In this document: in pieces, positions 1 through 64,000 of the stretch
Layout of the letters: every line of letters begins with the position of its first letter
Position numbering within the stretch: position 1 is the stretch's first letter
DNA from: Hyaloperonospora brassicae
Taxonomy: Eukaryota > Oomycota > Peronosporomycetes > Peronosporales > Peronosporaceae
DNA length: 64,000 nucleotides
Assembly (NCBI GenBank): GCA_947650285.1
Contig: CANTFL010001290.1
Location: forward strand, 1 to 64,000
Reading direction: 5' to 3'
Program-made: the position numbers and the translations under genes
Notes under the pieces: generated by a model
What the model saw: the letters and a program-made list of their open reading frames with translations, nothing else
What the model was told of the DNA's origin: nothing
Database searches by the model: none

Positions 1-218
1 TCAATATCCGGCCGAATGACCACTAACTCGGATAATTCTCCTGCCTGTAAGGCTTGGCTAAATTCGCCGTCAGACATGTCGTCTAAGTCAAAGAGATTAT
101 CGAAGGATGGAAGAGTCCCAATACTAATATTGCCATCAATCTGGCCTGTCAACCCATCGACAAGTGTATATAGTGTATAATTACTATTGTCACATCGTGA
201 CTTCTTAGACGTTGGGCG

Positions 219-745
219 CTAAACAGTTGCCACCCGACGCTGGGATTGTTTCTTCAAATAAACCTTACGCCTCCTAGAGGACGGAACAGTAGGGTCCCCG
301 TGGTTGCTATTTATCTTGGCACGCTCTATACGAGAGCTCATGTCTTGAACGACATCTGGTGAAGTGTTACGCAACTCGAACACTTCACACAGTGGATTTA
401 CAGTTACCACTTCACGTACAGCATCCGGGCCTAGCCCTGTACACTATGGCTTCTCGCCATCAATGTCATACCGACATTCAGTGAGGTGCCACCTCGGCCG
501 CCCTCACTCGGTGGAATTTCACGTGCCACTCCACTCAAATCAGAGGAATTTCATTCTTGATGTCTCGGCCCTAGGCTAACCATGCCTGCAGCATGCAGTG
601 ACTCAGTATCACAACGAGTATCACTCAACGGAGTATAACTCTCTTCACATACGGTGAAAGAGCTCCGCTCAATATTGATGTCATTGACATTGGAGTTAAT
701 TAACTCTAACATGCCAATGTCCAGCACATTGGCATCTTCCGTCAA
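219..745 (-). pseudogene. G3 pol spacer between protease and RT, broken
   Basis: Two short open stretches (745-551 and 410-219) lie downstream of the protease remnant in the same orientation. They are hydrophilic, with Ser-, Asn- and Asp-rich composition, and show no catalytic motif. By position this is the poorly conserved linker between protease and reverse transcriptase of Gypsy pol. The piece from 1 to about 200 read on the minus strand gives a further acidic stretch of the same kind. Assignment rests on order only. Confidence 0.4.
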
Positions 746-795
746 TGGCTCGCGCCAATAGCGCTTTTTTGCCTAGAAAAGGTGGTTTCACGACT

Positions 796-1044
796 CTACA
801 AAGCTTCGCTAGAAACATTGAGCGTGGCGCCTAAGGTCTTAGACCTCCAATCAATCCATGGCTCATGGCGTTCAAGCCAAGCCATACCGAGGATGAAATC
901 ATATCTCGAATCCAAATCGAGGACAAGACAGCGTTCAATGCTGTCAAAGTCCAAAAACTTTACACCTAAGTTCAACGGAAATTTAGGCACCGTGAAGCGA
1001 CTACCAGTCGCTAAACGAACGGTGATCGAATCAACTTCATGCAC
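796..1044 (-). pseudogene. G3 retroviral-type aspartic protease, C-terminal part
   Basis: The 82-residue fragment has the conserved second half of a Gypsy protease: a Thr-Val-Arg-Leu-Ala-Thr-Gly strand, then LDLDSRYDFILGMAWLERH, the hydrophobic flap-to-ILG motif that precedes the substrate-binding loop. The G1 proteases here have the matching LDLDDKFDVILGLPW. The catalytic Asp-Ser/Thr-Gly half would lie upstream (about 1045-1200), where only broken frames remain, so the enzyme is dead. It would have matured the Gag-Pol polyprotein in virus-like particles. Confidence 0.7.
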
Positions 1045-1338
1045 TTTGAGCGCTTCAGCATATCGCTGACGTCCCTTAAGGAAACGACGTCGAGCATAAT
1101 TTCATGATGCTCCGGAGTTGATTAGGATCGATCAATGCTTCTCAAAGCCTTTTTATTTTCGCCTCGGCGACTAACGAGCCTGGCTTGTATCCACGCTCTG
1201 TGTTGGCGGGCACAGAGCTCAGTGGGGCTAAAACCTGTTTCACTCTACCTCGCAGAGAAGCAACAGAACTCAGTTCTACCCCAGTAGGGCGCCCCGCACC
1301 TACTGGGTGTCGACGTTTCTCCGTGCCATACCATATTT

Positions 1339-2338
1339 CTAGTTGTGGATGGGGTTTCGCCCCATATGAGTTGGTTTTTGCTTACGCAAAGGAGAAGTGG
1401 GACGCAAGTCTTTAGTGCTTCCGCACATATAACAGCGTCTCACTTCCTGTCGTTGCTCGGCAACATGAAGCTCCGCTTCACCTTCATCTTCATCATGGCT
1501 GAGATCCATCAGTTCTGGCTTACAGTAAGCCGAGGTGCTCGCAGAGGTCGCCCTCGCAAAGCTTGGGTTGTACCCATTGCAACCAAGTCTGGCCGACTTA
1601 AATTTGTGCTCAGCATTTTGAGCGATGCTAACAGCTTCCTTAAATGTAGAGGGATGGACCCGAAACACCTCGGTCCTGGCAACGCCATTACGAAGACCCT
1701 CCATGAAGACAGTCACACAGAATGTCTCAGGATGAGGTTCAGACTGCATAGCAGCCATCAGAGTTCTCAACTCTTGGACATAGTCCGTTAGCTCATTCTT
1801 ACCCTGACGGGTAGACAAGAAGCGTGAGCGCACGCGGTAAGCCTAGTTAGGTGCGAGAAAACTCGCAAAAGGTCTAACTTGAGCGAATCCCATGTGGGAA
1901 ACGCCAAGTCGACCGACGTGCCACACGTCAGAGCCCACTCTCTAGCTCTTCCATCGAGCTTGGAAATAGCCAGCAAGACCGGATGGTACTCCAGTGAGAT
2001 AAGGCCAGAGCTCATGGCCATCTCAATCTCACGGGTCCAGATGGTCAGGTTTTCCTCCTCCTTCCCGGAGTAATGTTTAACGTCCACCCGAAGGGGGCGA
2101 TGCTTAGCCCCTTCTCGTGGCATCGACATGTAGCTTGTTGGCATAGCCAACGCTACTTGGTTTTGAACTGCCCTAGAAAGGCCGTTATATACTGCATGAA
2201 GGTCTCGACTCGTGCATTGAGCACACCGGGACCTTGTGCAGCTAGAAACTCCACATATTCTGGGCCTACGGCCGCGGTCAGCTTCTCAAGCGCGACCTTT
2301 TGAGCCTCAGAGCGGTGTGTGTATTGCTCCATCCTCAC
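1339..2338 (-). pseudogene. G3 gag, split by frameshifts
   Basis: Three overlapping minus-strand pieces (2338-2153, 2150-1788, 1833-1339) make one gag. The middle piece has the Gypsy capsid pattern around YSGKEEENLTIWTREIEMA, and the last continues the capsid fold through the VFMEGLRNG region. The start of a zinc knuckle follows (RCYMCGS), but its His and last Cys are lost in the sequence change after TKD. At least two frameshifts separate the pieces. Capsid and nucleocapsid would package element RNA. Confidence 0.75.
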
Positions 2339-2371
2339 AGAGGATCAATCGTTACCAAATCAGGCTTAGAT

Positions 2372-2389
2372 TGACTACAAGTGCTACCA
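2372..2389 (-). other. G3 primer-binding site
   Basis: On the minus strand TGGTAGCACTTGTAGTCA begins two bases after the LTR end, the usual spacing for a tRNA primer site. The first 11 bases equal the G1a site at 19738, so both families probably prime from the same tRNA, which I cannot name. Confidence 0.6.
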
Positions 2390-2391
2390 AG

Positions 2392-2959
2392 TGTAGCGGA
2401 GCTACACAGCACTTTAAGTCAGAGGAAGGCTTAACGCTCAATGAGCAACTTTGGTTCTACGAACCCGACTCATAGAATCAACAGCTCCGAGAGCTAAAGG
2501 GTGGTTCAATAAACCCGACTCAAAGAGTCAACAAGCTCAAAGAGCTTACGGTCTTTGTTCCAGGGGGACCAAACGATTCAAAGAATCAAACGCACTGAGT
2601 GCACAAGGAGTAGCTGCCTTAACAAGGCGTTGCTGCCTCCTTAACGGTCACAAGACGCCTCAGCAAGGCACGTGTCTTTTGTTGATCAACAATGGGAGCT
2701 GATTTTTTGTCTTTTCTTAACCTAAAAGAACACCTTAGAACAAAGTATTTAAATTGCTCACTAATGTCCTAAATAAACCTCTTAAAAGATCTCGTAATCA
2801 TTGGTTGACAGTTTATCAATTTTTAAAAATAAAAACAATATTAATTTTTTTATTACGCGAACTTGATACTTGTGTTCTAATATTACTTTGAAGGCGATCC
2901 CATCCCTTGTGTGCACCACACCCATTGTCGACTACCAGTCGACAAGTAACCCCGTTACA
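2392..2959 (-). repeat. G3 5' LTR (568 bp)
   Basis: On the minus strand it begins TGTAACGGGG and ends GCTCCGCTACA, so it has TG...CA ends and shares the TGTAACGGGG start of G1 LTRs. Its left half (2392-2700) holds a chain of tiny hairpins, several with an AAA loop. The right flank (2960 on) is copia-like DNA. Confidence 0.75.
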
Positions 2960-3100
2960 AATGGTCTCACAAATGCGACAACATCAACGACAAAGGGCGA
3001 TCAATGACACCAAACTAAAAATAGGCTCGTGAAAGGGTTTGAAAGTCCTTATGTGTCTAAGGTAGAAGAAAAACATATACCTGGTATGTATGTGAATGTT
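2960..3100 (+). repeat. Remnant shared with copia 3' tail at 56163
   Basis: About 80 bases after 2967 (AAATGCGACAACATCA then GGCGATCAATGACACCAAAC) match 56163-56240, the end of the degenerate copia element, with a few differences. G3 therefore inserted in, or next to, a copia relic. No coding frame survives. The block has decayed beyond recognition by about 3100. Confidence 0.6.
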
Positions 3101-4247
3101 TTGCAAGGACAAGATTCAAGAAAGGTCGAACAAGTCAAAGTTACTTCATCATGACATAGTTTTACCCTGTAGCAATTCACATCTGCGTGGGTTACATACA
3201 CACATATCCGGATTATAGCTGCCGAGAAGGTTACACATTCACCTTACGCCCCACCACTGATATCTTTGCCATACCAGTGCACGTATGCATTCATCGGATA
3301 GCCGTCTCCGGGTGAGCATGTATGTTCCAATAGAAACAATTTCCAGACACACCGTGCGTAGTTAAAAATAAACATCGGCGTGACGAAGAAATTTACTCAC
3401 AACCTTGCGAGCACATACATTTTGGTCAAGAAACATGAAACAATGTCCTCTCGTAATGAGAAGGCGCACCTATATTGCAAGAGCAATTTCTCGAGGTTTA
3501 GTGCGAATTGCTCTTAGCGCGTTGTACGGAGGATTAAAATCGCTTTGCGTTTTCCGTTCGCAGTCACTCTTCTTTTCAGGTCTCACCGGCAAACATACTT
3601 TTCAGTCATTGGACACAAGTTTTGCCTAGATCAGCTAGAGTATTCAAAGCTCGGTTAAACGTTTCTGTACAACACTCTATAGGAGAAAATCAACGAGTTC
3701 CTGAAGAGGAAAAAATAGGAAACTACTCTGCTAATTGATCTGATCGAATGTCGTACACTAATATTGACCACATAATCTGCTCGTTAGTTGGTATTATTTG
3801 CGAGAAAACGCAAGAAGAAAGCACGGAAGATAGCTCAATTAGCCGAAAAGTCGACGATATTTCCCCGCAATGACGAGGATGGCGGATATTTCACCAGTTT
3901 TTATTCCTGTTAACAATTTTTAGCAGTGGATGTTTGGGCTCGCACATCGGAGAAACACGCTGCGGACAAATCGTGAAGACGCTTGGTTCACGAACTTACG
4001 TGCCACATATGTTCGCAAACGTATGGCGATAGTAGTGCCGAGTTGCAGCAGAATAAAACAGCAAGTGAACGCGATAGGGAAATCTTGAAGCCCCGGTACA
4101 ATTCATGTCGGCATGCGAGCACAAGGTGCAGCCAGTGAGTGCATTCAAAGTTGTGACGCTCAATCATCTGTTAGCGACGATTACCAGCAAACTTGGTCCT
4201 TCTCTTGCTCCTGTACAATTACCAACAAACTTAGTCCTTCTCTTGCT
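3101..4247. other. No recognised gene; holds a 38-bp tandem duplication
   Basis: Short open frames (for example 3405-3629 and 4113-4361) show no family signature and look like chance. A 38-bp unit starting TTACCAGCAAACTTGG at 4181 is repeated from 4219 with two changes, and the second unit is split by the solo LTR at 4248. Otherwise nothing is seen. Confidence 0.5.
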
Positions 4248-4638
4248 TGTAACGGGGCACACCCTTGCGTGAACTTAACGCAAGGGTTTCGGTGCCCCGA
4301 CGGACGTACACGTGGCAAGCGAGGAAGCGTAGGTGGGGTAAAAGTAGAACTGTTATATTAATATAATTAAGTCTTTCAACTACTGTCTCTCTGTTTGACT
4401 TAACTTAATTATGCTAATATAACTGAGTGTATGGTGACGTCTCGTCACCACTCATTGCGCGCGTCTCGCGGCGATTGGTTGGTCGATATCATCACGATAT
4501 CAACCAATGAACAGATCCTTTGGTCGACCCTTCAATATCACCACTTCGGTGATATTGTTTAAAGAATATCCATCCTTATATTCTTTATTGTCACTTTCCT
4601 TAAAGTGACAATTTCATGTAACGGGCTGCCCCGTTACA
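4248..4638 (-). repeat. Solo G1-type LTR (391 bp) with target duplication
   Basis: The ends are TGTAACGGGG...CCCCGTTACA. It is flanked by the perfect 5-bp duplication TTGCT (4243-4247 and 4639-4643), so this is a complete LTR left after LTR-LTR recombination. It matches the LTR at 54901-55291 in length and nearly in sequence. Its orientation is minus: compared with the plus-strand copy, the CCCTTGCGT...ACGCAAGGG hairpin comes first. Confidence 0.95.
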
Positions 4639-4643
4639 TTGCT

Positions 4644-6159
4644 CCTGTACATCTCACTAGTCGAATCATTTAGCCACTGGGACGCCACTATAGTCTCGGC
4701 GCTGTCCAAACATGCAAAAGGCGTTGGCAGGCCGCTGTGTGTGATCAATGTAGTGCCGGCTCCACTTGACAAATCGATAGAGATCCGCCAAAATCGACTT
4801 GCAGCCACGATGTTGAAAGATATTCGTAGCAAACTCGAGCATACATGGAGGCTAGTTTTGGAATGTTAGAAAAGACATGAAGTGCGTGTTAATAAATCGA
4901 AAGGTAATTCTTCGTTTCTTGTGAATGATTAAATTATTGTTTTTAGTTGTAAATGGAGCATTATTAGCTTTACAGCAACAACAATTAAGAGAATACTAGC
5001 TTCTGAACTGATATGTCAAGAAGGATCATACAAATAAAATTTACTTTCAAAATAGTAGATACTTTCCTTGCATGTTGGAATGCAGAATGTAAGATATTCC
5101 TTCTATTTTATTCAGAGTGTTGAATCATCCTATCATGTAATGTACTTATTCTTATCTTTCCGATTTTTGATTGAAAGTACATATTTTACATCTTTGCTTT
5201 TACGTATTGCTTGATAATTTATGACGTCTAATCGGTTTGACTCCCTATTCTTGTACTGATATCGACTCAAACGGGTATAAATTTTACTTTTATTAAGCTC
5301 TTTGACATGATTTCGGTATTTTTATCGTTATTTAAATATCATATAACTTATATCATCCATGCGACTATCAAATGCAACAATAATAACTTCCTGGATTAAA
5401 ATGTTAATTACCAAAATCTAATATGATGTGACCAATCGTCTCAACATTACAAATGTGGTAGCTGCTAGCCTGACAAGGCTATGGGTGGCTTCGCACCCTC
5501 CAGTCTTCTCAGTTCGGGCCAGATGTGTGTGTGTAGTGACCGCATCTTTGATCATGAAAGCATTACAGCGAATCGCAGTCAAGTGTCGCGGAATGTGGAA
5601 CGCAGCTCAAGACGGGTCCAGGTCGTAAGAAGGTCGTGGAACTTGGCTCACTGATCGGCTATAGTGACATATTTAAGAACTGAAGCCCGTGGATGATGCA
5701 TTCAAGACCAGCGCCATGTATTTTGTTGGCGCGTCATGAAGGGACATTGGGCGCAAAATGTACGATGCTTACGTGTTAGTTGACTTCGGTGACACGGGTG
5801 CGTGCCTGTCTGGCCGAAAAGATTTTTGAAACTATCATGCCGCCGTTTGGATTCTCGTCGACATTTGGGCGATTGACATGACTACCGGAGTGATAGATGG
5901 TTGTGCTGAGTACTTCTCCTTGCAGCATCAATATATGCAAACGTGGTGCGCAGCAACTGCGTTAAAATGTGGCCTTGTTGCTAGAGGCGCAATATCTCGA
6001 ATGTGCAAGTCCTGTTTCGTGATGCCAAGCAGTCCGAACTGGGACGTAAAGTCGTATCGAGAAGTCTCTAGTAATACTAGAATACTAGCGAACGACGGTG
6101 ATTTGTGCGTTGATCTGGGCTGGATAACAATTGGTCATCAATAAACAATCAATCGCTTC
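4644..6159. other. AT-rich intergenic DNA, no recognised gene
   Basis: 4880-5430 is strongly AT-rich. Short frames at 4639-4869, 5428-5628 and 5878-6144 (88 aa) have no motif I know and no promoter that I can defend. They may be relics, but nothing supports expression. Confidence 0.5.
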
Positions 6160-6624
6160 TATTACGGGAAACTGCAACTAAGCACCGACAGCAGTGCATA
6201 GTAATCTCTCACTGAATGCAGTGAGAACTAGTGTCCTCATTAACGTACGTACACCGTACACGCCCAGAGGAAGACTAGGTACCAATTGACTTAGTTTAGA
6301 AGAAGGAAAAGTACAACCGTATTAATATGGTAAGTCGTATAGGTATCTTACTTCTTGTCTTGCCGTAATGATATTGATACCAAACCATGTATGATGGCGA
6401 CTACCCACCACCCATTGCGCGCGTCTAGCAGCGATTGGTGGGTTGACATAATCATAATATCAATCAATCAGTAGACCTTTGGGTCATCTCAACAATATCA
6501 CTATAACCAGTGATGTTGTTAATCGAATATTCAACATATTATTCTTCATTACCACTGTGCGAAATGGTAATAAAGAATAATGTTGAACAATCGTAACTTC
6601 CATGTAAGGGGATGCTTCGTTCCA
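6160..6624 (-). repeat. G1b 3' LTR
   Basis: It is alignable over its whole length with 13796-14258 (shared blocks such as GTCCTCATTAACGTACGTAC and CGCGTCTAGCAGCGATTGG). The terminal TGTAAC is mutated at the right end. A purine-rich tract (AGGAGAGGTGA on the minus strand, 6625-6635) abuts it, as expected for plus-strand priming. Confidence 0.8.
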
Positions 6625-6765
6625 TCACCTCTCCTTAGCTGATAGCCAGTTACCTTGTGACGATCAAAAGTTGGTGGCTACACGTTGGACACCAGTGAGC
6701 CATAAAGCACTTGATTGGACAGATCCATTCGTACCTGACCTTTCCTCGCATTTTATAACGTATCT

Positions 6766-8340
6766 ATGCTAGAGCACTCAAAGGCCACACAGCACGTTGA
6801 TGCACAATCATCCGCGGCAAACGAATCGTTGTCTACTGCTTCTTCTTTGCCCGCGGCACCTGTTGCCGCATGAGCACGAATTAACACACCACGGCTCACG
6901 ATGAGTTCGAAATGGAAGTCGTCTACTCAGACGACTCAGACGTGTATGACTCGAAAAAGGCTTCAAGTGTACCTCAATCACCCGCGGCACCTCTTCCTTT
7001 ATCAAAGACTCTGCCGAACGAACGGACCCGCGACTTGCATCACAGTATGTTTGGCAGTGATAAAGAGTAAAATGATGAATATGATTGCTCATTACCACAT
7101 CCAACTCGTGTGTATTTGTACGAGCGTGTTGACGATAGCTCGATCCGTCGTCACTCTGAGAAACGTAGTACCGACAAAGATACCGCGTCGAAGCGTGATG
7201 AGCTAAATCCGTGGGGCTTGATCGAGCGGATCATCAACAGCTTCTCTTAAGAGACAAGCTGGCACCATCAAATTACAGTATTCGATGTGAGCAAGCTCCA
7301 TGGCTTGTCCTCCAGCGCGAGCAACTTTCGCGCTGAAGAAGACTTTTACTTAGGTAGTTTTATCAATCATCGGTGGTAGAATGGAAACCAAAAGAGTGAC
7401 AAACATTCGCTTTGGCGGCATGGAACGCGTTCGTCCAAACTGTCAAGAATTTTGGACGTGATGCGTGTCTCCATGAACTTGATTCAGTACGCATCAATCT
7501 TAAAAACCGAACGCCAACCGGTGCAAGGTATTGGCTGCATCGTTTATCTCGTATGGCAGGCATTCCTTGCATCACATGGAGTAAGCCTTGTGCGAGTTGT
7601 ATTAACAACTCGCAGCGTGCTCAAAGGGAAGATTTTTCAATAAGTTCGCCTTGGGGATGGTCTCTCATGGCGGCTGAGATGCAGGACGCAATTGCAAACT
7701 TGCAAATCGATCTACAAGCGCAAAAGGCGCGTGCCTATCGATGGGACCAAGGACTCATCGGATGTGTCGCACCATACTGTTGAATTAATTTCTAAACGTT
7801 TCTATTGTATGGGATCGAGTCTCCCAGCTATCATACGATGGTGAATACCCCCTCCCCAGCAGACAAGGTAACTTTTACGCTCCTGGTTCTCTACGCGGTG
7901 GCTCAAAACACTCTCCACTCAAAGCGTCGACCGCCGTGAAAGTCCTCCAGTAGATATAGTGGAGGTAGGGAGACATGGTCCGTCTTAACCTCCGGATCTG
8001 CATGAGATTTTCGACCGCTACGAACGCGTCCTGACGGAGTTGAAGAACAACGTACAGCACGAGTACAATCGTCGGCAAGTCTTGCTGACGACCGTGCGAC
8101 GTCTCCGTACCGATCGGGAGAAATACCGAACGGACTTGGCATTCGCTCAGCTTGAAACGAACGCTAGCGTCGTGTCTTGCGCGACGAGCTAGGGGCGGCT
8201 CGTCGCGAGACTGCGTTACTGAACGGCCAACTTGAGTGTTTGGTCCGTGATCACAAGAACATGTTGGGAATTCTTGATCGTGCCGGCTATCTCCGTTGTC
8301 GGAAGAGGCCTCGTGCTGATAGTACGGGCGGAGACGACCA
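6766..8340 (+). pseudogene. G1b antisense ORF (aORF), broken copy
   Basis: It runs opposite to the element, between the integrase/chromodomain end and the 3' LTR. Frameshifts and stops break it, but pieces align with the G1a aORF (27010-28620) at protein level: LPNERTRDLHHSMFGSD against LPNERNRELHHSLFGSD; KRDELNPWGLIERIINSFS against KRDELKPWLLPERLINSLS; a WNAFVQ segment; a PCxxC pair; and a charged coiled coil ending in a basic GYLRCRKRPRAD tail. The substitutions are conservative (T/N, D/E, M/L, I/L), which points to past selection on the antisense protein. Function unknown. Confidence 0.7.
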
Positions 8341-8570
8341 ACATAAAACGTACGATGCGTGCGCATTCTGCGAGTCAACTCAATTTTGTATGCATTGCCC
8401 TTGCGGTGCAATACGTGAAAGGGACCAATGAATTTCGGCAGTAGTTTACTACTGACGACATTAGTGACTGCATGTACAGGTAAGTTTACCGCAGACAGTA
8501 GTACTAGGTCGTGGTCCTTAAACAAAGAACAATTGCTCTTCCATTTTTGTCTGCGTTCCGCTTCTGGCAA
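7780..8570 (-). pseudogene. G1b integrase C-terminal region and chromodomain remnant
   Basis: The open stretch 8570-7875 begins with the Gypsy integrase C-terminal module (LVLLSAVNLP, then SKLLPKFIGPFHVLHRKGNAY, then TFYVGRLRPYYQ), the segment that follows the catalytic core. Further on, frames broken by stops align with the G1a chromodomain tail down to the MSPWSHR end near 7760. In chromoviruses this domain guides integration to marked chromatin. It overlaps the antisense ORF on the other strand. Confidence 0.75.
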
Positions 8571-9640
8571 TCGTCCGCTTAAGCGATGGACTACTTAATA
8601 AATCGGACTAACTTCTCTTGATTCAGCAGGAAGTTTTTTACTGACTCGTAATCGCGTCGCTCAGTGCGCTTTGCGCGTACTGCTAAGATAGCTTTTGTTT
8701 CTTTCGCGTGGATATTATCGCCCTCGTTGGTGCAGTCATTGAAGATGTTGAATATGCCAGCATCGTCATCAATGTCTGATAAATCAACAGCGTCATCGCT
8801 ACTGCTGAGTTCGTCTTCTTCGACGCCGACGATATCGTCATCGGCATCAAACCTATCGGTGTGTTTGGTGATTCTTGATGATTGAGAGCCAGAACGTTTT
8901 CAGCTCGATAGAGTTCCTTCCCCCCTAAACCCGAGTAACCCTGTTTCAGGGAGAAGATACGGGGGTGTCGGTAGCCATACACGCAGAACTGTGTATGAGT
9001 TGTACATGCATGGACATTGTGTTTGATGGCGAATTTGACCTACGGCAAGAAATCACTCCAACTCGGAAACGAGTGGACGTAATCTCGAAAAATTTCTTCG
9101 ATGACGCGGTTGGCTCGTTCTGTTTTTCCATCTGTTTCAGGATGGTCAGAAGACGACATGTTAAACCGTATTCTAAATGTGCGGTACACGAATTTTCAAA
9201 AGTACGCCGCGAACTGGGGTCTCGATCAGAGCTAGTTCATTGGGTACGCCAAAGAGTCGAAACACTGCGTAGATGAATATACGCGCACATGCGTGTGCAG
9301 TAATCAACTTGGGGACCGCAGCAAGATGCACCATCTTGCTAAAACGATCTAAAAACACAAGAATATCATTCTTCTTGTGAGTGTCTTCCGGAAACACGAC
9401 GACTCAGTCCTTGGAAACGGACTCCCAACATTCTGCTGGCACCGGCAGAGGTTGTAATGGTGCACGAAATGAAGGAATAGGCTTCACCCGCTGACATAAT
9501 TTGCAAGTTTGAATGTACTTGCGGACCAACTAATACTGTCGGGGCCAGTAAAAGGCGTGACTGACCGTGCGGTAACTCTTTTCACGGCCACGATGCCCGC
9601 CTGATGGCGCATCTTGACATTTACACATGAGGCACAATCG
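8571..9640 (-). pseudogene. G1b integrase core and acidic linker, broken
   Basis: 9397-9173 gives the integrase core segment ILVFLDRFSKMVHLAAVPK, and 8982-8683 the HPR...-linker. A run of six G on the minus strand near 8922 marks where the frame of the integrase continuation and the frame of the acidic linker separate by -1, exactly as in G1a. The zinc-binding N-terminus lies further right (to about 9640) in broken frames. Confidence 0.7.
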
Positions 9641-9647
9641 CTAATCA

Positions 9648-10320
9648 TTATGATTGAGTACAACGACGCGAGTCGTGTCGTCTACAACTGCTGTGTAGTA
9701 CAGCAACCCGTTGCGAGTCGTATACCGATCCAAAGAGTAACGGTATAACCGGCAAATTTGACAAGGATGTCCGAGATGGTTTTGCAAGGAGATTCATCAA
9801 AAGGAGGAGATTCGTATCTCCTGCGTATGCCTTCCGTAAGTCGTCGAATAACGTCGACGACTGCACACTGACTGACAAAGCCGCAATAGTGAACAAGGCC
9901 TCATTATTGACGGTGTAGTCGGCTCAAAATCGAGCCGACGCGAGAGATTATCAGCGACGACATTCAGTCTGCTTGGTTCATACTCCACGGAGAAGTTGTA
10001 GTCCGCGAAGAAAGACATCCACCTTGCGATTCTCTGAGAGAGGTCTACACTGTAACGGCCGTGCTCAAAGACGCATGGTCTGGATAGACGATGAAGGTCT
10101 ATTGCCCAAGAGATAGGCGCGAAAATTATCCAAGGCAAACTTTCTGGTAAGGTTTTCTTGTAATTCTCGGGGTAATTGCTTTTGGCTGGTTGTAGCTGAC
10201 GCGATTGATAGCAGACAATGCGCTCCACGCCGTCTGTGCCCTATTATATTAACCCACAGCCGATCGCGTCATCGCTGGGGGCGCATACCTCATGGAATGC
10301 TCTGTCCTAATTAAAAATTG
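9648..10320 (-). pseudogene. G1b RNase H, broken
   Basis: 10228-9797 contains the RNase H core pieces (ERIVCYQSRQLQPAKSNYPE, then a FFADYNFSVEYEPSRLNVVADNLSRR block, the last conserved motif with its catalytic Asp neighbourhood). 9896-9648 continues into the linker ALSVSVQSSTLFDDLRKAY. This is the site where, in G1a, the F2 LTR is inserted; here it is uninterrupted and so shows the ancestral sequence. Confidence 0.8.
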
Positions 10321-10470
10321 CTAAAATGAGCTATTGCATAAAGATCTGCTTGATATCTGCAAAGAAACGCTGACGGTAGTGTTATATGACCACTTCAAAT
10401 TTGCTTGAGCAAGCAAGAGAGATGAACGGTCTTTCGGCTTAGTTGCGCGAGTACTTGTGCAAGTACGCCG

Positions 10471-11265
10471 CTATCCCAAGAATTTTACGAAGTCACTTGA
10501 CATCGACTGATACGGGCCAGTCGGCGGTCGCCTTGATCTTTTCGGGATCAGGGCGTACGCCGTGTTTACCCACGATGCACTCAAGAAGTGGTATTTCGCT
10601 AGCCGCGAATATACACTTCTTGATGTTGTCATACAACTCATGATTAAGCATAAGATGAACAACCTGACGAACGTGAGTTCTGTGAACTTCCACTTTCGTC
10701 TTTCCGTCAATGTCCCGGCTATGGACGAGCACATCGTCAAAGTAACTCGGTGCGAAATCCCGCACCGAACTCAACAGATTTGTCACATACCTGTTGAGCG
10801 TTACAGGGGAATTACTCAGCCCCTGTGACATCACTAGCCGCTCCCACAACATACCGCTTGGGGTGCCCACTGCCGTGTACGGGATGTCCCGTTCACGCAT
10901 GGGGATCTGATCGAATCAATCCATCAGGTCCATGGAAGAGAATATGCTACTCTTTAACATATTAGCAATAATTAAGTGTTTTCCCGGTATAAGTGTATGA
11001 GCCGGTATCGTTGCAGCATTCAACTTGTGGTATGCGTGCACTATCCGCCACCCTCCTGTGGCCTTTCGCATACGCTGGTCGGAGAGCTGTAAAAGGAAGT
11101 TGATTCTCTCATATGGTCTGCGGCCACGCTATCGGCAAAGAACTTGTCGGTCGCTAGTACTTGTTCACGAGGCAGTGGCCACTGCTTCATGACACAGTAC
11201 TTTAATCCCCGTTTGAGCTCGATTTCGTGTCGAGTGTCTTTATCCTTAGTCAATTCGCGATGCAC
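10471..11265 (-). pseudogene. G1b reverse transcriptase, broken
   Basis: Pieces 11265-11041, 10900-10493 and 10740-10471 cover RT. The palm motif is visible as SYFDDVLVHSRD (YFDD, catalytic Asp pair) followed by the thumb-side LHLMLNHELYDNIKKCIFAASE. An upstream HEIELKRGLKYCVMKQWPLPREQ marks the start of RT. Several frameshifts separate the pieces. Confidence 0.85.
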
Positions 11266-11744
11266 GGGTTCAGGGAATACATCCTTGAATTCGATTAAAT
11301 CCTTTTACAAAGGATTTGCCTGAAGTGACTACCAGGATTGAGACGTGTATCTCTCAATCCGAGTCTTCTCATCGATGACGCTTTCTCAATCGATTAATTG
11401 CTAGTAACTCGTTCGTTCCCAGTAAACATCATTGCCAACCGAATGTCGATGACGTTTTCGTCTTCCGCGACGAGTACAAAGATCTTCTTGACTTTGCCAC
11501 TACGCCGATCTAGTGAGAACCGTTTCGGTTGTAGCGTTGACCTTTGAGTGGTCTTCGAAGTTAATATCGGAGGCACAATCAGATCAAGCGTAAAGGCGCC
11601 TACGCTTGATCCGTCATTGACCAAGACATTCAGCGTATCGGTTTCTTCCTGGGACCTACTATCCCAAAGGACATCTGAGGGGTTATCCCATCAGGTCGCT
11701 AAGAGCCTGATCTCTCAGCAAGTAGATCTTGAAGGATTCCTTCC

Positions 11745-12545
11745 TCAAGTACGTAGGGACTTATTCCCTCGACGCCTTATGGCTGTGATCACACTGCCAA
11801 GAGCCTGGTCTTTTACGGTCGATTTTTCCGTCGACCTAGGATAACCGCGTTGCCGCCAATAAGCAGATTTTTTTCTTGGATGCAGATCGCTAGGCATGCA
11901 TCCATGTCCCGGTCCACTCGACTTATTCGAGTGGTGGACCTTCAGCGCCGCCTGTACTCCTGTACAGCCGCCGGGAGCTTGCTCCACAGTGTAGTGATCA
12001 ACTACACTGTGATCTTGTGCAGTAGTGCTAACGACCGTACCGCAAGTGAGGCCACCGCACTCACTCGCATAACATCCACATGCTTGCGGATTCACGAAGA
12101 CGTTCAACAGATGGTCATGTGATGAACAAGAATGTGCATCGTGACGGAACGATGCTGTCAATTTGATCTTGGGCCGTACCTTCTGATCCAAGGTAGTCCT
12201 AGGATGACATCAAATTTGTCATCCAGATCCAGTACAATGAAGTGATCATCGTACTGTTCACCCTCTAACGTGTAGTGGATTCCTACTACACGTTTCTCAA
12301 CGGTTATCGATGCGCCTGTTGCAAGGCGCACCGTCATCCTTGTGGAGGGGAATGTCGCGCTCAACGAACTTGAGCCTACGACCCTCTAGTGACTGGCGAC
12401 GAACAAAGTTGTTCGACGCCCCACAGTCTACTAGGGCACGAAGCGACAAATCATTTGTCGCTTCAAACTTCAAGGTGATGAGCGAAACGTCATCACCAGG
12501 TGCAGAGACACACAATGATTGTGTATCTGGAGCAACTTTCGTCAA
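11745..12545 (-). pseudogene. G1b protease and pol spacer (tract shared with G1a)
   Basis: 12545-12297 carries LRALVDCGASNNFVRR (catalytic Asp in DCGAS), 12364-12158 the FDVILGLPW flap region, and 12191-11745 the Cys-rich spacer (CGCYASECGGLTCG). It shares with G1a the TGA stop after GPRSN and the following frame jump, which G1c lacks. It also has an extra C near 12343 that breaks the protease frame only here. Confidence 0.85.
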
Positions 12546-12598
12546 GAGATTTGCAAATTCTCTTGAGGTTGCTGGATCAGTAGGGCGCTCCGCCCCTA

Positions 12599-13470
12599 CT
12601 AACCCCGACCATTTTTTGATGGTCCGTCTCGCTGTTGCGGCTTCGCAACAGCGCTGGACCCACGCCCATTGCCCTTTCTGGCAAATGGTCGTCCATTTCG
12701 CTCAGTACTGTTTGGTACTGGGCGTGGAGCACTACACTCGTATGCGTAGTGCCCTAACTTCTGACAGCGATTGCACCTCTGCAATCGCTTATTGTTTGAA
12801 GAGCGAGGTCTCTCGCTCTCAACATAGCAGAGGTCCATTGGTTCTGGACCTCCGATCTCTTGTCGTCTCGGTGGACGATAAGAGTTTGAGCTAGCATGAG
12901 CCTGTATCATGCTAAAGTCTTCCTGTTCCGCAGCTGATATTGCCTCTTCCAGCGTATTCAGCTCAAGGCGGAACAGGTGGCTACTGACGGACCCTTCTAC
13001 GAGCCCTTGCATGAACACCGTAATCAACGTGTGTTCATGGACTGGGTTAGCAGTTATACTACTCGCGAGGAGTCGTATATGTTGAGCGTAATCGTGCAGA
13101 TCACGCCCACCCTGCTTGAGTTATCTGAGCTCTGACTAAGCCCTGAACTGAGCCCGTGGCGGTTAAACGTTTGTTTGATACGGATCTTAAAGGACCCCAG
13201 CGACTCAAAAGCATATGGGTCGATCATCTTCAGTCCTAAGGTCCAAGTCTTGGCACGTCCTGCCAAATGAGTTTGAGCAAGCGTGAGTTTTATCTGCTCA
13301 TCGTCGATACGACGTGCCTCTATGGATCGTTTAAGTTCGATGAAGCATAACAACAGGGACTCTTCATCGACGCCACGGTACTTGGAGATATCAACCTTTA
13401 AGATCTCGGGGCGACGCGTGTGCGTCGTCCCGCCCACAGTAGCATAAATTGCTGCTGTCTCATCGGTCAT
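12599..13470 (-). pseudogene. G1b gag
   Basis: 13470-13054 is the capsid N-terminal part (diverged from G1a), and 13027-12599 the capsid end and nucleocapsid, which is residue-for-residue the same as G1a over about 140 residues, including the zinc knuckle CNRCQKLGHYAYEC (CX2CX4HX4C). The abrupt change from diverged to identical near 13073 marks the edge of the shared tract. Gag would form particles and bind RNA. Confidence 0.85.
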
Positions 13471-13795
13471 ATCTGGGCACCGGGTTCTCTCAACTGCTCA
13501 TACTGTTGAGAACTTTGCTGGTGAAGCAAGGCTACTTTCACTTTTTCGTCTACAAGCTCATGTTAAGTGAACTTGGCTATAGCAGGATGTTGTTGATCTC
13601 TGTTAAGAGACTCCAAAATGACGCACATCACGAATTCGCTAACGGTATGATTCATTCTTTCTACCGCACACCATTCGATGTAACTCAAATGGCTATAGAC
13701 CTCACGCGTGGCATGAAAGCTTTTTTCATCATCCAACGTGTTCGTGTCGGATGAGGTAATTGTGGTCGCTGAACGGACTACGAACGGCAACCAGG

Positions 13796-14258
13796 TATAA
13801 GAGGGACTGGAACTGCGCGCTGATAGCAGTACATAGCAATCTTACACTGGATGCAGTGAGAACTAGTGTCCTCATTAACGTACGTACACCGTACGCGCCC
13901 AGAGGAAGACTAGGTACCAATTGACTTAGTTTAGAAGAAGGAAAAGTACAACCGTATTAATATGGTGATTCATATAGGTCTCTTACTTCTTGTCTTGCCG
14001 TAATGATATTGATACCAAACCATGTATGATGGCGACTACCCACCACCCATTGCGCGCGTCTAGCAGCGATTGGTGGGTTGACATAATCATAATATCAATC
14101 AATCAGTAGACCTTTGGGTTATCTCAACAATATCACTATAACCAGTGATGTTGTTAATCGAATATTCAACATACTATTCTTCATTACCACTGTGCGAAAT
14201 GGTAATAAAGAATAATGTTGAACAATCGTAACTTCCATGTAAGGGCTACCCCGTTACA
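13796..14258 (-). repeat. G1b 5' LTR (463 bp)
   Basis: On the minus strand it begins TGTAACGGGGTAGCCC. A mutated primer site (TGGTTGCCGTTCGTAGTCC on the minus strand, 13775-13793) sits two bases inside. It is longer than the 391-bp subfamily and has its own hairpins: the ATTACCA...TGGTAAT stem replaces ATTGTCAC...GTGACAAT of the short LTRs. Confidence 0.85.
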
Positions 14259-14263
14259 GCTGC

Positions 14264-17019
14264 GATAAAAGAACATCATACTGCTGACGTGGTGCTGACG
14301 TGCTGCTTACCAGGTGTAACGCAGCCCCGTGTGCGCTCCATCCATCGGTGCAGTTGCTACAATTCTACTATCAGTGCCTGCTGACAATCACGCAACACCT
14401 GTGTCAGCGCATCGTGCAGATTGCCGCAAGTATTGATGAAGCAACAGACAATTTCGACTCAGCCATCTCTATTCGCTGAAGGTGTCTTCCTCGTGCGCGA
14501 ACTCACGAACTCTTCTCTATATGGTCGCTGCTATCTCGTCGGCCAGTCGTTTCGTGCATACACCGAAGACGAAACTTCGTTGTGACTCATGCATCCACCC
14601 CATGGCGTAGCAGTTGTGTGTCCTGAATTTTTTTGCATGTACTCGGGGCCCCTTACAAGGCGGCTCAACTACTGTACTTCTCGTTAGCCGTCGCTCGGCA
14701 AAACGTTCTTGAGACATTGGGTCAGCTGCTGAGGCGTCTGTTAAGCGACACAGCTCGAGCAATGGCGTCATGATTTGATTTGAAGCCTTCCGTCCAGCGC
14801 AAACAACTGTCGATTGATTGTGCAGCTCATGGCTTGGGCACAGTGGTGATGGATCCTTGTGAAGAGTAGCCAATGTATACCGCGATTAGTTCATATTATG
14901 CTTCAACTGCTGGAACGGTGTTTGGCATGCGAAGGGTTGCTGGTCTCCGCGTAGAAGACAACGGCATACCGCTACGTTTGTGGGCACAACAAAAACCTCG
15001 GTGGTGTTTTGCTGACAGCGTGTAGATGGAACTGTTGCTCTGCAATCTGTTGGTGCACGCAAGTTTCATTTGTGACGTCGGCGCACGCACTGCAATGCCG
15101 GTGCTGGACGATCCCTTCCGCTCAAACTGTAGGCGCGATATCTGTTCGGGTCATTCACCTTTACGATATGTGTGTCCGCTCAGTATTGCCAAGCGGAGAT
15201 CGTAAGGCTATACCACGATCGTTCGTACGCCATTTTCTTTACTCGGCGAATTGCTGTCCCGACGAGCTCAAGGTTTGTGAACGTTTTTGTGGTTCCGGTG
15301 TATACCCTCATCTCCACTGTCACTCGTGTGTGCTCTGTTGTGTTGGCTAGATCAAAAAAGTGATTGGGGTATCAGGTTGTTGTACTTTGCGTGAGCTTTG
15401 TGTGTATGCAACTGAGCCTCTATCATGACCGAGCCCACCGCGCGTTGCGCGAAATGCGTCAAGAGCATCGCAATGAGACGGAAAGCACGGTGACCTACAC
15501 GTTTGTCTTGCACGGATGGCTCCCCATTCCGACTGAGTCGCGAATGAAGCTATCCGTGCAAGGCAAACTTGTACTCTCAAACGCTAATGCTTCACCGAAG
15601 CATTCAGCAATGAAGCAGAAGCTGCGCGAGAAGTCGCAGGAAACGGCACCCGAGTTTGGCCTCGACAAGCCATTCCCTGGCTCTTTCGGCAAAACTGTGC
15701 GGTTTGCTACCAACTGTATGGAACCGATACACTCTCCAGACTACAGACCCCGCGGGAGACGCCTATGAGCTATATTGCTTCAGAGGGTGAGACTGGATCG
15801 CAGCAGCTGAGCACTTCGGTGAGTCTCCTACCCTCGAGCCAGTTGCACATTCCAGCACGAATAGCGGCAAAGCCACTGCAAGCGGCGAGCAAGACGGAAA
15901 CGAGAACGAAGATGCGATGACTTGGAACTGCAACCAGGATGTCACCTCGCGAGATGTTTGTCCAGCAAAACCCTTTGTTTACACACGGGTTGGGCGCGAT
16001 CCTCGCATGTCAATCGGTAATGTCAAGCGAACCCATGCAAATTGGCACCAATGCATTATGACGCTCAGTAGGCTACTGTTGACGTTGGAGTCTCGATGAT
16101 GGAGCGCAGGCTGTTCGTTCGAGTGAAGCACTTTTGCTGTATGTATCCGATTGAATCCGAGTGTGAAGGAGCTCTTTGCAAAAACGCCGACGTCCTGGCG
16201 CATTGAGCTTTGTTGTTGCTTGATGTGCACCGTGCAAGAGACAAGCTCGATAACCTTGAGGCTCTTACCCGGCGAAGACCGAAAGGCGAAATGGGCGATG
16301 CAAAGCAAGATGGACCTGAGGCGGACATATCTGGTGAGCTTGCTGGAGCTTACCATACGATACCGGCGTAGCGCTGCGTATGGTTGTAGGACTGACATGC
16401 TCATCTGCAATTGGCATGATCAGTTGAAAGGACGTACATGCGAGGTCCATGTCTTGCCGTTCGTTGCTTGCTGTGCCTTGCATGCCGTTATTTGCCTGCT
16501 GTGGATTGTGTCTACTCTGTACTGGTGAGTGCATAAGAGAAAGGAGCGAGCAAAAACGATGATCGGGGCTTCACTTGGTGTTGTATTTACAACGTGTTTA
16601 ATGATGCTGCTCAAAGTGCTAGCTTGTCTGCAGGCCCCTTCCATCTTGCGTCTTCTCGGAGATCATTCGGCAGCAACTCTAGCTCTTGCTCGCTCTCTCC
16701 CAGCACGCGAGCCGCGTCATCGTCACTCAGTACACCCACTCCTTCAGCACGCGAGCCACTCCAGCGTTTCTCCTTCAGTACGCAAGCCGCGTCACTGTCA
16801 CTCAATTCGCGCACTCGATCACTATAGCGCTCCAGATATCGCAGCCACCGCTTGAAGCTTGACTCGAAGCTGCGCCACCCGACTTCAAATACAGACCAAA
16901 TACGACCTCATCAAACACCTCGCGTGTCAACCAACAATTGTTGCTACATCGTGTCGGCGCGAGACCTCATGATGTCTGAGTCACGCATCCGATGGAAAAC
17001 TCGCCGACTCGTCGCGGCT
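14264..17019. other. Unrecognised DNA between G1b and the effector
   Basis: Medium frames exist (14517-14873 minus, 15364-15768 plus, 15979-16410 minus, 16151-16528 plus), but none shows a motif I know, and none has a convincing oomycete Inr. A degenerate tandem repeat of AGCACGCGAGCC-type units lies at 16690-16800. On the minus strand it reads as a helical LSDDDAARVLGES repeat. Confidence 0.4.
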
Positions 17020-17202
17020 TCAGTGCTCGGGCAGCAGGCTAGCAATAGCTCTACCCTTTGCCAGCTTAGCCACAGTCTCGTCCTTCAGCAGCGTCACAAG
17101 GGCCTCATCCTTCGACATCGAAGCCAGACGCTTGCCCGTCATCAACATTCGGTAGAGAATAGGAGAGGGTGAGCCACGAACACTTCGTTGAGACCAATCC
17201 AC
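17020..17202 (-). pseudogene. Helical open frame downstream of the effector
   Basis: This minus-strand frame, without ATG in its first part, encodes a Leu/Lys/Ala-rich amphipathic helix (SKDEALVTLLKDETVAKLAK) and starts about 115 bp after the effector stop. Such helical repeats occur in the C-termini of oomycete LWY effectors, so it may be a lost C-terminal extension or a neighbouring effector relic. This is position and composition only. Confidence 0.25.
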
Positions 17203-17317
17203 TCCATAATCCTACCATAGACAGTAGTGGTCCTTCGCGCATTGTCTTAGAAGTCGGCGTGTTTTTCCCCTTCGACAGAGACGTCAAGTTGAAGGCTTCT
17301 CGAGGGGTTGTTCACGA

Positions 17318-18373
17318 CTACAACCAGGTGATCAATCTAAATTTCTTGTTTGGAAATTTCTTGAGCAGCATGGCTTGGAACGTGTTTGCGTGGTCCTTCA
17401 TATTAAAAGACGGGAGGAACATGGATAAGCGCAAGACCTCTTCCTCTCCTCTGAACTCAATCAGAACATCAAATGCCTCAGCGCTGGTAAACGATGTCCC
17501 AAACTTGTCCCAATATGCAAGCCAATCGACGGTATTGGCAAGAATATCAGGCCACGCCGCCTTCATTTCGGCGTCAGATGTAGGCCGGGGCTGTTCACCA
17601 ATCGGCATCATGTGGAAGACGTAGTCCGGTTCAATATTCGCCTTCTGCCACAAAGGAGTGATCACCTCTAAAGATAATTTGTCGCGTAGCACTCTTTGCA
17701 GCTTGATGGCGCGATCCTGCCAACCATCATAGGTAAAAAGCCAGTCAAGAAGCGACACCAGCCGTTCTTTGGTCTCATCCCCTTCAAATTTTGTCAACAG
17801 GGAGTCAACGATAGCAGTGTCGTCGAATGCGCCGGAAGAAAGTTGGTAACTCTTAGCACGCCGGATCCACAGCAAGAGATCTCTTCCGACGATTTCCCAA
17901 TCTCGCTCCACTCCAACGTCGATAAGATTGAGATCTGCCACTAGCTTCTCTTCTCGGACGCCAGCTTCCACCAAAGTTTCCAATGGCTGCGCCATTAGAC
18001 CTTCAAGCTCATTCATGAGATCCCTGTGTAAGTACGGCCGATCAACCAAACTTCGCTGGAGTGCTTCCCATGCGTGTGTTACCAGCGTCTGAAGCGTCGC
18101 TTCGATTTCTTCGGCTGCCTCTAGCGGTAGTTCCACGCTTGGACCCCTATCCTCGTCGTTGCTGAGTTCGTGGTCGATCTTGTTGACGGCAGAGGCAGAG
18201 TCGTGTGCCTCCAGGATGCTTGGCGCGGCAGACGCATTCGCCTCCTCGCGAGCAGGACCAGTCACCAAGTTGAGGGCGCGACGGTCAGTTTGGTCACCGC
18301 CAGCAGCGGTGGAGGCAGCACTTTCCAGCACGAAGATGGTGCAGGCCGTGGTCAAAATCCATGCAGCGCGCAT
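17318..18373 (-). CDS. Candidate secreted RxLR-like effector (351 aa)
   Basis: The uninterrupted, intron-less frame starts at the ATG at 18373, chosen over an upstream ATG at 18448 because an Inr-like promoter lies between them. Residues 1-24 look like a signal peptide (AWILTTACTIFVLES core, small residues after it). Next come RALN at 32-35, a degenerate RxLR, and REE at 42-44 in the place of the dEER motif. The remaining 300 residues are acidic and helical with Trp/Tyr-containing repeats (LLDWLFTYDGWQDRAIKLQ), in the style of WY/LWY folds. If right, it is secreted and acts in plant cells. It is the only intact host-like gene in the window. Alternative: another secreted oomycete protein without host translocation. 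Confidence 0.6.
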   Translation of the reverse strand: MRAAWILTTACTIFVLESAASTAAGGDQTDRRALNLVTGPAREEANASAAPSILEAHDSASAVNKIDHELSNDEDRGPSVELPLEAAEEIEATLQTLVTHAWEALQRSLVDRPYLHRDLMNELEGLMAQPLETLVEAGVREEKLVADLNLIDVGVERDWEIVGRDLLLWIRRAKSYQLSSGAFDDTAIVDSLLTKFEGDETKERLVSLLDWLFTYDGWQDRAIKLQRVLRDKLSLEVITPLWQKANIEPDYVFHMMPIGEQPRPTSDAEMKAAWPDILANTVDWLAYWDKFGTSFTSAEAFDVLIEFRGEEEVLRLSMFLPSFNMKDHANTFQAMLLKKFPNKKFRLITWL

Positions 18374-18388
18374 ACCGGCAGCCAAGCA

Positions 18389-18404
18389 CTTTGCAGAATG
18401 AGAG
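18389..18404 (-). promoter_or_regulatory. Oomycete Inr-like core promoter of the effector
   Basis: The minus strand reads TCTCATTCTGCAAAGT, close to the oomycete initiator consensus GCTCATTYYNCAWTTT (mismatches at the first base and in the final T run). The expected start site A would give a leader of about 26 nt before the ATG at 18373, typical of oomycete genes. Confidence 0.6.
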
Positions 18405-18449
18405 GAGAAGCCGCAACACCTCTTCGCCGCGACGCGCGAACCACCCATT

Positions 18450-19149
18450 TGTCAGCCAACTTGTAAGCGTCAAGAGAGCCGATTCCTGCAAACTTCCGTC
18501 AGCTCCCAGGTCTGGTCTCCGTACTTACTTACCCGAGTCAGAGAATGAACATGGCCGTGTTGCACGCACAAAACCAGACGTAGACTCAGAGGTCCCAGCT
18601 AATCGGGCTCCACGCGTTGCTGCCAGTCACGCAGGTACCACTGCATACGGTGTGTAAAACATCAGCATGTCGCGGCAGACGCAGCTTCACTCTCTAAACG
18701 GATCAGCTAGGGTCCCACTCTCTGAACGGGCAGGCTCGGGCCAGAAAAGACGCAAACAGAGACGCCCGAGCAACAGAGGGCAAAACGTAAAACCAGGTGG
18801 CGCTGAAGAACGTTCTTGAGCTGCGCAGAGCAGGCGCAGGGCTGTGGAGACCAACTGATCCGAGTCGCAGCGCATAGTCTGTCGTACTGAGCCGCCATGT
18901 TTGACCGGGTGCGCTCAAGTCGATGTCCAATGACGACACGCAGTTGCAAGCTAAAGGTGGTTCGTCCGACTGTCTCACGGAGACAAGTGTTGGGAGGCCG
19001 ATGGTCCTCTTAGTTGATGGCTATAGATAGTCGGATGACGCCCTCGCAGCAACGTCTCTCCGAAGCCCGCGACATTGCTGCACAATGAACGTGCAGACGC
19101 ATGTGCACGTGACGCGATCCCAATGCACGCACAGGAAAGAGGCACACGA
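18450..19149. other. No recognised gene
   Basis: Upstream DNA of the effector and unassigned sequence. Open frames at 18687-18978 (minus) overlap each other in several frames without a motif. Confidence 0.4.
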
Positions 19150-19345
19150 TGTAACAGAAGAGCCCGTAACATGATATTTTCATTAAGGCTAAAATGATAA
19201 TAAACAATATTTCGTTGGATATTCTTTCAGCAGTATCACAGAGCATGATGATATTGTTGAGTTGACCGAAGGGTCTACTCATTGGTTAATATCGTGATGA
19301 TATCAACCCACCAATCGCTGCTAGCCGCGCGCAATGAGTGGTGAG
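19150..19345 (+). repeat. Truncated older G1 LTR
   Basis: It starts TGTAACAGAAGAGCCCGTAAC and follows the G1c/G1b LTR type to ATGAGTGGTGAG, where the 5' LTR of G1a begins. The missing second half is not found after G1a, so the right-hand partner was lost. Confidence 0.8.
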
Positions 19346-19735
19346 TGTAACGGGGCAGCCCGTTACATGGAAATTGTCATTTGAGAGATAATGACAATAA
19401 CGAATATTAAGTTGAATATTCTTTAAACAATATCACCAAAGTGGTGATATTGAAGGGTCGCCCAATGAGTCTGTTCATTGGTTGATATCTTGATGATATC
19501 AACCCACCAATCGCCGCAAGACGCGCGCAATGAGTGGTGACGAGACGTCACCGTACACTCAGTTATATTAGCATAATTAAGCTAAGTCAAACAGAGAGAC
19601 AGTGGTTAAAGACTTAATTATATTAATATAAAAGTTTTACTTTTACCCTACCTACGCTTCCTCGTTGCCTTGTGTACGTCTGTCGGGGCACCGAAACCCT
19701 TGCGTTAAGTTCACGCAAGGGTGTGCCCCGTTACA
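19346..19735 (+). repeat. G1a 5' LTR (390 bp)
   Basis: TGTAACGGGG...CCCCGTTACA ends. It carries the hairpin series described for 54901-55291, with the paired change ATTGTCATT...AATGACAAT in place of ATTGTCACT...AGTGACAAT. Confidence 0.95.
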
Positions 19736-19737
19736 CC

Positions 19738-19756
19738 TGGTAGCACTTTGTAGTCC
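19738..19756 (+). other. G1a primer-binding site
   Basis: TGGTAGCACTTTGTAGTCC starts two bases after the LTR. The same site occurs in G1c (47056-47074, minus). The tRNA is not assigned. Confidence 0.75.
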
Positions 19757-19779
19757 CTCCAAGGATCACAGCATCCAAC

Positions 19780-20932
19780 ATGAACATGTTGGATGAAGAA
19801 GACACCTTTCACGCCACGCGTGAAGGGTTTACCCATTTGAGTGACATCGAATGGAGTGCGGTAGAACGAATGAGTTCTACCGTAGGCGAGTTCGCCATTA
19901 GCGTCATGTTGGAGTCTATAGACAGAGACCAACAACATGCCGCTATTGCCAAGTTCATTCAGAATGAATTTGCCATCGAGAGGGAGAAAGTAGCCTTGCT
20001 TCACCAGCAAGGCTCTCAACAGGCCGAGCAGTTAAGAGAACTCGGTGCTCAACAGACGGAAGCTGTTGAGACAGCAGCAATTTCATGCTGCTGCGGGCGG
20101 GACGGCGCATGCGCGTCGTCCCGAAGTCATGAAAGTTGACATCTCCAAGTATAGTGGAGTCCCGGAGGACTCCATGTTACTGTGGTTTGTCGAACTCGAC
20201 AGAGCCTTAAGGGCTCGTCGCGTCGAAGATGAGCAAATGAAACTCACATTTGCTCAGACCCACTTGGCAGGCCGTGCCAAAACTTGGCCCCTGGGACTCG
20301 AGAGTAGCGACCCAAACGTGTTTAGGTCGCTAGATGACTATAAGTCCCGGCTCAGACAAACTTTTGAGCCGCCACGGGCTGAATTCAGGGCTCGTTCAGA
20401 GCTCCTAAAACTCAAGCAGGGTAAGCGTGATGTGCACGCTTACGCACAACATATAAGACTCCTAGCAAGTAGTATAACTGCTAACCCAGTCCATGAACAC
20501 ACGTTGATTACGGTGTTCATGAAAGGGCTCGTAGAAGGGTCCGTCAGTAGCCACCTGTTCCGCCTTGAGCTGAATACGCTGGAAGAGGCAATATCAGCTG
20601 CGGAACAGGAAGACTTTAGCATGATACAGGCTCATGCTAGCTCAAACTCTTATCGTCCACCGAGACGACAAGAGATCGGAGGTCCAGAACCAATGGACCT
20701 CTGCTATGTTGAGAGCGAGAGACCTCGCTCTTCAAACAATAAGCGATTGCAGAGGTGCAATCGCTGTCAGAAGTTAGGGCACTACGCATACGAGTGTAGT
20801 GCTCCACGCCCAGTACCAAACAGTACTGAGCGAAATGGACGACCATTTGCCAGAAAGGGCAATGGGCGTGGGTCCAGCGCTGTTGCGAAGCCGCAACAGC
20901 GAGACGGACCATCAAAAAATGGTCGGGGTTAG
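19780..20932 (+). pseudogene. G1a gag with one frameshift
   Basis: Starts at the first ATG after the leader. Residues 1-100 are the matrix-like N-terminus. Near 20085 one extra T (GCAATTTCATG against the other copies) shifts the frame, after which 20045-20932 carries capsid (MKVDISKYSGVPEDSML onward) and the nucleocapsid zinc knuckle CNRCQKLGHYAYEC, then a basic Arg/Gly tail and a TAG stop. The protease lies in a different frame, so Gag-Pol would need a frameshift. The N-terminus matches G1c gag (47026 on). Confidence 0.9.
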
Positions 20933-20937
20933 TAGGG

Positions 20938-21372
20938 GCGGAGCTATCTACTGATCCAGCAACCTCAAGAGAATTTGCAAATCTCTTGACGAAAGTTGCT
21001 CCAGATACACAATCATTGTGTGTCTCTGCACCTGGTGATGACGTTTCGCTCATCACCTTGAAGTTTGAAGCGACAAATGATTTGTCGCTTCGTGCCCTAG
21101 TAGACTGTGGGGCGTCGAACAACTTTGTTCGTCGCCAGTCACTAGAGGGTCGTAGGCTCAAGTTCGTTGAGCGCGACATTCCCCTCACAAGGATGACGGT
21201 GCGCCTTGCAACAGGCGCATCGATAACCGTTGAGAAACGTGTAGTAGGAATCCACTACACGTTAGAGGGCGAACAGTACGATGATCACTTCATTGTACTG
21301 GATCTGGATGACAAATTTGATGTCATCCTAGGACTACCTTGGATCAGAAGGTACGGCCCAAGATCAAATTGA
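20938..21372 (+). pseudogene. G1a aspartic protease
   Basis: The catalytic motif is LRALVDCGASNNF, with D-C-G in the position of D-S/T-G. Then come the strand RMTVRLATGASITV and the flap/core LDLDDKFDVILGLPW. The frame opens upstream of the first ATG (20986), as expected for a pol domain made by fusion to Gag. It ends at a TGA after GPRSN. In G1c the same place reads through as Trp, so this stop is a lesion. A 1-nt deletion about 30 bp further moves the rest of pol to another frame. Confidence 0.9.
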
Positions 21373-23267
21373 CAGCATCGTTCCGTCACGATGCACATTC
21401 TTGTTCATCACATGACCATCTGTTGAACGTCTTCGTGAATCCGCAAGCATGTGGATGTTATGCGAGTGAGTGCGGTGGCCTCACTTGCGGTACGGTCGTT
21501 AGCACGACTGCACAAGATCACAGTGTAGTTGATCACTACACTGTGGAGCAAGCTCCCGGCGGCTGTACAGATGTACAGACTGCGCCGAAAGTCCACCACT
21601 CGAATAAGTCGAGTGGACCGGGACATGGATGCATGCCTAGCGGGCAGCATCTTAGACAAAAGAAACCTGTTGCCTTCAAAGGGCAACATGGAAATCCTAG
21701 GTCGACTGGAGAGTCGACCGTAGAGGATCGGTTCCTGACTGTGGTTGCACAGCCACAGTCGGAAGACGTCGAGGGAATAAGTCCCCACGTACTTGAGGAA
21801 GGAATTCCTCAAGTGTCAATTGCTGAGGGATTAGGCCCTCAGCAACCTCTGGAAACAAGTTCCCAGGAAGAAATCGAGACGTTGAACGTCTTGGTTAATG
21901 ACGGATCAAGCGTAGGCGCTTATACGCTTGATCTGATTGTGCCTCCCAAGTTAACTTCGGAGATAACCCAGTTGCCAACGCTAGAACTGAAACGGTTCTT
22001 GCGTGATCTGCGTAGTGGCAAATTCAAGCAGATCTGCATACTTGTCACGGAGGATGAGTATGTGGCCGATATTCGGTCGGCTACAGTATTTGCTGAGAAC
22101 GAACGGGTTCTCAGCAGCTCATCGATGGACGAAAGTGTCCTCGATGAGAAGACTCGGATTGAGCGATACACGTCTCAATCCTGGGAGTCACTTCAGACAA
22201 ATCCTTTGTATAAGGATTTGATCGAATTCAGGGATGTGTTCCCTGAATCCGTACCTTGCGAGTTGCCTAAGGACAAAGGCAATCGACACGAGATCGAGCT
22301 CAAACCGGGCTCAAAATATTGTGTCATGAAGCAGTGGCCAATGCCTCGTGAACAAGTACTAGCGATCGACAAGTTCTTTGCCGATCGCTTAGCAGCGGAC
22401 CATGTGAGGAAATCAACTTCCTTTCACAGCTCTCCGACCTTCTGTGTGCTAAAGGCCACAGGAGGGTGGCGGATAGTGCACGCATTCAACAAATTGAATG
22501 CTGCAACGGTACCGGCTCAGACGCCGATACCGAGGAAGGACGTAATCATAGATGGTATGTCAAAGAGTACCATCTTTTCGTCCATGGATCTGATGGATGG
22601 ATTCTATCAGATCCTGATGCGTGAACGGGACGTCCCGTTCACGGCAGTGAGTACCCCCAGCGGGATGCTGTGGGAGTGGCTAGTGATGCCACAGGGGCTG
22701 AGTAATTCCCCTGCAACATTCAACAGATGTGTCACAAATCTGTTGAGATCGGTGCGAGACTTCGCACCGAGTTACTTCGACGATGTGTTAGTCCATAGCC
22801 GGGCTATGGACGTAAAGACGGACGTTGAAGTTCACAGAACTCACGTTCGTCAGGTTCTTCAACTTATGCGCAAGTATAAGTTGTACGCCAACCTCAAGAA
22901 GTGTATATTCGAGGCTAGCGAAATACCACTTCTTGGGTGCATCGTGGGTAAACACGGCGTACGCCCTGATCCCGAAAAGATCAAGGCTATCACCGAATGT
23001 CCAGTGCCAGTCGATGTCACGGGACTAAGGAAGTTCCTTGGTCTTGCGGCGTACTTGCACGAGTACTCGCGCAACTACGCCGAAGTGACGGTACATCTTT
23101 CTTGCTTGCTCAAGAAAAATGTGAAGTGGACATGGAACGCTGAGTGCCAGAGTTTCTCTGCAGGTATCAAGCGGAGCTTGATGCAGTCGCCGATCTTGGG
23201 GATTGCAGATCAGGACAGACCATTTCATGTGGTCTGTGACGCCAACGATTTCGCGATCGGCTGTTAA
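21339..23267 (+). CDS. G1a pol: spacer and reverse transcriptase (642 aa open)
   Basis: Residues 1-300 are a low-complexity spacer with a Cys cluster (CGCYASECGGLTCG). RT begins about residue 310 (HEIELKPGSKYCVMKQW). Its motifs are SSMDLMDGFYQI (first catalytic Asp), VMPQGLSNSPATFNR, and SYFDDVLVHSR (YFDD, Asp pair), then the thumb and the start of RNase H (VVCDANDFAIGC). It stops with TAA where other copies continue into RNase H. RT copies element RNA to cDNA in particles. The frame is long, but the protein needs the lesions on both sides repaired to be functional. Confidence 0.9.
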   Translation: MDQKVRPKIKLTASFRHDAHSCSSHDHLLNVFVNPQACGCYASECGGLTCGTVVSTTAQDHSVVDHYTVEQAPGGCTDVQTAPKVHHSNKSSGPGHGCMPSGQHLRQKKPVAFKGQHGNPRSTGESTVEDRFLTVVAQPQSEDVEGISPHVLEEGIPQVSIAEGLGPQQPLETSSQEEIETLNVLVNDGSSVGAYTLDLIVPPKLTSEITQLPTLELKRFLRDLRSGKFKQICILVTEDEYVADIRSATVFAENERVLSSSSMDESVLDEKTRIERYTSQSWESLQTNPLYKDLIEFRDVFPESVPCELPKDKGNRHEIELKPGSKYCVMKQWPMPREQVLAIDKFFADRLAADHVRKSTSFHSSPTFCVLKATGGWRIVHAFNKLNAATVPAQTPIPRKDVIIDGMSKSTIFSSMDLMDGFYQILMRERDVPFTAVSTPSGMLWEWLVMPQGLSNSPATFNRCVTNLLRSVRDFAPSYFDDVLVHSRAMDVKTDVEVHRTHVRQVLQLMRKYKLYANLKKCIFEASEIPLLGCIVGKHGVRPDPEKIKAITECPVPVDVTGLRKFLGLAAYLHEYSRNYAEVTVHLSCLLKKNVKWTWNAECQSFSAGIKRSLMQSPILGIADQDRPFHVVCDANDFAIGC

Positions 23268-23660
23268 TTGATGCAATATGGCACAGACGGCGCAGAGCGC
23301 GTCATCTGTTATCAGTCGCGTCAGCTGCAAGCAGCTGAGCGCAATTAATTAGTGCATGATAAGAAACTCCTTGCCATGAAGTACGCACTGACTAAGTTTT
23401 GCGTCTATCTCTTGGGAGATTGACCGCTTATCATCTATACGGACCTTTCGTCATTACACACGACCGTAATTAGTCCACACCTCTCGCAACGAATGGCGAG
23501 GTGGCTGTCTTTCTTCGCGGAGTAAAACTTCTCCGTGGTTTATAACCAGGACGAATAAACGTCGTCGCTGATGCGCTCTCGCGCCGGCCCGATTTCGAGC
23601 CGGACGCACAATTCAACAGTAGGGTCAAGCCCACTGTTGCGACACTGTCAGTCAGTGTCC
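23268..23660 (+). pseudogene. G1a RNase H, left part before the F2 LTR
   Basis: Translated pieces give ERVICYQSRQLQAAERN, then NFSVVYNQD and the disturbed last motif (the -ADALSRRP- block is frame-shifted). Several stops are present. It ends exactly at the inserted LTR; the sequence goes on at 25483 with LLDDVRKAC, matching the uninterrupted linker in G1b (9648-9896). Confidence 0.8.
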
Positions 23661-25482
23661 TGTGGCAAAGTCATTATTTAAAATTTATGATATGGATTGG
23701 TGGCCATATAATTGAGGCGCCACGTACTGGTGAAAAATGGCACCAAGTGATCTGGCGATCCAATGAGAAACGGAAGGTGATCCCACGGAGATTGACGGAC
23801 CTATCCAACGGTCGGTCGAAGGATGGACGTGGAACGGTCTGAGACGAGGCGCAGAAAGGGGTGATTTCCTTGGAACAATCTAGGACGAGTCGCAGACATC
23901 GATGATTTCCACGGTGCAATCTGGGACGAGGGACTAGATTGAACCAGAAGACCGATTTGAACTGAGAAAGTTGCTTCTGAGACCGAGCGATGCGACGTGA
24001 CTCTGTGACAAAGTTGTAGCATCCAGGTGGTCGAAGATACACATCACCGATCTCCAATGGGAGTACTGATTTAGGTTAAGTATAGCCCGATCTGGAAGTG
24101 TGGATGTTCGCGGAGGTCCGTGGGACCGTTGTGAGAACTGTGGATGGTCCTATTGAGCAGATAAACCCTTGAAGATGGAATCGGACCATGCAAAACGAAC
24201 GAAAAATACATATAGGGCCGGATCGCACTGTGTCGATCCTCAACGATCTCGAATTGGGCATCAGATCGGTCATGTTCCCTGCTGATTATGGATATATCGA
24301 TGATGAAGCTATTTTATTGTGATATACATGCTTGATGAAGGTCCATGAGTGATGTCCTAAAAGTTCAGACCGAAAGAGCCAGTGGAAGCCGGTTGAATTG
24401 ACGTCGCAAAATGGATTTAGACACATTCGGCATTTGGATACTATTTTGGACTTTTCGGTACCAAAATTGGGTATTAGGTACCGCATTTGGAATTTGGTCT
24501 TGTTTGGTGTCTAGGTACGATATCGGGAGTATTGGCGCTATCTTTGGGGTACAGGTCACGGAATTTCGACGCGTGTTCAAGGGGGCGGTCAAGCTTAAAG
24601 GTGATATCGGTTTAGAGAGTGACCTACAGTTTGGAATAGGCTTAAAGATAGGGTGGCTATTAATTTGGTTGGATAATAAAACAGTTACCGTTTTTGCATT
24701 TGAAGCACGTCGCAGACTTCTCTTCTGGGCAGGATATTTGGCCTCCCGTCGGTCAAGAGACGTCGCACGCGCCGTGTTTCGTGTACTCACCTTGGATTGT
24801 TTGGCCAAGGTGGGGTTAAGGTAACTCAACTCAACTCAACTCAAACTGCTAGGGTAGCAGCAAACAACGGTAAAGGAAAAGGATTTTGGTTACAAGATCG
24901 CGAGGTGGCTCAAGTGGTCAAAAGATCTGGACAAGGAGTTCAAGACAAGACCGAGCAAGACCGAAGCAATCTACATGGCAGATCGGCACGTTTCATTTTG
25001 GCGAAACAAGCAACCGATCCACCCACATTGCGCACTTCCGGCAAGATCGGCCGATCCCAAGACCAGATCGGACCGATCCCAACACAAGATCGACGCAAGA
25101 CTACTATTTTCTGAGTGAAGATTTCCGCACAGCAAAGACCCCGATCCCGAAGACAAATCGAGATCAGTGCGATTCAATGTCGAGATTGCGACATCTTCAC
25201 CTAGAGATCACCGCAACTCAAGATCAAGATCGCAGAACCCCCGTTCGTGGTGTGAAGATTTCCGCACCGGAAGCGAACGCTCAACCCAACCTCTCAGCGA
25301 GATCGACATCTCCCAAGTCCATTACGAAGAGCTCAAGCCATCCCAACCGACGGGTACACAAGGTGAGCACAAGGCAATACAACAAGGCACAGATCGGAGT
25401 ACCCTCTCCGTGAGTCGGCAAGTCTGGGCAAGTGTAAGATCGACATTCACTAAAGTAATTTTGTAAGATCGACTTCACCACA
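23661..25482 (+). repeat. Solo F2 LTR (1822 bp) nested in G1a pol
   Basis: TGTGGCAAAG...CTTCACCACA ends, flanked by the 4-bp duplication GTCC (23657-23660, 25483-25486). It is nearly identical to, and exactly as long as, the inverted F2a 5' LTR at 41660-43481. It is very rich in GATC (11 copies between about 24890 and 25180). Confidence 0.95.
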
Positions 25483-26671
25483 GTCCCGTCGTCAATTTTA
25501 CTTGACGACGTACGAAAAGCATGCGTAGAAGATATGGATCTTCTGAGATTGATGGATCATCTGGTGAATCCATCCAGTAAATCCATGAGGGATTTACCGG
25601 CTTTGTACCGATCCTCATCGGATCGGTATAGTACACGCAACGGATTGCTGTACTATACAGCTGTTGCCGGCGACACGCCTCGTGTCGTCGTATCCGCTCA
25701 TCATGATTTGCGTTTACGCATCATGTATGAGTGTCACGATGCCCCAACAGGCGGCCATCGTGGTAGAGAAAAGACTTACCTCACGGTAAGTCGTGACTTT
25801 TACTGGGCGCCAGTATCAGTTTGCTCGCAAGTACATACGTGCTTGCGAGGTTTGTCAACGGGTGAAGCCTAGTCCTTCATCCCGTGCGCCATTGCAGCCT
25901 CTGCCTGGTCCGACAGAGTGCTGGCAGTCCGTTTCAATGGACTTCGTCTTCGGTTTTCCCGAAGACGCTCACAAGAATAATGGTATTCTTGTGTTTGTTG
26001 ACCGATTCAGCAAGATGGTGCATCTTGCTGCTGTCCCTGAGTCGATCAAGGCTCAAGGTTGTGCTCGTGTCTTTCTTGACACGGTCTTTAGACTCCACGG
26101 GTTACCCCGTGAACTCGTATCCGACCGTGACCCTCGGTTCACGGCGGCGTTTTGGCAAACCGTGTTCCGTTCTCTTGAAACACGATTGAAGATGTCCACT
26201 TCTGACCATCCCGATAAAGATGGTCAGATGGAACGTGCGAACCGTGTCCTCGAAGAGATCCTTCGAGGATATGTCCACTCGTTTCCGAGTTGGAGCGAAT
26301 TCCTACCCATGGTGGAATTCGCCATCAATAACTCGGTGCATGCTTCCTCCCAGCACACACCGTTTTATGTAAATGGCTTACGCCATCCACGTGTTCCCGC
26401 CCTTATAGAGTGTGACTCTTGGATAAGGGGGGAGGGACTCGCTCGAGCAAAAACCGTTTTGGCTCTTGCTCATCACGTGTCGACGCTAACGTCGTCACGT
26501 ATGATGCCGATGTCGATCAGGTCGACATCGATGAAGAAGATCACCTCAATGATAGCGAAGACGCTATTATTGACTCGGATGATGATGACGATGCTGGTAT
26601 ATTCAGCATCGTCAACGATTATTCCAGCGAGGAAGAAGACAACCTCGCTGAAGAAGAGAGCAATCTCTTAG
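25483..26671 (+). pseudogene. G1a integrase
   Basis: The zinc-binding part (HHDLRLRIMYECHDAPTGGH, then ACEVCQRVK, HHCC type) is split by a frameshift between 25793 and 25872. The catalytic core follows: Asp in SMDFVFGFPEDAHK, Asp in LVSDRDPRF, Glu in GQMERANRVLEE (DDE). After the HPRVP block, the zero frame runs past a six-G run at 26427-26432 to a stop at 26671, while the acidic linker that normally continues pol lies in the -1 frame. Integrase joins cDNA to the genome. Confidence 0.9.
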
Positions 26672-27129
26672 CAGTGCGCACGAAGCGCACTGAAAGACAA
26701 AACAAAGAGTCAGCAGAGAACTTCCTGCTGACTCGAGAAGCGGTAGTCGACTCCATCGCAAATGCGATGGACCGCCAGAAAAGGAACGCAGACAAGAATG
26801 GAAGAGAAAATGTTCTTTCATTTAAGGTTAACGACCTAGTACTACTGTCTACGGTAAACTTACCTGGACATGCAGTCACTAGTGTCGGCAGTAGTAAACT
26901 ACTGCCGAAGTACATTGGGCCGTTTCGAGTGTTGCATCGCAAGGGCAATGCATACACGATCGAATTACCACGCAAGATGCGAACACATCCTACGGCTACG
27001 TGGGGCGACTCAGGCCGTACTGTCAGTACGAGCCTTCTTCTTCCGATGAAGATAGCCCCCACATTCAATAACATCCATCAAGTTGTTGCGTTCACGCTCC
27101 AGACGACCCGTCTGGTCGCGCAGATATGA
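26419..27129 (+). pseudogene. G1a integrase C-terminal module and acidic linker (-1 frame)
   Basis: Reading from the six-G run, this frame has a long Asp/Glu stretch (about residues 25-85) and then the integrase C-terminal module LVLLSTVNLPGHAVTSVGSS, LLPKYIGPFRVLHRKGNAY. A single-base deletion near 27000 (where G1b reads TFYVGRLRPYY) shifts the rest, and a TAA follows at about 27070. The first part overlaps the integrase frame for 84 codons. Confidence 0.85.
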
Positions 27130-28620
27130 TACCTCGGAACTCAACCGAGATATCTCCCCGCGAGCTGTCGCCAGCTCGCCGAAAAGGGAGCGGACATCCC
27201 GATCGACCTGAAGATGCGCTGTGTCATACTCGGCGCGATCCCTCGCCCTATCAGCCTCGTGATCCTTGCGGTTCTTCCGCACGGTATCAGTCAAAGCGTA
27301 GCGCCGGTCGCGCTCGTGCTTCAAGTCATCGCGCAATTCATCGATTGCGCGATCTATCTCGTAAGGGTCGAGATGGTGAACCGAATCATCTGGAGGAGGC
27401 CTTTCCTCCTCCACCACATCCTTTGGTGGATTCTCACGGAGATCAACGCTTTCTAGTGGAGCGTATCTTGAATCACCGTGACGATTCAGGATCAAGGACG
27501 AGCTACCTCGTCCAGTGGCGGGGGTATCCACCCTCTTGGAACAGCTGGGAGCCCCGATCTCAGCTGTTGATGGATGTTGAAGGTCTCGTCCGCCAGTATG
27601 ACGAGACCCATACGATGAGTCCTGTGGCCCATCGGTAAACACGCGCCCTGGGCGCTTGTAGACGGATTGCAAGTTTGCAATCGCGTCACGCATCTCAGCC
27701 GAGATGTGTGCCCTTCCCCAGGGCGAATTTAGGGAGTACACGTCCCTATGTGCACGCTTCGAGTTGTCAACACAACTCTCACAAGGGTCTCCCCATGTGA
27801 GGCAAGGAATGCCTGCCTCACTCTATAAACAATGCAACCGGTACCAAGCACCGGTTGGCGTTCGCCTTTCGAACCTGAGGCGTGTCGCCTCAAGTTTCTT
27901 GAGCCACCCTTCTCGTCCAAAATTCTTTACATTTTGGACGAACGCGTTCCACGTAGCCAAAAGCGAGGCCTTGTCACGCTTTTGGTTGCTGTTGTACCAT
28001 CGATGTCTAAGAAAGACATCGAGATAAAAATCTTATTCAGCGCGAAAGTTCTTCGCGCTGGAACTCAAGCCGTGAAGCTCAGTTGCATCGAATAAGGGTA
28101 TTCGATGGTGCTGGCTTGTCTCGTGAGACAAGCTATTGATAAGCCGTTCGGGCAAAAGCCACGGCTTCAGCTCATCACGCTTCACAGTGGTACCTTTGTC
28201 GTTACCACGGCCTTCAGATTGACGACGGCTCACGCCATCGTCATCACGCTCGTACGAAGAGGCACGAGCCGGCGGTGGTAAGGAGTAATATTCCTCACCA
28301 CCCTGATCATCATCATCATCACTGCCGAATAGACTGTGATGCAACTCACGATTCCGTTCGTTCGGCAGTGGCCTTGGCGAATACTGAGGCGTCGCCGGTG
28401 ATCGAGACACCTCCGGACCATTGCCCGAGTCAGACACGTCTGACTCGCCAGAGTAGATGACCTCTACATCAGGGTCACCGTGCGCACGCGGTGTGATACC
28501 GCGTGCACCTGAAGCACCTGTTGCTGCAGGCGTAGAAGGAGCAGCAGACGACGAATTGTCTGCCGCAGAGGCTGGCACAGCACCGGGCTGTGTAGGTCTT
28601 GAGTCACCTCGCATAGACAT
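27010..28620 (-). pseudogene. G1a antisense ORF (aORF), 537 codons, two stops
   Basis: One unbroken minus-strand frame from the ATG at 28620 to 27010 has only a TAA (28033-28035) and a TAG (27823-27825). Order: Ser/Ala/Pro-rich N-terminus; acidic segment with PDVEVIYSGESDVSDS and an Asp run (residues 49-105); KRDELKPWLLPERLINSLS (about 146); a WNAFVQNVKNFGREG helix region; a Cys cluster GIPCLTWGDPCESC (about 265-280); and a coiled coil (about 420-525) with a basic HRKKKARTD end. It is conserved in G1b. I do not recognise the family. The position, opposite to pol and read toward it from near the 3' LTR, recalls antisense ORFs of some plant Gypsy elements. Confidence 0.75.
27126..27638 (+). CDS. 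G1a chromodomain at the pol C-terminus
   Basis: After a Ser/Arg/Pro-rich lead, residues 105-165 are a chromodomain: FLVERILNHRDDSGSRTSYL, then VQWRGYPPSWNSWEP, with the aromatic residues and the W-x2-YP...W-EP pattern of the fold. In chromoviral Gypsy elements it directs insertion to heterochromatin by binding methylated histone tails. The ATG at 27126 is only the first Met in this frame; the domain belongs to the pol polyprotein. The whole region is also read on the other strand by the antisense ORF. Confidence 0.85.
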   Translation: MIPRNSTEISPRELSPARRKGSGHPDRPEDALCHTRRDPSPYQPRDPCGSSARYQSKRSAGRARASSHRAIHRLRDLSRKGRDGEPNHLEEAFPPPPHPLVDSHGDQRFLVERILNHRDDSGSRTSYLVQWRGYPPSWNSWEPRSQLLMDVEGLVRQYDETHTMSPVAHR

Positions 28621-28740
28621 GTTAACTATGCGAGATCAAGCGGAAAGTGAATGGAACGGACCCAACAAGTGCTCCCTGTCCCAATGGTGCCCAACGGGTG
28701 GCCGCCATATTTTCGATAGTCACACGGTAACTATCAGTTA

Positions 28741-28752
28741 AGGGGGGGGTGA
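28741..28752 (+). other. G1a polypurine tract
   Basis: AGGGGGGGGTGA lies directly before the 3' LTR and would prime plus-strand DNA synthesis. Confidence 0.85.
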
Positions 28753-29143
28753 TGTAACGGGGCAGCCCGTTACATGGAATTGTCACTTTGAAAGAAAGTG
28801 ACAATAAAGAATATAAAGATGGATATTCTTTTAACAATATCAACAAAGTGGTGATATTGAAGAGTCGACCAAGGAGTCTGTTCATTAGTTGATATCTTGA
28901 TGATATCAACCCACCAATCGCCGCAATACGCGCGCGATGAGTGGTGACGAGACGTCACCATACACCCAGTTATATTAGCATAATTTAGCTAAGTCATACA
29001 GAGAGAGAGTAGTTAAAAGACTTAATTTATTAATATAAAAGTTTTACTTTTACCCTACCTACGCTTCCTCGCTTGCCACGTGTATGTCCGTCGGGACACC
29101 CAAATCCCTTGCGTTAAGTTACGCAAGGGTGTGCCCCATCACA
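28753..29143 (+). repeat. G1a 3' LTR (391 bp)
   Basis: It starts TGTAACGGGG and ends GTGCCCCATCACA. It differs from the 5' LTR by dozens of changes. Its right neighbour is the inside of an F2 LTR, cut at the GTAGTCTTG position. Confidence 0.95.
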
Positions 29144-30600
29144 GTAGTCTTGTGTCGATCTTGCCTTGGGATCGGTCCGATCTGGTCTTGGGATCGGCCT
29201 ATCTTGCTGGAAGTGCGCAATTTGGGCAGATCGATCCTTGGTTTTGCCAAAATGCAACTCGCCGATCTGTCCAGTAGATCGCTTCGATCTTGCTCGGTTT
29301 TGTCTTGAACGCCTTGTCCAGATCTTCGGACTACTTGAGCCGTTTCGCGATCTTGTGCCCAAAATCCTTTTCCTTTACCGTTGTTTGCTGCTACCCTAGC
29401 AGTTGAGTTGAGTGTGAGTACTTGATCGATCCGGGCCAGATATCCCGAGATCGCTCTTCCCGATATTGGCCAACAATCCAAGATCGGTCTTCTGTGTCCC
29501 TGTTACACGCGTGCTTTGACCCGCCGAGGAAGCCAAATCAATCTTTCCCGGAGAAGAGGGGAGGAAAACGTGCGTGGTGAGCAGAAGAAGTGGAGTTCAA
29601 GTCTGTTTATTAACCAACTAAATTGATATCCAACCTATCTTCAAGCCTATTCCAAACTGTAGGTCACTCTCCAAGTCGATATCACCTTTAAGCTTGACCG
29701 CTCTCTTGAACACGTGTCAAAATTCCGTGACCTGTACCCCAAAGATAGCGCCAATACTCCCGATATCGTACCTAGACACCAAACAAGACCAAATTCCAAA
29801 TACGGTACCTAATACCCAATTTGGGTACCGAAAAGTCCAAAATAGTATCCAAATGCCGAATGTGTCTAAATCCATTTTGCGACGTCAATTCGACCGGCTT
29901 CCACTGGCTCTTTCGGTCTGAACTTTTAGGACATCACTCATGGACCTTCATCAAGCATGTATATCACAATAAAATAGCTTCATCATCGATATATCCATAA
30001 TCAGCAGGGAACATGACCGATCTGATGCCCAATTCGAGATCATTGAGGAACGACACAGTGCGATCCGGCCCTATATGTATTTTTCGTTCGTTTTGGCATG
30101 GTCCGATTCCATCTTCAAGGGTTTATCTGCTCAATAGGACCGTCCATAGTTCTCACAACGGTCCTACGGACTCCCACAAACATCCACACTTCCAGATCGG
30201 GCCATAATTAGCCTAAATCAGCACTCCCTCTGGGAGACCGGTAAAAAGTGTCACCGATCTGCAGGATGTTACACCTTCTTCACAGAGTCATATCACATCA
30301 CCTGGTCCCAGATCCTTGTACCAGATCGATCCATAAAAATCGTTCTATTCGTCGTCTTGTCCCAGATCGCTCCATGGAAATCTTCTATTTGTCGTCTTGT
30401 CCCAGATCGCTCCGTTTCAGGTCGATCCATATCCATCAGTCTGGTTACAGTTGGAATAGATCGCCGATCCCCGTTGAGATCGTTTTCCACCTCCTTATTG
30501 GATCGCCAGGTCCCATGGCCTCATTTTTCACCAGTAAGTGACACCTTAACTGGGTGGCCACCGATCCACGTCCCATCATTTGATAAGTGACTTTACCACG
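29144..30600 (-). repeat. F2a 3' LTR, truncated and diverged
   Basis: It aligns with the reverse complement of 23661 to about 25115 but with many changes. The end at 30600 reads TACCACG against GCCACA in the other copies. The missing part lies on the side now occupied by the G1a 3' LTR. Confidence 0.85.
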
Positions 30601-30616
30601 ACCTCCCCCTGTACTG
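30601..30616 (-). other. F2a polypurine tract
   Basis: On the minus strand CAGTACAGGGGGAGGT abuts the 3' LTR. Confidence 0.7.
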
Positions 30617-30767
30617 AATTTCGTTAGGGCAGCAATCGGCTTCAGTCCAGTCACTCATTAACTTCGTTTCAAGCACTCAAGTCCATCACACGACCTCCCC
30701 GACGCGTCTCCCCACTTCGCCGGTACCCTCGGAGTATTGTACCGCACTTTTGTCGCCGGATTGCGAT

Positions 30768-33764
30768 ATGTCACCCAGATCGGCCGATCCAGAGGAGTAT
30801 ATTGTCATAGTGCCAGATCGGTTGAGGTCCCCAGGTCATCTCGGTCCGACCGGATCGTCACCCAACGCTACGGGATCACCAAATCGACGACCGACAGGTG
30901 TTATGTCACCAGGCCAATCCCCGCCGGCCAGATCGCCAGGCCATGTGGGACATACTACCACGGTTCCAGATAATCCAGATCAACTCGATTTCTTCAACTC
31001 TCCCGGCCCGACCGGATCGCTATCCATCGTCATGGGATCGCCAGACCGCCCGCCTGAGCCGATCTCGCTTCCCGCACTTCGGGCGACCCTGGGTGTGTTT
31101 AGATACGACAACCTGACCACTAGTGAGTCTCGTGGAGGGTCTCCTTCAATGGCGGGCGTCACCGGCCACGTTCCAAGAGCTTCTGCCGGCGCCGTTCGTC
31201 GTACGTTGGATACGATCTCCTATTTATGGGATCGATAAGCTACTTTCTGCAGCCAAGCCGATACCATTTATGAGCTTCAGCAGTCATACCGAGATGCGGT
31301 CGCCCGGGGGGATCGCTTGCAAAACGAGATTGATTCTCTGTAAAGATCGGCCGCCCCCTTCGTCTCGTTCGTCCAGCTTTAATATGATTTGGCGCAAGGC
31401 CGATGCGTCAACGCAGTACATTCTTTGAGCGACTGTAAACGCGCTCTGCGGACACATCGAGATCCATCGGCGCAGATTCTTCGGCTACGCGCTTTGTTAC
31501 GTGACGTCGATGAGGATCAAGGCAGCTTGGAACGACAGGTGAAAACTTTGAAGGCTTAAGTCCATTCGCTATAAGTCGAACTCAATTCTCTCCGACAGCA
31601 GCGTGATCAGCTGACCTTTGACAGGTCCTTCCTTCACATAGACGTTTTGCATTTGAAGGAGTGATTGGATAGGTCTCAGGATGAGATCGCAGAGGGCCTG
31701 GCTTCGATCAGCAATCTCATACAACAAGTGGATTTTTTGACTTCTCTTGAGGGTCAGTTGGCACTTTCACAGATGGAGAACGCCAACCTCCGTCGTCAGC
31801 TTGCGGAACACCTAATGGTATACGACCAGTTACAGGTGGCGGAGCAGGATCGGGGTCGGGCTATAGCAGAACACCAGACTCTCCTCCACACAATCAATAG
31901 TGTCATACTCGGGTCCCAATTGTCTGCGTTGTCCGCTCGGCCGACACCCAGGAGTGCCTCACGGGCCAGATCGCCCCCTGCTTCCGCTACCCGGGGATCG
32001 AGTTTGCTTGCCGACAAATCCAGATCGAGATTGCCTATCCCGCCTGTCAAGCGTCGACGTGTCCATCTACAGTCACAGTCCAAGGGTTATTTCGCCACCC
32101 GTTCGGGCTCCCGGCTATAGTCGTTGAACCCCTCGACACCTTCAAAGAAACTTCTTAGATCGGTCCCACCATTGTCTTCATCCAATTCTTCGTCTCCTCC
32201 TTCGTCCGCGGCTCCTAAGACTGGATCGGTAAGTGGGGATCTGACCGAGTCGGACTCTAGCTTGGATGATCTGACTCGGTCTGTGATGTCCCAATCCAAA
32301 TCTGCCGCTCGTCGACGCCCGAGATCGGACGATCGGTCCGCAACTCCAGACCCCTCGGCGGCCACTCCAACAAATTCCGCTCCGTCCATGACAACTGTGC
32401 ACGGCCAAAAATCGTCACGTCCGCCTTCACCGACCGAGACGGAGCCTCGTTATCATTATTATTCGACGGCTCCGGTTGCGACTGCTCCCGTATTCGACCT
32501 TCAGGATGATAGTGATGATTCTGGCGATGCGGATATGCAGTTGCCGGAAGAAGAACCCAGCGAGATCGGCTCTGTTAGCCCTCCCCACGGATCCTCTGCG
32601 CCCCCGGTCAGCCATTTGTCAGATAGCCACAACAGCATCACCATTTCGGTACTCTCAGTGATTAACAGAATCTCGCGACTGCTGAATTTGACGATCTACT
32701 ACCACTTTAGCAACCACGGGATTGGTGGATCCTCAATTAATTGAACCTTCCCGCCGAATAGCTTCTGAGATCGCTCCTTGATCAGTCTCGCGGATCGCGA
32801 TGGTTTGTGTGGGGACGATGTCGATTGAGTTGTCGTGTAACCACTACTCCAAGCCCAGAAATTTTTATTCCCTTCAAACTCTCACAGACGGCCTCAACTT
32901 ATGGGGACTTGGGCATCTGGACTTATCTCGCGGCGACACATTGAGGCTCTGTACGCCCGATCTCCCTGGGACAACAACGTGATTCCCGTGAACCCGATCT
33001 AGGTTTTCCTGACCGGGTAGTATCGGAACATGGGCACTTGTTATCTGGATCTTGAGTCCAGTCAACGCCAGGAGCTGTGGGAATTCACTTACGCTTTCCC
33101 GATCTCTCCGGCATAACGGCGATCTGATCGGGTCCTGCTAACGTTTTGGCGTCAGCGGAAACAGCGGTGATCTCGTTTTGGAGCGCGCTGGAAGAATTTC
33201 CTGAAGACGATACTCCGCGGCATGATCGAAGGTCATTGTGATCTGGATATTTTGCTCGATCTCTTCTCCTTGCATTACCCACGCATGCATGAAAAACGAA
33301 TTTGGTATCCCGGATATGGGCGAAATACCGACCCATCCGACTTGCTAGAGGCTTTGGAAATAGCCTACGATGAGGACCCTTGGCGCAACCAATTCGCAAC
33401 GCTCCTGGGGACCATCCGGGATCGCAAATTTCTTGTCTCGAGAACAAGTTCAAGCCTGCTTCATCGTCTTAGATCTAGACTGGTGTTCGAGATCGATCAG
33501 TTTACTCCATATTGTATGTCGTTCAATCGTTTTCTTTGGTATTTCATCCTTTCATCATCTACAATCACTAGTCGTCCTCGGTCCACATCGTTTGGTAAGG
33601 TAATTCACTGGACGGTCTCCATACTCACACACACTCGTCCTTCTTCCAGCATATACTACCTGCTAGCACATCTTGCAACCCCACCCACCAGCCTGTTCTA
33701 CCATCTAGCACACCTTGTTCCAACCGCTAAAGTTCGTACCACTGGCCTTTATGAGATTGCATAA
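30768..33764 (+). pseudogene. F2a antisense ORF (aORF), one 999-codon frame with 15 stops, no indels
   Basis: Opposite to the element and between integrase and 3' LTR. A single frame (start at the ATG at 30768) runs through: Ser/Pro/Gly-rich N-terminus; coiled coil (about 31250-31900, NLRRQLAEHLMVYDQLQVAE); basic PPVKRRRVH; Ser- and Asp-rich acidic part (32121-32741); and a Trp/Phe-containing C-terminal domain (33171-33500, MIEGHCDLDILLDLF) to 33764. Stops are at 31236, 31341, 31380, 31557, 31572, 31662, 32118, 32742, 32766, 32826, 32838, 33000, 33018, 33114 and 33168. About 47 would be expected by chance. A CTCATT Inr-like box lies at 30654. Function unknown. Confidence 0.6.
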
Positions 33765-35034
33765 CTTCGAAACTGTTCCTACTCACCCGATCCCGCTCAA
33801 ACTCTTGCAAGATCGCTTCACAACTCAGATCGGCCTCATCCACCCAGCTTAAATCGGGATGCCCCTCCCACTTCCCTAGAAACTGTCGGTGTACTCGCCC
33901 ATAAAGGGTTTTCCTACCAGATCTCACGTCCAATATTTCTTCTACTTCGTATTCTCCCTCTTCAAGATCGTTCTCCCAACTGTCGTCTGGTAGCAGAGCT
34001 TCATCCAAATCTAGGCGATCTGCTTCATCTATTGTCAGCTGGTCTGTTGGCCGTTCATGGAACGTCTTAACTCGATTTAGTTTCGATAGGTGCACAGTCG
34101 GAAATAGTCGATATGGGGTTCCAGCGATCTCCAGCTTCACCGTGTGATCTCTGCATATATCCGCCGCTCGGAATGAAGCATGCCACATATGTGCTAGTTT
34201 CTTTGCGTATCCTTTCTTGACCCAATCTAAGCATAGCCAAACTTGCGTTCCCACTTCGACCTCGTGTTGCTCCACATCTTCATTATGTCGATTTTCCCTC
34301 TCTTGGATCGCAGCTCGTAGTTGATCGTTCACTGCGGATCGAGCTCGCTGATATTGGCTTTGAATACTATATCTCCACCGCTTCGGATAGCGATCTCTTG
34401 TTCTCGTATTTCCCACTGATAACGTAGCTTCCAGCGTCGATCGCGGATCCCACCCATGAATCAGATAGAATGGGGTATCCCCCCGGATCCGATCTTGTGA
34501 GGTGTTAATTGCAAATGTGAGCCGCTCAGCATACTCATCCCAGTCTTGTTGATCAACATCAGCCACGTACATCTTGAGCGAATGTGTCAAGGTTTGCACC
34601 ATTCGTTCGGCTGTTCCATTTGCTTGTGAACTGTAGGCCATAGTAGCACGCTGTTTCTGTCCTAAGATCCGACCGAAGGCTTGAAACAAATCGGACAAAA
34701 ATCCCGGTTCTTGATCGTGTCTGATAGCCTCGCTAGCTTCGAAACGTCGGGAACACATTCTTCGTAATTCTCCGCTTTTGTTTGTGCCGTCCGTGATGAT
34801 CTTGTTTTTGCAATCACATATCCCGAGAAGAGGTCCACCCAAATGAGCAGCTCGGTATTTCCCTTGATGAACTTGGGCAACGACGGTATATGATCCATTG
34901 CGATGATCTGGAATGGGTAGGTTGCTTGTAAGTTGCCCGGGGATCTCCCAGAAATCATCGGAATTCCTTTTCCGGTTTCGCAGTCGGTACATTCGCCCAC
35001 ATATCGTTGCACACTCCGATACAGTCCTCTCCAA
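33727..35034 (-). pseudogene. F2a integrase and C-terminal chromo-like end
   Basis: 35012-34662 gives CTDCETG (zinc-binding Cys pair) and the first catalytic Asp in QIIAMDHIPSLPKF. After a frame change the 435-codon frame 35034-33727 has the second Asp in IRHDQEPGF, the Glu in ANGTAERMVQTLT, then the TPFYLIHGWDPRS block and the C-terminal module VGTQVWLCLDWVKKGYAKKL. The end (about 345-420) reads YEVEEILDVRSGRK...RQFLGKWEGHPDLSWV, a chromodomain-like fold. One frameshift near 34700 breaks the core. Confidence 0.85.
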
Positions 35035-35386
35035 TGGAATCGCGATCTGATTCTCTGAAAAGTTCTGCCGATACCCTAATGGCCTACTTCCAGACTCGAA
35101 TGAAAGTGATGAAAAAATCCTGCTTTAACGTCTCAGGGATCACCAACCGTATCAAACCATCGCGATCCGTAGAATCCCTTTTCACGATGGGGCAGAAAAC
35201 TAGTGGATCGTTCTCATCGGTCTCGAACTCCGGTGCCAGTTTTGCGCACATCTTAACTTCTCCCGCGTCCAAGTTTAATTCATCACCACTTAATTACTTC
35301 TTGAGATTGACAATCCAAAGCTCTGCATCTTGAGCTTGGACAATTCGTTGAATCCTAATCCTATGTGCTTTTTCCTCCTGTATCTA

Positions 35387-36227
35387 TTAAGGTTCATGAC
35401 GTATCCTCCCGGCTGATCTCGTGATCGCAGTTATCCGAGCCAGCTGACCATTTTTCTTGAGCTTCAACAATTCATCGAGACGTTTCAGAGTCATCAGATC
35501 TTGCCGATCTTCTTCGGCTACAACACTTCTCCCTGTTACATTGTGCAATGCTGTGCTGGCTAGTCGATCTGCACTTTGGTTCCATTCTCGCTTCATATGT
35601 CGAAGTTCGTGACTAGGCCAAGATCGCAATTGCCTTTACGCTTTATGCCTGAAAAGTTGAAGGCCTGGTGCCTTGCAGTCGAACTCATCACGCATCTGTC
35701 GAATCACCAAGTTGGAGTCTCCGCACAGAATTAGTTACCCCCTGTCCAGATCGGCCAGTAAATCGAAGCATATTAGCGAACCACTATACTCAGCTTCATT
35801 CACGGTGACGTCGAAAGCGTATCTGGATTCTGCCGCCACAATCGTTCACTCTGCTAACATCCATATATCAGCACTGTATGACCCTCCTTTCTTATTTATC
35901 CTCGCCAATCCATCGATACTGGCCACCAGAAAGTCCTCATCTGCTTCCACCGTTGGAGGAGGCGTCGATATTTTGAGTCGGCAGTCCTTTCGGGGGGAAA
36001 TCGCAATCAGCATCTCTTCCACCTCTTCTCTCGGGGTGATACTCGCTGCTAGCATGCCCAAAATCTCTTCTTCTCCTTTTTCGCACCTATCCACCTCCAT
36101 AGTCCAGTTCGACAGCAAAGCAGCCCACCGTCCTCATCTCCCGTTGAGCCCTCGAGATCGCATCAACCACGCTAACGTAGAAAGTCGGGTCAGCAAAGTG
36201 ATCTCCGGCGAGGCAAGCGTAGTATAG
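35387..36227 (-). pseudogene. F2a RNase H
   Basis: 36118-35846 carries the first part (FLVASIDGLARINKKGGSYS, first catalytic Asp). 35629-35387 carries the last motif HMKREWNQSADRLASTALHN with Asp in SAD. Between them frames are broken (35640-35840). The enzyme would remove template RNA during reverse transcription. F2b has the same domain at 63860-63955. Confidence 0.85.
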
Positions 36228-37295
36228 CATACATCAAAACACGAAGTAACGCCAGCACTTTCTGTCCCACCGTTCCGTAGTTAAGCTCATTAGGCTTTAA
36301 AGTGCGGCTAGTAAACGTCACCGGATGGTACACGCCATCGTAATTCTGTATCAGGGCCGCTGAAACAGTCCACTTGCTAGCGTAGACCACGATCACGGGA
36401 GGGCGACCTGGGTCGAAATGTATAAGCATGGTAGCTGTAGCTATCTTAGCCTTTAGCATGGTGAAAGCAACCTTGGCTTCTATCCATCGACCCTCGTTCG
36501 ACCATTCGTCTCCTGCTGCAAGATGAGATCGGCCGATCTCGAATAAATCCGATTCTCTTAACTCGTACAACACCGCGGCGTACACCGCGAAATCCTCAAT
36601 GAAGCGGCGGTAGTAGTTCAAGCTCCCGAAAAAAGATTGCATACCGCGCAGTGTGCTAGGGAACGGTATGTTGACCAACGACTCCAAGTTCTAGGGCTGA
36701 GCCTCCAGACAAATTATCGCCACTCGATGTCCCAAATAATCTACCTTACGGTACCCCCAAAAATCTTTGTAAGTCTGATAGACAGATATCACTTATCACA
36801 TGTTTCCAGCAATCGCCCCACTTTTGCGTACAGAGATTCCCATGACGTGGCTGGTATGAGGATGCCGTCAATTTAAGATCGGCGTCCCAGTATAGATAGT
36901 GGTCGATCTGTCGCAGGTTCGCCGTCCTTATACACGTCGATCCGGCCATCAGGGGTGGATCTCTGGCCGGTCTTGAGATATCCATACAGCGCATTGTCAA
37001 CAAGACGTTGGTAGATCTGGGGCGCGTTCTTAAGCCCAAAAGGCATTCGTAGCCACTCGAACAGGCCAAACGGCGTGACATACGCTGATATCAGTTTTGC
37101 TCGTTCGGTCATTTCCACGACCCAGAATCCACTATCCATGTCTAGCGAGCAGTACCATAGAGCTTTATCTAGGTCTTTCAGCAGATCGCTGATCAACGGC
37201 ATGGGATAAACCATCAGGCGTGTCAGCTGGTTCACTGTTCGATAATCAATGCAGAGGCGAATATCCACTCCAATCTTCTTGATGATCACCAACAT
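36190..37295 (-). pseudogene. F2a reverse transcriptase
   Basis: 37295-36873 shows RT fingers and palm: RLCIDYRTVNQLTRLMVYPM, CSLDMDSGFWVVEM (catalytic Asp), RMPFGLKNAPQIYQRL. 36687-36190 holds the connection region (LRGMQSFFGSLNYYRRFIED) and the start of RNase H (PPVIVVYASKWTVSAALIQN). The YIDD segment seen in F2b (62730) falls in the broken gap 36690-36870. Confidence 0.85.
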
Positions 37296-37299
37296 CGGA

Positions 37300-38960
37300 G
37301 ACGCTTAAGGTGACGTGGATGGATGAACGATCTTGGCTGCTAACAGTCTTTTAATAAGAACTGACAGCTTCTCCCAAAATTTTGGTTGCGACCGGACGGA
37401 CTCTTTGCGCAATTGAAGCGACTCCACCGACATCGATATCACAAATCGCCCCTCGTGTTGCTGGTGGTTAAGCGTTGCCCTTCCCCAAAAGAAGGTGACG
37501 GCGCTTTTAAATCAGCGATCTGAGTCTTTGTTGATCTGCTGTGAGAGGAACGTTAGGATTGCCGATCATCTGAATGTCGTCAATTGTCATTTCTTTCGTG
37601 GCAGTGGATATCTCTGGTAACATCGCCAGATGTTGCTCGATGTCCTCGGCAAACAAATCTCCACTCTCGCGATAGTAGGCTGGTGCTTCTGGTAGGTCAG
37701 CTTCGTCGATCTTAGGCGGCTTGTCCTCTTCAGATCGTTGCGTCTCTTCTGACCGATCCAGTCATGCTCTGTTGTCTGTAAGATTGACGTCCAACAAAGA
37801 CAGTCTATTGTTTTGTTCTCCTTGTTCGGTTCCTTGGTCTCTTCTCGTCGCGATCTCGGTTTCGATCTCATGATCGTTAGCTATCGGCGATAAATTTGGT
37901 GCATCGAGTGGATTAGATCTGACTCCGTTGACCGTTCCTTCTCTTGCAACAACATTATCTGCCTTATGCAATTCGTCATCTTCAGCTTGTTTCGTTACCA
38001 TAATGACCGCTGGAGGTATGTCCTTCAGCGCATCAGATGGACGTTTCATGATGCATTTGGGAGTGGCGTACGTAGGGCGATCTACCAATGGTCCGATCAG
38101 TTCTTTTGGGAGTTCATTCACTCGATCCGTCGTAGCCTCATATGCCAGTGTGGTGAAGTCGATCTCACAAAATTGTTTTAGTGAGTGTCGATCTTCCACT
38201 TGCCCAAATGTGTAGCCACCGATCCTCGTACAAAATTTGACGAGTGACATCACCACAACAGAGTCTGTCACTATTTGTACTTTCCCGATCCGACCGTCAC
38301 GAAGCCTTAAGTCCTCGGTATCATGTCTCCTTCCACCCACACGCCCAGTACAGTATGAGTGGGTAGTATAATCTCGTGATCGCCAATATTGGTTATCTGC
38401 AGAAACTTCCTCCTACCAAACCCCGAGATCACCGTGGGTACCCAGTCAGGTCCTCGGGCGACCCACAGCTTCATCTTGACCCCACCTATCCCAATCTTCA
38501 CTTCTCTTGACTCCCCGACCGGGATCACCTCAGGTTGGTCATTCGCCGTTGTATTCTGTACTTTCGATCCGTACGCGGGGCGACGTCCTGCGAGGTGAAT
38601 ACGGATTTCCTCCGGTATACATAGCGGGCCGTCGGCTAGATCGAGTCATACTCCGGCAGGTATCATTAAGTCCATTCTCAGAATCGCTTCTTCTCCCACT
38701 TGATCGCCTACCCATACATTGATATAGTACACCAGCGATCCCGCAAGGGTTACTTTAATCTTGATACTTCTATCGTCATGTACGGGGTTTATCCGATCCC
38801 GATACATTCTTGTCGTTGACTTTCGTCAATAATGCAACCAACCTTACGAGCAAAGGTGTTGTCAATAATTCAGCACCAAAATTAAATAGCAGAGTGGATT
38901 TTACGTTGTTGATCTTGCCAACAGCTTTCGCCTGTTTGAACCACTTCACGGGCGAGTAAT
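37300..38960 (-). pseudogene. F2a protease and pol spacer
   Basis: 38960-38640 in broken frames gives DNTFARKVGCIIDESQRQEC and the VWVGDQVG piece, the F2 protease strand order. 38528-38307 gives LWVARGPDWVPTVISGFGRR, shared with F2b (LWVRRDPTWVPTVTTG). 38340-37587 is a hydrophilic spacer with GPLVDRPTYATPK (F2b: GPLVDHPTYPTPK). No catalytic Asp-Ser-Gly survives in frame. Confidence 0.7.
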
Positions 38961-39205
38961 ATTTTCAGTATCCTCAAGATATACCGTAAGCGAGCTCGAT
39001 CTGCATTGTTGTTTCAGATCGCGAGTATTCATCGATCCTCTTCAGATAGGCCACGGAAACGACACGTTTTGGCTTCGAACACGATAAATTTGTTTCTATA
39101 TCTGTATCCTGCTTACCCTCGCGATCTGTATTCTTTTTTCCACATATGCAATAATTCAGAGACCAGAACGCTCGGCTCGTACCAGATTTAATCCTGGCGA
39201 GCGTC

Positions 39206-41659
39206 CTAGATTAACATCTTCTTCGCCTTCTCTGGCAGCATCCCCGCATGCTTGTTTAGGACGTACCACTGGCGGTTCATGTTGTAGAACTTCTCTATGG
39301 GACACTTTCCCGGGTCATGCATCTCACCGCAGGCACGATACACTAAAAAACAAGTTTCAGAGGGGTGTCTTTTACGCCTGCATTTATGACAAGTGAGCCG
39401 CTTCCAGCAACCGAGATCTCTATGCTTGGTCGATTTGCATTGAGTACACGGCTTCGATGTCATATTGCGATCTTGAAAATTTTGACGAGTGTTCGAATCG
39501 ACCGATCTGGCGTTTGCTGTAACGTCACTGAGAGATGAACGCCGATCCGTAGTAGCAGCCACACGGATCGATCTCAATTGATCTTTCGAATCCGATCCGT
39601 AGGTGTCCGATCCTGAATCGCTGCTGACGTCCTTGGTACTGATCATCCTCACTGCACGTGCAGGCTTAGACAGCGCTGGACCCGATGTTCATTTCTGCCT
39701 GAACTTGGACGATCCCATCATCACTTTCCCTTGACCCGATCTCCCTTGTTGATATCCACGCAGTGTCTTTTGCATGGAATCTGCGTCTTCTACATTAAGC
39801 AGTAGCAATTTATTGGATAGATTGGGGTCATCCAGTGTGTCAATGAAATGATTGACATGTTCCTTGCGCTTAGCTGGCAATCCAGTCATCACCGGTATCT
39901 TCGCCTGCATTCCCATCACATATAAGCCGATACAGGTACTGCATAGAAAGTTCCTCCGACCGTTTCTTTGAGCGGTAATATTGCCGGCTTGCGGACATCC
40001 CGTGTCCCGCAAGGCACACGAAAACTGTTCATCAAATCATTCCAATTGATTCTCGTCGATTTGCTCAGCTGTCGGTACCAGTAGCGGGCTGGGCCCACCA
40101 TGAGATCACCGAAGACCAGACATCTCTCTTCATCTGGTGCTTAATCCTGGATGAACGCTGACTTCACTTTGCCGATCCAGATTCGTGCTTTGTCTTTTTC
40201 CCGATCGTTCCCTGAGAATTCTTTCAGTTCCGAAATCGCTGAAATTCTGATCCTCTGCGTGATGCTTCCCCCTCCGGTAGTCACACCCGTTGTGGCTACG
40301 TGAAGGCGCCGTGGTTCGGGCATCCATAAATCATCCGGGTCGTATTCCGCCCCATTTTGAATCTGTTGGTAAGTGTCCGACTCCATCATTTCCATCTCCA
40401 CATTCGGCATGTCATAGCTTTTGTGCGAGGGTAAGAGAAAGGTACAGCGATCTGGGAGGCGTTTTGGCTGTCGTTTCATTCACTGAGCTGTGCGTTGATC
40501 CGCCTCGTAATTCTTCATGGCTGAATTGAAGTGCGGATTTAGATTTCCCTCATCTTGATCATCCAGCCCAGTACGGATACCGGCCGATCTCAGTGGCATG
40601 TCGCTCTTGGCTTGTCATTTAAAGGCGTCTATATTGGCTTGGCCGATCTTGTCCTTTAAAAACGTATACCCGATGGTCCTAGAGACATCCGACGAGTGCT
40701 GATGGATCCATTTGACTCGCTCTCGGAGTTATCCGAGGCGTAGCGGGACGATCCCGCGGGGTATTTTTGGAGCGAGTCCGAGGGTGTCCCGATCATGTAT
40801 TCAGGAGCATTGACTTTGCCCACTAGCATTATCATGATCTCCACAAACTCATTCGCCGCGTTCTTCAACTGTTCCAAGCTGCAACTCAGCAGTTCATCTC
40901 CATTAAAAGCGTTAGGGTAGAAACCCATGTCGTCCAACATCTGCAAAATCAAATTGATCTCGTCGACTTTGTTGGTCCCAGCAGGTGGGACCGCGATCGG
41001 CTTATCCAAAGGACCAATCAACGTGGGCCTTAATATCTTGAACGGCAGAGTCTTCATAAAGCCATAATAGTACAGCCATTTCGCGCGCTCCCGCGTCTTA
41101 CCCGTTGCCTCCATTTCCCTGTACGCGATCTTATTGGGTTAATACCCGTCTTTGGCATCGCGATGTTATCTGGTGTTTCATCGTATTCCTCTTTGAATCC
41201 GATCTTCGATTGCACGATTTGGCCGATCTGGCGATCTTTGACGTCCGATCCCATCGATCTCGTCGTAGATCGTTACAATGTGGTCGATCCCGCGATTTTG
41301 TTCGTCGACTTGAGGTCGGGAGATCTGTTGACGAGGAAGTAAGGTTTGGCTTTCGCCTTTGGATTTTCATCCATCAGATCGCTCTTTGCAGAGCGATATG
41401 CATTGGCCCCCGAAATGGCTTTAGGAGGGAATTGAGGTATATCTTCCAGGTCGACCTATCGATCTTCCTCATTCATTTTTATTTCATCAGAGCCCCTCCC
41501 AAAACTCTGATGAGGTGAGGATCTCGTGCTTCTGCGTGTCTGCGTCGATTCCTCTGTCGCTGACACTTCAATCCCAGGTTCTTGATTGATCTTATCATCT
41601 TCGCCAGTGGACTCACGGTGAAGTTCAAAGGCCTCAGAAGATCCGGGCACGCGCACCAT
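39206..41659 (-). pseudogene. F2a gag
   Basis: It starts at the ATG at 41659, directly after the LTR, with MVRVPGSS encoded inside the primer-binding site. Pieces 41659-41456, 41254-41054, 41114-40656, 40479-40141 and 40012-39689 follow (capsid: PARYWYRQLSKSTRINWNDL). 39652-39206 is a nucleocapsid with two knuckles, CTQCKSTKHRDLGC and CHKCRRKRHPSETC, then a third Cys/His group. At least four frameshifts are present. The same order is found in F2b. Confidence 0.85.
41641..41658 (-). other. F2a primer-binding site overlapping the gag start
   Basis: The minus strand reads TGGTGCGCGTGCCCGGAT, one base after the LTR. Its complement has the layout of a tRNA 3' end: T-loop end AAT/T-stem CCGGG, seven acceptor bases, A, CCA. 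The gag ATG is the base before plus the first two bases of the site. Confidence 0.7.
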
Positions 41660-43481
41660 TGTGGTGAAGTCGATCTTACAAAATTACTTTAGTGAATGTC
41701 GATCTTACACTTGCTCAGACTTGCCGACTCACGGAGGGGGTACTCCGATCTGTGCCTTGTTGTATTGCCTTGTGCTCACCTTGTGTACCCGTCGGTTGGG
41801 ATGGCTTGAGCTCTTCGTAATGGACTTGGGAGATGTCGATCTCGCTGAGAGGTTGGGTTGAGCGTTCGCTTCCGGTGCGGAAATCTTCACACCACGAACG
41901 GGGGTTCTGCGATCTTGATCTTGAGTTGCGGTGATCTCTAGGTGAAGATGTCGCGATCTCGATATTGAATCGCACTGATCTCGATTTGTCTTCGGGATCG
42001 GGGTCTTTGCTGTGCGGAAATCTTCACTCAGAAAATAGTAGTCTTGCGTCGATCTTGTGTTGGGATCGGTCCGATCTGGTCTTGGGATCGGCCGATCTTG
42101 CCGGAAGTGCGCAATGTGGGTGGATCGGTTGCTTGTTTCGCCAAAATGAAACGTGCCGATCTGCCATGTAGATTGCTTCGGTCTTGCTCGGTCTTGTCTT
42201 GAACTCCTTGTCCAGATCTTTTGACCACTTGAGCCACCTCGCGATCTTGTAACCAAAATCCTTTTCCTTTACCGTTGTTTGCTGCTACCCTAGCAGTTTG
42301 AGTTGAGTTGAGTTGAGTTACCTTAACCCCACCTTGGCCAAACAATCCAAGGTGAGTACACGAAACACGGCGCGTGCGACGTCTCTTGATCGACGGGAGG
42401 CCAAATATCCTGCCCAGAAGAGAAGTCTGCGACGTGCTTCAAATGCAAAAACGGTAACTGTTTTATTATCCAACCAAATTAATAGCCACCCTATCTTTAA
42501 GCCTATTCCAAACTGTAGGTCACTCTCTAAACCGATATCACCTTTAAGCTTGACCGCCCCCTTGAACCCGCGTCGAAATTCCGTGACCTGTGCTCCAAAG
42601 ATAGCGCCAATACTCCCGATATCGTACCTAGACACCAAACAAGACCAAATTCCAAATGCGGTACCTAATACCCAATTTTGGTACCGAAAAGTCCAAAATA
42701 GTATCCAAATGCCGAATGTGTCTAAATCCATTTTGCGACGTCAATTCAACCGGCTTCCACTGGCTCTTTCGGTCTGAACTTTTAGTACATCACTCATGGA
42801 CCTTCATCAAGCATGTATATCACAATAAAATAGCTTCATCATCGATATATCCATAATCAGCAGGGAACATGACCGATCTGATGCCCAATTCGAGATCGTT
42901 GAGGATCGACACAGTGCGATCCGGCCCTATATGTATTTTTCGTTCGTTTTGCATGGTCCGATTCCATCTTCAAGGGTTTATCCGCACAATTGGACCATCC
43001 ACAGTTCTCACAACGGTCCCACGGACCTCCGCGAACATCCACACTTCCAGATCGGGCTATACTTAACCTAAATCAGTACTCCCATTGGAGATCGGTGATG
43101 TGTATCTTCGACCACCTGGATGCTACAACTTTGTCACAGAGTCACGTCGCATCGCTCGGTCTCAGAAGCAACTTTCTCAGTTCAAATCGGTCTTCTGGTT
43201 CAATCTAGTCCCTCGTCCCAGATTGCACCGTGGAAATCATCGATGTCTGCGACTCGTCCTAGATTGTTCCAAGGAAATCACCCCTTTCTGCGCCTCGTCT
43301 CAGACCGTTCCACGTCCATCCTTCGACCGACCGTTGGATAGGTCCGTCAATCTCCGTGGGATCACCTTCCGTTTCTCATTGGATCGCCAGATCACTTGGT
43401 GCCATTTTTCACCAGTACGTGGCGCCTCAATTATATGGCCACCAATCCATATCATAAATTTTAAATAATGACTTTGCCACA
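41660..43481 (-). repeat. F2a 5' LTR (1822 bp)
   Basis: TGTGG...CCACA ends. It is the inverted near-identical copy of 23661-25482. The outer neighbour is GGAC and G1 RNase H sequence, the same flank as the left side of the solo LTR in G1a. The inner neighbour is F2 gag. Confidence 0.95.
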
Positions 43482-44740
43482 GGACACTGACTGACAGTGT
43501 CGCAACAGTGGGCTTGACCCTACTGTTGAATTGTGCGTCCGGCTCGAAATCGGGCCGGCGCGAGAGCGCATCAGCGACGACGTTTATTCGTCCTGGTTAT
43601 AAACCACGGAGAAGTTTTACTCTGCGAAGAAAGACAGCCACCTCGCCATTCGTTGCGAGAGGTGTGGACTAATTACGGTCGTGTGTAATGACGAAAGGTC
43701 CGTATAGATGATAAGCGGTCAATCTCCCAAGAGATAGACGCAAAACTTAGTCAGTGCGTACTTCATGGCAAGGAGTTTCTTATCATGCACTAATTAATTG
43801 CGCTCAGCTGCTTGCAGCTGACGCGACTGATAACAGATGACGCGCTCTGCGCCGTCTGTGCCATATTGCATCAATTAACAGCCGATCGCAAAATCGTTGG
43901 CGTCACAGACCACATGAAATGGTCTGTCCTGATCTGCAATCCCCAAGATCGGCGACTGCATCAAGCTCCGCTTGATACCTGCAGAGAAACTCTGGCACTC
44001 AGCGTTCCATGTCCACTTCACATTTTTCTTGAGCAAGCAAGAAAGATGTACCGTCACTTCGGCGTAGTTGCGCGAGTACTCGTGCAAGTACGCCGCTAGT
44101 CCAAGGAACTTCCTTAGTCCCGTGACATCGACTGGCACTGGCCATTCGGTGATTGCCTTGATCTTTTCGGGATCAGGGCGATGCACCCAAGAAGTGGTAA
44201 TACGCTAGCCGCGAATATACACTTCTTGAAGTTTGCGTACAACTTATGCTTGCGCACAAGATGAAGACTCTGACGAACGTGAGTTCTGTGAACCATGACG
44301 TCCTTATTTCCGTCCATAGCCCGGCTATGGACGAACACATCGTCGAAGTAACTCGGTGCGAAGTCTCGCACCGATCTCAACAGATTTGTGACACATCTGT
44401 TCAACGTCGCAGGGGCGTTACTCAGCCCCTGTGGCATCACTAGCCACTACCACAGCTTACCGCTTGGGTTGTTAACTGCGGTGTACGGGATGTCCCGTTC
44501 ACGCATCAGGATCTGATAGAATCCATCCATTAAATCCATGGACGAAAAGATGGTACTCTTTGACATACCATCTATGATTACGTCCTTCCTCGGTATCGGC
44601 GTCTGAGCCGGTACCGTTGCAGCATTCAATTTGTTGAATGCGTGCACTATCCGCCATTCTCCTGTGGCCTTTAGCACACAGAAGGTCGAAGAGCTGTGAG
44701 GGGAAGTTCATTTCCTCACATGGCCCGCTGCTAAGCAATC
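43482..44740 (-). pseudogene. G1c reverse transcriptase and RNase H
   Basis: 44738-44447 (SSMDLMDGFYQILMRERDIPY), 44440-44114 (SYFDDVFVHSRAM) and 44186-43875 (thumb to VVCDANDFAIGC) give RT; 43870-43482 gives broken RNase H as in G1a. Compared with G1a about 19 bp are missing at the edge of the identical tract (near 44185), joining the thumb in a wrong frame. Confidence 0.85.
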
Positions 44741-45216
44741 GGTAAAGAACTTATCGACCGCTTGCACCTGTTCACGAGGCAGTGGCCACTGCTTCATGAC
44801 ACGGTACTTTGATTCCGGTTTGAGCTCGATTTCGTGTCGAGTGCCTTAATATTTAAGCAAGTCGTAAGGTACGGATTCAGGGAATATATCCTTATATTCG
44901 ATCAAATCCTTATAATAAGGATTTATTGGAAGCAACTACCAGGATTGAGACGTGTTTCATTCAATTCGAGTCTTTCCATCGAGGACACTTTCGTCCATCG
45001 ATAATCTTCTAAGAACCCGTTCGTTCTCAGGAAAAACCGTTGCCGATCAATATCGATGACGTACTCATCTTCCGCGACGAGTATACAGATCTGCTTGACT
45101 TTGCCGCTCAGCAGATGATGCTATATCCGGTTCGGTTCTAGCGTTGGCAATTGAGCTATTTCCGCAGTTATCTTCTGAGACATAATACGATCAAGCGTGT
45201 AAGCGCCTGCAATTGA

Positions 45217-46020
45217 TTAGCCATTAACCAAGCCATCCACAGTTTCGATAAATTTTTGGGAAGTCACATCCACAGGATCCAGGAGAGCTTTCTCCACAAT
45301 GTAGTGATCATCTACATTGTGTTCTTGTACAGTCGTACTAACGACCGTACCGCAAGTGAGTCCATCGCACTCACTCGCAGTACACCCACATGAATTTGGG
45401 CGTTCCAAGATATTCGTCAGATAGTTTTCTGATGAACAAGTGGCAGGCATTGATACTGATCGATGCTGCCATCTCACCCTTGGCTCGTATCTCCTGAGCC
45501 AAGGTAGTCCTAGGATGACAATAAACTTATCATCCAGGTCGAGTACGATGAAGTCACCATCGTACTGTTCATCTTTCAACATGTGGTGGATTCCAACTAC
45601 ACGTTTCTTCACAGTGATCGATGCACCAATCGCTAGGCGCACCGTCATTCTCGTTGGAGGGATATCCCGCTCCACGAAGTTGATACTTCCAACCTCTAGT
45701 GACTGGCGACGAAAAAAGCTGTCCGACGCCTCACAGTCGACTAGGGCGCGAAGTGACAAGCCCTTTGTCACTTCCAATGTCAAGGTGAAGAGGGACACCA
45801 CAACACTAGGTGCAGATACACACAGTGACTGTGTGTCGGAAGCAACCTTCGTCAAGCGATTTGCACATGCTCTCAATGTTTCTGGATCAGTAGGGTGCTC
45901 CGCCGTTACTGACTCCAGCCACTTTTTGATGGTCCGCTTCGCTGTGCGGCTTTGCAACAGCATCGGACCCTCGTCCTTCAGTTCATCTAACTGGCGGACG
46001 GTTACTGCGCTCATCATCAC
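45217..46020 (-). CDS. G1c protease and pol spacer (open 267-codon frame)
   Basis: Residues 105-135 hold LRALVDCEASDSFFRR: the catalytic Asp is kept but the active-site Gly is Glu (DCE). Then RMTVRLAIGASITV and LDLDDKFIVILGLPWLRR follow, and the frame goes on without the stop seen in G1a, through WQHRSVSM and the Cys cluster CGCTASECDGLTCG. It therefore shows the undamaged reading of this part of pol. The frame overlaps the gag end by 38 bp. Confidence 0.8.
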   Translation of the reverse strand: MMMSAVTVRQLDELKDEGPMLLQSRTAKRTIKKWLESVTAEHPTDPETLRACANRLTKVASDTQSLCVSAPSVVVSLFTLTLEVTKGLSLRALVDCEASDSFFRRQSLEVGSINFVERDIPPTRMTVRLAIGASITVKKRVVGIHHMLKDEQYDGDFIVLDLDDKFIVILGLPWLRRYEPRVRWQHRSVSMPATCSSENYLTNILERPNSCGCTASECDGLTCGTVVSTTVQEHNVDDHYIVEKALLDPVDVTSQKFIETVDGLVNG

Positions 46021-47026
46021 GGGGTACTAAGCGGGGGATACGGCATTCGTATGCATAGAGTCCCAGATTATTACATCGACGGCATCTCACAATTCGCTTG
46101 TCGTTCACAGGGCGAGGATTCTCGCCCCCAACATGACCGAGGTCCATTGGTTCTGGACCTCCGACCGCTGATTGTCTTTGTGGACTATAGGGTGTAAGAG
46201 TAGTGTGAGCCTGTCTCACACTAGAGTCTTTCTGCTCCGCAGCGTAGATCGCTTCGGAGAGCTTCTTTAGCTCCCCGCAAAACAGGTGGTCCCTGACAGG
46301 ACCATCTGCAAGACTTTGAATAGATATTATAATCTTCACAAATTCACTCACAGGGTTCACTACCTTGCAACTTGCAAGGTAGCGTACACGCTGAGCGTAA
46401 GCACGAACCTTACGCATACCTTGTTTGATCTATAGGAGTTCAGAGAGAGTCCTGAACTCTGTCCTGGGAGGCTCAAACGTCTCACTGAGCAGGGTCTTGA
46501 AGACGACTAACGACTCGAACGCGTTCGGGTCGTGTAACTTGAGATTCAGAGCCCTATTCCTGGTTTCCCTTGCTGTGTAAGACTGAGCAAATGCGACTTG
46601 CATGAGCTCAAGGTCGATGCGACGGGCCTCGATGGTACCGTCGACTTTGATGAATCATCTTAATAGGGAGTCGTCCTCGACTCCGTGATACTCGGATATC
46701 TCTATCTTTAGAAAATCCTGTCGACGCTCACGCGTCGAACTTGCAGACTGAGACTGATGCTGACTCGGTTCTTCAGTCCGCTGACGATATTGCTGTTTTA
46801 ACAAGGTCATCTGCGCTCGCGACTCGTCAAGTTCTCGCTGCAAGAACTTGCTAATGACAGAATGTTGCTGGTCTATGTTCCTTGTAAATAGCATGGCCCA
46901 TATATCTTCTTCACCAACGGTCGAACTCATTCGATCGATTGCAATCCATTCGGCATTGTTCAAATGGGAGTATCTTTCACGAGTTCCGTGAAGTCTGTCG
47001 CCTTCGACTTTGTCCGACATGTTCAT
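45983..47026 (-). pseudogene. G1c gag
   Basis: 47026-46655 is the N-terminus (start MNMSDKVEG, as G1a MNMLDEED), 46417-45983 the capsid end and a nucleocapsid knuckle CRRCNNLGLYAYEC in which the His is Leu, so zinc binding is lost. The middle is broken by frameshifts around 46430-46650. Confidence 0.85.
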
Positions 47027-47055
47027 GTTGGGTGATGCGAGTGTGGTCCTTGGAC

Positions 47056-47074
47056 GGACTACAAAGTGCTACCA
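47056..47074 (-). other. G1c primer-binding site
   Basis: On the minus strand TGGTAGCACTTTGTAGTCC, identical to the G1a site. Confidence 0.75.
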
Positions 47075-47076
47075 GG

Positions 47077-47516
47077 TGAAACGGGCACTAGTGACAACGT
47101 ACTGGTTGACTCAGTACGGAGCTCATTTCCACTGAGACCAGTGATCGTCAGTGCCCTGCTAAGTGTTGCACCAACACAGAGGAAGGAAAGTAGACTATTA
47201 AACATGTTAGTATCTGATAAAAGTAAAACTGTTATTTAATACAATGAAGTCCTATTAATCTTGTGTCTCTGTTTGTCCTGACTTGATTATATTAATCTAA
47301 CTAAACGTGTGATAACGTCTACTCACCACCCATTGCACGCGTCTAGCAGCGATTGGTGGGTTGATATCATCGCGATATCGACCAATGAGTAGACCCTTCG
47401 GCCATCTATACGATATCATCATGCTCTGTGATACTGCTGAAAGAATATTTAACGTAATATTGTTTATTATCATTTTAGCCTTAATGAAAATATCATATTA
47501 CGGGCTACCCGTCACA
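47077..47516 (-). repeat. G1c 5' LTR (about 440 bp)
   Basis: On the minus strand it begins TGTGACGGGTAGCCC and ends GCCCGTTTCA. Its nearest relative here is the truncated LTR at 19150-19345. Confidence 0.8.
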
Positions 47517-50330
47517 GAATCGACGTCGGATATGGATGCCCGAGTAACCACGGAAGTATCATGGCCTGCTGAAAACGGCTCTAGAATCGGCTGCCTCCGT
47601 CGATGTGACTACTGCAGGGATGGCCGGGCTGCCCGAAAAAGCATCAGACATTACCGTCTTATATTCCGCAGAATCGGCTGTCCTAATTTAAGGCGATTGT
47701 TGCTTTCCATCTTCTGCATTCCGTCGGTGCCACTACGAGACTTCTCTAGGTTATCGACAGCATTCAAAATCCGCTTTAGTATCTCACATGGACCTGCTAT
47801 CTGATTCCCGGTGATCTGAAATTAAGCGACCAAATGCCCAAGGTTCCCACACTGAAAGAAGTGGAATCGACGTCTCACAATTATTGCTGAATGACGATGA
47901 GCCTCACGAACCCATGCAATTTTCTTACAGGAACAAAAATCTTGCAGCCAGCTGAAACATGGTTTTTACACGCCATTATTTTCTCTTATAAAGCGTGAGT
48001 TGTTGACATTCTAAAACATCGAAGTCTGTTAAAATGGTTTCCTTGAATGGCTCATAAATGCGACCAATCTTATGATACGGGGTCTAATTTTTCAGGATGA
48101 TGTTGCGATCCACCCTAAGCCGACATATGCGACTATTTGGACCGTGCTCATCGATCCACATTGGTCCATGCGTATACTGGCCTTTGTTTTCTAAGATGCA
48201 TCTTCATGCATATAAACGCTGCGTAATGTATGTTGTGAAGCCGCCATCGCTCGTAAAAATTACAAATTTAAACAAGTTACGTGTACGAATGTGAGTGATC
48301 GATTTGTTTAATCCAGGCAGATTGTGGACCGCCGGAGACTGGCCCATGCCAATTTCTTCAATTCTAGAATTGTTTCCATTTTTCGTGAGTAGTACGTCGA
48401 GTTGAGGGGATATTGAGACGACGCCCAAATGCAACACGAGTAGGTCTTCCGATTGCCACTGATCCGTGATAGACAACTTTAGGCGCTCCTTACTCCATGA
48501 CCAAGTGATATATGTATGGCCTGCAACTAGTGAAAATATGATTTTTAGCGCTACAAATGATTATTTTCCATTCTGACCTTGTTCCTTTATGAAAAGTGCG
48601 ATCTTCTGCCGAATTATGTCTGACCATTCAGAGCGTGGGTTGGGCCAGGACGTCGGTCTGTGATCAATGTTATCAGGTCAAACATTAAAATCTTAATAAG
48701 TTTGATTGTAGAGTCGGCAGCGTCATCAAAAATGGACTGTGGAATGCATTTGACGACGTACTCACTAATTGCTAAAAGAAAACGTCGCTAAATTTTGACT
48801 GTGAAGATTGTTATAAAATATCGAATATCGAGCTTTTAGATGGTAAATTTCGTGTTATCCTTTTCGTGAGCCGTGGTTGTCAGATAAAGCTCTCGAATGT
48901 ACGCAATAAAACTCGGTCAAACGTAGTTGAGGAAGCAGCCCACGATATCACCTAGAGGTAAAATGAGAGTTTACGACCGTCGGCACCAAGTACGAGCGCG
49001 CCAGCACACAGTGGGCGAAATTTAATGTAAAATTGTGGTTTGCAGGCGTCGACGTAAGAGATGCCTTGATGCGCCTTCAGGCGCTCTCCGAAAGCGTCAA
49101 ATATATAAATTGAGGAAACAACGTAGACGGATAGGCCGCCAGCTTCTACTCACGAGGTTGCACCGTCCGAGGCGACAACCGATTGTTGCGCGTGACAGTT
49201 CCTTCCCACCCATACCGACTTATTTGTGTAGTCGAGCCCCCATTTGCTGGAGTCCATCCTGCTCGAGACGGCGGTGTATTATATAGCGTCGGTACAGTAG
49301 GGGTGCCTTGACATAGTAGGATTGTTCAATAGACTGCCCGTCGTTGTTTTGAGCTATAAATGCCTTGGCTTCACGGATCGGTGGAAAACCATCATGTCTC
49401 TGTCCCCCTCTTATGGTCCTGCGCCATCACATGGGTACGGTATGGAGTTTGGGCTTCGCGTATCTCGTAGGGGTCTTGAGACGAATATAGGTCTTTTGTG
49501 CGCGATGGAATGGTTATAGCCATCGCTTAACCTGTTTAAATTCAAGCTGACCGCGACTCGGCTCAAGCGACGCAGAATGAAGACTTATAAATTGTACAAA
49601 CTTTGTACGTGTCATGACCTAGATGAAGTATTTTGACACTCGTTTGCTTAGCTTTGTTCCTCACCCATTCAGTAAGCTTTCATTTTTGTCCCTATTCGTG
49701 TCCATCACTAGCCGACAAGTAGAATTTTATTGCACGTATCCTAATAGGCAAATGACATGTATTTAATTACAGCCAAGACCAGAATTTGCCTTGAGCATTT
49801 GTATTCGTAGGATGAAAGAACGAAACACAGCATTTGAAATTATCCATGCCAGTCCCGATGTCAATAGTTATGTGCTATGCGTCACGCACCAGTGTGGGCA
49901 TTAAACGAAACGATCTGTTTAATATAATGCAAAACTGGACGAAAAGAGATATCTGTGCATCAAACCAGCTAATGGAAGGCTAGACTATTTTGTTTTCGAT
50001 GCAATTTATATACGCATGCAGTAGATTGCAGTATTTTGAAGTAGACTTCAAGCTAAGAAAAAAATGAACAAACATCATAGTATTGCAGTTATTCTGGCTG
50101 TAAACGGTCCTGTATTAAAATTCATGCTTGCATGCTTTTCTGTGCTTATGCGCACGGCAGTACCTGTGACACGATATTAATACTTGTTTACAACCTAAAC
50201 GCTGAGATTGCACACTATAAATTGCATCAAGCGCTCCGTTGTATGTTTTGTCGTTGAAAATGAAGCGACGAATGCCAGAGAGTAGTGGGTGAGCAGATAC
50301 AAGTTCACGCAGCGACAGGTATCATAGAGT
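47517..50330. other. No recognised gene
   Basis: Mostly AT-rich unique DNA. Frames at 48097-48294, 49035-49286 and 49322-49519 have no family motif, and no Inr-like promoter was found that fits them. Confidence 0.45.
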
Positions 50331-50793
50331 CTTGAGTGAACCGCGGCAGGGTACGTGCGACGATAGTGTCGATTTAATATTTTACGGGTGTGTACGTGAA
50401 GCTCTGAGAACTATACAATACCAGTAGCAACAACTAGTGCGCGACAGAAGATCCTGAGAGCGCAAATATTAATCAATGCAATTTGTGAATTTACTCGCTC
50501 TTCTCCGATCCCGCTTTTATCGACAGGTGCCGTGTCGTCGACACATCGACTGCCAAGATTAGCAACAAGTAAAGTGTGTCGAATAAACGGTCGACTCGAT
50601 ATATACAGGCACGAGAGAGAGAGCGAAGGGTCGCTCAGCCGTTCCATGGATCGTGAAGGTAGATTGTGAGTGTGTATTGTGAGGTTAAATGAGCAAGGAG
50701 TGAGAGAAGGCTCGCAATCACACAATGCAACAGTCTGCGAAACACCACAGAATACGCACTCGTCCCCTCAGAAGTCACGGTCAAATTCCAACA
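50331..50793 (+). repeat. Probable copia 5' LTR or leader
   Basis: The stretch ends TTCCAACA directly before GGTTATGAGTCC, which resembles the half-tRNA-Met primer site used by many copia elements. The left border is not defined: I found no matching 3' LTR after 56200. Confidence 0.4.
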
Positions 50794-50797
50794 GGTT

Positions 50798-52136
50798 ATG
50801 AGTCCAATGAATTCGGGTGACGATGAGCACGTGGCTGCGGTTCAACGCGCAGCAGCGGCTTTCATCGCAAGACGACGTAACGCGCAACCTGACGCGCAGA
50901 CACCTTCAGCTAGGTCGAGCGACAACATTGGAGAAGGAATGCTACCTGAGCTCGCGTTTGTCATGGAACAACAAGCCACGATGGTCGCAAGAATCGAGGA
51001 GCTCTAGGGGGAAAGAAGAATGATACCACCGCCGACAAGAACCATGTTCGGACCGACACGCAGAATGGAGTCGAAGTAGATAGTACCAACGAGGCAAACA
51101 GTAGCGACGTTCCAGTCACTTGCATGCGGATGACGCATGTAAGTCCGACGGAGATTGAAGACTTACCTGACGTCTTTCAAACGGAGTTCAGTGTAAGCAA
51201 CGCGAGCGTGAGGAATGAGAGGCGAGCGCTGCGGCAAGAACAGCAACAGCACTACCAAGCCTTTGCCGTGGCACGTGAAAGACTTCGAGAGGAAGCTATG
51301 CACAAAAAATGAAGCAAGCAGAGGAGAGAGAGGCGGTTGTCACAGCGTAAGGAAAACTACAGCAGGAAGAGCGCCATCTACAAGGTGAAGCAGAACTCCA
51401 GCGGTGACCGCGTGATGCGATGACAGCGCAAGGAGAAGCTCATACCCGAGAACTGGCACAGTTCCGAGCTCGGTTGCAAGCAGAACGACAAGCGCTGGAC
51501 GTGCAGCACAAATAGCAGACGCGCGATGTGCAAGAAAGAGAGCAGAGTCTCTACAATCACTATCAAGAAGTGATAAATGAGAGAAACCGTTGGCTGCAGC
51601 AAGAAGCCGAGCTGGTCCAACAATTGAGTGTGGCTGCACAAGATCACCGCGTGCCTGAAATGAAGTTGACGGAAGAAGGGAAGAGAGTTGAGGAGGAGTA
51701 GCGCGCACGTGAAGCGCGACTCAAGGAAAAGAAGAGACGAGTTTATCAAGATCACGCTAACGCCGTACGTGCCTGTCAGGACGCTCGGCACAACGCTGCC
51801 GAAGTGGAAAGACGCGTGCGCGAAGCAGAGAAGCGTAAATGCTTTAGAGCGACAAGCGATGCGGCATTTTGCGAAGCAGCAATATGTGACACAGTGTTTC
51901 AGAAGGCGATTATCCAAGCTGTCAGACAGGCGAGACTGCAGCAAACACCAGTCAATGGTTCAACGGGAGGAGCGCACGTCAGTGGAATGACGCGAGAGTC
52001 GCTAGCGAAGGACTCGAAGCTTGGCATCTGCGTCTTTTCAGGAAAAGATCTACACAAGGATTGGAAGGCGGATTTAAGCACTAGGGACGCTCATTTAAAG
52101 AAGAGCTCGAAACGGCTCAAGAGGCGCGCGGTATGA
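50798..52136 (+). pseudogene. Copia gag N-terminal coiled-coil part
   Basis: It starts at an ATG inside the putative primer site. After a short Ala/Arg-rich start (to 51007), 51124-51310 and then one frame from about 51310 to 52136 encode some 330 residues of Glu/Gln/Arg-rich coiled coil (QERE, LQAERQALDVQHK, RLKEKKRRVYQDHANAVRAC). There are four in-frame stops and one shift at an A run (51303-51308). Long coiled coils are unusual in copia Gag. Confidence 0.6.
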
Positions 52137-52164
52137 GTGGCCTGAAAAGTTCAAGATAAACACG

Positions 52165-52700
52165 TTGGCGTCGAGCTTGTTCGAAGAAGCCGATGAGTTT
52201 TTCCACAGCCTCAGAGACGAGTGGTGGAATACGGATGCCACCCTGCCATACGCAATTAAAGGGATGAAGTCAGTTTTTTCTCGCACTTTTACGAGCGCAC
52301 AAGTGTCCGAGATTTTGAACAGACCAAAGAACGCTGCAGTCTCATGGCATACTCATTACCTTTACCTCATGTCGGTGAGAAATGCCACTGGCGCGTTGGT
52401 ATCTCTGATCCCGTAGAGTCTCGTCATGCAGGCGAGTCCGGACCTGCGTCCGATCCTGGTTAGCCACTACGATCGCAAACGATAGGACATTGTTGCGCAC
52501 GCACTGGAAATCACCCAGTGGTCGCAAACATACGAAGTCAATGAAAATAGAGCTCCGAGAGCGGTCAAGGATGCGATGACAGCAGCGAAAACGACTGGAC
52601 AGCACATGGGCACCAGGAAATGTATCCTGTGCAGTACCGTCGGACACACCGCACGCTTCTGTCCCTACTGTCCAAAGAGAGAGAACAACAATGAGATACC
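52165..52700 (+). pseudogene. Copia gag core and zinc knuckle
   Basis: 52165-52416 is a helical capsid-like segment (FFHSLRDEWWNTDATLPYAI). A nucleocapsid knuckle CILCSTVGHTARFC (CX2CX4HX4C, near 52620-52665) follows in another frame. The parts between are broken. Confidence 0.7.
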
Positions 52701-52734
52701 GCGATGAGCACTGGCAGGACTGGTGGCAGGAACT

Positions 52735-52980
52735 TTTCACTGATGAAGACTAAATCGTTGACTCTGGTGCAAGCACCTATCTGGTCAAAGACAGATACAT
52801 GTTGTATAAATGGGTGGAGTGCGACGACCCCGACGGCGTGGCTACCCAAACAAGAGTGCGTTGCAAGTGATGCGTCGCGGCAAAGCGAAGCTGCGAGTCA
52901 AAGTTGACAACGAAACGTTTTGGATTAAACTACGCGACATGTCTTACGCACCCAAGTTGGCCATAAAACGATACCACTCG
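52735..52980 (+). pseudogene. Copia protease
   Basis: IVDSGASTYLVKDRYML, with the catalytic D-S-G at 52760-52768, is typical of copia protease. It is preceded by a stop and followed by frame changes. Confidence 0.8.
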
Positions 52981-53127
52981 GGACGATGATGCTTCAAGGC
53001 TGCAGTCTTACAAACAACAACAACCGACACGCTGTGATGATAAAAAACGACGTCGTGATGTACATTCAAATAGAGCAAAACGTAATCGTGGTCGATCGCG
53101 GCGTCAAGAAGCAAAGAGTGAAAGGTT

Positions 53128-53990
53128 TTGCGGGATGTAATTATGCAAGCAATCCAGGAGTCTAGTCCGCCTAAATCCACAGTACTGAGAGCAAGTTTGA
53201 CGACCATCCATCAGAGGTATGGCCATTTGAGCTACGACGACGTGGAGCAACTGGCCGCAAACCTAGCGAACGGACTCGTACTCACTGACAACGTGCGCGA
53301 AAACTGCCTGACGTGATCAGAGGAAAACAGTCAAAAACAGCTCAGTCGAAACGTGGCGGTGGCCTCGAAGGTCCAATCGATGTGGTAAGTGCAGTGATTT
53401 GTAGTGCTCTCAAGGGTCCCATCACACCCACGGACAAAAGAAAAAATCGATATTTAATTAATTTTATCGACCACAAGTCCAACAATGTGCGCGTGTTCGT
53501 CGCCAAGTTAAAGGACGAAGCGGCTAAGAAGTTCCAGCATTTCACGGTATTCTTGAAACGATAGTTTAACGTGCGGATACACGTGCTGAAAGCAGACGGA
53601 AGAGACGGGTTCCGCAACCTCTATCTCTTCTGCCAGCAGACTGGCGTTGGCAGACAGAAAGCAGAACGCAATTCGTCAGCATTAATCGGAAAATCCTAAT
53701 GGATGCACCGGACTATTATGAACATGGTTCGGTATATGCTTTTCGGTTGTGGACTACGACTCGGATACTGGGGGCATGCAGCGATTAAACGGCGCACGTG
53801 TGAAACAGGATGCCAGCTCGCGCCAACCCAAGCCGTAAATTGCTTCTGTAGTTTATTGACAAATAAATCGGCGAGCGTCGTGGACGTTGTGGTGGTCAAG
53901 TCGCCTTGCAAGGTCTATCAAACTCCCACGAACGCATCTGTGGGAAAGCGCGGAGCACCGGGCATCATCGTCGTCTAGAATGAAGAAACG
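53128..53990 (+). pseudogene. Copia integrase
   Basis: The zinc-binding segment is HQRYGHLSYDDVEQLA and ends NCLT before a TGA where the Cys pair should continue. The core begins RYLINFIDHKSNNVRVF (first Asp), then a stop, VLKADGRDGFRNLYLFCQQ (second Asp), and a tail WGHAAIKR...GKRGAPGIIV as in copia integrases. The catalytic Glu is not seen in frame. Confidence 0.8.
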
Positions 53991-54570
53991 AAGGGGTACA
54001 AGGTGCAGACTTCGGTAAGCAGGTCGTGGTCACTAACCGACATGTAAATTGATTCGAAACGCATACTGCTGATGAGAACAGGCACTTGCGAGCAGCACCC
54101 GAATCAGACGCCGATGGCGATCTCGAGTGACTGGCAAACAATCGCTAAGGACGTCGCCGACGGGAGGAGTCGAGCGATGAGCTCACCGAAGAACGAGCTG
54201 TCGCACAGACCCTGTCCACGCTAAAAACGATGTCTTCAGCATCACGCATGGCGAAGGCGTCGCAGGACTACGACTCAGGGAATTCGTATCGAATGATGAA
54301 CGAGAGGAAGAAGAACGCCAGTCGAGCAAGTCAACCGAGTGCAAACGAATGTAGCAAAGCAGAAGGCAGCCGAAACTGCAAACGATCCGGCGGGAGGCAG
54401 GTCGGGTGCGGCAATCGTCGCAACAGCGCCATTTCGATTGGTGGTGATGTCCGCATTGTAGGTGAGGAAGTAGCAGTGCACAAACTTGCCCGTCCAAAGA
54501 CTCACAAGGCTTCGCTATCGTCTCAAGTGCACACCTCTGGGCCCAACAGAAGACGGGAGAGATTGACTCG

Positions 54571-55720
54571 CTAGAATCGAACAAGACGTGGGAGGTGGTC
54601 AAGAGTGAGAAGAATATGTACGTGCTGCGAAACAAGGGGGTATACAAACTGAAAGTGAACTTTAGCGGCTTTATTGAGCGATACAAGGATAGACTTGTAG
54701 CAGGAGGTGACAATCGAGTGTTTGGAAGAGACTACAACCTGACGTTTGCGGCCATCCTGGACGTGACCAGCGGTAACGTCATACTCGGTGTTGCCCGACT
54801 CTAGTGCTTGCACTCGAGGCACTACGACGTTCCAAGACCCTAAATGACGGCGTACAAGGAGGAAAAGATTAAGATATACATGGTTGTGCCCGAGGGTAAG
54901 TGTAACGGGGCAGCCCGTTACATGAAATTGTCACTTTAAGGAAAGTGACAATAAAGAATATAAAGATGGATATTCTTTAAAACAATATCACCAAAGTGGT
55001 GATATTGAAGGGTCGACCAAAGGGTCTGTTCATTGGTTGATATCGTGATGATATCAACCCACCAATCGCCGCAAGACGCGCGCAATGAGTGGTGACGAGA
55101 CGTCACCATACATGCAGTTATATTAGTATAATTGAATTAAGTCAAACGAAGAGACAGTAGTTTAAAGACTTAATTTATTAATATAACAGTTCTACTTTTA
55201 CCCTACCTACGCTTCCTCGCTCGCCACGTGTACGTCCGTCGGGGCACCCAAATCCCTTGCGTTAAGTTACGCAAGGGTGTGCCCCGTTACAATAAGCATT
55301 AGTAAGGACCAACTGCGCAAGCTCAGCGAGATGTACGCCGGAAAACCTGCTTGCGTCTGATCAAGAGCATTTACGGACTTAAACAGGCCGGACGCCTGTG
55401 AAACAAGCTACTCGATCAGACTCTGCTAGACGCAGGTTTTGCACAATAGGTTACAGATACGTGCGTCGACGTGAAGGCAACACGAGAAGGCACGACATTG
55501 ATGAACTTTTATGCGTATGACTTAATCGTTTCAACGACGATCGATGCGCTGCATCGACGCATTCGGCGCAGCGATGTAAAGTTTGTAGTTGAAGTGCCTC
55601 GGGAGCGTTGACAAATTCCTGAGCATGCGCGTCGCGTCGGCTATGACGACCTGAATGGCTATACGATTGACCAAGAATAAATAATTCACGAACTGTTGCA
55701 CAAGAATAGACGAAAAAAGC
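54571..55720 (+). pseudogene. Copia reverse transcriptase, split by an LTR
   Basis: 54571-54804 has NKTWEVVKSE and ERYKDRLVAGGDNRVFGRDY, the copia RT start. The G1 LTR sits after MVVPEG. After it comes RLIKSIYGLKQAGR, and TTLMNFYAYDLIVS in the place of the YVDD palm motif (first Asp lost). Several stops are present. Confidence 0.85.
54901..55291 (+). repeat. Solo G1 LTR (391 bp) in copia RT
   Basis: TGTAACGGGG...CCCCGTTACA, with flanks GTAAG and ATAAG (4 of 5 bases), an aged target duplication. It has perfect stems at 54901-54922, 54927-54952, 54952-54979, 54983-55007, 55035-55059, 55091-55107 and 55254-55277. Confidence 0.95.
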
Positions 55721-56170
55721 GAATTCAGTACGCTCATCAGTCAATGACGAAGCGTTCATTGAGTCAGGGAGCGCGGGCGCTCGGGCACTGCCAACGCCCA
55801 GTGCAGGGACAGCAAAACGTCCGGCAATTAGGATCTTCCAGAACCTTGTCGAAAGCCTCCTGTGGATTAAGCAGCGCAGTCGGCCAGACTTAGCGTTCGC
55901 TGTGCACCGCGCAACGCATTCACGCGTGAAGAGAGTACGACACGAAGCTAACACGCCTTATACTGAGGTATCTGGCGGGAACAACAGGTATGAAGTTATA
56001 CATTGCAGGAATGTCGAGTGCGAGGGACGTGCAGCTTACCAGCTCCACCGACGCCGACTACGCAGCCGACAAGACATCTCGAAAGTCCATCAGCGGCGCG
56101 GAAGGACTGGTGACAAGTTCAAAAGCAGGATGAAAGAATATGGAGGCAATGAATCGTCTTTCAAATGCGA
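55720..56170 (+). pseudogene. Copia RNase H
   Basis: Frames give NLVESLLWIKQRSRPDLAFA (end of RT/connection) and YLAGTTGMKLYIAG, then TDADYAADKTSRKSISG, the copia RNase H catalytic region (D-A-D...RKS-SG). One frame change separates them. Confidence 0.8.
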
Positions 56171-56275
56171 CAACATCACCGACAAGAAGGGCGATCAATG
56201 ACACCAAACTATAAGTAGGGACGTGAAAGAAATTGAAAGTCTTTGTGGAGAAGCGCGAAGAAAGATCGACGGAAG

Positions 56276-57521
56276 TGTGGATCGCGCGATCCGCCTTAAG
56301 TGCGAAAAACAATTGGATTGGTGGAGCGCGTACGGAGATGGGCCCGTTTGCACGGATGATGGTGTCACACGACTGAGTGGCAGGAAATGACTGTGGAAAT
56401 TATGCAGAGTGACCCACCTAACGGTCAAGGAGTATAGTCAAGGATCGACGATTGATCAACCGCGATCTGCGATCGAAGTTTTGGATCACCAAGGTACAAG
56501 AACTGGGCCATTCAAGGAGTAAAAGTCAAGTGGAGTACTGGATCGATAAAGACAATGGGATGTAGATGTACATGGAAGCAAGCTGGGAGAGTGGATCATG
56601 TACCCGGCGTGGATCACATACAGCAATCCACTACACTGCGACCCTCTGACTCTTGATCCATTACCCCGCGATCCACTATCCCGCGATCCACCGGAAACGT
56701 CATTGGTGTGGACATTTAATTGTCATGGATCACCTAATTGGTGTGGATCACGTAATTGGGGTGGGTCACGTAATTGGTGTGGATCACATACCGTGATCCG
56801 GTACTCTGCGATCCGACGTTCTGCGATTAGGTACTCTGCGATCCACTATGGATTATCTGCTGTGGACCACATGATGCAAGAGGTGAATGACATAGACAGG
56901 CGACACGCAACAGCAGACATAGCGAACAGATAGGCATAGTTATAGGTTTTGGACTTGGTTGGTTGACATTAAACAGAATTGAATGTGCAAGGAAAGACAC
57001 GCGTCGACTTCTCCCGGGCAGGATCTTTGGCCTCCAGTTGAATAGAGAGTCACCCCCGTCGAAGCGAACTTCGCCCTTGTATTGTTTGGCCAGGCGGAAG
57101 TCAATTCTCACCCCCCCCCCTCAACTGCGATAGGACGCAGTGAACCCTACGGTTCAGATTCAAGATCGCGAGACGGCTCAAGTGGTCAGAAGGCTCGCGC
57201 ATCAAGCATCACCCCTGGCAAAGGCCACTCTGGGGGAGCGCCCAAGTTACAAGCGATCGAGTGAAGAATTTCCACGCGATCCGCACCTACGTTTGACCGG
57301 GTGAAGCGTTTCCACCCGATCAACCCCTATCCCTAAGACGGTCAAGTTCAGCTTCAGCTCAAGTCCACCAAGAAGAGCGCAACCCTCCTCACCGACGGGT
57401 ACACAAGGTGAGCAAGAACGTACAGAACACGGAATCGGGGTACCCCCCCCCATCAGTCGGTCGTCCGGGCGCCAGTGGAGAGTCGGGATCACGAAGAATT
57501 TGTGATCCCTACTCCATCACA
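56276..57521 (+). repeat. F2b 5' LTR (about 1246 bp)
   Basis: It begins TGTGGATCGCGCGATCC and ends CCATCACA. GGATTGGTGG near the start and the CTCAAGTGGTCA block match the 1822-bp F2 LTRs. It contains tandem repeats: 18-bp TGGATCACGTAATTGGTG units (56728-56790) and 15-bp GTACTCTGCGATCCG units (56800-56845). Confidence 0.75.
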
Positions 57522-57522
57522 A

Positions 57523-57540
57523 TGGTGCGTGTGCCCGGAT
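57523..57540 (+). other. F2b primer-binding site overlapping the gag start
   Basis: TGGTGCGTGTGCCCGGAT follows one base after the LTR. It differs from F2a at one base (T for C). The gag ATG at 57522 overlaps it. Confidence 0.7.
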
Positions 57541-59205
57541 CTTCTTGTGACTCGGGATTTCACCGTGAGTTCCTGAGCGAAGAAGTCAAGATCAAGACTG
57601 AACCTGGAATAGACGCGCCAGCGGCAGAGGGATTGTCGCAGACGCGTGAAGATGAAGGATCTTGGATTGTCAAATTTTTGAGAGGGGCTATGACGACAAG
57701 AAAATAAAAGAAGAAGATAGTTCGCACGATCTGGAAATAAAAACCTCAATCCCCTCCTGAAACCCATTCGGGAGCCACCGCGGATCACACTGTAAAGCGC
57801 GAGCCGCAGGATGAAAGCCCTAGGGGAACCCCAAATGATTTTCATTAATATTAGATGAACCATCAGAGATAATCAAGAGAGAGACAAGATGTTCGGAAGT
57901 TTTTAAGAAGCTGGCTGAGGCGAAACAAGATTGCGATGGTTACTAGAACATGCCAGACGTATGTCAGGTCAGGACGGAGATGATAGATCAAGGCTCAAAG
58001 CCAGTGGATCGCGAAGAAAAGTTTGAAGATTGGCAATTCGACGATTTTAGCCGGGAGTATCACTTGAAGGAGCTGAAGAAGCTGCTGTCGGGTGATCCAG
58101 TACTCAAGACGATCAAGCCGAAGCTGACCGGATCGCTACGCGGACCGATAACAGCGCCCAAACCAACCCCCAACATGTTGGAAGCACTCCATTGCCTAAT
58201 CAATCTTCTAACGGAGGCGGGGTTTACGACGGTAACGTTCAACGCACGAACTCTACAAGAATGCAACCACGATCGAGTGATCGCAGCCGGACAGTCGCTG
58301 TTTATGACTTTGAGTCCGCTTCTAAGCATACGTGACCCCGGAGACAACCCTACCCCGCCGATCGGCACCTCGGATCAACGGATCACGCCGCGGATTACGA
58401 TGGATCAAGTTCTCACGCCGATAAAAAATTCCCCAAAGGCGAGCACACTGGATCGTACCGATACGCTTCAGCGGAATTGGAAGAGGACTCGAACGATTCG
58501 TTCGAGATCCAACGGATGTCGCTAGGACCAAAGGGCACGGATCTGTTGCGGAAGATATTTGAACGGAATGCGACAGAATCGCGTGCGGGAAGGCCATCGG
58601 CAACGAAGGTTATATAAATGGTGGAATCAGAACAAGTAAATTCTTATTTTCGAGCAGCCATGAAGAAAAACGAGCCAGAACAAGCTCACATGAACGCTGG
58701 ACAATCGGTTAATCGCCATCCTGAACCGTAGATCCACATGCCGGACCTTAACATGGAGTCGGTTGAATCGCGTCCTAATGAATCCCATGACTATGGTCAT
58801 GAGCATCGGGAGCATGGAGGCAAGAGATTACCACAGATGCCGACGGCAGAAGCGGCGGTGAGTGGCGGATTCTATAACCAAAGATTTTGAATGTCTGCCA
58901 TGGCCGAACTGAATGAATTCTCCAGCCGAGAAAAGAATGAAGAACGGGCCAGGAACTGAATCAGTAAGGTGAAGTCGGCGTTCCTACGCGATCAAGCGCC
59001 AGAAGTGGAAAAGTGCTTTGTGTTCAGCGATCTTTTACAAGACTGGCGCGTGACTGGTATAACCTGCTTAGCCACTCAATGAGGAATTCGTGGAAGGCAC
59101 TCCTAAAAAATTTCATGGCTAAGTACGGAGGGAAGAATATTGTTTTAGTTGAGAGACTCTTTTACTGTTTAAGGGTAGCTGAGCGTCGAAGTAAAGAACA
59201 CTTGT

Positions 59206-59690
59206 TCGTCGAAGCAGCAATACCAACAGTGCATTATCCTATAAGCGCAACTCATACCTACCGTTTCTACTCATCTTTCGGAATCACTTCTTCAGCCAAC
59301 TGCCCCATCAATCCTGGCGTTCTTTTCCCATGTTCCTTTCCCGTATAACGGTTTCTCTGATGTGGACATCCTTTCCACTGAGCACAAAAATGAAGGACGC
59401 CACTGTATGGCAGGACAGTGCTGGTGAACCCCAAACACCAGGACCCTAAGGTTTAACTTTCACTACCGGGTATCGAACCGTCGACCTATGGGATATGGCT
59501 GCCACACATTTCCACTCGAGCTACAGCATGATTAAGAAATGCACGTACTGGTACCCTACCTTACCGTACTAGTTGGATTATATTATAGACACGCTTCATC
59601 CTATGCATGTCCATAACGTACCCTTCGCATCACCTAATCTTAACAATTACCATGCGCATAAGCAGTCGAACGAGACTCCATTGTAGTAAT
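59206..59690 (-). repeat. Insertion with tRNA-like pol III promoter (probable SINE)
   Basis: About 485 bp interrupts gag between KEHLF and YHLNVAAI. On the minus strand it has a box A-like TAGCTCGAGTGG (59523-59512) and a box B-like GGTTCGATACC (59479-59469), box starts 44 nt apart, the exact tRNA spacing. The DNA downstream on the minus strand (59460-59206) would be the SINE body. The part right of 59530 is unexplained, so the borders are uncertain. Confidence 0.5.
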
Positions 59691-60741
59691 TGTACCATCT
59701 GAATGTGGCTGCGATCCGGGCGAAGATCCCGATACGAGATTGATTGCCTGTCACTCGCAAGGAACATGTAAATCATTACATTGGTACCCTGGAAGATCGC
59801 GATCTGGCTAGAATGCTAACGATGCTACGCCTTGGAGATGCAGATGATCTGGAAGAAACGCTGCAAAAATGTGAGAACATGGAAGTTCGAGAAGCTCACG
59901 ACTTCATGGGATCGAGCCAATTTAGATAGCGTGTTGCGCCACAGGAGGCCCGAGGTTCAGCAAAACCAGCGCGATCCGTAAAAGCGATCTACGTGGAAAG
60001 CTAGAATAGTGGATCAGACATAGAATCTTGCGCATCGGACTCCGACTCGGATCGACGCAACGTGTGTATGGCCAACTCTATCGATCGCGCTCAGAGGCCG
60101 GATCGACACAATGTGTACCTGGCTACCGCTGCGGATCGCCTTCAGAACACGGGAGACCCACTCATTTGAAGTGAGCAAGTCGACCGCGATCGGCACTGTG
60201 ATCGTGGAAAGCCTCAAACAGTGTGTACTCACTATGGGTCGAAGAGACATGGCGATCGCGGATGTTGGAAGAGACTTACGTGTCAAAAGTGTGGAAGTAA
60301 GGGGCATCCTGCGAAAAAATGCTACAACGTGTGTTCCGTATGCAAGAACGTATACGAGGAAGGAAAGTGCCCGATGGAACAGTTTTATAACATGATCCGT
60401 CAGTGGTATGTGCATACCAAGCATGCAGGGATGTTGCCGGAACAAGCCGAGAAGATGCTAAATTAGGACGCTCGCCAGGTTGGCATCTGGTACGAGCCAA
60501 GCTTTTTAAGCTCTGCTCCTATGAATTTGTGCAGAGTAAGTAGGTCGACGGAAGCGAGGAGAATCAGGATGATCGTAAAAATACATGTGATTTTTCAAAC
60601 TGTCTATGTTCACTTTTGAGTGTTAGAAGACATGATGAGTACACCCGATCGCCCACCAAGATGGAATTTGTCTTATAGCCGGGCGAGTCAAGGGGGTACT
60701 GGAAATACCATACACCAGGAAAATGGTTCAAGCAAGCTAAA

Positions 60742-61521
60742 GTGATTGGGAAGATTAACAACGAAAAGGCCACGATGTTACTGGACTCAGAAGCTGAGAT
60801 CTTGATCGTGGACACCACCTTTGCTTGTAAGGTAGGGTGTGTCATTGACGTGAATCAGAAACAAGAGTGTGTGGGGATAGGTGAGAACACGTACATGACC
60901 GAAGGACGTACCAATATCAAGACTAACCTAAATGAATCGCTGGTATTTTATTTTGACGTGTGGGTGGGTGATTAAGTCGATCAAGAGGTGATCCTTGGTA
61001 TGTACTTCATGGTACCCACAGGTATACATCTAAATTTGGCTGACGGGACGCTGGTATTGCCAGATGAAGTGAGGATTCATCTAGCAGGACGCAGACCTCT
61101 GTACGGATCATCCATGCAGCCGATCGTGAACCCAGAACAGCACTTGGTGCTGCCGGTCGGTAGATCGGCGGAGATAAGGATCGTAAACGTACAGTCTAAC
61201 GCCAAGCTCTGGGTGAGGCGCGATCCTACATGGGTACCCACCGTAACCACTGGGATAAGTCGGATCAAGTTCTTGCAGCTGACAAATCTCAGTGATAAGG
61301 TAGTTGCTCTCGATCGCGGACCGACCTTATGCTGGATTATGGCTGCCGACATGGTGCCTCGATACCCAGGCTACGTCTCTGTTGGATCTCGACGGTACAA
61401 CGAGTGGAAGACACTAGACTTTGAAGCTACGACTGAAAGAGAGAAAAAAGTGCCGCCAGCATACGCGGGACCGCTTGTGGATCACCCGACTTACCCAACG
61501 CCGAAGAAGGTTTTAAGTTAG
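60742..61521 (+). pseudogene. F2b protease and spacer
   Basis: 60742-60975 is the protease N-terminal half: KATMLLDSEAEILIVDTTFA, with D-S-E in place of D-S-G, so inactive. Then come FACKVGCVIDVNQKQEC and FYFDVWVGD, a stop, and 60988-61521 MILGMYFMVPTGIHLNLADG (ILG motif), LWVRRDPTWVPTVTTG, ending GPLVDHPTYPTPKK. Only one nonsense codon (60973) separates the two. Confidence 0.8.
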
Positions 61522-62329
61522 CCTACGGGGAATAATGTAATAAAGGGCAGTCCGATCCGAAACGAGAAAGTGGTTCCTTGTGTGGACCCACTGCTGCGTG
61601 TCGTTAACACTATCGAGGAGAAAGGCGGAAGAGTTCGAGCACCCGGGAGGCCAATGAAAGATGCCGCGACGAATAAAGACAAGGCCTTCGATCGATCGCA
61701 TGACGGATCGCGTGACGCGATCGACGATCTACAAGTGGATCACTGACCTACAAGTGTCATACCAGTGGTTCATACGATTCACAAACGCACGACGAACGAT
61801 GGAGCAGGGAATCAGTCGAAGAAAGAGGCCGGATCTTCACCAGGTGAAACGATCGACGGAGAGCCAGGTCCGGATGATAAACGGATCGCGGGAGAATTGG
61901 ACGTCGCTACCTATCGTCATGAATGTGGGAAGTTGTACGCCGAGAATGTGGATCATCACATAGCGGTACTGCCCGACATTGTTACGCCCACTGCCAAAGT
62001 TGCAATCGACGATATTCAGGTAGGCTACCCAGATGTACCGCTGACTGATGATCAAGAACAGTTACGACAACTGATCTGAAGAAACAAGCACCTTCTAATT
62101 GGTAAAGGAAACGCACTACCTCTAGCCGCACGAGGGGAGATATGCGATATTGACGTGGGAGGAGCGATCCCAATTGCGCAAAGAGTACGGCCAGTAACAT
62201 ACAAGTTTCGCAAAAATTTTCGCAGATTTGATTAAAGGACTGCTATTGGCCAAGAATAGTCGACCTTCCACATCACCTTGAGCCTCGTCGATCGTCGTTA
62301 TCATCAAAAAGAATGGCGAGGACATTCGA
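61522..62329 (+). pseudogene. F2b pol spacer before RT, broken
   Basis: 61661-61963 and 61765-62079 are overlapping hydrophilic frames. The second (RIAGELDVATYRHECGKLYAENVDHHIAVLP) probably is the true one. It leads to the RT start, which is damaged between 62080 and 62329. Confidence 0.5.
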
Positions 62330-63114
62330 TTGTGCATCGACTATCGACGGGTAAATCAGTTGACAAGGATGATGTTGTACCCAATGCCATTGATCAATGA
62401 ACTTTTACAAGACATGGACAAAGCGATGTGGTACTGCTCACTGGACATGGCAAGCGGATTTTGGGTGGCGGAGATGACAGAACGATCCAGAAGGATTTCA
62501 GCATTCATCACGCCGTCAGGCTTGTTTGAATGGCTACGAATGCCGTATGGGTTAAAGAATGCTCTGCAACTTTACCAACGCCTGATCGACAATGCATTGT
62601 ATGGATATATGAAGATCGGTGCTGATACGGACGCCTACTATACGGAATCGTCCAAACAGATCGACGTGTTCACAGAAGGAAAACCGGAAACCAGTCAGAC
62701 ACCATCTGTGCTAGGTCGAAGATCGTACATAGATGACATACTGATTTCAGCTACATCGTGGACCGATTTGTACGAAAGAGTGGATAGATTACTAGTGCAT
62801 GCGACACGTGGAATTTGTCGATCAGCCTGACCAAACGTTTATGGGGACGACGCAAGGTGGACTATCTCGGTCATCAAGTATCATTTGCTGGATTGAAAGC
62901 CCACCCAAAGGATCTCGGATCGCTGGTCAACATTCCGTTTCCTCGAGCACTACGGTCGATGCAGTCGTTATTAGGGAGTTTTAATTACAATTGCCGATTT
63001 ATGAAGACTTTGCGATATATGCATCAGTGCTATACGAATTACTCGAAGCCGACTTCCATGAGATCCGACGTATGGATAAAGCGGAACCGTCAACACGGAT
63101 GGAAAGAGAGATGA
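62330..63114 (+). pseudogene. F2b reverse transcriptase
   Basis: 62330-62830 has CIDYRRVNQLTRMMLYPMPL, CSLDMASGFWVAEM (Asp), RMPYGLKNALQLYQRL and SYIDDILISATSW (YIDD, both Asp present). A shift near 62815 moves to the thumb and connection KVDYLGHQVSFAGLKAHPKD, LRSMQSLLGSFNYNCRF. The upstream motif is cut by stops near 62280. Confidence 0.9.
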
Positions 63115-63149
63115 CGACAGGGAGTGTCTTTGTGATCACGATCCAAACC

Positions 63150-63300
63150 GTAACAGTGTTACAGGGGGTGATCCAGCGTTTTCCAGTGTTACAGGGGGCG
63201 ATCCAATGTTTTCCGGTGTTGGTGGGGGTGATCCAGCGTTTTCCAGTGTTACAGGGGGCGATTCCAAGTTTTCCAGTGCTGCTAGGGGCGATCCTACCTG
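63150..63300 (+). repeat. 30-bp minisatellite, five units, in F2b pol
   Basis: Units of the type GGGGCGATCCAGCGTTTTCC repeat with a 30-bp period. They read as a 10-residue repeat (VLQGVIQRFP) in the frame 62991-63332, so units add or drop without shifting it. F2a has no such array at the matching place. Confidence 0.85.
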
Positions 63301-63955
63301 TACGGACAGAAGTCGATGGGAGAAGGCGATGATTTCGCTCACTATGTTGAAGGATAAGATCGCTAAGACTCCAATTCATAAAAGTTTTGATCCGGATCGC
63401 CCTCCAATGATCGTGCTCTATGCTAGAAAATGGGCAGTATCTTCAGATTTGCTACAAGAACACGATGTAGTATACTCGCTTGTAGCATTCACTAGCAGAA
63501 CGCCAAAACCTAACGAGATTAACAATGGAATAGTAGAGAAATAAGGTTTATCTCTGCCGCGCATCCTGGATATCGGCTACACTATGTTGTTTGCTTGAGA
63601 GATCAATGTACTCACACGTCATTCAACTTTGGCCTGGCTGGTACAATCTTCAAGCCTTAATGGGAGGCTCGAGAGATGGGCGGCGTTGCTATCAAATTGG
63701 ACGCTGGAGATCAAGAAGTGTGAAATGGGAGAAGAAAAAATACGTGGCACGCTTGCCGCCAGCATCACCCCGCGCGAAGAGGTTGAAGAGATGTTGATTG
63801 CGATCGCCCCGAGGAAACAGCCGAAACATACTATAAGTATGCCACCACCAACAGTGGAGGAAGGTGAAAGTCTTTTGGTGGTCAGTTTCGATGGATCGGC
63901 CCATACCAAACGAAAAGGCGGGTCGTATAGTGCCACAGTGTGGAAACTCCCATAA
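63206..63955 (+). pseudogene. F2b RNase H, partial
   Basis: 63206-63544 contains the connection end (PPMIVLYARKWAVSSDLLQ, as in F2a). 63629-63955 has WTLEIKKCEMGEEKIRGTLA and VVSFDGSAHTKRKGGSYSAT, the RNase H first catalytic Asp. A TAA at 63541 and a stop after KLP interrupt it. The domain goes on past the window end. Confidence 0.85.
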
Positions 63956-64000
63956 TGGAAGATTGTGAATGTCGCAGCCGAATACGCAACAGCCCTGACA

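What the first reader, a model, noticed from the sequence alone, without database searches (positions are those of the whole stretch)
19346..29143. A Gypsy element whose coding sequence is paved with perfect hairpins
Read by eye, G1a shows more than forty perfect inverted repeats with stems of 7-12 bp and loops of 0-15 nt, spaced every few tens of bases through gag, PR, RT, IN and the antisense ORF. Checked base by base: 20712-20731, 20742-20765, 20878-20901, 21067-21091 (12-bp stem, 1-nt centre), 21519-21545, 21791-21814, 21904-21933, 22091-22116, 22198-22220, 22620-22643 (24-nt perfect palindrome), 22791-22811, 25970-25993, 26028-26050, 26707-26734, 26886-26907, 27914-27940, 28086-28107, 28114-28133. 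With random bases, a perfect stem of 9 bp or more with a loop up to 10 nt is expected about 0.3 times in 8 kb. The pattern covers very different proteins and both coding strands, so amino-acid bias cannot explain it. Possible causes are selection for a structured genomic RNA (packaging, protection, control of translation, escape from or feeding of small-RNA pathways) or a template-switching process that perfects near-palindromes.
Basis: seen in the sequence. Interest (0 to 1): 0.93.

Follow-up and report, generated by a model that had tools for sequence, protein, structure and literature searches.

The report
Retrotransposon paved with perfect hairpins
A young, abundant jumping gene in an oomycete genome is written almost end to end as short perfect hairpins, in coding and non-coding parts alike, far beyond chance or codon bias, which points to an unusually strong pressure for folded RNA or to copying errors that keep perfecting the hairpins.

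Summary
17 of 18 listed palindromes are exact. The window copy is an old, broken copy cut by a 1.82-kb F2 LTR that lacks such hairpins. Of 17 young near-complete copies (about 7.98 kb), 14 have LTRs at least 99.5% identical. Copy L010 carries 114 perfect stems of 8 bp or more, 5-10 per 500 bp from LTR to LTR; stems are mostly 8-10 bp, loops 4-5 nt. Its pol ORF has 57; synonymous shuffles give 1.5. Folding energy in pol exceeds synonymous shuffles by 49%; RNA phages give 15-28%. F2, the insert and 13 flanks lack the pattern. Stems change about half as fast as their surroundings, compensated changes occur, and leftover mismatches sit where protein blocks repair. Three hairpins carry exactly inverted loops in some copies, a template-switch signature. 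Best reading: selection for pervasive short RNA hairpins, helped by fold-back template switching. Template switching alone is a serious rival, since G-U pairs are scarce and stems are not G+C-rich. Proteins of Phytophthora relatives hint that the trait is wider. Six literature searches listed no earlier report.

The parts
19346..19735 (+). 5' LTR of the element, itself with hairpins (19346-19367, 19373-19398, 19428-19452, 19480-19504, 19696-19722)
20036..20932 (+). gag reading frame with zinc knuckle; hairpins at 20230-20256, 20421-20443, 20742-20765, 20878-20901 among others
   Evidence: Pfam Retrotrans_gag E 2.8e-15; stems
20830..21372 (+). protease frame; includes the 12-bp stem 21067-21091
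   Evidence: Pfam RVP_2 E 3.6e-06
21321..23267 (+). reverse transcriptase and start of RNase H; includes the 24-nt perfect palindrome 22620-22643 and 22791-22811 in the RT core
   Evidence: Pfam RVT_1 E 1.3e-26, RT_RNaseH_2 E 1.3e-07
23661..25482 (-). NOT part of the element: inserted LTR of element F2, almost free of hairpins; natural control
   Evidence: absent from the other copies compared; 99.3% to 43481-41660, 1 stem of 8 bp or more
25790..26671 (+). integrase frame with hairpins such as 25970-25993, 26008-26030, 26586-26614
   Evidence: Pfam rve E 3.6e-09
27010..27822 (-). antisense ORF, first piece in this copy (one 540-codon ORF in L010)
   Evidence: homologues
28033..28635 (-). antisense ORF, second piece in this copy
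28753..29137 (+). 3' LTR with the same LTR hairpins
6171..14245 (-). second, older related element on the other strand with many of the same hairpins (3.6 stems of 8 bp or more per kb over 6171-14189)
43482..46532 (-). fragment of a third relative (5.2 stems per kb over 43479-46532), hairpins at homologous sites with compensated changes
4248..4639 (-). LTR of the family standing alone, with LTR hairpins
54901..55291 (+). LTR of the family standing alone, with LTR hairpins

Best explanation
The element is a Ty3/Gypsy LTR retrotransposon of an oomycete whose RNA is under strong selection to fold into a nearly continuous series of short local hairpins (stem about 9 bp, loop 4-5 nt, about 24 nt in all). 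The array is built mostly step by step, using synonymous sites. Fold-back template switching during copying adds to it: the same process flips loops inside perfect stems and can repair a mismatched arm. Shown: the density, its independence of codon usage, the stem constraint, compensated pairs, loop inversions. Inferred: that the selected molecule is RNA, and that the benefit is escape from small-RNA silencing and/or compact packaging, with stems kept too short to feed Dicer.
For: Density far above synonymous shuffles in gag, pol and antisense ORF and even along the element. Energy excess 48.7% in pol, 54.6% gag, 38.2% antisense ORF, against 15.1-27.8% in four RNA-phage replicase genes and -2.5% in an F2 ORF. 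Stem length and loop length each have an optimum; few stems exceed 12 bp. Between two young subfamilies stems differ at 35 of 2584 sites, the rest at 130 of 5192; codon position 3 15 of 739 against 54 of 1386; sites I left unassigned to a frame 4 of 418 against 31 of 872. Compensated pairs; 9 of 10 pairs changed on both sides were paired before. A but not T is enriched in loops on the coding strand, p 0.001 and 0.73. Mismatches that a synonymous change could repair are G-U 19 to A-C 8, p 0.05. Perfecting changes fall on both arms (six stems).
Against: G-U is only 5.9% of predicted pairs in gag-pol, against 11-12% in four RNA phages. Deep mismatches in 10-bp arms are 15 G-U to 18 A-C, and G-U against A-C does not differ significantly by repairability (Fisher p 0.16). 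Sense and antisense strands fold about equally well. Stems are hardly richer in G+C than the rest, 53 against 52%, which selection for RNA stability should raise. At codon position 1 stems change nearly as fast as the rest, 10 of 722 against 24 of 1459. No RNA was measured.
Confidence: 0.5

Rival explanations
1. Template switching alone: while copying, the element's reverse transcriptase (or a host polymerase) folds back on its product and copies one arm into the other, so near-palindromes become perfect. Protein constraint removes harmful conversions, and no benefit from structure is needed.
For: Exact loop inversions at three hairpins: L010 coordinates 3521 (L034; sister L031 the same with one base missing), 4783 (L035, L036) and 7359 (window relative Wm2); among 640 loop-haplotype pairs 21 match the reverse complement and none the plain reverse or the complement. 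Perfect Watson-Crick stems with few G-U pairs, no G+C enrichment. Mismatches survive where neither base is a third codon position, 34 of 51 against 481 of 1210 matched pairs. Template switching is published to create and maintain hairpins and to leave loop-only inversions (PMC8794818, abstract and first part of Results).
Against: Perfecting changes are not gathered in one arm: 2 of 6 stems, 2.5 expected (weak). Density is about the same in LTRs and in coding sequence (7 stems of 7 bp or more in the 391-bp LTR, 94 in 5.1 kb of gag-pol), where copying alone should do more in non-coding DNA. Stems change more slowly than their surroundings also outside the assigned frames. F2 in the same window shows nothing, so the process would have to be special to this family. 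A-rich loops on one strand.
Confidence: 0.3
2. Selection on both strands or on DNA: hairpins are wanted in sense and antisense RNA together (the element has an antisense gene, so both RNAs could meet and form double-stranded RNA), or in single-stranded cDNA or cruciform DNA.
For: Sense and antisense fold about equally well. G-U and A-C are about equal in deep mismatches. The antisense ORF is conserved as a protein.
Against: A-rich, not T-rich, loops on the coding strand in gag-pol; G-U over A-C where repair is synonymous, marginal.
Confidence: 0.15
3. Chance, codon bias, base composition or an assembly artefact.
For: None found.
Against: Shuffles; copies on many separate contigs; stems shared by diverged relatives; near absence from the insert, F2 and 13 flanks.
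Confidence: 0.01

Closest known systems
Genome-scale ordered RNA structure (GORS) of persistent RNA viruses
   Same: Coding sequence folds better than synonymous shuffles along the whole genome, in many hairpins rather than a few special elements (PMC7642675, passages).
   Different: An LTR retrotransposon, not an RNA virus; short, local, perfect stems; 38-55% energy excess where PMC7642675 gives 7.5-10.7% for HCV, about 15% for SARS-CoV-2 and 23.4% as the highest among vertebrate RNA viruses (passages; its shuffling method differs somewhat from mine). Whether GORS stems are as perfect was not tested on those viruses.
RNA phages (Leviviricetes) with folded coding genomes
   Same: Hairpins within coding sequence; energy excess 15.1-27.8% in replicase genes of PP7, SP, GA, AP205.
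   Different: Perfect stems of 8 bp or more 0.47-1.67 per kb against 13.9 in L010 (loops 3-15).
Template-switch mutations that make and repair RNA hairpins (Monttinen and Loytynoja 2022, PMC8794818)
   Same: Loop-only inversions inside intact stems, one of the classes that the paper finds enriched.
   Different: There rRNA and microRNA genes in DNA replication; here a whole protein-coding element. Whole-arm conversion was not seen.
Ty3/Gypsy elements with an extra antisense ORF, such as plant elements with additional ORFs (PMC7264820, search listing only)
   Same: An additional antisense ORF beside gag and pol; its place between pol and the 3' LTR in plant elements is recalled.
   Different: A protein without a clear Pfam family; the two homologues whose source names an organism are from oomycetes, the other six are unnamed contigs; hairpins.

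Membership tests
Ty3/Gypsy LTR retrotransposon | LTRs flanking gag, protease, RT, RNase H, integrase in that order | tested here: met
Ty3/Gypsy LTR retrotransposon | RT closest to Ty3/Gypsy elements | tested here: inconclusive
   Pfam Ty3_capsid and Ty3 peptidase matches and oomycete RT homologues; no RT tree was built
GORS | Folding energy below synonymous shuffles across the coding genome | tested here: met
   18 windows of 351 nt in three ORFs, lowest excess 35.1%
GORS | Structure spread over the genome rather than in a few elements | tested here: met
   5-10 stems per 500 bp; 44 of 44 windows of 150 nt with z below -2
GORS | Carrier is a positive-strand RNA virus | tested here: not met
   integrated element with LTRs and integrase
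GORS | Folding kept while the actual pairings differ between relatives | tested here: inconclusive
   some hairpins rewritten between young subfamilies; peptide test on other species is indirect
GORS | Disruption lowers fitness in the host | not testable with these tools
   needs experiments
Template-switch mutation | Loop inversion between intact stems | tested here: met
   three hairpins, controls 0
Template-switch mutation | Several changes at once turning one arm into the complement of the other | tested here: not met
   2 of 6 stems against 2.5 expected; small sample, ancestral states taken from decayed copies
Known structured RNA families (Rfam) | Match at gathering score | tested here: not met
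   0 matches in 19300-29200

The most novel reading that the evidence does not exclude
A lineage of oomycete retrotransposons encodes two things at once over its whole 8 kb, proteins on both strands and an array of more than a hundred perfect hairpins of about 24 nt, kept perfect by fold-back copying in its own replication cycle and by selection. The trait has moved to new hairpin positions across Phytophthora and downy-mildew Gypsy elements, while many Globisporangium relatives lack it.
Probability: 0.35. Interest if true: 0.95.

Novelty: new variant of a known kind. Interest (0 to 1): 0.88.

Why it matters
In a DNA-integrated element with many young copies and older relatives, this is the strongest coding-sequence RNA-structure signal among all that I computed or saw cited as whole-genome means. 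It makes two open questions testable: what pervasive RNA structure is for, and whether perfect hairpins are made by template switching or by selection. It may also help to explain how a retrotransposon expands in a host whose relatives have an active small-RNA system.

Tried and rejected
The first wobble test (G-U 298 to A-C 353 summed over 19 non-independent rows) looked like proof of a DNA-level process. Four RNA phages gave only 20:12 in the same kind of test, and splitting by repairability gave 19:8 against 29:26, so I downgraded it to weak evidence. The whole-arm copying test did not support template switching. Relatives' DNA in viral contigs: nothing. Genome contigs gave only L043, a 40%-identical Gypsy in a contig binned as a cyanobacterium, with 2 stems of 8 bp or more in 6.9 kb. 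Rfam: nothing at gathering score. A Globisporangium query of the own genome listed the same family again, so no second young Gypsy family was sampled; F2 in the window is the only other element used.

The peptide test (could a protein be encoded with perfect stems of 10 bp or more, against 20 local shuffles) covered the 120 listed homologues. I grouped 89 by genus name and left out 31 that are unnamed or of other genera (P0010 from Pythium oligandrum has z 0.37). z above 2: Phytophthora 51 of 67, Globisporangium 2 of 16 (one, P0013, has 5.66), Peronospora 2 of 6. The proteins are related to each other, so these are not independent counts. In five Phytophthora proteins 12 capable sites lie at L010 hairpins, 10.0 expected; in all 11 proteins looked at 30 against about 20.5, a modest excess. 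It is a hint only.
Full report
WHAT WAS CHECKED. Of the 18 listed palindromes 17 are exact; 26028-26050 is a slip for 26008-26030. The element halves 19346-23660 and 25483-29137 hold 48 and 42 perfect stems of 8 bp or more with loops up to 15 (11.1 and 11.5 per kb), while the piece between them, 23661-25482, holds 1. That piece is an LTR of the neighbouring element F2 (99.3% identical to 43481-41660, with TG..CA ends and a 4-bp duplication read from the junctions). It is missing from the other copies compared. So an unrelated insert in the middle of the element serves as a natural control. Thirty dinucleotide shuffles give 0.47 and 0.97 stems where 45 and 34 are seen.

THE FAMILY. The genome (G000, 100.6 Mb) belongs to an oomycete by its protein relatives: the named ones are Peronospora, Globisporangium, Phytophthora and Pythium. 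One search scored 119 places (of 6120 candidates) that encode this reverse transcriptase at 91-100% identity, a lower bound. Of 20 regions fetched, 17 near-complete copies were oriented and measured: lengths run 7912-7993 bp and 14 of 17 have LTRs at least 99.5% identical, so the family is young. The window copy is 95.8% identical to L010 over 2.5 kb and its frames are broken, where many copies have an open pol frame of 1339 codons; it is an older relative. Domains are in Ty3/Gypsy order. A 540-codon antisense ORF in L010 has 8 homologous proteins, two of them named, from Hyaloperonospora arabidopsidis and Peronospora matthiolae. It is therefore probably a gene; its two pieces in the window copy match no Pfam family above the curated cut-off.

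THE PATTERN IN AN INTACT COPY. L010 (7,985 bp) has 114 non-overlapping perfect stems of 8 bp or more, 5 to 10 in each 500 bp from LTR to LTR; perfect hairpins of 7 bp or more cover 42% of it. Stem lengths 8 to 14 occur 41, 37, 26, 14, 5, 1 and 1 times over loops up to 30, overlapping ones included; loops peak at 4-5 nt. Synonymous shuffles that keep protein and codon usage leave 1.5 where pol has 57, 0.5 where gag has 15 and 0.7 where the antisense ORF has 26. In 150-nt windows the mean z is -6.1 (gag-pol, 34 windows) and -5.6 (antisense region, 10 windows). F2 has -0.1 and two other stretches 0.15 and 0.24; the insert has -0.96, with a quarter of its 12 windows below -2. Against synonymous shuffles in 351-nt windows the energy excess is 48.7% (pol, 11 windows), 54.6% (gag, 3) and 38.2% (antisense ORF, 4). 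The replicase genes of phages PP7, SP, GA and AP205 give 21.4, 15.1, 21.4 and 27.8%, and an F2 ORF -2.5%. PMC7642675 (passages only), with a somewhat different shuffle, reports HCV 7.5-10.7%, SARS-CoV-2 about 15% and 23.4% as the highest for vertebrate RNA viruses; single regions there reach more, above 50% in one gene. Flanks of 13 of 17 copies hold 4 stems in 24.2 kb; four flanks (57 stems) were set aside because one search finds pieces of the same family in them.

HOW THE STEMS EVOLVE. Older relatives share the stems and have decayed in them without preference. The 101 stem pairs of L029 are in L010 94 unchanged, 3 changed on both sides and still paired, and 4 mismatched. Of the 351 stem pairs of L010, L029 keeps 233, has 53 in gaps, 4 changed on both sides and still paired, and 61 unpaired, 16 of these G-U. 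Between two young subfamilies stems change more slowly: 35 of 2584 sites against 130 of 5192 in all; codon position 3 15 of 739 against 54 of 1386; sites outside the frames I assigned 4 of 418 against 31 of 872; at position 1 hardly, 10 of 722 against 24 of 1459. Compensated pairs are seen directly (L010 2482/2493 and 6961/6976; the LTR hairpin near 33-44 in L009). One hairpin near 7115-7143 is rewritten in L025 and again paired; L015 has a mismatch there. Against older copies 9 of 10 pairs changed on both sides were paired before, and 26 pairs were made by a one-sided change; 55 of 114 stems could be assessed. Internal mismatches sit where neither base is a third codon position in 34 of 51 cases, against 481 of 1210 matched pairs. 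The register in which third positions face each other is rarer, 32 stems against 56 and 52, and in pol 12 against 32 and 30; the stretch 5500-6481, where the + and the antisense frames overlap and stems are partly counted twice, goes the other way, 8 against 4 and 2. So protein constraint limits what is otherwise a push to full pairing.

SELECTION OR COPYING. For selection on RNA: constraint and compensation as above; an optimum in stem and loop length; A but not T enriched in gag-pol loops on the coding strand (p 0.001 and 0.73); G-U over A-C 19:8 where a synonymous change could have repaired the pair, 29:26 where it could not (p 0.05, and 0.16 for the contrast). Against it: G-U is only 5.9% of predicted pairs in gag-pol (RNA phages 11-12%), deep mismatches in 10-bp arms are 15 G-U to 18 A-C, stems are not G+C-rich, and the two strands fold alike (p 0.20 and 0.50), although two of four phages also show no significant strand difference. 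For copying: three hairpins in which some copies carry the loop exactly inverted between intact stems (3521, 4783, 7359 in L010 coordinates); 21 haplotype matches to the reverse complement and none to the reverse or the complement among 640. The 21 come from these three places only, and L035 and L036 are near-identical copies on one contig. Monttinen and Loytynoja (PMC8794818; abstract and first part of Results read) list loop-only inversions among the enriched template-switch patterns in rRNA. Against copying as the only cause: repairs fall on both arms about as expected (2 of 6 stems one-armed, 2.5 expected; weak), and density is no higher in the LTR than in gag-pol. I therefore commit to selection for RNA hairpins with template switching as helper (0.5), template switching alone at 0.3 and both-strand or DNA-level selection at 0.15.

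WHAT IT MAY DO. This part is inference. Short stems could make RNA hard to reach for small RNAs and for second-strand copying while staying below Dicer size, and could compact the genome for packaging. In Phytophthora infestans small RNAs map to both strands of Gypsy elements, and some 21-nt small RNAs depend on a Dicer-like enzyme (PMC3522703, passages only). No expression data exist here.

HOW WIDE. DNA of other oomycetes was not available. A protein-level test asks whether a protein can be encoded with more perfect stems of 10 bp or more than its local shuffles. L010 pol gives 56 against 34.5 (z 5.1); Phytophthora homologues exceed z 2 in 51 of 67, Globisporangium in 2 of 16 and Peronospora in 2 of 6. 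In five Phytophthora proteins the capable sites lie at L010's hairpins about as often as expected, 12 against 10.0; over all 11 proteins compared 30 against about 20.5. This suggests, and does not show, that related elements carry hairpins of their own, largely at other positions.

NOVELTY. Six full-text searches of the held library listed no title or abstract start that reports hairpin-paved LTR retrotransposons; most subscription journals and preprints are not in it.

Noticed in passing
23661-25482 and 41660-43481: An F2 LTR (TG..CA, 4-bp duplication GTCC) sits in pol of the window copy, and a 99.3% identical F2 LTR ends at the same pol site in the relative at 43482-46532. 21890-25482 matches 45232-41660 at 95.3%, while 20597-21555 matches 46243-45285 at only 76%: a mosaic or local rearrangement.
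   Followed up: partly
27010-28635 (-); L010:5894-7513 (-): Antisense ORF (540 codons in L010), conserved as a protein at 36-53% identity in downy mildews and unnamed contigs and at 88% in one further contig protein, function unknown.
   Followed up: partly
L010 coordinates 7056-7160: Fast-changing zone of the antisense ORF where hairpins are rewritten between young subfamilies.
   Followed up: partly
L028 and L026 (L010 coordinates 4459-4483, 3479-3515): Short clusters of differences in otherwise young copies, probably recombinant patches from other subfamilies.
   Followed up: no
L043 (CAKZGI010000157.1): A Gypsy-like RT in a contig binned as a cyanobacterial genome, probably eukaryotic contamination.
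   Followed up: no
17318-18448 (-): 376-aa ORF without any Pfam match upstream of the element.
   Followed up: no
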